DNA of 29,096 nucleotides from a virus: positions 1-29,096 of the IMG/VR virus record IMGVR_UViG_3300031612_000050; one strand, 5' to 3'. A program made the position numbers and the translations under genes. The notes under the pieces are model-generated. The model worked only from the letters and a program-made list of their open reading frames with translations. It had not been told where the DNA came from and ran no database searches. Below are positions 1 through 29,096 of this stretch, piece by piece. Every line of letters begins with the position of its first letter. The first letter of the stretch is position 1.

Positions 1-35
1 TAACATTTCTCCCCTATATCGACCCCACCGACAGA

Positions 36-54
36 GGGCATATATAATATGCCC
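36..54. repeat. Perfect 8-bp inverted repeat with 3-nt loop
   Basis: GGGCATAT (36-43) and ATATGCCC (47-54) pair perfectly around ATA. Together with the next hairpin it forms a pair just before an A/T-rich tract. It may be part of a terminator for an upstream operon outside the window. Confidence 0.7.
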
Positions 55-60
55 CCCGTT

Positions 61-106
61 ATATCCCTGTTTAATGTAGGGATATCTAAATTATTTTAAT
101 TTTTTT
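61..106 (+). terminator. Possible intrinsic terminator of the preceding operon
   Basis: ATATCCCT (61-68) pairs with AGGGATAT (78-85) around a 9-nt loop. The T-rich stretch follows only after about 14 nt, with seven T at 100-106, so this is not a classic hairpin plus U-tract. It could be a weak terminator or a processing hairpin. The + orientation is assumed because every gene in the window reads that way. Confidence 0.35.
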
Positions 107-115
107 AAAAATTTC

Positions 116-147
116 GACTTTAATATGAAATATTTTGACTTTAATAT
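116..147. repeat. 11-bp direct repeat, 21-bp period
   Basis: GACTTTAATAT occurs at 116-126 and again, identically, at 137-147. The 21-bp period places both copies on the same face of the helix, as expected for paired protein-binding sites. The second copy overlaps a weak promoter-like pair, TTGACT (135-140) and TATACA (157-162), with a 16-nt spacer. Confidence 0.6.
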
Positions 148-184
148 ATACTAAAATATACACAATACTATGCTCTACATGACA

Positions 185-213
185 TTGGCATAGCACCCTT
201 AGAGGACTATAGT
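185..213 (+). promoter_or_regulatory. Sigma70-like promoter for the packaging/late operon
   Basis: TTGGCA (185-190) and TATAGT (208-213) are each 5/6 matches to the -35 and -10 consensus and are separated by an ideal 17-nt spacer. The -10 box lies inside the left arm of the inverted repeat at 201-248, so a protein bound to that repeat would compete with polymerase. It is the best promoter candidate before the terminase gene, whose ATG lies about 85 nt downstream of the -10. Confidence 0.5.
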
Positions 214-248
214 ACTTCTGTCCCCTCCGAGGTACTATAGTTTCCTCT
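201..248. promoter_or_regulatory. Long inverted repeat, operator-like, overlapping the -10 box
   Basis: AGAGG plus ACTATAGTAC (201-215) pairs with GTACTATAGT (232-241) and then CCTCT (244-248), with a 2-nt bulge at 242-243 and a 16-nt loop. That gives 15 paired bases. Both arms contain ACTATA/TATAGT. Because the left arm contains the putative -10 box, DNA-level binding by a dimeric regulator is as plausible as an RNA hairpin. Confidence 0.55.
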
Positions 249-260
249 ATAGTTTCCTCT
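235..260. repeat. 14-bp direct repeat, 12-bp period
   Basis: CTATAGTTTCCTCT occurs at 235-248 and 247-260, the copies overlapping by two bases. With 207-212 and 278-283 this makes four CTATAG hexamers between 207 and 283. Confidence 0.7.
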
Positions 261-296
261 CTATTCTTACTTCATCTCTATAGCGCCCTTAAAGAT

Positions 297-1967
297 ATGA
301 ATCTAGATGATGATGGTGCTAAGATGGCTAATGAAGTAGTTATTCTTTCTAACCTAGAGAAGTTAAATCTAAGGAAAGAACAGTTAAGAAGACAAAAGCA
401 AGAAATGTTTAAGACTAACTTTGCATCTTTTGCTGAAGCAGAAGTTAAAATTATTACTAAAGATAGTGCCCTAGGGTTTGTGGCATTTAAATTTAATGCT
501 GCCCAAGAGTTAATCAATGCTAAGTTAGAACAACAGTTAAAAGAAACTGGTAAAGTTAGAGCTATTATTTTAAAAGCTAGACAACAAGGTATTAGTACCT
601 ATTGTGCAGCTAGAGTGTTTTGGAAGACATATTACATGCCTCATACTAGGTCTGTGGTAATGGCACATGATGGGCCAACTTCTGAAGCACTATTTACCAT
701 GGGTAAGAATATCATTCAGAATATGGATGCTAAGATTGCTTTATCTAAAGGTAACAGTAGAGAGATACAATTTGAACACAATAGTTCAGGGTATCGATTA
801 TATACTGCTGGATCACCTGAAGCTGGAAGGGGAACAACACCCACTATAGCACACTTATCAGAAGTAGCATTCTGGGGACATGATGAAAAGATATTAGCTG
901 GACTATTCCAAGGGATAAGCCAAGCTAATGGTACAGAAGTTATTGTAGAATCTACTGCTAATGGTGCTACTGGGGAATTCCATAGACTATTTAGAGGTGC
1001 TATGGCTGGAGAGAATGAATATATACCTGTATTTATTCCTTGGTTCCTAACCCCTGAATACCATAGAGAGGCTCCAGATGGGTTTGAATTAGACCTAGAT
1101 GAAGAAAAGTATAAAGACGATTATGAATTAAATGATGATCAGATGTATTGGAGAAGACTTAAGATTGCAGAGGGTGGTGCTTTAAAGTTTAAGCAAGAAT
1201 ATCCTGCTAATCCTGAAGAAGCTTTTCTAGTATCTGGGTCTTCTGTATTTGACCCTGAGATTGTTAATAAATTATTACCATCTACCCCCATATCTACCCG
1301 TGTATTTAATCTACAAGCGGGTGTATTTGATGAGGGAAGGGAAGGTAGTTTAGAGTTGTGGCAGTACCCCAATTGGGAATCTAATTATATTGTATCAGCT
1401 GATGTATCTTTAGGGGTGGGTCAGGACTATTCAACAGCGACAGTTATGGACACAGACCGTCAAGTGATAGCTATGTATAGGAACAATAGAGTTGATCCAT
1501 CGTTATTCGGGGATGTGTTATTTTACCTAGGCAGATATTTCAATAATGCTCTGCTAGCTGTAGAATCCAACTCTATGGGTATTGCCACCCTAAACAGATT
1601 AAAACAGATGAATTATGTTAATCTATATTATCAGACTAAAGCTGCTAACATGGATAATACTGAGGGAGATCGACCAGGATTCAGAACTACTAGTGCCTCT
1701 AAACCTATGATTATAGGTTATTTGAAGAGAGCTATTGAAGATGAAGATATTGGTCTACCTAGTAAACATATGATATCAGAACTTAAATCTTATGTGTCTA
1801 ATGAGAATGGTTCAACTGGAGCCTTACCGGGTTGCCATGATGATACTGTTATTGCAGTAGCGATAGGATTAGAGGTGCTAAGAACTCATGCTGATAAACT
1901 AGCTGGGAACAGAGTATCTTGGAAGCAAAAGAATCTACATTATAGTAATGATTCAAATTGGCTATAG
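297..1967 (+). CDS. terL: Terminase large subunit (DNA-packaging ATPase and nuclease)
   Basis: This is the packaging motor subunit that docks on the portal, pumps DNA into the prohead and cuts concatemers. The N-terminal ATPase shows a Walker A-like KARQQGIST (93-101), a Walker B-like strand ending in E189 (IAHLSEVAFW) and the coupling motif VESTANG (217-223). The C-terminal RNase H-like nuclease shows D369 in SADVS, E423 in AVESN and D515/D516 in HDDTV, which fit the acidic metal-binding triad. A length of 556 residues is normal for TerL. The start is uncertain: ATG297 has only a weak ribosome site, and ATG324 is an alternative that would remove nine residues. It is the first gene after the structured leader. 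Confidence 0.95.
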   Translation: MNLDDDGAKMANEVVILSNLEKLNLRKEQLRRQKQEMFKTNFASFAEAEVKIITKDSALGFVAFKFNAAQELINAKLEQQLKETGKVRAIILKARQQGISTYCAARVFWKTYYMPHTRSVVMAHDGPTSEALFTMGKNIIQNMDAKIALSKGNSREIQFEHNSSGYRLYTAGSPEAGRGTTPTIAHLSEVAFWGHDEKILAGLFQGISQANGTEVIVESTANGATGEFHRLFRGAMAGENEYIPVFIPWFLTPEYHREAPDGFELDLDEEKYKDDYELNDDQMYWRRLKIAEGGALKFKQEYPANPEEAFLVSGSSVFDPEIVNKLLPSTPISTRVFNLQAGVFDEGREGSLELWQYPNWESNYIVSADVSLGVGQDYSTATVMDTDRQVIAMYRNNRVDPSLFGDVLFYLGRYFNNALLAVESNSMGIATLNRLKQMNYVNLYYQTKAANMDNTEGDRPGFRTTSASKPMIIGYLKRAIEDEDIGLPSKHMISELKSYVSNENGSTGALPGCHDDTVIAVAIGLEVLRTHADKLAGNRVSWKQKNLHYSNDSNWL

Positions 1968-1983
1968 AGCCTGAGAGAAGAAG

Positions 1984-2535
1984 ATGACTGATAAGACTAC
2001 TAAAAAACCTAAGAAGCCAAAAAAGATTAACAAGGAAGACCTTAAAGTTCCGGGAACTAATTCGTATCCTAAGTACGTACCTGTTACCCCGGAAATACAC
2101 GCTGAGAATCTCACCGATGGGCAAAAAAGAGCTATGGCCCACCCCGGAGGTGAGAACTTAGTTTTGTTTAAAGATAGGGCATCTTCTGTAGAAGCTAGAG
2201 AGAAAAGCCAAGCTACTAAAGCTAAGCGTAGAGCAGAGATTAAAGAGTTAGGTCTCTTTGTTAAAGCCCTAGACTCTATTGGTTACGAAGTATCTGGACA
2301 AGCACCTAAGGGCTTAGATGTATTAAAACTCCTTATGGTAAAAGCCATGCAATCAGGTGATGATGCAGAAGCTGGTCGATTAGCATCAATGGTTGCTGAA
2401 TATGAAGCACCTAAGCTTACCCGCAGAGATGTGGTAACAACTGCTGTTGATGTTAAAGATCTAACAGATGATGAACTAGCATTAGCACTACAACAACTGA
2501 AAGTTGTTGAACATGTGGAGACAGCCAATGACTAA
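1984..2535 (+). CDS. Packaging-region protein, terminase small-subunit-like candidate
   Basis: A 183-residue protein with a very basic, lysine/proline-rich N-terminus (residues 5-22, suited to nucleic-acid contact). Its central and C-terminal part is predicted helical, with a segment reading YEAPKLTRRD followed by an acidic DLTDDELALAL stretch. The phrase YEAPKL after an alanine-rich helix resembles what I know from phage small terminase-like proteins, but no HTH is obvious by eye. It starts 16 nt after terL behind a purine-rich site (AGAAG). TerS would recognise the packaging site. The gene is secure; the function is an inference from sequence flavour and position next to terL. Confidence 0.4.
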   Translation: MTDKTTKKPKKPKKINKEDLKVPGTNSYPKYVPVTPEIHAENLTDGQKRAMAHPGGENLVLFKDRASSVEAREKSQATKAKRRAEIKELGLFVKALDSIGYEVSGQAPKGLDVLKLLMVKAMQSGDDAEAGRLASMVAEYEAPKLTRRDVVTTAVDVKDLTDDELALALQQLKVVEHVETAND

Positions 2536-2683
2536 ATGGATACCACCTAAGACTATTCTCGGAGACCCAACCAGTCTTAACAAAGAAGCGTATGGTAAGG
2601 TTGCTAAAGCTAAAGTTGCACGTAGTGCTAAAAATGAAAAAGATGGTAAGTATAAAGTTGATAATTACCGAAATACCCCTTAA
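2528..2683 (+). CDS. Small basic hypothetical protein (51 aa)
   Basis: A short ORF beginning MTKWIPPK and ending NYRNTP. It overlaps the previous gene by 8 nt and has a GGAG ribosome site (2518-2521) six bases before its ATG, inside the upstream coding region, so it looks translationally coupled. The product is rich in lysine and alanine (AKAKVARSAKNEKDGK) with no recognisable fold. Its coupling to the packaging genes suggests a virion or packaging accessory role. I do not recognise the family. Confidence 0.65.
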   Translation: MTKWIPPKTILGDPTSLNKEAYGKVAKAKVARSAKNEKDGKYKVDNYRNTP

Positions 2684-2705
2684 ATTTATATAACTATTGA
2701 TAGTT
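2658..2705 (+). promoter_or_regulatory. Possible weak internal promoter and small palindrome before portal
   Basis: TTGATA (2658-2663) and TAAATT (2681-2686) have 17-nt spacing but only a 4/6 -10 match. Directly downstream AACTAT-TG-ATAGTT (2692-2705) is a perfect 6-bp palindrome in the 49-nt gap before the portal gene. It could be an operator or a processing hairpin. The evidence is weak. Confidence 0.25.
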
Positions 2706-2732
2706 TGTATGGCCTAATCTCGGAGATAGAAT

Positions 2733-4949
2733 ATGGCAAAGAAGAAGTTTGAGAAGGTAGACGATGAATCGCTATTGGCGTTAATCGAGAGTGGAGTAAA
2801 AGGTTCTACAGGAACTTGGCTTAACTCATCTGACCTTACACGCGAAAGACGTATGGCAACATATGAATATGCAGGATTACCCCTAGGGCATTTATCCCCT
2901 GAAGGTGTATCAGGAATTGTATCATCAGATACTACTGAGACAATAGAAGCTTACCTTGCTGTAATCTCAGAATTAATGTTGAACAATGAAAAGATTGCAA
3001 AGTTCACACCTTATGATCAAACACCTGCCGCATTAAAAGCTGCACAAGATGCATCTGATGTTGTAAACTATTGTGTGTTTAAAAAGAATGATGGTTGGAC
3101 ATTGTTAAATACATGGATCAAAGCCTCCTTGCTTTGGAAGAATTCAATCATCCGTTGGGATTATGTAGAAGATTTTAAGTACGAATATGAAGAGTTTGAT
3201 GAGATTAGCCAAGAATCCTTGGATGAGAAGTTGGGCGAGCCAGACACTGAGATTGCAGGGGACTTGCTTGTCTCACCTCGCACTGACGGTGTGTATTATT
3301 CTGATGTTCGTTTAAAGAAAAAGATAGACAAGAGTCGTGTTAAGATTGAGAATATCCCTCAAGAAAACTTTCGTATTAGTCGAGATGCTACTAATCTAGA
3401 TGATGCTAATTTTGTAGGTATTGAACTAGAGCTTACACGTAGTGAGATTAGGTCTGAATATCCTGATGTTGCTAAAGACATTGATGATTGGGATGACCTA
3501 GGTGATGAGAATTGGTCAGCTGAGTATTCTGAAGAGATTGCTGCACGTAAAGAAATTACAGGGCAGTCTTATCACGCTACCAACTCTCGTGATGACCATA
3601 GTGAATTAGAAGCTAGTCAGGTTGTTACACTAACTGAATGCTGGCTTAAAGTAGACCGAGATGGTGATGGTATTGCCGAACTCAAGCACATGATTGTGGC
3701 TGGTAAACATTTATTATTTGAGGAAGATGTAGACTCTATTGCCTTAGCATCTATATGTCCTTTCGAAGTACCTTATGAGTTTTATGGTCTATCTGTAGCA
3801 GATATGACACGTAGCTCTACTTTGGCATCTACTGCAATTTTAAGGGGCTTTGTTGAGAATACTTACTTAACAAACTATAGTCCTCGTTTAGCTGATCCCA
3901 ATGTTGTTGACTTCTCTGCATTGCAGAACATGAAGCCAAAAGATATTATTGCAACTAATGGTGCCCCTCAAGGCGCTGTAGCTATGTTGCAACCTGAAAC
4001 CATCAGTACTGGCACTGTACCTTTATTGCAACACTTGCAAACACATAAAGAACAAGCCACTGGTATGTCTAAGGCTGCACAGGGTTTAAATGATGAACTA
4101 TATGTGTCAGGTAACTCTGAAACTAAGTTAGCAATGACTCAAACAGCTGCACAGAAGCGTATACAGCATATTGCACGTATATTTGCTGAAACAGGCTTTA
4201 AGCGCTTAGCAACAGGTGTCTACACCTCCATGCGTAAGAACATGAAAAAGTCTATGACCCCTAACTATACTGGTGTCTATGCAAATGTAGATATTGATAA
4301 ACTACCCGCACATATGGATATGACTGTAGATGTAGACTTAGGTGAAAATAGTAACGCTAACAAGCGTGATAAGCTCACCATGATTGCTACACAGCTATTA
4401 CCTCTCATTCGTGAAGGTGGTCAGGAAATGATTCTACGCCCTGATGTAACAGCAGTACTGGCTAATAATCTTTTATCCTCCTTAGATGAGAATCCATTAG
4501 ACTACATAGAGGATTATAATTCTGAAGAATTTAAAGAAAAAGCTAAAGGAGATGCTGAGAAAAAGCAAAAAGAAGCTGAAGAAGCTAAGCAATTGGCTAA
4601 AGAAGCTGAAAAATCACAAATGGACCTAGCTAAAGCTAATGTTAATTATACTAATGTACAAGCAAGTAATGCTATACAGGATAATACTAAACAATTAGCT
4701 GTGGCAATGGATAGGCATAACCAAGAATGGGAAAAGCTTCGTCAAGATGCTTTGAAGAATGAGGTTGAACCTCCCCAAAAGCCTGATATGAATCAGACGA
4801 TTCAACAGGCTATGCAACTTATTAGTGGCATGGGAATACCTCAAAGTGGTGGTGGTGTCTTAGATGATGCTGTCCGCAAAATGGGCATTGAGCCTGAACA
4901 AGCCCTGCAAGTCATCCAGAAAATGATGCAAGGTGGACCTCCGCAATAA
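2733..4949 (+). CDS. Portal protein, P22-type
   Basis: The portal forms the dodecameric ring at one head vertex, through which DNA enters and leaves and on which TerL and the adaptor dock. At 738 residues it is about the size of P22-family portals. It carries a calcium-loop-like DRDGDGIAEL (308-317) and a conserved-looking segment around RSSTLASTAILRGF in the middle. Residues about 595-700 are rich in K, E, A and Q, which suits a long helical C-terminal barrel, and the end is Q/M/G-rich. GGAG at 2722-2725 supports the ATG. It lies between packaging and scaffold genes, the usual place. Confidence 0.92.
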   Translation: MAKKKFEKVDDESLLALIESGVKGSTGTWLNSSDLTRERRMATYEYAGLPLGHLSPEGVSGIVSSDTTETIEAYLAVISELMLNNEKIAKFTPYDQTPAALKAAQDASDVVNYCVFKKNDGWTLLNTWIKASLLWKNSIIRWDYVEDFKYEYEEFDEISQESLDEKLGEPDTEIAGDLLVSPRTDGVYYSDVRLKKKIDKSRVKIENIPQENFRISRDATNLDDANFVGIELELTRSEIRSEYPDVAKDIDDWDDLGDENWSAEYSEEIAARKEITGQSYHATNSRDDHSELEASQVVTLTECWLKVDRDGDGIAELKHMIVAGKHLLFEEDVDSIALASICPFEVPYEFYGLSVADMTRSSTLASTAILRGFVENTYLTNYSPRLADPNVVDFSALQNMKPKDIIATNGAPQGAVAMLQPETISTGTVPLLQHLQTHKEQATGMSKAAQGLNDELYVSGNSETKLAMTQTAAQKRIQHIARIFAETGFKRLATGVYTSMRKNMKKSMTPNYTGVYANVDIDKLPAHMDMTVDVDLGENSNANKRDKLTMIATQLLPLIREGGQEMILRPDVTAVLANNLLSSLDENPLDYIEDYNSEEFKEKAKGDAEKKQKEAEEAKQLAKEAEKSQMDLAKANVNYTNVQASNAIQDNTKQLAVAMDRHNQEWEKLRQDALKNEVEPPQKPDMNQTIQQAMQLISGMGIPQSGGGVLDDAVRKMGIEPEQALQVIQKMMQGGPPQ

Positions 4950-4961
4950 AGGTAACTTAAA

Positions 4962-5321
4962 ATGCGTAAGGAATATGAAGATGTAGCTAAAAGACGTTTA
5001 GCTAACACAGCAAATCACGGTAGTCATAAGATTCACCCTGATGTGTTGTCACGTAATGCCCATGTAGAGGCAGAGTTCACATCTAGAGTCTTAGATGAGT
5101 TCTTTATGTCATCTTATGGTGAGATATTAGTAACATACTTCACTCAGTGGCTTAAAACAGAGCCTCATGAGACGAAAACAAGGGAATTTTTATATTCCTG
5201 TGCTATGGCCCTAGGTTCTGTAAAAGAGCAATTGGTTAAGCAAGAAATGTATGGTAAAAACGTACCTGTTATAGATGAAATGAAGGATAAACAGGATAAA
5301 GTTAATGAAGGAGACGAGTAA
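4962..5321 (+). CDS. Hypothetical protein between portal and scaffold
   Basis: A 119-residue, mostly helical and charged protein without signal peptide or membrane segment. The N-terminus is basic (KRRLANTANHGSHK), the centre aromatic (FFMSSYGEILVTYF) and the C-terminus strongly charged (DEMKDKQDKVNEGDE). It starts 12 nt after the portal stop behind AAAGG. It shares one base with the scaffold start, and the AAGGAG used by the scaffold gene lies inside its 3' end, so the two are coupled. I do not recognise the family; position suggests a head morphogenesis accessory. Confidence 0.7.
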   Translation: MRKEYEDVAKRRLANTANHGSHKIHPDVLSRNAHVEAEFTSRVLDEFFMSSYGEILVTYFTQWLKTEPHETKTREFLYSCAMALGSVKEQLVKQEMYGKNVPVIDEMKDKQDKVNEGDE

Positions 5322-6415
5322 TGTCAATCATAGACCCTACCCAATCGGATGGCGCTATAGACACTGATGCAGCATTTGATAAAGTGCTACAGTCTAGTGA
5401 TTTTTTTAAAGAAGCAGCAGAAGGTGTACCTGAACTTGATGAGGACACAGAAGAAACTAGCACTGATGATTCTGAGGAATTGGATGATGTAGATACAGAC
5501 ACTGAAGTTGATGAACCTGTCGATGAAGAGTCTGATGATGAAGAAGAAGTTGCCTCCGATGAGGAAACAGAAAATCCTGTAGATGACCCCGTAGGGGATA
5601 TTTTAGATCCCAATGAATATGATCTAGATAATCTGCTAGTAAGTGTTAAAATTGATGGTGAGCAACGTAATGTATCCGTCAATGATGTAATTAAGGGTTA
5701 CAGTACTGAACAATCTTTGGGTGCCAAGGGTCGTGAATTCGGAGAAGAGCGTAAAAAGTTTGAATCCGAGAAGACTACTTATAATCAAGAGATAAACGCA
5801 TTGGCCTCAGCAGCATCTGAGCAGCTAATGGCCAATGAGAAGTACTGGGAAGGGCAGTATGTGTCCATTGAAAAAGAGCGGGAAACTGCTCGTGACGATG
5901 GTGATACATACGCTGCTTCCGAACTTAAAGACAAATTAAGCGAAGCACAAGAACAATACTGGGGTGCCCGTAAACAGCGCGAAAGTATTACTTCCAATGC
6001 GCAGGCACAGCAAGCCGGTATGGACCAAGAGATGTTAGCTAAGGGTGTAGAGCATTTTAATGCTACCATCCATGAGCACATTTCAGATTGGGACGAATCT
6101 GTAGCTACCGCTGTAAGAGAATTTGCTTTAGAAGAAGGGCTACCTGAATCACTATTAAATGTGGTTACAGACCCCGCAATCATTAAATTTGTAGATGGTT
6201 ATAGACGTATGAAGACTAATGTGTCCACAGGTGCTAAGAAACGAGCTAAGGTTACAACCAAAAAGGCTCCACCTAAAAAAGGGCAAAGTGCGCTTCAGAA
6301 AAACCAAACACAGAAGTTATCTAATCGCAACAAAGTATTATCTGGACACGGTACTGCTAATGATGAACAGGACTTCTTACGTTCTCTAGCGAATAGATCA
6401 CTAGGAGAACGATAA
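5321..6415 (+). CDS. Capsid scaffold (assembly) protein
   Basis: A 364-residue protein of scaffold type. It has a very acidic, low-complexity N-terminal region (about residues 35-95, runs of D/E with S and T), a long helical and coiled-coil centre (about 120-230, EERKKFESEKTT and similar) and a basic, lysine-rich C-terminus (about 305-330, KKRAKVTTKKAPPKKG). Scaffold proteins bind the coat through a basic C-terminal helix, direct prohead assembly and then leave. Placement between portal and major capsid genes supports the call. The start is set by AAGGAG at 5308-5313. Sequence similarity cannot be judged by eye, so the call rests on composition and order. Confidence 0.75.
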   Translation: MSIIDPTQSDGAIDTDAAFDKVLQSSDFFKEAAEGVPELDEDTEETSTDDSEELDDVDTDTEVDEPVDEESDDEEEVASDEETENPVDDPVGDILDPNEYDLDNLLVSVKIDGEQRNVSVNDVIKGYSTEQSLGAKGREFGEERKKFESEKTTYNQEINALASAASEQLMANEKYWEGQYVSIEKERETARDDGDTYAASELKDKLSEAQEQYWGARKQRESITSNAQAQQAGMDQEMLAKGVEHFNATIHEHISDWDESVATAVREFALEEGLPESLLNVVTDPAIIKFVDGYRRMKTNVSTGAKKRAKVTTKKAPPKKGQSALQKNQTQKLSNRNKVLSGHGTANDEQDFLRSLANRSLGER

Positions 6416-6624
6416 TGATTGAACAGCTAAATAAAGCTATAGAAATTCTAGAGCGTCAAAGAGCACCTCTATTGAGGGAAATTACCTATAACGAAGGGCG
6501 TGCTCGGACTATTGCACCACAGCTTTACTATGTAAATCTGTTATTATTGCAACTGAAAGAAGAGGTACAAAGTGCAAAACCTGAAGTACCTCGGGGTGTA
6601 GGTCGCCCCAGAAAAGAAGCTTAG
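6415..6624 (+). CDS. Small coiled-coil protein with basic GRPRK tail
   Basis: A 69-residue product whose residues 1-53 look like an amphipathic helix pair (LNKAIEILERQRAPLLREI, then LLLLQLKEEV). It ends in GVGRPRKEA, which contains the GRP core of an AT-hook-like minor-groove binder. It shares one base with the scaffold stop and has AGGAG upstream. It may assist capsid assembly or touch DNA inside the head. No family is recognised. Confidence 0.65.
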   Translation: MIEQLNKAIEILERQRAPLLREITYNEGRARTIAPQLYYVNLLLLQLKEEVQSAKPEVPRGVGRPRKEA

Positions 6625-6633
6625 AGACAAAAA

Positions 6634-6643
6634 CTCTTTAACA
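6634..6643 (+). promoter_or_regulatory. boxA-like antitermination element
   Basis: CTCTTTAACA is identical to the core of the E. coli ribosomal RNA boxA (TGCTCTTTAACA), which binds NusB/S10 on the nascent RNA. It sits ten nt after the upstream stop codon and ahead of a hairpin, a nut-site-like order. Function is inferred from the match; a 10-nt identity could be chance, although the location in the one long internal leader makes that less likely. Confidence 0.4.
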
Positions 6644-6697
6644 ATATAAACTTAATTACGAGATGGCGGTTAAACCCCCCTACCAATAAAGTAATTA

Positions 6698-6742
6698 CAG
6701 AAGAGAGAACAGTAATTTGACCAGAGGCTGTTCTCAACTCTG
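6698..6742 (+). ncRNA. Two-part hairpin in the capsid-gene leader
   Basis: The inner stem GAGAACAG (6705-6712) pairs with CTGTTCTC (6728-6735) around a 15-nt loop. After a symmetrical 3x3 internal loop, CAGA (6698-6701) pairs with TCTG (6739-6742). Twelve canonical pairs in this arrangement suggest selection on the RNA. It may stabilise the capsid mRNA, be an RNase III site or act with the boxA-like element. Confidence 0.5.
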
Positions 6743-6873
6743 CAACGTAGATGGATGTGAATAATGTATATGGAGATGGAGGCAAGACCTCTTACCAAGA
6801 TATATAAGCTGCGCATAATTCTTACTCAACGGTCGTTAAGTTAAATTTTAATATCTAATAGGAAAATAGCAAA

Positions 6874-7989
6874 ATGGCTAATTATACTTCTACAGGCCCT
6901 AAGGGCAAGAATGCTGCCGCTACTACCGAAAAAGAAGACTTGGCGAACTTTATCTCGATGATTACTCGTGATGAGACTCCGTTTACTTCTTCTATCGGTA
7001 CTTCGAAAGCATCCGCAATCTTTCACGAATGGAACACTGACGAACTAGATACTGTTCGACAGTCTACTGTTGCTGAAGGAACTGACATCGGTTCTACTTT
7101 TCAGAACCCAGATGCTCGCGCCCGTTTGGGCAACTATACTCAAATCAACTCCAAGCAACTTAAAGTTTCTGGCACTAAACGTGCTGTAGACCAAGCTGGT
7201 GTAGCTGATGAGTATTCTTATCAATTGAAGAAGCGTGGCACAGAAATGCGTCGTGACTTGGACATCCATGCAACTAGTTATGTTGGTGGTTCTACCGCTG
7301 CTGGTACTGATGCTGGTGCTAACTCTGGTGGTGCTATCCGTCGTGCAGCTGGCTTCTTGTCATTTGTAGACTCTGGTAACGTTACTAGTGCTGCAACTGT
7401 TGCTGGTACTGGTGATGGTGATGGTACTATCTCTGCTACTGGTGGTGCTACTGTAATGCCTGTAGCTGCTACTGGTACTAACGCTGTTGTCTTCGGTAAG
7501 CTTGAGTTATCTCAGGTTGACGAAACTATGCAGAAGATCTATGAAGCTGGTGGTAAAGCCACTAAGCTAATGGTATCTCCTTCTCTTCGTCGTGAGTTCT
7601 CTGCCAAGGCACAAGCTGCAGGCGCTACCACCTCTACTGGTGCTGGTTCTGTAGGTAATGCTCGTCGTTCTGTTGACGATGGTAAGTTACGTCAGTCAGT
7701 TGAGATGTACATGTCAGACTTCGGTGACATCATGGTTGTACCTAACTACTTGATGGGTCTAGCACCTAAGCAAGTGACTGGTTCTTCTGATGCTTCTGGT
7801 TTTGCTGCTGCTGACTCTACTGCTTTGATCTATGATCCAATGTGGTGGAATGTTGCTACTCTACGTCCTATGCAGGAAGTAGATGTAGGTCAGCAAGGTG
7901 ACTCTACTGTCGGCCTTATGGTCGAGGAAGTTACCTTGGAATGCCGTAACCCTAAGGGTTCAGGCGTTATCGTTGGTCTGATTAAGTAG
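6874..7989 (+). CDS. Major capsid protein, SU10/DUF5309-like
   Basis: The coat subunit forms the icosahedral or prolate shell. It has 371 residues, a normal HK97-fold size. Near the N-terminus DLANFISMITRDETPFTSSIG (within 22-42) followed by HEW (51-53) matches the pattern I know from the SU10-type capsid family (formerly DUF5309). Residues about 150-205 form a glycine/alanine/threonine-rich insertion, probably a surface domain. Codon use (GGT, GCT, CGT, TCT) is more biased than in neighbouring genes, as expected for the most highly expressed protein. It follows the scaffold region and a structured leader and ends just before a strong terminator. Confidence 0.9.
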   Translation: MANYTSTGPKGKNAAATTEKEDLANFISMITRDETPFTSSIGTSKASAIFHEWNTDELDTVRQSTVAEGTDIGSTFQNPDARARLGNYTQINSKQLKVSGTKRAVDQAGVADEYSYQLKKRGTEMRRDLDIHATSYVGGSTAAGTDAGANSGGAIRRAAGFLSFVDSGNVTSAATVAGTGDGDGTISATGGATVMPVAATGTNAVVFGKLELSQVDETMQKIYEAGGKATKLMVSPSLRREFSAKAQAAGATTSTGAGSVGNARRSVDDGKLRQSVEMYMSDFGDIMVVPNYLMGLAPKQVTGSSDASGFAAADSTALIYDPMWWNVATLRPMQEVDVGQQGDSTVGLMVEEVTLECRNPKGSGVIVGLIK

Positions 7990-8003
7990 AAATACTTGAT
8001 TTT

Positions 8004-8044
8004 AACCCTACGGGTAAATTAAGTTTTACCTGTAGGGTTTTTTT
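8004..8044 (+). terminator. Strong intrinsic terminator after the capsid gene
   Basis: The 15-nt arm 8004-8018 (AACCCTACGGGTAAA) pairs with 8025-8039 with a single G-U pair and a 6-nt loop, followed directly by seven T (8038-8044). It would end most capsid transcripts, yet co-directional genes continue downstream with no clear new promoter, so partial read-through or antitermination is implied. Confidence 0.9.
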
Positions 8045-8059
8045 AATTTGGAGATGAAG

Positions 8060-8353
8060 ATGAGTCTGAAGGACGAAATCATATTTGAAGGAAACTCTTT
8101 TAGAACACAAGTATCTCAGGATATTAATGGGGTATTAGAACAAACTGCTCTAGACAGAGAATATCAAGAAGCACATGGTAAATCTAAAAAATACCGCAAA
8201 ATAGCTACGATACCAGATGTCGTTGCAATAGAAATTCTAACAAAATACGGGCTAGACTTACATGCACCGGATTTTATGCACCACGCGATCAATGGTCGAA
8301 AACTTAGACAAATACTTAAGAGTGAGTATCCAAAACTTCTCTTGAATACATAA
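8060..8353 (+). CDS. Hypothetical protein after capsid gene (97 aa)
   Basis: A small charged, soluble protein starting MSLKDEIIFEGNSF. I chose ATG8060 because GGAG at 8050-8053 lies six bases before it; TTG8048 and ATG8054 are in frame but overlap or crowd that site. The C-terminal half (KYGLDLHAPDFMHHAINGRKLRQILKSEYPKLL) looks helical. It is the first gene after the capsid terminator and precedes the adaptor. Similar small genes sit between coat and connector in many phages, but I cannot assign a function. Confidence 0.7.
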   Translation: MSLKDEIIFEGNSFRTQVSQDINGVLEQTALDREYQEAHGKSKKYRKIATIPDVVAIEILTKYGLDLHAPDFMHHAINGRKLRQILKSEYPKLLLNT

Positions 8354-8363
8354 GGAGAAGCTA

Positions 8364-9080
8364 ATGTCTTTAAATATACCTACTAACTCTCACTCTACTT
8401 ATGCAGCATATAAAGTAGCCCACCCTGCATTGATTAGTTTAGTCGATGATGTGCGTGACTGGTTAAACCGTGATGAGGATGTAGTTTCAAATAATTTGAT
8501 TGGCTCTTTTATGCAAAAAGCTGCTGATAATAGCTATAGAGAATTACGTATACCACCACTAGAAACAACACTAAGTATTACTGTCACTTCAGCCAATGCT
8601 ACGGCTAATGAATTACCAATACCCGGTAATTTTACAGAACTTATTCGTTTAAGTAAAGTTAAAACAGCTACTACATTTGATGTGTATAACGATAGGGTAG
8701 AATTAGCTGTATTTGATGATGAAACTGTGGCAAAGCCTAGTTATCGTTATTTTGCCCGTAAAGGGGTTAACTTTAAAATATACCCTGCAGTATTATTAAA
8801 TGAAGTCTATGAAGTACATTATTATAGGCGCTTATTTGCCTTAGATGCCCTTACAACAGGCACTAGTGAAGAAATATATAACTGGCTTCGTGATGATAAT
8901 GAAAAAGCCTTTTTGTTTGGCACCCTAAAGTTTGCTAGTATTTACTTGGCTGATATGGCAGGTGCTGAGAACTATGGTAAATTATTTGACAATGAAATTA
9001 AAACACTCAATGCTGAAGAGAAACAACGTTTGTCCCGAGGGGCTAATTTGCGGTCTGTATTCTCAACAAAATTAATTTAA
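8364..9080 (+). CDS. Head-tail connector (adaptor) protein
   Basis: A 238-residue protein fitting the phage adaptor family that forms the ring beneath the portal. It has a helical N-terminus (ALISLVDDVRDWLNRDED, about 22-39), then a beta-rich core with ELPIPGNFTELIRL (83-96). A pattern of aromatic strands follows (YRYFARKGVNFKIYP, then YEVHYYRRL), and the C-terminus is helical (about 180-225). The combination of 'LP..F.EL.RL' and a later 'Y...Y.R' strand is typical of podoviral gatekeeper/adaptor proteins. AAGGAG precedes the ATG. It is placed between coat and tail genes. Confidence 0.7.
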   Translation: MSLNIPTNSHSTYAAYKVAHPALISLVDDVRDWLNRDEDVVSNNLIGSFMQKAADNSYRELRIPPLETTLSITVTSANATANELPIPGNFTELIRLSKVKTATTFDVYNDRVELAVFDDETVAKPSYRYFARKGVNFKIYPAVLLNEVYEVHYYRRLFALDALTTGTSEEIYNWLRDDNEKAFLFGTLKFASIYLADMAGAENYGKLFDNEIKTLNAEEKQRLSRGANLRSVFSTKLI

Positions 9081-9090
9081 GGGGAATATT

Positions 9091-10239
9091 ATGCCTAGTA
9101 ATGGATTAGCTATAGGCGGTGCCTTTGCAGTTGATAATAATGCCAATATGCTGGCAATATCTACTACTGTTGATGATGCAATAGCTGCAAAATTAGCAGC
9201 ACAAGCTGCACAAGCTGCCGCCCTGGTATCTAAAAATGCCGCTGCTGCTAGTGCTACAGCTGCACAATCAAGTGAAGATGATGCCGCAACAGATCTAGCA
9301 TTAACAAATGCAGACGTAGTATTAACTCATGCAGACGTAGTACTTGCTGAAGCGGATAAAGTTCAGACAAGTGCTGATAGGGTTGCAACAGCAGCTGACC
9401 GAGCAGCTATTGTAACATTGTATGACACTTTTGATGACAGGTATTTAGGTACTAAGTCCTCAGATCCTTCAGTAGATAATGATGGTAATGGGTTGTTAAC
9501 TGGTGCTATTTATTTTAATAGTTCAGTTAACCATACTAAATTTTATAATGGTTCATCTTGGGAAGACCCAGAGGCAACTGCTACTTCAGGTGCAAGCACT
9601 GCAACTGCCAAAGCTTCTGTGGCCACTACTAAAGCCTCAGAATCAGCTGCATCTGCTACCGCTTCTGCCAACTCTGCTACTGCCGCTGCTAACTCCGCTT
9701 CTGGTGCAGCCAATGCAGCCAACTCAGCAGCCGCTAATAAACTAGCCTTAGCTGGAGGTTCATTAACAGGTGCTGTTACTACTAACTCTACTTTTGATGG
9801 GAGAGATGTATCAACTGATGGTACTAAACTAGATGGTATAGAAACTAGTGCTACAGCAGATCAAACAAATGCAGAGATTCGTGCAGCAGTAGAAGCTGCT
9901 AGTAATAGCAATGTATTTACAGATGCAGAAAACACTAAACTAAATGGTATAGAAACTAGTGCTACAGCAGATCAAACAGGTGCGCAGATTAAAACCGCAT
10001 ATCAAGCTGAAACTAATGCTTTTACAGATGCTCAATTTACTAAGCTAGCAGGTATTGCAGCTAGTGCTAACAATTATTCTCACCCATCTAACCATGCTAT
10101 ATCTGTAATATCTGGACTACAAGCAGCATTAGATTCTAAAACTACAACTAGTGCAGTTAATACTTCAATTAGTAACCTATCAACAGTATATGACCCCATT
10201 GGTGCTTCCGTAGCAATGGCAATAGCCCTAGGAGGTTAA
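9091..10239 (+). CDS. Tail fibre protein with alanine-rich stalk and 37-residue repeat
   Basis: The N-terminal quarter is an alanine-rich heptad-like coiled coil (about 25-110, including the repeat LTNADVVLTHADVVLAEADKV). A small globular piece follows (GAIYFNSSVNHTKFYNG, about 137-153), as in fibres that hang from podoviral tails. A second Ala/Ser-rich stalk leads to LALAGGSLTGAV, a motif shared with two other fibre proteins here. Next come two near-identical copies of a segment with GIETSATADQT, 37 residues apart. The role is host attachment or spacing of the adhesins that follow. It opens the fibre cluster; AGGGG precedes the start. Confidence 0.8.
   Translation: MPSNGLAIGGAFAVDNNANMLAISTTVDDAIAAKLAAQAAQAAALVSKNAAAASATAAQSSEDDAATDLALTNADVVLTHADVVLAEADKVQTSADRVATAADRAAIVTLYDTFDDRYLGTKSSDPSVDNDGNGLLTGAIYFNSSVNHTKFYNGSSWEDPEATATSGASTATAKASVATTKASESAASATASANSATAAANSASGAANAANSAAANKLALAGGSLTGAVTTNSTFDGRDVSTDGTKLDGIETSATADQTNAEIRAAVEAASNSNVFTDAENTKLNGIETSATADQTGAQIKTAYQAETNAFTDAQFTKLAGIAASANNYSHPSNHAISVISGLQAALDSKTTTSAVNTSISNLSTVYDPIGASVAMAIALGG
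9823..9978 (+). repeat. 45-bp direct repeat, 111-bp period, inside the fibre gene
   Basis: 9823-9867 and 9934-9978 are identical except for one base (G9832 against A9943). The period is 37 codons, so the reading frame is kept and the fibre could lengthen or shorten by unequal recombination without disruption. Confidence 0.85.
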
Positions 10240-10242
10240 CCA

Positions 10243-10566
10243 ATGGCCAATACATTTAAAAACGCTGGTATTGCAATAGGTACGTCCCGTACAACGTTAT
10301 ACACAGCACCAGCTAATACTCAGTCTGTTATTCACGCATTGTACATATCAAACATTGATGGTGTTAATGATGCTACCGTAACAGTTGAAGTGACAATAGA
10401 TGGTGGTACAACATATCGTCATATTTGTAAGACAGTACCTGTACCAGCAGATGCTACTTTGCTGCTTGATAAACCTATAAACTTAGAAGCTGGGGATATT
10501 CTTGGATTGACTGCATCTGCCGCAGGTGATTTAGAAGTGTTCGCAAGTGTCTTAGAGATTGCTTAA
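10243..10566 (+). CDS. Small beta-sandwich virion structural protein
   Basis: A 107-residue product that reads as alternating beta strands (VIHALYISNIDG, ATVTVEVTIDGG, THR-rich turns, ILGLTASAAGDLEVFASVLEIA). It resembles a small structural protein common in marine podovirus tail regions, probably decorating a fibre or the tail. It begins 3 nt after the preceding stop, with a strong AGGAGG at the very end of that gene, so expression is coupled. No signal peptide or catalytic motif. Confidence 0.65.
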   Translation: MANTFKNAGIAIGTSRTTLYTAPANTQSVIHALYISNIDGVNDATVTVEVTIDGGTTYRHICKTVPVPADATLLLDKPINLEAGDILGLTASAAGDLEVFASVLEIA

Positions 10567-10577
10567 GGAGATAATTT

Positions 10578-11075
10578 ATGTCCTATATAGGCCATGTCGA
10601 TGGGTTTGCATCAGTCCAAGCAGCATTAGCAAAGTATAAATATATAGCAACAAACAATCAGACTACATTTACAGGTTCAGACTCTAATAGTAATACATTA
10701 GCCTATATACCTACTAATATTATTGTTACCTTAAATGGTATTGTGTTAGACGAAACAGATTTTACATCAACAAATGGTACTAGCATAGTTCTAGGCACTG
10801 GGGCTAGTACAGGTAGTGAGTTAGTTATACTAACCTTCAATGATTTTGTTCTGGCAAACCATTACACCCAATCTCAAAGTAATGCTTTGTACAAGTCTAT
10901 TTCTGCAGCAGAAGGTGGGCCAAGTTTGGGTACTAACTCAATCATACGTACTAATGCCAACACCATCAGTGAGAACATCACGATACCCGCCAATACTAAT
11001 GGTATGTCAGCAGGGCCGATAACTATCGCAAATAATAAGACTGTAACCATAGCAGGAACGTGGAGTATCGTATGA
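10578..11075 (+). CDS. Short tail-fibre adhesin, MSYIG type
   Basis: A 165-residue two-part protein. Residues 1-100 carry a beta domain starting MSYIG with TNIIVTLNGIVLDETDFTS, a pattern shared with the protein starting at 15212. The C-terminal part, GGPSLGTNSIIRTNANTISE through GPITIANNKTVTIAG, is paralogous to most of the protein starting at 12971. It ends with a 4-nt ATGA overlap into the next gene, and that gene's GGAG lies within it. The likely role is a surface-binding tip or collar of the tail. AAGGAG supports its own start. Confidence 0.7.
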   Translation: MSYIGHVDGFASVQAALAKYKYIATNNQTTFTGSDSNSNTLAYIPTNIIVTLNGIVLDETDFTSTNGTSIVLGTGASTGSELVILTFNDFVLANHYTQSQSNALYKSISAAEGGPSLGTNSIIRTNANTISENITIPANTNGMSAGPITIANNKTVTIAGTWSIV

Positions 11076-11599
11076 GTACACTAACGCTTAAAGAACTATC
11101 TGCACCAGCAGGTGAAGTGATTAAGATTGCTGCTGGTAAGACACTTGACCTTCATTCACAAGGCACAACTAAAATGCCAGCAGGGTCAGTGATTCAAGTA
11201 GTACAGACTTACTCTGCAAATTCTTCTGCTGTTGCATCATCGGCATCATCTTTTGTAGCAACAGGAATCATAGCAACTATAACGCCTAAATATTCAGGAT
11301 CTAAAATACTTGTTAGCTGGTCTAACACTATGAATAATTCGGGAGAGGCTAGGGCGAATATGTACATAAGAATTGGCTCTGGCTCTTATGCTGCTATGGC
11401 AGGAGCAAGTTCCTACCATTTAGCGTATGCACAAGGAAGCTCCAACGGATATGGCCCTCAAGTGTTTAATGGTAACTATACAACCACTAGTCTTAATGCT
11501 CTGTATTTTCAACCATACATATACGCTGATAGTGGAACATATAATTTCATTCACGCTAACTCTTCTTATGCCCTCACATTAACGGAGGTTGCCCAATGA
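11072..11599 (+). CDS. Short tail adhesin, VIQVVQ/TLTE type
   Basis: I place the start at ATG11072, inside the upstream stop (ATGA), because GGAG at 11062-11065 is six bases before it; an in-frame GTG at 11060 overlaps that site. The 175-residue product has an anchor-like N-terminus (MSTLTLKELSAPAG), then GSVIQVVQ, a strand ATITPKYSGSKILVSW, and a terminal ALTLTEVAQ. The same order (VLQVV, ITP, SKILV, TLTEIAG) recurs in the protein starting at 12438, so the two are paralogues. This pattern is common in marine phage fibre proteins. Probable beta-sandwich receptor-binding module. Confidence 0.7.
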   Translation: MSTLTLKELSAPAGEVIKIAAGKTLDLHSQGTTKMPAGSVIQVVQTYSANSSAVASSASSFVATGIIATITPKYSGSKILVSWSNTMNNSGEARANMYIRIGSGSYAAMAGASSYHLAYAQGSSNGYGPQVFNGNYTTTSLNALYFQPYIYADSGTYNFIHANSSYALTLTEVAQ

Positions 11600-12114
11600 C
11601 TTCTAAATTAAAAACAGATGTCCTTGAGACAGTTTCAGGCAGTGGCACGATAGCATTGAATAACCAGTTGTCTGGTATGACGAGTGCTAGTTTGCCTAGT
11701 GGATTGCAACAGGCGTTTCACGCTCACAACAACGGACAACAGAGCGTTCCTACTACCACTACAACAAAGATACTGTTCCAAACAGAAGCATTTGATGTTG
11801 GAGGTAACTTTGCTTCATCTAAGTTTACTGCACCTAGTGCGGGTAAATATTATCTGTACGCATCATTAATGCTTGGCGCCATCCCTGACCAAAACTTTGC
11901 CAATATTATAATTAAGAAAAATGGAAGCGTTGAGCAAGCATATGCAACAGTCAGAAATAGTGGCGCAAGCTATAGAAGTTTAGAAACAAATGTAATCGTT
12001 GATGCAGCAGTTAATGATTATTTTGAAGTCTTTTTATATAACAATGTTGCTACTGTTGTATGGACAAATGGAACAGGAGCTTATTCACACTTTGGTGGCT
12101 TCAAACTACTTTAA
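11596..12114 (+). CDS. Short tail adhesin with C1q-like domain
   Basis: A 172-residue protein. The N-terminal anchor SKLKTDVLETVSGSGTI is typical of marine phage fibre proteins. It is followed by a C1q/TNF-like jelly roll (about 40-172) with FHAHNNGQQSV, FQTEAFDVGG, SKFTAPSAGKYYLYASL and a terminal FGGFKLL. Such domains trimerise and bind carbohydrate or protein receptors. A 4-nt ATGA overlap and GGAGG link it to the preceding adhesin. A second C1q-like protein begins at 14220. Confidence 0.7.
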   Translation: MTSKLKTDVLETVSGSGTIALNNQLSGMTSASLPSGLQQAFHAHNNGQQSVPTTTTTKILFQTEAFDVGGNFASSKFTAPSAGKYYLYASLMLGAIPDQNFANIIIKKNGSVEQAYATVRNSGASYRSLETNVIVDAAVNDYFEVFLYNNVATVVWTNGTGAYSHFGGFKLL

Positions 12115-12134
12115 TTTAAAACAGGATAACACTC

Positions 12135-12428
12135 ATGACCGATAAAGTCGCAGCATTACAAGCCCTAACACCAAGCGCCCAATGGGTCTTACGTGGAGAT
12201 GAATTAGAGTGGCTTGACACAGAACAAACTCAACCAACTGACTCAGCTATTGCAGCTAAGATTGTTGAACTACAAGCAGCCTATGACGCAGCAGCATACG
12301 CCCGTGACCGCCAAGCAGCCTACCCATCTATCCAAGATTGCATCCATGCCTTGCTTGATGGTGGAGCTACCTTGACTGACCTACAGGCTCTACGAGCAGC
12401 GGTGAAGTCAGCTAATCCAAAGCCATAG
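12135..12428 (+). CDS. XkdW-like small tail protein, possible fibre chaperone
   Basis: A 97-residue protein with SAQWVLRGDELEWLDTEQTQP (about 14-34), an alanine-rich helix (AKIVELQAAYDAAAYARDRQ) and the ending YPSIQDCIHALLDGGATL...VKSANPKP. The order 'W..rg.....WLD..QT.PT' then 'R...YPSI.D..hAL' is what I know from XkdW-like proteins found beside phage fibre genes. A role as a fibre assembly helper is likely but unproven. It follows an adhesin after 20 nt and precedes another. Confidence 0.65.
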   Translation: MTDKVAALQALTPSAQWVLRGDELEWLDTEQTQPTDSAIAAKIVELQAAYDAAAYARDRQAAYPSIQDCIHALLDGGATLTDLQALRAAVKSANPKP

Positions 12429-12437
12429 GAGTAGATT

Positions 12438-12974
12438 ATGACTACAACTATAACGGGTGCTACTGGCATTGATAATATACAGGCAGCTACGGGTGCGGTG
12501 TTGCAAGTTGTTAGTTCAACTTTAAAAAGTGCTGCTGCTATTACATCTAACTCAACTAATACTTTTGTATCTTTAGGTTTATCTGCGGCTATTACTCCCA
12601 TATCAACGTCCAGTAAAATACTTGTTGAAGTAAATATGACTGTTGGATTCTCTGCGGGAACTTTTCATTTTAGAATTGCAAGAGGGAGTGACCAAACTAT
12701 TTGCATTGGTGATACTGGGCTAAGTAATCAACTTAGGTCTACAACTTCTCTTAGGGAGGAATCTACTCCATACACCCACTATACAGGTCAAGTTCCTATG
12801 AGTTTCTTAGACTCCCCTTCAACAACCAGTGCGACTACATATTCAGTAGTAGGTACGATTGGAGCCTCTTACGCTAACGCTGTTATGTATATTAACAGAC
12901 CTAACACCCAAGATAATGGTGACTACGATGCACGTGGCACTAGCACAATTACCTTAACGGAGATTGCAGGATGA
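12438..12974 (+). CDS. Short tail adhesin, VLQVV/TLTE type (paralogue)
   Basis: A 178-residue protein: anchor MTTTITGATGIDNIQAAT, then GAVLQVVSS, LSAAITPISTSSKILVEVN, a variable middle, and the ending STITLTEIAG. It matches the layout of the protein starting at 11072 from end to end while the receptor-facing middle (about 80-160) differs, as expected when duplicated adhesins diversify. AGGAG lies before the start, and an ATGA overlap leads to the next gene. Confidence 0.7.
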   Translation: MTTTITGATGIDNIQAATGAVLQVVSSTLKSAAAITSNSTNTFVSLGLSAAITPISTSSKILVEVNMTVGFSAGTFHFRIARGSDQTICIGDTGLSNQLRSTTSLREESTPYTHYTGQVPMSFLDSPSTTSATTYSVVGTIGASYANAVMYINRPNTQDNGDYDARGTSTITLTEIAG

Positions 12975-13216
12975 GCAGAGCAAGAAACATGGCGACTCTT
13001 CTGGATGCTGGCGGTGATGTACTGGCTAGCGCACTTGATAATGCATTAGGTGGCCCATCACTAGGTACAGCTTCAGTAGTAAGGACCAATGCCAAAGTAA
13101 TAGCAGAGAACATAACCTTTGCTGGTTCAGAAAATGGTATGACTATAGGGCCGATTACAGTGAACTCAGGGAAGACAGTAACAGTGGCCTCTGGGTCAAC
13201 GTGGGTGGTCTTATGA
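12971..13216 (+). CDS. Short tail-fibre module, GGPSLGT type
   Basis: An 81-residue protein: anchor MSRARNMATLLDAGGDVLAS, similar to the MTKARDLSLAS start of the protein at 19043. GGPSLGTASVVRTNAKVIAE through GPITVNSGKTVTVASG then repeats the C-terminal module of the protein starting at 10578. It contains little else and may be a stub fibre, a structural spacer or the remains of a larger fibre. ATGA overlaps occur at both ends. Confidence 0.65.
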   Translation: MSRARNMATLLDAGGDVLASALDNALGGPSLGTASVVRTNAKVIAENITFAGSENGMTIGPITVNSGKTVTVASGSTWVVL

Positions 13217-13605
13217 GTACAGTTAAAGCAAATGATTTAATGAATGTAGCTGGTGGCATTCCGACAGTGAAGTCACAGCAGTTGATACCTACAGCGTGGA
13301 TTAATTTTAGTGGTCTAAATACAATATCAATCCGTGACTCAGCAAACATTAGCAGTATTACCGACATAGCAACAGGAAAATATCGGGCTACATTTGCCAC
13401 AGCAATGGCTAATGCTAACTGGGCTTGCGCTATGGCTTGTGCCTACGAAACTGCCCTTGATGCTAATAACTCTAACCCTAATAGAGATGCACATCCGTAT
13501 ACTCAAACTACGACTTTTATAGAGATTGCTACTATATTTACAGGCGACCGAGCTCATTATGACGCTGATGACATTAACGTCATTATCATGGGAGGCCAAG
13601 CATAA
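13213..13605 (+). CDS. Short tail adhesin, MSTVKAN type
   Basis: A 130-residue protein from ATG13213, which overlaps the previous stop; an in-frame GTG at 13201 would add four residues but has no site of its own. Anchor MSTVKANDLMNVAGG, then AWINFSGLNTISIRDSANISSITDIATGKYRATF, and a polar, aromatic middle. The same series (AWVAFNGSNTVSI..YNVSSITDIGTGKYRV) appears in the next gene, so they are tandem paralogues. The ribosome site is only GGGTGG, so coupling to the upstream gene probably matters. Unknown receptor-binding fold. Confidence 0.65.
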   Translation: MSTVKANDLMNVAGGIPTVKSQQLIPTAWINFSGLNTISIRDSANISSITDIATGKYRATFATAMANANWACAMACAYETALDANNSNPNRDAHPYTQTTTFIEIATIFTGDRAHYDADDINVIIMGGQA

Positions 13606-13997
13606 TGAGTACAATTAAAGCTAACACCCTCCTCCACTCAGACGGCAGCACAACTAATCCCCCAAGTATTCCAGCGTTAGATAAGCGTATGGCTAAGGCT
13701 TGGGTAGCATTCAATGGAAGTAATACAGTATCAATTGATAAATCTTATAACGTCAGTTCAATTACAGACATTGGCACAGGCAAGTACCGTGTAAATATAA
13801 GCCCCGTCATGTCTGATGCTAATTACGTTTGGGTAGGAACCGCGATGAAATATACGAGTTGGTATCCATCCGTTGTTCAATATGATAACTCTGCGAGAAC
13901 AACAGCATACATTCCTGTGGGAATATCAGATGCTTACGGTGGTGGAGCTGGATGGACTGATTCCGCAGGCGTATCCATCGTAATATTCTCAACATAA
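13605..13997 (+). CDS. Short tail adhesin, MSTIKAN type (tandem paralogue)
   Basis: A 130-residue twin of the preceding gene, with the same length, anchor (MSTIKANTLLHSDG) and core strand pattern ending TDIGTGKYRVNI. The second half (YTSWYPSVVQYDNSARTT and onward) is unrelated by eye to its twin's, suggesting exchange or fast divergence of the tip. It shares one base with the upstream stop and has GGGAGG before it. Confidence 0.65.
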   Translation: MSTIKANTLLHSDGSTTNPPSIPALDKRMAKAWVAFNGSNTVSIDKSYNVSSITDIGTGKYRVNISPVMSDANYVWVGTAMKYTSWYPSVVQYDNSARTTAYIPVGISDAYGGGAGWTDSAGVSIVIFST

Positions 13998-14010
13998 TAG
14001 GAACAAACAA

Positions 14011-14220
14011 ATGAAAATCATATACGCAACAACAGATGGCATAGCAGTCATCACACCAGCCCCAAACTGTTCCTTAACTGATGCAGAGACTGCGGCTAAA
14101 GACGTACCAACTGGCTTGGCTTACAAGATTGTTGAAGATAGTTATGTACCTTCAGACAGGACATTTCGTAACGCATGGGCCATTGAAGCATCCGAGCTAA
14201 CGGATGGAGTGGGTGACTAA
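14011..14220 (+). CDS. Small fibre-associated protein (69 aa)
   Basis: MKIIYATTDGIAVITP, then AAKDVPTGLAYKIVEDSYVPSDRTFRNAWAIEA. The phrase 'DVP.G..Y.I......P.DRTFRNAW' is one I recognise from small proteins placed next to fibre genes in many phages and treated as assembly helpers of unknown function. AGGA lies before the start, and the gene shares one base (TAATG) with the following C1q-like adhesin, whose GGAG lies inside it. A chaperone role for the neighbour is inference. Confidence 0.65.
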   Translation: MKIIYATTDGIAVITPAPNCSLTDAETAAKDVPTGLAYKIVEDSYVPSDRTFRNAWAIEASELTDGVGD

Positions 14221-14690
14221 TGGCTACAGTAATACGAGGTGATGATAACTGGGATACTGCACTGAAAGCAGGGTCACAGGCATTTGCTGCTAGGTTTAAT
14301 GGTTCTGCTTGGCAAAGTCTTGCTAATGGCGTTGTCGTAGCTTTTAACGATGATTCCACAGGCGATTCTTTTGATGACGGGAATAACTTTTCCACCACCA
14401 CACATAAGTACACAGCCCCTACAACAGGCGTTTATCTGTTCTGGTTCGCTATTTATACTGCTCAAAATGACGTATTCAATGCTTTCGGCTTACTTAAGAA
14501 CTCAGCAAGGTTAGCCTTTCAATTTGCTGGTGATGAATACTTAGCAGTGAATTATAATGCAGATGATAAAATCTTATCTTGGTCAGGTGTTGTCCCTTTG
14601 TCAGCAGGAGATACTATTGCTGTTTACACTGCTGACCCAAGCGATGTATACACAGGCCATTCTCAATGGGGCGGCTGTCGCCTAAGCTAA
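14220..14690 (+). CDS. Short tail adhesin with C1q-like domain (second)
   Basis: A 156-residue protein beginning MATVIRGDDNWDT, another common marine fibre anchor. A jelly-roll pattern follows: VVVAFNDDSTGDSFDDG, KYTAPTTGVYLFWFAIY, LLKNSARLAFQF, then VPLSAGDTIAVYTADPSD and SQWGGCRLS. YTAPTTGVYLFW corresponds to FTAPSAGKYYLY in the protein starting at 11596, so the fold is shared but the anchor differs. Probable trimeric receptor-binding tip. Confidence 0.7.
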   Translation: MATVIRGDDNWDTALKAGSQAFAARFNGSAWQSLANGVVVAFNDDSTGDSFDDGNNFSTTTHKYTAPTTGVYLFWFAIYTAQNDVFNAFGLLKNSARLAFQFAGDEYLAVNYNADDKILSWSGVVPLSAGDTIAVYTADPSDVYTGHSQWGGCRLS

Positions 14691-14699
14691 GGAAACAAT

Positions 14700-14978
14700 A
14701 TGAATTACATTAATCAAAAAGTATGGGCAGATTCAAATAGCTCAGTATGGAAAGAGATAGTTTCTCGCTTTGGGCAAGCTGCTTATGATAATGAAGACAC
14801 TAGGGCTACTCACATGACTACCCTAAAGGGTGAGTGGGACGCAAAGGTTTACGCACGTTCACGCAAGGCCAAGTACGACTTACTCAACCAAGACGAGATG
14901 CGGTATGACGATTTAGTCAACTCAACAACCACATGGCCCGATGCCATAGCAGCAATTAAAGCGGAGTTTCCAAAATGA
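14700..14978 (+). CDS. Small fibre-associated protein (92 aa)
   Basis: A charged, largely helical protein (AYDNEDTRATHMTTLKGEWDAKVYARSRKAKYDLLNQDE) ending TTTWPDAIAAIKAEFPK. It follows a C1q-like adhesin behind AAGGA and overlaps the next small gene by 4 nt. The helical C-terminal part resembles fibre assembly helper proteins next to adhesins in other phages. I cannot name the family. Confidence 0.6.
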   Translation: MNYINQKVWADSNSSVWKEIVSRFGQAAYDNEDTRATHMTTLKGEWDAKVYARSRKAKYDLLNQDEMRYDDLVNSTTTWPDAIAAIKAEFPK

Positions 14979-15208
14979 GCATTACAGTAGACATGACAAA
15001 AGCAAAGGTAATTGCACACGATGCTCGTAGAGTCTCACGCAATAAACAGTTTGCACCCTTAGACGTTAAAGTCACTATACCAGCAGAAAAAGTAGCAGCA
15101 GAAGCAGCACGGGCAGTTATCCGAACTAACGATGCTGCACTTCAAGTGAGCATGGATGCAGCCTCAGATGCAGCAGCTTTAAAGCTATTAATGCCAGCAG
15201 GAGAATAA
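14975..15208 (+). CDS. Small fibre-associated protein (77 aa)
   Basis: It begins ITVDMTKAKVIAHDARRVSR, then KQFAPLDVKVTIPAEKVAAEAARA, and ends in an alanine-rich acidic helix. The opening 'VDMTKA..I..D..R..R...fa.LDV' is familiar from small proteins encoded beside phage fibres and assumed to help fold or attach them. GGAG lies within the upstream gene (ATGA overlap), and its own 3' end supplies AGGAG for the following fibre. Function is inferred from context only. Confidence 0.6.
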   Translation: MSITVDMTKAKVIAHDARRVSRNKQFAPLDVKVTIPAEKVAAEAARAVIRTNDAALQVSMDAASDAAALKLLMPAGE

Positions 15209-15211
15209 TAC

Positions 15212-15910
15212 ATGTCATACATAGGTAGAAGTGGAAAGGTTAGTCGCAAGACACAAGAGAAGATATCCTTCCTTGCCACTGCAGGACAAACAGTTAAGAC
15301 AGGTCTGAGTTATGTCGCTACCCTTGTAGAAGTAACTGTTAACGGTATCTTATTAACAGATGTAACAGACTACACAGCAACTAACGGAAACAGCGTCACC
15401 TTCACTGTTGCACTGGCCTTGAATGATGAAGTGACTGTTGTGTCCTTGAAGATCTTTACTGTTGCAGATCATTATACTAAGTCTGCCGCTAATACATTGT
15501 TAGCTGCTAAAGCTACCACTACTGCTTTGGCTACTACTACTACAACTGCCAACGCAGCACTACCAAAAGCTGGTGGCACTATGACAGGTGCAGCAATAGG
15601 TGCTGTTGTAGCACTTACAGATGCAACCAGCATTGCCACAAACCTGGCATTGAGCAACAACTACTCTGTCACCCTAGCTGGCAACCGCACATTGGCTAAC
15701 CCCACAAATACTGTAGCTGGTCAGTCTGGTTCTATATTTATCACACAAGACGGAACAGGCTCACGCACACTGGCCTACGGGACTAACTTTAAGTTCGCTG
15801 GCGGTACAGCCCCCACACTCAGCACAGCAGCAGCGTCCGTTGATCGGCTTGATTATGTGGTAGCAGCCGCAACCAAGATTCATGCGGTAGTGTCTTTGGA
15901 TGTGAAATAA
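15212..15910 (+). CDS. Tail-fibre protein, MSYIG type (paralogue)
   Basis: A 232-residue protein whose first 90 residues (MSYIGRSGKV, VTVNGILLTDVTDYTA) repeat the N-terminal domain of the protein starting at 10578. A Thr/Ala-rich stalk and the motif LPKAGGTMTGAA follow. The C-terminal beta domain (about 135-232, SNNYSVTLAGNRTLANPTNT, GSIFITQDGTGSRTLAYG) is of a kind often found as a head domain in marine phage fibres. AGGAG precedes the start; it shares one base with the next gene. Confidence 0.75.
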   Translation: MSYIGRSGKVSRKTQEKISFLATAGQTVKTGLSYVATLVEVTVNGILLTDVTDYTATNGNSVTFTVALALNDEVTVVSLKIFTVADHYTKSAANTLLAAKATTTALATTTTTANAALPKAGGTMTGAAIGAVVALTDATSIATNLALSNNYSVTLAGNRTLANPTNTVAGQSGSIFITQDGTGSRTLAYGTNFKFAGGTAPTLSTAAASVDRLDYVVAAATKIHAVVSLDVK

Positions 15911-18402
15911 TGGGCGTCTTAAACGAGAATCAATTATTGGGTGCTAGCGGTGCTGGCAGTTATGAGATAGAGCAGTCACTTAGGTTTAATGATGATGATA
16001 GTTCATATCTAAGTCGCACACCTAGTTCGGCTGGTAATCGTAGGACTTGGACTTGGAGTGGTTGGGTTAAGCGTAGTAATTTAGGAAGCTCAACTTATTA
16101 TTGTTTTTATGGTGTTGATGGTGTTTCTCCAAATGATAGAACAGAATTTACATTTTCGGCTGATGCTCTTCATATATATGAGGAGGTTTCAACAGCCACG
16201 ATTACTTTAACAACAACCCAATTATTTCGTGACCCATCCGCTTGGTATCATGTAGTAATAGCAATGGATACTACACAAGCAACTGATACTAACAGGGTTA
16301 AGTTGTATGTTAATGGCGAGCAGGTAACTTCATTCTCTGCCTCAACGTACCCGTCTCTAAACTATGACACAATTACTAATTCAGCAAAAGTACACGTTGT
16401 AGGTGCTAGGAGATATGCGGCTGGAACAACAAACAAATTCCTAGACGGCTACCTAGCAGAAGTAAACTTCATAGACGGACAAGCCCTAACACCAGATTCA
16501 TTTGGTGAGACAGGCGACTACGGTGAGTGGAAGCCTATAGCCTACGCTGGCACATACGGCACGAATGGTTTCTATCTTGATTTTGCAGACAGTAGCTCAC
16601 TGGGCAATGATGCGGCTGGTAGTAACAACTGGACACCTACGAACCTAGCAGCTACAGATCAGATGTTGGATAGTCCTACGAATAACTTTTGTACTTGGAA
16701 TCCGTTAGACAGTTATCTCACACCAGTATTATCGGAAGGTAATTTAAAGTTCCAGTTAAATACCGCACGATGCAGAGGTACAATAGCTTCTCAAGTCGAT
16801 GGTAAAATTTACTTTGAAGTTTACAATCCTACTCTTGTATCAAATAGTAATGTGCATCACATGGGTTTAGCATCCATAGGGTTAGACATCAATAACGCTA
16901 GTAACATGGAAAATGCGGCGGGCGGTGGTGCTACCATTTGGACGTATGCTAATGCAAATGGTCGAAGTATTTATGCTAGGCAAAACGGTAGCAATATAGC
17001 TACTGTGGCTCTGCCAAACCAAATTGCGGCTGGCGACATAATTGCTTTTGCTTCTGATTCTTCTACTGGCAAGGTTTGGATGTCTCAAAATAATTCATGG
17101 TTAAAGGCTAATGGCTCGTTTGATGGTTCTAACGCTTTATCTTCCTCAAACTATTTATTTCAACTAGCGACAGGGCATGAATTAACCCCACTGACAATGC
17201 CTTTAGGTTCAACACCATCTACTATTGGGGTGTTGAACTGCGGCCAAGATTCAAGTTTTGCTGGAGCAAAAACCCCACAAGGAAACCAAGACAGCAACGA
17301 CATTGGTGACTTTTACTACCCCGTCCCGTCTGGTTTCTTAGCTCTTTGCTCGGCTAATCTTGATACGCCCACTGTTATCCCTAGTGAGCATTTTAATACA
17401 GTCTTGTACACCGGCACACGGCAGAATAAAGTAATCTCTGGAGTAGGCTTTCAGCCCGATCTTATTTGGCTTAAAACCAGATCAACAGCTAGTAACCATG
17501 CTCTTGTTGATAGCGTCCGTGGAGGAGGCAAAGCTCTACAGCCTAGCACTACTTCTTATGAAAACCAATATGGCGCACAGGATGATAAAGTCACAGCATT
17601 TAGTTCTGACGGATTTAGCCTTGGGGTCGATGCTGGTGGTTATGGATTCAACGATAATAATTCTACCTATGTAGCATGGAACTGGAAAGCTGGCGGCGCA
17701 GCATCATCCAACACCAACGGCTCAATCACTTCAAGTGTGTCTGCTAACGTAGATGCTGGGTTCTCGATTGTTAGTTATACTGGAAATGGTACGTCTGGCG
17801 CTACAGTAGGTCATGGACTTACTTTAAAAATACCAGAATTAATAATAATTAAAAACAGAACCAAGTCAGGTGAAAACTGGGCGATTGGTATTGAAGGAAT
17901 TACTGGGGTATCTAATGATTCCCTAAAGTTTACTACTGAGGCCAGTAATGCTGGAACGGGCTATTTTGCAGGTTCTAGTTCATCCACTTTATTTACGTTA
18001 GGTAATGCAGCTAACAGTAACTTTAATACAAGTAGCCTTATAGCCTACTGCTTCCACAGCGTTGACGGCTACTCGAAGGTCGGCAAATTAGTTGGTAATG
18101 GAAACGCTGATGGGCCGTTTGTGCATTGCGGTTTCAGGCCAGCATGGGTGATGTGGAAACGCACTGACGCTGCCCAAGAGTGGCACGTTTTTGATACAGC
18201 AAGAGACGAGTATAATCCGCTAAATAAAGACTTATGGCCCCCTCATTCTAGTGCTGAATACACAGGATATGGTGGCCCTGTTGATTATTTGTCAAACGGA
18301 TTTAAATTTAGAACTAGCAGTGTAATTGCTAACGCAAGCGGTGGAACTTACATTTTTCTAGCATTCGCAGAAAATCCATTTAAACACACAAACGCAAGAT
18401 AA
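15910..18402 (+). CDS. Large LamG/DUF7483-like tail adhesin (830 aa)
   Basis: This is the longest protein in the window. An N-terminal concanavalin/LamG-like domain (about 20-200) shows SLRFNDDDSSYLSRTP, TWSGWVKRSN, WYHVVIAMDT and a KLYVNGEQV strand, then FLDGYLAEVNFIDG. A middle part (about 275-430) with GKIYFEVYNPT and IIAFASDSSTGKVWMSQNN looks SPRY-like. The C-terminal half, from VISGVGFQPDLIWLKTRS with VDSVRGGGKAL and YVAWNWKAGG, matches DUF7483 as I know it from marine viruses. Both lectin-like folds suggest glycan binding, so it is a good candidate for a main receptor-binding protein. Its ribosome site is weak, so start/stop overlap coupling may drive expression. Confidence 0.8.
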   Translation: MGVLNENQLLGASGAGSYEIEQSLRFNDDDSSYLSRTPSSAGNRRTWTWSGWVKRSNLGSSTYYCFYGVDGVSPNDRTEFTFSADALHIYEEVSTATITLTTTQLFRDPSAWYHVVIAMDTTQATDTNRVKLYVNGEQVTSFSASTYPSLNYDTITNSAKVHVVGARRYAAGTTNKFLDGYLAEVNFIDGQALTPDSFGETGDYGEWKPIAYAGTYGTNGFYLDFADSSSLGNDAAGSNNWTPTNLAATDQMLDSPTNNFCTWNPLDSYLTPVLSEGNLKFQLNTARCRGTIASQVDGKIYFEVYNPTLVSNSNVHHMGLASIGLDINNASNMENAAGGGATIWTYANANGRSIYARQNGSNIATVALPNQIAAGDIIAFASDSSTGKVWMSQNNSWLKANGSFDGSNALSSSNYLFQLATGHELTPLTMPLGSTPSTIGVLNCGQDSSFAGAKTPQGNQDSNDIGDFYYPVPSGFLALCSANLDTPTVIPSEHFNTVLYTGTRQNKVISGVGFQPDLIWLKTRSTASNHALVDSVRGGGKALQPSTTSYENQYGAQDDKVTAFSSDGFSLGVDAGGYGFNDNNSTYVAWNWKAGGAASSNTNGSITSSVSANVDAGFSIVSYTGNGTSGATVGHGLTLKIPELIIIKNRTKSGENWAIGIEGITGVSNDSLKFTTEASNAGTGYFAGSSSSTLFTLGNAANSNFNTSSLIAYCFHSVDGYSKVGKLVGNGNADGPFVHCGFRPAWVMWKRTDAAQEWHVFDTARDEYNPLNKDLWPPHSSAEYTGYGGPVDYLSNGFKFRTSSVIANASGGTYIFLAFAENPFKHTNAR

Positions 18403-18414
18403 GAGGAGAACCTT

Positions 18415-19041
18415 ATGTGGTTTGTAGGAAACACAGAATCAGGATTTGTCGTCAATAAGCCTCGTGGCTTGACCATTGATTCTATTCAATACCCAAGAAA
18501 CATCTTTGCTCTTTGGAGCAAGGCCGAACTAGCAGCTATTGGCGTTAAGCCATACAGCGAGACTAGATTAGACTCACGCTATTACAATCAGGGTGCGTTA
18601 ACTCGCACTGAATCAGATGGTGAGGTATTAGGCACTTATGCAAGCATTGATAAAGATGTGGCAACACTCAAGACTAATATGCTTTCAAGCGTTAAATCAA
18701 TCGCTGGCTCGTTACAAGCTCAAGTAGATTGGTATTGGTCTAGGGCAGCTAAAGGCGGTACAGCAGTACCAGCAGAAGTAGCTACTCACGCCACTGCTAT
18801 TTACACAGAAATGGTTTCTAAGGAGACTACCATAGCTGCATTGTCTGACTTAGCGGCTGTCATTGTGTATCAGAATACACCGATGGTAGAGACTCGTAAG
18901 GTCAAGCACACATCTGATGATGGTGTAGACACCTATGGGCCTGAAACTGAGACAAGCAATCGTGATGTGGATAACGTCACACATGGTTGGCCTAGTCTTG
19001 AAGAAGTAGATCCAGCGTTTGTAAGTTTAGTAGGAGAATAA
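18415..19041 (+). CDS. Fibre-associated protein, possible tail-fibre assembly helper (208 aa)
   Basis: The N-terminal half has YPRNIFALWSKAELAAIGVKPY (about 26-47), a pattern found in small proteins that accompany fibres. The centre (about 80-150) is a long helix containing DVATLKTNMLSSVKSIAGSL, and the C-terminus is acidic and polar. It has no membrane segment. GAGGAG lies 12 nt after the large adhesin. Position directly after that adhesin and before the S74 fibre suggests a chaperone or a bridging subunit; the evidence cannot separate these. Confidence 0.6.
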   Translation: MWFVGNTESGFVVNKPRGLTIDSIQYPRNIFALWSKAELAAIGVKPYSETRLDSRYYNQGALTRTESDGEVLGTYASIDKDVATLKTNMLSSVKSIAGSLQAQVDWYWSRAAKGGTAVPAEVATHATAIYTEMVSKETTIAALSDLAAVIVYQNTPMVETRKVKHTSDDGVDTYGPETETSNRDVDNVTHGWPSLEEVDPAFVSLVGE

Positions 19042-19042
19042 T

Positions 19043-20512
19043 ATGACTAAGGCAAGAGATTTATCATTAGCTTCAAAGCTACCCTTAGCTGGAGGAACAC
19101 TAACAGGTAATCTGGTCACAAAAGGTATCACCAGTGTCACCCTAGGTAGCAACAACCTTGTGGCTGGTTCGACTGCTGGAGATAGCATTACATCTGGGGG
19201 CAATGGTAATACTTTACTAGGCACTAACGCTGGTACTGCTGTTACGACAGGTGGTAATAACGTATCTGTAGGTTATAATTCTTTATCTAGTAATACTACT
19301 GCTGGCGCAAATGTAGCGGTGGGTTATCAGACGATGCTAACTAACATTACTGGAGCTGAAAATACTGCAATAGGGTATGAAGCTTTAAAGTTCAACACAA
19401 CAGGTAGTTACAACACTGCTTCTGGTTTGATGGCTTTAAAGGCTAATACAACAGGACTGTACAATACTGCGTCTGGTTACCATGCTTTAAAATCTAACAC
19501 CACAGGTACAGACAATGTTGCGGTTGGTGTGAGTACCTTACAAACAAACACCACTGGAATAAGAAACGAGGCATTAGGTAATGGCGCTTTGTATTCTAAT
19601 ACATCTGGTGGTAACAATGTAGGAATAGGTAGACAAGCCTTATATAGTAATACAACTGCTTCATCTAATATTGCGGTAGGTGGTAATGCTTTATTTGCTA
19701 ACACAACAGGCCCAAACAACACTGCTGTTGGTGGGACTGCTTTAATGTTTAACACAACGGGTTGGAACAATACGGCAACTGGTATGGAGGCTATGAAAGC
19801 TAACACTACAGGAGTCAATAACGTAGCTGCTGGTAAGGCTGCTTTACTTGCTAATACAACAGGTGGAGCTAATGTTGCTATTGGGTATCAGGCGTTAGAC
19901 GCTAACACCACAGGTACAGACAATGTTGCGGTTGGTAAGGATGCTATGACTACTAACACTACAGGCATCTATAACACTGCTTGCGGTCAAAATGCAATGT
20001 ATAGTCACACCACAGGAAATCGTAATTCAGGGTTTGGCTCTCACGCTCTATCTGGCACCACGACAGGCACTTACTGCACAGCGATTGGTTTTAATGCTCA
20101 GTCATCATCTGCAACAGCAAGTGAACAAATGACGTTAGGTGATGCAAATATATCTAATCTACGTTGCAACGATACCTCAATCTCTTCCCTGTCCGACTCT
20201 CGTGATAAAACATCAGTCATTGATTCACCTTATGGGTTAGACTTCATTAACACTGTTAGACCTGTACAGTTCTTATGGAATACCCGTGATGGTAACGCTA
20301 AAGATGGTTCTACTCGCATAGGCTTCTTAGCACAAGAGTTATTAGCAGCTACTAATGGCAATAACGCTACCCTTGACTTAGTTATGGATGATAACCCTGA
20401 CAAGCTAGAAGCTAAGTATGGCAACTTGCTACCTATAATGGTTCAAGCAATCCAAGAATTATCAACTCAAAACGCAGCACTCGCTGCACGTATAACAGCA
20501 TTAGAGGCATAA
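19043..20512 (+). CDS. Tail spike/fibre with 17-residue repeats and S74 intramolecular chaperone
   Basis: A 489-residue protein. Anchor MTKARDLSLASK and LPLAGGTLTG are followed by 16 tandem 17-residue repeats (residues 80-351; consensus ALxxNTTGxxNxAxGxx), which probably wind into a trimeric beta-roll or beta-helix stalk. The C-terminus is a Peptidase_S74-type intramolecular chaperone: SDSRDK (384-389), then YGLDFINTVRPVQFLWN, RIGFLAQEL and a coiled-coil end (TQNAALAARITALEA). In that family Ser at the SDxRxK motif (here S384) cleaves the chaperone off after trimer folding. AGGAG precedes the start. A receptor-binding spike is likely. Confidence 0.85.
   Translation: MTKARDLSLASKLPLAGGTLTGNLVTKGITSVTLGSNNLVAGSTAGDSITSGGNGNTLLGTNAGTAVTTGGNNVSVGYNSLSSNTTAGANVAVGYQTMLTNITGAENTAIGYEALKFNTTGSYNTASGLMALKANTTGLYNTASGYHALKSNTTGTDNVAVGVSTLQTNTTGIRNEALGNGALYSNTSGGNNVGIGRQALYSNTTASSNIAVGGNALFANTTGPNNTAVGGTALMFNTTGWNNTATGMEAMKANTTGVNNVAAGKAALLANTTGGANVAIGYQALDANTTGTDNVAVGKDAMTTNTTGIYNTACGQNAMYSHTTGNRNSGFGSHALSGTTTGTYCTAIGFNAQSSSATASEQMTLGDANISNLRCNDTSISSLSDSRDKTSVIDSPYGLDFINTVRPVQFLWNTRDGNAKDGSTRIGFLAQELLAATNGNNATLDLVMDDNPDKLEAKYGNLLPIMVQAIQELSTQNAALAARITALEA
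19280..20095 (+). repeat. Sixteen in-frame 51-nt repeats in the spike gene
   Basis: Each unit encodes 17 residues with NTTG near the start and NxAxG near the end. Units 5 and 13 share an identical 35-nt stretch (19494-19528 and 19902-19936), exactly eight units apart, while most other units have diverged at the DNA level. This points to recent copying or recombination inside the array. Confidence 0.85.
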
Positions 20513-20516
20513 CACA

Positions 20517-20726
20517 ATGGAATTAACAGCAGAAGAAATCGCAGCACATTACTCAGCTTGTGGTGATTCAGTAGCACTTATAAATGCTGGTAAGCCAGCC
20601 GATATGTCTGATGATGATTGGGTAGATACCTTAGCACGTAACAAAGAGCATTTAGTTCTTATGTTAGCTAAGGATTATTGGACTACTGAGAGCATGACTG
20701 CTATAACAGCAGCTTCTGCTGCGTAA
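20517..20726 (+). CDS. Small acidic protein after the spike (69 aa)
   Basis: MELTAEEIAAHYSACGDSVALINAG, then MSDDDWVDTLARNKEHLVLMLAKDYWTTE. The segment 'W.d...RN.eHL..M.akdYW' is one I recognise from small marine phage proteins next to fibre genes, with unknown function. It is mostly helical with no membrane span. GAGG near the end of the spike gene is nine bases before its ATG. It is the last gene of the fibre cluster. Confidence 0.65.
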   Translation: MELTAEEIAAHYSACGDSVALINAGKPADMSDDDWVDTLARNKEHLVLMLAKDYWTTESMTAITAASAA

Positions 20727-20727
20727 G

Positions 20728-20913
20728 ATGTGGTCGTCGCCACTTGAGTTATACCCTGTGCATGTGTCTTCAGCGCAAGCTCCGCAAGGGCAAGGATTTG
20801 TTGTAGAACCTCAAGTGGCAATTAAATTACAAGATTACTTATCTGTACAACCTGCCAAGGGTCCATACGAGCTTGCACAAGATTTTCATAGAAGGAGGTT
20901 ATGGGTATGCTAG
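20728..20913 (+). CDS. Small hypothetical protein at the fibre/lysis boundary (61 aa)
   Basis: It begins one base after the previous stop with no clear ribosome site and ends inside the next gene, whose AAGGAGG (20892-20898) lies within its codons for the arginine-rich tail. The product (MWSSPLELYPVHVSS, GFVVEPQVAIKLQDYL, YELAQDFHRRRLWVC) reads like a real, compact protein with a plausible helix, and the tight packing argues for coding. I do not know the family, and a non-coding spacer is possible. Confidence 0.45.
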   Translation: MWSSPLELYPVHVSSAQAPQGQGFVVEPQVAIKLQDYLSVQPAKGPYELAQDFHRRRLWVC

Positions 20914-21398
20914 CTGAATTAGCAATAGCCAATGCTGCATTTGCAGTTATTAAAACTACTCTAAATAATGGAGGCGAATTACTCTCGGCAGGTAAAGCAG
21001 TAAGTGCATACTTTGGGGCTGAAAAAGAAATAGCAAAGAAAGTAGAAAATGGTAGTGGTAATGTATTAGAAGCCTTCCAGGCCAAAGAACAGCTAAGGAT
21101 TCAAGAAGAAGAATTAAAGTACATGCTCAATAAACAAAGATTGCAGGGATACTCTGACTTTCTTGCTTTTAAAGCACAATACAGTAGAGACATTAAAGAA
21201 GCAGAGAAAGAAAAAGCCCGTCTTAAATACAAAAGGCAGAAAGCCATTGAGGAAAATTTAACAGTTGCTATAAAAGCATTTGGTATTATATTTATAATTA
21301 TGGCTGTATCATTTGGTAGTTTTGTTTACTTTAAAAACAACCCCAGTGTAACCTCTGACCCAAGAATTAATTCGGGCTATCACAAGACTGTAAAATAG
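20907..21398 (+). CDS. Coiled-coil protein with C-terminal membrane segment, lysis-cassette member
   Basis: I choose ATG20907 over ATG20901 because the very strong AAGGAGG at 20892-20898 gives eight bases of spacing to 20907 but only two to 20901. The product has 163 residues: a hydrophobic amphipathic start (MLAELAIANAAFAVIKTTLNNGG), a long charged coiled coil (about 55-118) and a single membrane span (about 118-142), ending with a short polar tail. I recall similar proteins in many marine podoviruses, unassigned. A spanin-like or holin-regulating role in lysis, or a membrane role during infection, would fit. Neighbours are a holin-like protein and an endolysin. Confidence 0.65.
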   Translation: MLAELAIANAAFAVIKTTLNNGGELLSAGKAVSAYFGAEKEIAKKVENGSGNVLEAFQAKEQLRIQEEELKYMLNKQRLQGYSDFLAFKAQYSRDIKEAEKEKARLKYKRQKAIEENLTVAIKAFGIIFIIMAVSFGSFVYFKNNPSVTSDPRINSGYHKTVK

Positions 21399-21418
21399 AA
21401 TTTAAAAGGATATTAATA

Positions 21419-21637
21419 ATGTCAGCAATGCCAGACTTTGAAGCAGGACAGCTAGTTAGTGCGGTAACCCAACTAAATAAAGACGTTGAAAGCCTCACTA
21501 AAACAATGGCTAAACTTAATGATCGCTTAGCTGTTCAAGAAATACAGCTAGCCAAGGGTAAAGGTATGGCTGCAGGTGCCATGATATTAGCTGCTGTATT
21601 AGGCGGTATAAGTTCATATATAATGGGGAAAATGTAA
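21419..21637 (+). CDS. Small single-span protein, XhlA/holin-accessory-like
   Basis: A 72-residue protein: an N-terminal amphipathic helix and coiled coil (residues 10-45, LVSAVTQLNKDVESLTKTMAKLNDRL), then one hydrophobic span (about 49-69, GMAAGAMILAAVLGGISSYIMG) ending at the C-terminus. This arrangement is that of XhlA-type accessory holin proteins. It starts behind AAAAGGA and is one base short of the endolysin ATG, so it belongs to the lysis cassette. Role: membrane association that helps release the endolysin. The assignment rests on topology. Confidence 0.55.
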   Translation: MSAMPDFEAGQLVSAVTQLNKDVESLTKTMAKLNDRLAVQEIQLAKGKGMAAGAMILAAVLGGISSYIMGKM

Positions 21638-22045
21638 ATGGCTTTTAAATTTAGTGAAACATCTACCAAAAGATTAACAGGCGTAAATTCTCACGTTGAA
21701 GAGACTATACAACTTGCAATCAAATTATCTTCTATTGACTTTGGTATTCCTGAATATGGAGGTCTGCGTACTACTGAAGACCAGGCCCAGTTATTCACAG
21801 CAGGAAAGTCCAAATGTGATGGAAGGGTTAATAGGTCTAATCACCAGTCAGGCGACTCAGTTGATGTATATGCCTATGTTGATGGAAAAGCTAGTTGGGA
21901 GAAAGATCATTTAGCTTTAGTAGCAATCTACGTATTAACTGCTGCTAATAAGTTAGGTTATAAATGTGAATGGGGTGGTACATGGACTAAATCTGGCAAA
22001 CCTTATGGCTGGGATATGCCACATTTTAATATAACATTGGGGTGA
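21638..22045 (+). CDS. Endolysin, M15-type L-alanyl-D-glutamate/D-Ala-D-Ala peptidase
   Basis: This enzyme cuts peptidoglycan peptide cross-links at the end of infection. Its 135 residues form a single catalytic domain without a signal peptide, so it needs a holin. The zinc site is visible as SNHQSGDSVDV with H69 and D76, and WDMPHF with D126 (candidate catalytic base) and H129; the pattern S-x-H-x-x-G-x-x-x-D ... D-x-P-H-F is that of the VanY/M15 family. It starts directly after the XhlA-like gene (GGGGA in that gene's end) and is followed 3 nt later by the holin candidate. Confidence 0.88.
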   Translation: MAFKFSETSTKRLTGVNSHVEETIQLAIKLSSIDFGIPEYGGLRTTEDQAQLFTAGKSKCDGRVNRSNHQSGDSVDVYAYVDGKASWEKDHLALVAIYVLTAANKLGYKCEWGGTWTKSGKPYGWDMPHFNITLG

Positions 22046-22048
22046 TTT

Positions 22049-22489
22049 ATGGCGTGGTTAAGCTTCTTAGGACCTGTGGCTGATCTAGGTAAAACTTATT
22101 TAAAAGGTAAGAATGATATAGCTAAGGCAAAACAGGCAGCTGATATTGTGGGTATACAAGCAGAGGCTGATGTAAAAGTAGCTGGTGCTGTAGCTGCTCA
22201 CAAGCTAGCAGGAGATGGACAGACTCAGGATTATAATTTAGACTACATTGCTATGCAACAAATGGATAAGTCCTATGTTGATGATATAATGATAGCTTTA
22301 TTACTGATACCTATAGCTGCATCATTCTTAGGCTATCAAGAAGAAATAACTGCTGCATTTGAATCATTTGCGGCTATGCCAGATTGGTACCAATACTTGG
22401 TGATAGGTATTTATGTAGTTAAGTTTGGATTGCGTGGTTTACTGACTAAATTAGTATCAGGTAAGCTAGGTAGTTTTGGAAAAGCATAA
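22049..22489 (+). CDS. Holin candidate (3TM/GTA-holin-like)
   Basis: A 146-residue protein with an N-terminal amphipathic stretch (MAWLSFLGPVADLGKTYLKG), an Ala/Lys-rich helix (20-60) and two clear hydrophobic spans (about 78-96, DIMIALLLIPIAASFLG; about 113-132, WYQYLVIGIYVVKFGLRG). The middle 'MPDWYQ' between spans and the trailing 'KFGLRGL' resemble the GTA/3TM holin family. It would form the membrane lesion that lets the endolysin through. It sits directly after the endolysin and before a terminator, which closes the lysis unit. Confidence 0.65.
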   Translation: MAWLSFLGPVADLGKTYLKGKNDIAKAKQAADIVGIQAEADVKVAGAVAAHKLAGDGQTQDYNLDYIAMQQMDKSYVDDIMIALLLIPIAASFLGYQEEITAAFESFAAMPDWYQYLVIGIYVVKFGLRGLLTKLVSGKLGSFGKA

Positions 22490-22490
22490 C

Positions 22491-22524
22491 CCCCTTAAAG
22501 GAGAGATATCCTTAAGGGGATTTT
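22491..22524 (+). terminator. Intrinsic terminator after the lysis cassette
   Basis: CCCCTTAAAGG (22491-22501) pairs with CCTTAAGGGG (22510-22519) with one bulged A and an 8-nt loop, followed by A and TTTT (22521-22524), then AATAATTTT. The U-tract is short, so partial read-through is likely; virion genes continue downstream. Confidence 0.8.
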
Positions 22525-22543
22525 AATAATTTTGGAGTAGTAT

Positions 22544-22735
22544 ATGGGTATTTGGTTATATGATGCTAGCGCATTAAAATATTTTAAAGTAGTTAATTTT
22601 GTTGTAGACGCTAATGGTGCTCTTACAGGTAACGTAGATGTCACTGGAGCTACTGTTGCTTCTGCTGCTGGTGATTACATATTTAAATGGGGTGCTCGTG
22701 GCCTTAACGACGTGTTAGTATTAGCCCGTAAATAA
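22544..22735 (+). CDS. Small beta-rich hypothetical protein (63 aa)
   Basis: A compact protein: MGIWLYDASALKYFKVVNFVVD, ANGALTGNVDVTGATVASAAGDYIFKWGARGLNDVLVLARK. Strand-rich with glycine turns, no membrane span. GGAG lies before the start; it is the first gene after the second terminator and is followed by the tail nozzle, so it is probably a small virion or tail component. No family is recognised. Confidence 0.6.
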   Translation: MGIWLYDASALKYFKVVNFVVDANGALTGNVDVTGATVASAAGDYIFKWGARGLNDVLVLARK

Positions 22736-22752
22736 AAGAATGGAGGTTACCT

Positions 22753-24426
22753 ATGCCTAAAGTAGATATACCAGAATTTGGGTTAAAGGGTTTGAACACA
22801 GACCTCCCCTCCTTCGTTCTACCATTAGAAAACTTTAGTGCTGGTCTGAATATTAGGTCTAGCAATAATAGGCTATCAGCTGTACCAGCGTTTGTTTCAT
22901 TTAGTACCACGTTTACAGCATTAAATAAAATATATAAAGGAGCACAGTGGACACCTGCTGGCTCCTCTTTTTATAATATTGCAGTAGTAGGTAATAAGTC
23001 TTCTGATAATTCAGTCAAAGCTTATATTGATTACAATGGCACTGCAACTGCTCTAGATTTCCCTACTGTTCTAGACACTGCTGTAGGTGTTTCAGATCCA
23101 GATTTATTTGTATTTAACGAAGTGTTGATTGGTAATTTTCAAAATAATAGACCTATGTTTTCTGCACCTAATGCATCTACACAGGGTGACTTTTCATTTA
23201 TACCTAATTGGTTACCAGCTGTGAGAACTAATAACACTGCAATCACAGCCGTAGTTGCAGGTGTTTCTTATTATGTTATAACTGCTACATCTGCTAATTG
23301 GTCATCTATAGGTGGTCCTACTACAACAACGGCTGGCACTACTTTTTTATGTACATCAACCAACAGTAACATAACATCATTAGGCAATGTATCTGCTGCC
23401 GTTCAGATTTATGCTAAAAAGATGGCTCAGTATAATGGCCGACTTATAGCTATGAACTTATATGGTGGTACAACAGAACCTATTACATTATCATGGAGTA
23501 CTCCAATATCTACTATTGCTAGTTTAGCAGCGGTTAAATGGTCTACTAGCGGTGCATCTTCTGATGGAGATGATTTAATTACTGACACTGCGGGTAAACT
23601 AATAGATGGCGGTCAGCTAGGTCAATACTTTATTGCCTATAAAGAAGATGCTGTAATTCGTTATAGGGATACAGGTTCTCCTTTTTACTTAGTACCTGAA
23701 GTAGCTTTCTCTGATGATGGTCTATATAGCGCTAACTGTTTTGTAGAGATTGAAGGCAATAGGCATGTAGTGCTAGGTAATCGTGGTGTTTACATGCATA
23801 ATGGTGGCCCTGAAAAAGAAAATATATCTAAGGGAATTGTAGAGACTGATTTATATTCTTCTATTAATCCTGCTCATAAAGATCGTACATTTTTGTTTAG
23901 ACAGAGTGAAGATAAAGAGGTGTGGATATGTTACTCTGCTGTCGGTAACAGCGCTGCGGGCTGTAATCAAGCTCATGTGTATAATTATCAAACTAGCACA
24001 TGGTATAAACGTAGTTTACCTGATGTCAATAATATTGCTGAAACAGAGATTGCAGGTGCATATATTGCATTAGCATTTAAGCCTTCTACTAGTGCTGTAT
24101 TTAAAATTGGACCAATTGTAGAGTCTACAGGGCATGTAGCATTCCAAATGAATACTATGGGCGATACTAGTGCTACTAAAAATATCACTGCCATATATCC
24201 TAAATGTCTTAATACATTAAAGCTTAGGATACAAGGTACTAATAATGCAGGTGGTAGTGGTTCTGTAACATTTGCAGCGGGTAAAAATTTTAACCCACTC
24301 ACTCAATACAAGCATGACACCCGTGTTAATGGTAGATTTATTAGCCTTAAGCTAGAAATGGTTGGTGGCGTTTCACCAGAGATATCAGGCATTGAGGTAG
24401 ACGTAGAGGCAGGAGGCCTAAGATAA
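22753..24426 (+). CDS. Tail nozzle/tail-tube protein (beta-propeller type)
   Basis: A 557-residue, strand-rich protein. The early phrase GLKGLNTDLPSFVLPLENFSAGLNIRS (11-37) is typical of proteins that start podoviral tail nozzles. A central domain (about 220-420) has repeated hydrophobic strands and HVVLGNRGVYMHNGGP, KEVWICYSA and HVYNYQTSTWYKRSLPD, the aromatic blade pattern of nozzle or stabilisation proteins (T7 gp12/P22 gp10-like in role). Residues 170-215 look like an inserted Thr/Ser-rich domain. GGAGG precedes the start; one base is shared with the next gene. The nozzle plugs DNA and holds the fibres. Confidence 0.65.
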   Translation: MPKVDIPEFGLKGLNTDLPSFVLPLENFSAGLNIRSSNNRLSAVPAFVSFSTTFTALNKIYKGAQWTPAGSSFYNIAVVGNKSSDNSVKAYIDYNGTATALDFPTVLDTAVGVSDPDLFVFNEVLIGNFQNNRPMFSAPNASTQGDFSFIPNWLPAVRTNNTAITAVVAGVSYYVITATSANWSSIGGPTTTTAGTTFLCTSTNSNITSLGNVSAAVQIYAKKMAQYNGRLIAMNLYGGTTEPITLSWSTPISTIASLAAVKWSTSGASSDGDDLITDTAGKLIDGGQLGQYFIAYKEDAVIRYRDTGSPFYLVPEVAFSDDGLYSANCFVEIEGNRHVVLGNRGVYMHNGGPEKENISKGIVETDLYSSINPAHKDRTFLFRQSEDKEVWICYSAVGNSAAGCNQAHVYNYQTSTWYKRSLPDVNNIAETEIAGAYIALAFKPSTSAVFKIGPIVESTGHVAFQMNTMGDTSATKNITAIYPKCLNTLKLRIQGTNNAGGSGSVTFAAGKNFNPLTQYKHDTRVNGRFISLKLEMVGGVSPEISGIEVDVEAGGLR

Positions 24427-25724
24427 TGGCTAAAATATTTATACCAAATAATTTAACTAAACCCCAGTTAGATGCATTTAGAAGTATAGAAGTAGAACTT
24501 AATAAACTGTCTAGCAATGTTACCACAGGTGATGGTGCGCCTACTGTAGTTAGTAATCTGCAGGATGGTGCCTTCTACTATGATTACACCAATCTTAACT
24601 TGTATGTTTTTAGAGAATCTGATAACAGTTGGAAAGACTCCACTGCTGCAATAGCAGATAACATATATACCTCGGGTACTACAGAAATTGATGGGGCCAA
24701 GGTGGCTGCGGGTACTATTACTGCTAATAAGATTACTATAGCAGAGAATATAGCATTCACAGGAAGTACTTCTGGACTTATATTTGGTAAGACTTCATTA
24801 GCTGATACAACTGCTGGTTCCTTTTATGGTAAATCATTAGATGCTGCGGGTAACGCCATATCAGGATTTAATATATCTTCTGCAACAAGCGGTATTTATG
24901 CAGACAGCTCAGGTATTATGGCACTTAATAATGTTAGGCTATACACAGGTTCTGCGGGTACACCTTTACTATTGTTAAACCCGGGGACCTATGCCACTAG
25001 TATTGCTTCAGCTACTACTGTTATATCCGTAACAATAGTAGGGGCTGGTGCTGGCAACCAAAATAATATGGCATATAACTCGGGAACACAAGGTAATAAC
25101 CTTGGCTCTTCGGGGCAGGGTTCTTGGATTGAATTTTACAGTGGCCCTGTTGTAAGTGGTAGCGTAACTGGTAGTCTTTTAAATATTAGTGGTACTACCA
25201 GATTTATAGCAGCAGGGGGTGCAGCATCAACAAGCTATACAAGAGGATCAACCTCTGCTGTTACAGGCCCCGCAGGGCAAGCATCTTCACAGGCTAATTC
25301 AGCTGGTGCTGGATTAGGTCCTACTGAAAGTGGTAATACAACTGCCATAGCAGGGCATGGTTTCAGGGGTGGTGGCGGTGGTGGAGGCGGTGGTCAAGCT
25401 GATACTTATCCTTTAAAAAATACAGCAGTAACTAACATAGCAGCAGCTGGTGCCACAATAAGCCAACAATTTACAGTACCAACAAATACTCAGAGTGTTA
25501 AAGCCTTTGTGGGTACTGGAGGTAGCGGTGGTGCTGGTGGTAATATAACTTACACTTACCTCCAAGGTCCAGAACAAAACGTAATCACAGGTGCTTCATA
25601 TTCTGTTAGAGGTGGTAATGGTGGTAATGGTTATATATCCATTGCAGATCCTAATTCAGGTGGTATAGAGGTTGACTTAGTTGCACTAGTTAACAGGGTA
25701 ACACAGTTAGAAACTAACCATTAA
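24426..25724 (+). CDS. Glycine-rich tail fibre/receptor-binding protein
   Basis: A 432-residue protein. The N-terminal part (residues 1-75) has PNNLTKPQLDAFRSIEVELNKL and DGAFYYDYTNLNLYVFRE, a fibre-type attachment domain. Collagen-free stalk segments follow (GTTEIDGAKVAAGTITANKI). From about 195 onward it is glycine-rich: VISVTIVGAGAG, a run of nine glycines, then GTGGSGGAGG and RGGNGGNGY. It ends in a short coiled coil. Poly-glycine sandwich adhesins bind hosts through loops between the glycine strands. It directly follows the nozzle, with AGGAGG inside that gene. Confidence 0.7.
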   Translation: MAKIFIPNNLTKPQLDAFRSIEVELNKLSSNVTTGDGAPTVVSNLQDGAFYYDYTNLNLYVFRESDNSWKDSTAAIADNIYTSGTTEIDGAKVAAGTITANKITIAENIAFTGSTSGLIFGKTSLADTTAGSFYGKSLDAAGNAISGFNISSATSGIYADSSGIMALNNVRLYTGSAGTPLLLLNPGTYATSIASATTVISVTIVGAGAGNQNNMAYNSGTQGNNLGSSGQGSWIEFYSGPVVSGSVTGSLLNISGTTRFIAAGGAASTSYTRGSTSAVTGPAGQASSQANSAGAGLGPTESGNTTAIAGHGFRGGGGGGGGGQADTYPLKNTAVTNIAAAGATISQQFTVPTNTQSVKAFVGTGGSGGAGGNITYTYLQGPEQNVITGASYSVRGGNGGNGYISIADPNSGGIEVDLVALVNRVTQLETNH

Positions 25725-25743
25725 AACATGGAGACCCCCTATA

Positions 25744-26187
25744 ATGGATGTCAAATTATTAATACCTGAAGAAGTGCTGGCAAAGTGGCCTGAGATAGCA
25801 CCCCTCGTATTATCATTCTTAGAGAAAGGTGAAGGGGAGTCTACAGTATTTGATATAGCTCAGAAGTGCCTAAGTATGCACTATCAATGCTGGATAGTTA
25901 CAGACGAAGATAAGATAATTTGTGTATGCATAACTAAGATAGACGAATACTCTGAGTTTAAATCATTACATATTATTGGTGTGGCTGGCAGTGCTATGCA
26001 TACTTGGCAACACTTTCACTATGCACTAGAGGGATTTGCCAAGTTTAATAGCTGTAAAAGAATTACACAATGGGGACGGAAAGGCTGGATTAAACAATTA
26101 GAAAGCCTAGAAGGTCAACATGGTGAAGCATATAAAGTTGTTCATACTGTAATGGCTATGGACTTAATAACAGATCAGGAGATTTAA
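25744..26187 (+). CDS. GNAT-like protein in the virion gene cluster
   Basis: A 147-residue protein with an acetyltransferase-like strand-helix order: CWIVTDEDKIICVCITKID (49-67) as paired strands, SLHIIGVAG (74-82), a helix HTWQHFHYALEGFAKFNSC (86-104), then RITQWGRKGWIKQLESL (106-122). This resembles a phage GNAT-fold family found beside internal virion genes; T7 gp13 is a distant parallel. The acetyl-CoA loop (Q/R-x-x-G-x-G/A) is not clearly present, so it may be structural rather than catalytic. GGAG precedes the start. Confidence 0.6.
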   Translation: MDVKLLIPEEVLAKWPEIAPLVLSFLEKGEGESTVFDIAQKCLSMHYQCWIVTDEDKIICVCITKIDEYSEFKSLHIIGVAGSAMHTWQHFHYALEGFAKFNSCKRITQWGRKGWIKQLESLEGQHGEAYKVVHTVMAMDLITDQEI

Positions 26188-26188
26188 A

Positions 26189-26863
26189 ATGGGTGGAAGC
26201 AGCTCACCAGTATCAGTAGAAACAGTACCAGAATGGTTAAAACCATATCTTACTAACGCACTACAAGAGGGGCAGGACTTATATGGTGCTGGTGGGATGA
26301 GCCACGTAGAGGGCTTAACCGGAGAACAACAGGAAGGTATGGGCCTGATTAAAGGGTCTACAGCCAGCCAAATGGACACCGCTAACAAGTCAGCTGCAGC
26401 CCGAGATGTACTTCTCAACTCTGCCCAAGGTAAGGAAATTGTTGGTTACGATAACGTTAACACTCAAGCTATGAAGGATGCAGCGGTTCGAAGGAGTGAA
26501 CAGGCCTTTGGTGATACTGCAGGCTCTATGGCATCTAATGGTCTTGTAGGTGGCCGTCGTGCTGAACTTGTTAAGTCACAAAACAAAGCAGAGCTAGCAA
26601 GTGGTTTAGCGGATATAGACTATAATGATTATAATACTAGGCGTAGTCAGGCGCAAACCTCTGCAGGTGGTGTTATATCTGCAGGTGCTGGTTTACAACA
26701 ACAGGCTGCTGCACCCGGTGCATCTCTTGCAAATGTTGGTAAAGGTATACAAGAGCAGAATCAAAGACAAGCAGATGGTACTTATCAGGGCTATCAACGA
26801 TGGTTGGGTGCATTACAGGGTGTACCTTCTTCACCTAATTCAACTGGCGCAGGGGGTAAGTGA
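26189..26863 (+). CDS. Probable internal virion/ejection protein A
   Basis: A 224-residue protein starting MGGSSSPVSVETVPEWLKPYLTNALQEGQDLY, followed by a helical Ala/Gln/Gly-rich body (AAVRRSEQAFGDTAGSMASNG, VGGRRAELVKSQNKAELAS) and an S/G/P-rich end. The opening and long helical, Q-rich body resemble internal proteins that podoviruses eject ahead of the DNA. It overlaps the next gene in the stop region and follows the GNAT-like gene, an arrangement seen in similar phages. No transmembrane span is evident. Confidence 0.55.
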   Translation: MGGSSSPVSVETVPEWLKPYLTNALQEGQDLYGAGGMSHVEGLTGEQQEGMGLIKGSTASQMDTANKSAAARDVLLNSAQGKEIVGYDNVNTQAMKDAAVRRSEQAFGDTAGSMASNGLVGGRRAELVKSQNKAELASGLADIDYNDYNTRRSQAQTSAGGVISAGAGLQQQAAAPGASLANVGKGIQEQNQRQADGTYQGYQRWLGALQGVPSSPNSTGAGGK

Positions 26864-26865
26864 CC

Positions 26866-27756
26866 ATGAAACAAGATTATATAGACAAAGATGTTAGAGA
26901 AAAGCATAATACAGCTGTAAGAAATTTTAATGCCAGTGCACAAGGGGCACAATACCAAGGTAATGACGGTGGTCAAGGGGCAGTAGTACAGGCTCATGCA
27001 GACGCATTAAATGAAGCTGAAGCACAACGAGTAAAACAAATACAGAATCAGCGTACTCAGGATATAATCCTTGCCAAAATGCAGCCTCAGGCACGAGCAC
27101 CTTTAGAACCTATGGTGAGTGCGTTGACACCACGTAAAATTGATGACAATGACTTCGCAAGAGGGCTTGCAAAATTAGCTGAACAGGGGCAAGATTATCT
27201 TGCAAAGTCCCCATTAGGTACCTTTTTTGATGGTGTGAGTAATGTATTTGGTAATGATAATCAAAGTTATTGGGAATCCAAAGCACCCCCTATGTCAATG
27301 CGTGGAGGAGCTGAACGTGCTGAGTATATGGCTAAAAAGCCTTGGTGGGATCAGTTCACTTACTCCAGAACTGATGAGCAACGTGCAGCGGAAGATAAAA
27401 GGGAAAGAGATAAAGAGTGGAATCCAGTCAGTGGGCAAAATCAAGAGTTCCAAAGAAAAGGCAATGGCCCCGATGGTGTTAATGGTAATATGGTCGGTGT
27501 AACAGCCCCTATATCTGGCGGTAATACTGTCGGTATTTTCGGTAGTGGATTTGGCGGGGGCTTTACACCTACTGGCCGCACAGGCCCTGCCAATTACTTC
27601 TCAGCCCTACCTGATGGTATATTTAATTCAGGTAGTAGCCCAGCATTAGTGGGTATACAAACTAGTTATGGTGACAGTTATAATGCTGCTGACCAATGGA
27701 CATCTAACGGTAATGCTACACGAGCAGCCCAAGCAGCAGCAACAGGAGATACATAA
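26866..27756 (+). CDS. Probable internal virion protein B
   Basis: A 296-residue protein. I prefer ATG26866 over GTG26860 because GTG lies on the upstream stop and crowds the AGGGGG site (26851-26856). The N-terminal helix (HNTAVRNFNASAQGAQYQG) gives way to ALNEAEAQRVKQIQNQRTQD. A tryptophan-rich middle (PWWDQFTYSR, KEWNPVSGQN) and a glycine-rich C-terminal third (ISGGNTVGIFGSGFGGGFTPTG) follow. It is soluble and unlike known enzymes by eye. Flanked by two other candidate ejection proteins. Confidence 0.55.
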   Translation: MKQDYIDKDVREKHNTAVRNFNASAQGAQYQGNDGGQGAVVQAHADALNEAEAQRVKQIQNQRTQDIILAKMQPQARAPLEPMVSALTPRKIDDNDFARGLAKLAEQGQDYLAKSPLGTFFDGVSNVFGNDNQSYWESKAPPMSMRGGAERAEYMAKKPWWDQFTYSRTDEQRAAEDKRERDKEWNPVSGQNQEFQRKGNGPDGVNGNMVGVTAPISGGNTVGIFGSGFGGGFTPTGRTGPANYFSALPDGIFNSGSSPALVGIQTSYGDSYNAADQWTSNGNATRAAQAAATGDT

Positions 27757-28523
27757 TGCAACAACAACCTAACCAAGCTAGTGAATTCTTAGGTATGGAC
27801 CCCCTAGAAGCATTAAAGCTTCAACCAGTAGCATTACGTGGGGGTGGTGGTGGGCAATTTGATAACTCTGACCCATTAATGAAAATGGCACAACAAGTAG
27901 CTATGTCAGCAGCCTTTTATGGCGGTACAACCAGTGTACCCCATAATTACATGGCAGGGACAGATGAGGTACCCGGTCAACGTACAGGGCAAGACACAGT
28001 CCCTGCAATGCTATCCCCGGGTGAAGCAGTAATCCCTGCATCAGCTGCCCAAGACCCTGCCAATCAAGGTGCTATTGAGGGTATGGTAGAGGAAGGTCAG
28101 GCAGATCAAGGTATGGCTGCACAAATACTACAGTCGCTAGGCTTACCCGCAGACCCACAGTTAATAGCTATGATTGAAGACATGTTAGCACAGGGTATAC
28201 CCCCTGAAGTTATTGTGCAACAGTTACAAGAGCGTATGGAACAGTCACAGGGTGGTCAAGAAGGTGGACCAGAGGCTCCTGTGTCAGCTCCTATGGGTAT
28301 GCCAGCAGGGCCTCAAGGTGCCCCTATGGAGACCATGGAACAAGGTATGGGCATGCCACAGGGCTTGTATGGCGGTAGTGCAGATGTACAAGGCCCTCTA
28401 TCGGGTAAGAAACAACGTGAACAACAGAAGTTTAATTCTGATGAATATCGTAAAGACGCTGCATTCCAAGCTGATCAACAACGTAAGAATGAAATGCATA
28501 GACGTAGTATGAGTGGAGAGTAG
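27756..28523 (+). CDS. Internal virion/tape-measure-like protein
   Basis: A 255-residue protein with DTVPAMLSPGEAVIP (80-94), a motif I know from the ends of phage tape-measure and internal virion proteins ('D.VPAML.PGE.V.P'). Around it are Q/M/G-rich low-complexity stretches and a helical segment (MAAQILQSLGLPADPQL). The C-terminus is highly charged (QREQQKFNSDEYRKDAA). It shares one base with the upstream stop, and AGGAG lies before the start. The function is not established by the motif alone. Confidence 0.6.
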   Translation: MQQQPNQASEFLGMDPLEALKLQPVALRGGGGGQFDNSDPLMKMAQQVAMSAAFYGGTTSVPHNYMAGTDEVPGQRTGQDTVPAMLSPGEAVIPASAAQDPANQGAIEGMVEEGQADQGMAAQILQSLGLPADPQLIAMIEDMLAQGIPPEVIVQQLQERMEQSQGGQEGGPEAPVSAPMGMPAGPQGAPMETMEQGMGMPQGLYGGSADVQGPLSGKKQREQQKFNSDEYRKDAAFQADQQRKNEMHRRSMSGE

Positions 28524-28525
28524 TT

Positions 28526-29096
28526 ATGGCTGCAATGACCTATAGTGAATATAGCGCTCTTTCTGATGATGAACGTAAGACTATGTTTGACAATTCAAGT
28601 ACAGAAGATCGTGGAAAAATATGGGATATGATTATTGCTAACGACACCAATAATAAAAGTATGTTAGATCGTGTTTCTGAGTGGGGGGATGATGTATGGA
28701 ATGGGCTATGGGATAAAGATTCAGGTAATGAAACAGTAGCCAAGGCAAAGGCTACATTATTAAGTCCAGAAGAAACTCTAATGCAGCAACCTGTGCTTCC
28801 TCCAAACTCTATACCAGACGATGAGAATGCAGAAATAGAACTTACAAAATCACTTGATAAAATTCTCAAAAATGTAGATAAAACTGGCGCTTTAAATGGT
28901 TTAGAATACATTTACAATGAAAATTCTTTTGATACTAAAAATCCAGAGGAACCTTACCCTATTTTCCTAGGCCAAGCAAGCAGGTTATTGGTACAAGCCC
29001 ATAGTGTACCAGGTTTTGCAAAAGAAAACCCTAGATTAATAAAAGCACTTGAAAATGTATTAGCTAACAAAAACAGTTCACCAGCAGAGAAGATGT
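28526..29096 (+). CDS. Partial virion-region protein, runs off the window end
   Basis: An open frame of 190 codons without a stop, beginning MAAMTYSEYSALSDDERKTM behind GGAG. The visible part is acidic and helical, with tryptophan pairs (KIWDMIIANDTNNK, EWGDDVWNGLWDKDSG), a proline-rich linker (QQPVLPPNSIPDDE) and further helices. It follows the tape-measure-like protein and probably starts a long internal or ejection protein; the tail of the gene lies beyond position 29096, so no family is proposed. Confidence 0.75.
   Translation, partial: MAAMTYSEYSALSDDERKTMFDNSSTEDRGKIWDMIIANDTNNKSMLDRVSEWGDDVWNGLWDKDSGNETVAKAKATLLSPEETLMQQPVLPPNSIPDDENAEIELTKSLDKILKNVDKTGALNGLEYIYNENSFDTKNPEEPYPIFLGQASRLLVQAHSVPGFAKENPRLIKALENVLANKNSSPAEKM

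Follow-up and report, generated by a model that had tools for sequence, protein, structure and literature searches.

The window (the whole stretch of DNA analysed: 29,096 nucleotides, IMG/VR virus record IMGVR_UViG_3300031612_000050) probably carries a host-recognition island: a rack in which stand-alone lectin-like tips, accompanied by assembly chaperones, are swapped through recombination at conserved junctions. Its novelty lies in how the rack varies: between congeners, order, helpers and anchors are kept and the adhesin bodies differ. The usual models of phage fibres have one or two long fibres, of which the end is exchanged. Here separate genes encode the tips, and one and the same anchor of 13 to 35 residues carries different folds in different phages; the question of plug versus socket thus becomes directly testable.

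Nineteen intact, co-oriented genes lie between positions 9091 and 20726, bordered by the adaptor gene and the lysis region (Table 1; genes are designated below by their first nucleotide). The preliminary description had counted 18, one too few, and had most of them under 240 residues, which holds for 16 of the 19. Intergenic gaps range from -4 to +20 nt, stop/start overlaps of four bases or one base are frequent, and Shine-Dalgarno-like sequences precede almost all of the genes (two GTG starts being better placed at ATG codons, at 11072 and 13213). The whole rack is probably co-expressed from one polycistronic unit; promoter and terminator scans across it stayed at chance level. No near-match at the DNA level was found among sequenced phages. 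The adaptor itself diverges faster than the head genes (69% identity with L006, vs 98-100% in head genes). In passing, no gene of the window stood out as the reverse transcriptase of a diversity-generating retroelement, the record being a fragment.

Table 1. Genes of the rack and its upstream border
Feature	Position	Strand	Basis
Head-tail adaptor, upstream border of rack	8364..9080	+	PHROG 2941, E=5.7e-22
Proximal fibre/shaft, Ala/Ser-rich repeats, C-terminal end STVYDPIGASVAMAIALGG	9091..10239	+	tail-fibre PHROGs
B107, 107 aa, immediately after fibre	10243..10566	+	PHROG 1276
YIG domain + GGPSLGT tip	10578..11075	+	PHROG, homologues
Slot 1: VLQ (TNF-like) tip, anchor MSTLTLKE	11072..11599	+	profile family
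Slot 2: C1q-like tip on anchor MTSKLKTDVLETVSGSGTIAL	11596..12114	+	Pfam C1q
CH1 partner, likely assembly chaperone	12135..12428	+	PHROG 9114
Slot 3: VLQ tip, predicted TNF/C1q-like jelly roll	12438..12974	+	structure model, profile
GGPSLGT tip with MSRAR anchor	12971..13216	+	PHROG, L195 comparison
Slot 4: AWV tip	13213..13605	+	PHROG 11355 tail fiber, E=7e-18
Slot 5: AWV tip, N-half conserved, C-half variable	13605..13997	+	model, column entropy
CH2 partner of AWV tips	14011..14220	+	AWV-CH2 pairing
Slot 6: C1q-like tip on anchor MATVIRGDDNWDT	14220..14690	+	C1q profile
CH1-type partner	14700..14978	+	L195 comparison of halves
CH3 partner (second half of CH2-CH3 protein)	14975..15208	+	fusion in L030, L068; pairing
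YIG-anchored protein before DUF7483 adhesin	15212..15910	+	locus context
LamG/DUF7483 adhesin, 830 aa	15910..18402	+	PF24299, E=1.5e-114; PHROG virion structural protein, E=2.3e-182
CH4 partner of DUF7483, likely assembly chaperone	18415..19041	+	locus context, family matches
S74 spike, 17-residue repeats + C-terminal self-chaperone domain	19043..20512	+	PF13884 (Peptidase_S74), E=2.4e-8

The repeated adhesin types first picked out from the sequence are real, and Pfam and PHROG matches bear them out. Two TNF/C1q-like tips with the VLQVV motif (VLQ), two C1q-like tips (Pfam C1q, E=1.2e-4 and 1.7e-4, slightly below the curated cut-off), two AWVNF (AWV) tips and two YIG proteins are accompanied by a GGPSLGT tip, the LamG/DUF7483 adhesin and the S74 spike; MSYIG and MST(I/V)KAN each occur twice, and the GGPSLGT motif is found at two places (the C-terminus of 10578, and 12971). 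The shaft resembles fibre gp28 of P-SCSP1u (E=1.5e-5); its VAMAIAL/VALAIAL C-end is followed by a B107 gene in 9 of 9 loci. B107 has a dN/dS of 0.03-0.06 and homologues in HMO-2011, HTVC010P and HTVC026P. Relatives of 15212 stand directly upstream of DUF7483 in 49 of the 71 loci with room for them. The S74 spike, its repeats visible as 51-nt units in the DNA, falls in a PHROG of virion structural proteins, and the majority of rack genes match tail-fibre or virion families; their products are presumably carried on the particle.

The VLQ tips are predicted to adopt a TNF-like fold. The model of 12438 (pLDDT 87.8) is a TNF-like jelly roll that resembles trimeric TNF-like lectins at Z 13-14 (for the lectin 9ib7, PLTL: Z=13.8, rmsd 2.1, 124 residues aligned), and 12438 is homologous to the C-terminus of orf22 in 9efk, an 18-chain assembly (profile E=4.7e-40). 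The tips may form trimers and bind glycans. For the AWV tip 13605 (model pLDDT 85.3) the list of structural neighbours is topped by tailspike and fibre tips at middling scores, Z 5-8 (phiAB6 8.2, Pam1 7.2, AP22 gp53 6.4, R1 pyocin 5.1), with no match in sequence, so that a beta-sandwich tip fold common to them is a candidate; by column entropy it has a conserved N-half and a variable C-half. Profile searches of the PDB with AWV, CH1 and CH4 gave no significant match, nor did a tblastn search of phages with tip 14220.

Might these short genes be the remnants of one or two long fibres? Several rack proteins do correspond to the C-terminal end of a far longer PHROG fibre (12438 aligns to residues 531-707 of 708, the tip of 10578 to 3268-3319 of 3319), the L101 locus joins a 9091-type shaft to YIG and tip domains in a partial fusion, and several congeners have long fibres. 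Those long fibres are a different gene set, however, and not a fused version of the rack. Each rack gene has its own start, in most cases with a Shine-Dalgarno sequence; VLQ and AWV domains stand alone in 172 of 186 and 203 of 220 ORFs, respectively; and dN/dS vs L101 is 0.10-0.36 over six rack genes (0.17 for 13213, 0.10 for 14975), the C-halves of the AWV tips being the least conserved. The frames are intact and in identical order in L272, L195, L188 and L101. On the grounds of purifying selection and conserved order we reject fragmentation, to which we assign a very small probability; the suggestion that some genes are decaying copies falls with it, and frameshifts peculiar to this virus are not what separates it from congeners that have the same intact rack.

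The modular rack of interchangeable adhesins that the preliminary description had proposed is, in contrast, upheld by comparison with the congeneric phage L272/L195, which has identical slots in identical order. Over 6.7 kb the backbone is 84.6% identical in DNA. Conserved DNA is found only in helper genes, at gene ends and in the N-termini of adhesins, with junction blocks reaching 94.6%, while the adhesin bodies show no detectable DNA match over most of their lengths. In slot 1, 27 of the first 30 residues are identical to those of L195 and the rest only to 28%; 12971 is identical at 81 of 81. Slots 2 and 6 go further: a C1q fold here is replaced by a VLQ fold in L272/L195 on the same anchor. 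The slot 2 anchor MTSKLKTDVLETVSGSGTIAL is found with VLQ in L195, L193 and L152, and in other phages the slot 6 type MATVIRGDDNWDT bears a VLQ, an AWV or an unassigned tip; the 14 proteins with an anchor of the IRGxDNFD type include C1q, VLQ, AWV and unassigned bodies. Other congeners have a few long fibres in place of the rack.

A given adhesin class is followed by a small gene particular to it, a pattern far beyond chance in 265 loci: VLQ is paired with CH1 93 times (maximum on shuffling, 24) and AWV with CH2 63 times (shuffle mean 8.1, maximum 15), and in 59 of 70 loci a CH4 gene follows DUF7483 at close range. All three pairs hold, across loci, the position typical of fibre chaperones, directly 3' of the fibre gene. 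Of the chaperone-like small genes noted at the outset, one, 20517, has to be left outside the rack, being conserved also where relatives lack a rack. Genes 14011 and 14975 are two halves of a single 139-aa protein in L030 and L068.

These partners are likely to be assembly chaperones for particular tip classes. CH1 12135 shares its N-half with HMO-2011 gp38, the C-half of which is Pfam Phage_tail_APC (47.5 bits, over a cut-off of 26.6); 5 of 15 CH4 family members match Phage_tail_APC weakly, and CH4 of L195 matches PHROG 4912, tail fiber assembly (E=8.6e-7). In profile searches the partner proteins of the window itself, CH1, CH2 and CH3 included, matched no chaperone family, and CH1 and CH4 have no sequence match to a solved chaperone. 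Compared with L195, 14700 is 16% identical in its N-half, exchanged together with the slot 6 body, and 80% in its C-half, which is kept. Gp25 of Pam3, the chaperone of a fibre with a TNF-like domain, is built to the same design: its N-domain varies and its helical C-domain is conserved (PMC9608196), which for 14700 counts in favour of a chaperone role. In V22 a fibre chaperone encoded downstream, gp27, has been tested (PMC7289586). 12135, unlike 14700, is conserved throughout: it is 95% conserved vs L195 although the fold of the slot 2 tip has changed, and specificity of the partner for the body is therefore not absolute.

How would such a rack work? The proximal fibre and B107 come first; behind them stand some nine separate lectin-like tips or tip carriers, the DUF7483 adhesin and the S74 spike. 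Short N-terminal anchors would attach the tips to fixed sites on tail or fibre, with the interspersed small genes chaperoning particular classes. Conserved helper genes, gene ends and anchors would serve as homology for recombination, so that single tip bodies could be replaced one at a time, even by another fold.

Conceivably, though we lean slightly against it, this amounts to combinatorial display: shared anchor plugs, unrelated lectin folds exchanged slot by slot between lineages, and some ten lectins on each particle, which would give a graded, quickly evolvable host range without long fibres. That the tips are instead alternatives, competing for a few shared docking sites, with only part of the set on any one particle and a mixed host range within a clonal burst, we consider unlikely. 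Competition would suit the few fibre positions of a podovirus, the likeness of the two AWV anchors (MSTVKAN/MSTIKAN) and the occurrence of a single anchor type with many bodies; but anchors differ between slots and most are kept per slot in order, as suits fixed sites, and no invertible repeat system is seen. (Inverted repeats in the rack are short, imperfect and scattered, and none flanks alternative ends; phase-variable switching of the invertase type is rejected for want of suitable ones.) Less likely still is a role for the tips in capsid or neck decoration, or inside the cell, rather than in receptor binding: capsid decoration is conceivable for C1q/TNF-like folds and for B107-like proteins, but the rack follows the fibre, its members are homologous to C-terminal ends of tail fibres, and they come with chaperone-type partners and hypervariable bodies.

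On the reading preferred here, a host-recognition island, the rack is a natural example of heterologous tip exchange, and its variation suggests a route by which phages may change hosts piece by piece. The partner-gene rule (VLQ with CH1, AWV with CH2/CH3, DUF7483 with CH4) supplies names, and tests, for many genes of marine phages now annotated "hypothetical".

The architecture is not unique, which reduces its novelty. Marine metaviromic islands, described in 2014 as under-recruiting host-recognition regions, carry tail fibre, C1q, lectin-like, XkdW and tail fibre assembly genes (PMC3909814). The window has the same hypervariability against a conserved backbone, together with tail-fibre, C1q/lectin-like and fibre-assembly genes; slot order, fold-swapping anchors and partner pairing do not figure in the portions of that account drawn on here. 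Pam3 gp24/gp25 provides a TNF-like fibre with its own chaperone (PMC9608196), but one fibre rather than a rack. The Roseobacter phage CRP-7, the nearest isolate for head genes (portal, 56%), shares the S74 C-terminus and a 20517 homologue but encodes a pair of long tail proteins, of 1166 and 803 aa, at the rack's place. Isolates with the same parts do exist. In Prochlorococcus phage P-SSP7, genes 037-041 form a tandem array of VLQ genes with a CH1-type gene behind it, although with four VLQ tips only and in a T7-like phage. The comparable rack is gp28-gp43 of HMO-2011, a cultured phage of SAR116 Puniceispirillum (NC_021864), which belongs to another phage group, has five AWV copies and, within the stretch compared, no DUF7483 match. 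Its fibre ending in AVAMAIAL is followed, as here, by B107, YIG, AWV, VLQ, CH1-like, CH3-like and C1q genes, with nine stand-alone tips, annotated as tail fiber or C1q, in a single run; the window has this layout of fibre, B107, YIG and short tips with partner genes.

Between its adaptor (8364..9080) and lysis genes, this incomplete viral record of 29,096 bases carries 19 ORFs: all are co-oriented, 16 encode fewer than 240 aa, intergenic gaps in the rack (the row of short adhesin and partner genes) run from -4 to +20 nt, and nearly every rack ORF is preceded by a Shine-Dalgarno-like sequence. The head genes are like those of Roseobacter phage CRP-7 (portal 56%, adaptor 29%), a short-tailed phage (PMC6918029); the rack itself has no DNA-level match among the sequenced phages of the collection. 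Family scans bear out the adhesin types listed in the preliminary description. Several of the short proteins match only the C-terminal ends of long fibres (PHROGs), and therefore look like tips made separately. The small gene at 20517-20726, previously taken as chaperone-like, is also conserved in long-fibre relatives, and CRP-7 has it 3' of an S74-type fibre; its role may lie with the S74 spike or with lysis.

The best evidence on variation is provided by a congener, L272, with which L195 shares 99.5% identity across 7.2 kb. The head genes and fibre start of L272, 6.7 kb together, match the window at 84.6% identity; within the rack, conserved blocks (see the table) alternate with stretches without detectable match. 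The blocks comprise helper genes, the ends of genes and the opening 8-55 codons of each following adhesin, except that the last extends ~126 codons into the YIG-anchored gene 15212. Some junction blocks exceed backbone similarity, as expected if junctions recombine.

Conserved rack blocks, window versus congener L272 (window coordinates)
Feature	Coordinates	DNA identity
Conserved block	10178-11148	79.5%
Conserved block	11595-11697	84.5%
Conserved block	12123-12515	90.9%
Conserved block	12946-13314	94.6%
Conserved block	13588-13768	76.2%
Conserved block	13999-14242	88.9%
Conserved block	14842-15589	80.9%

Of the five tip slots compared, four agree with the congener at 24-27 of the first 30 residues and slot 6 at 12, whereas the remainder of the tip is 14-43% identical; helper genes 12135 and 14011 are ~93-95% identical to those of the congener. 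The anchors of slots 2 and 6 are shared, yet each bears a C1q-like body in the window and a VLQ body in the congener, and IRGxDNFD-type anchors are joined to C1q (3), VLQ (4), AWV (3) and unassigned (4) bodies. Outside the rack, a 432-aa Gly-rich protein (24426-25724), with no family match in the family scans, is a further case of anchor and swappable body: it has only its first 63 residues (73%) in common with a relative of at least 802 aa in L093 (contig 3300021089_000025).

The VLQ tip 12438 is confidently modelled (pLDDT 87.8) as a TNF/C1q-like jelly roll, with TNF-like lectins and their relatives as the closest solved structures (Z 13.8, rmsd 2.1, 124 residues). Its homology to the C-terminus of orf22 (PDB 9efk, in which orf22 makes up 18 chains; profile E=4.7e-40) places the VLQ domain at the end of a longer protein within a solved assembly. 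Hence C1q and VLQ tips appear to have a common fold class, which may explain how one partner gene, CH1, serves both. The modelled AWV tip 13605 resembles, with middling Z, tips of tailspikes, phage fibres and pyocins.

One profile per rack part was searched against 265 loci (gathered by adaptor, DUF7483, VLQ, AWV and C1q queries, plus isolates; relatives' genes are automatic longest-ORF calls). VLQ tips stand alone (260 aa or less) in 172 of 186 ORFs and AWV tips in 203 of 220. Which gene comes next downstream depends on the class: VLQ is followed by CH1 in 93 cases (shuffled labels: mean 12.6, maximum 24), AWV by CH2 in 63 (8.1, 15), CH2 by CH3 in 46 (4.2, 11) and DUF7483 by CH4 in 59 (5.6, 13), counts that are inflated by kinship among loci and, coming from related sequences, measure the pattern and not independent events. 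AWV-CH1 and VLQ-CH2 pairings do not occur in the 265 loci. The pairing is not built in, because loci were picked by adhesin and not by partner. In L030 and L068, CH2 and CH3 (14011, 14975) form one protein of 139 aa; in the window, L101, L188, L190, L195 and L196 they are separated by a tip and its CH1 gene. One VLQ carrier, L100 (PQ492659.1, Limnohabitans phage DC33), is classed with the filamentous Inoviridae, yet has 39 kb and an endolysin gene; that taxonomy looks wrong.

The rack is shared among relatives, and is not broken. L101 has six genes in the order of window 13213-15208, all six pairs under purifying selection (dN/dS 0.10-0.36 by a simple counting method; dS 0.8 to 2.7, partly saturated); their AWV tips are 62-66% identical in the N-halves and 25-33% in the C-halves. 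In L188 and L191 the rack follows a different head gene type (major head protein PHROG 267; PHROG 1328 in the window), and phmmer finds no match between their head proteins and the window's: the rack extends across phage lineages. Although the N-terminus of the first fibre differs from one lineage to the other, the C-end VAMAIAL and the following gene, B107, are kept in 9 of 9 loci, suggesting a dependence of the rack on that fibre's distal end.

Congeners (coat protein 91% identical or more) show two architectures at this locus: the rack in the window, L002, L009, L271 and L272, with its start in L003, and a few longer fibres in L007/L274, L004/L005 and L267. Long fibres dominate the wider group (coat protein ~50-56%). 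Sequence extends 5 kb or more past the coat gene in 39 loci, counting the congeners; of these, 35 contain an ORF over 500 aa and five have at least three stand-alone tips. Upstream of the rack, a strong terminator-like hairpin (8004-8039; 15 pairs, T-run) lies directly 3' of the coat protein gene; in L008/L274 the coat ORF (6812-7926) is split, through either an assembly error or a real frameshift. The adaptor of L006 (6279-6995) is 69% identical to the window's and the head genes 98-100%, marking a recombination border that falls between the coat protein and adaptor genes.

Marine phages are already known to have variable recognition islands that include C1q and lectin-like genes (PMC3909814); in the literature accessible, of incomplete coverage, we found no description of slot order, of an anchor with exchanged folds or of class-specific partners. 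By analogy, the partner genes are likely chaperones: V22 gp27 is a downstream chaperone, shown by experiment (PMC7289586), and Pam3 gp25, whose client is a TNF-like fibre, combines a conserved C-domain with a variable N-domain that binds the client (PMC9608196). Partner 14700 is like Pam3 gp25, its N-half exchanged with the tip (16%) and its C-half kept (80%). Partner 12135 is not: it stays ~95% identical though the fold of its tip changes, so client specificity is only partial. A sequenced precedent of the rack is HMO-2011, which infects SAR116: its nine stand-alone tips belong to the families present in the window, and its gp38 has an N-half in common with 12135 and ends in a Phage_tail_APC domain.
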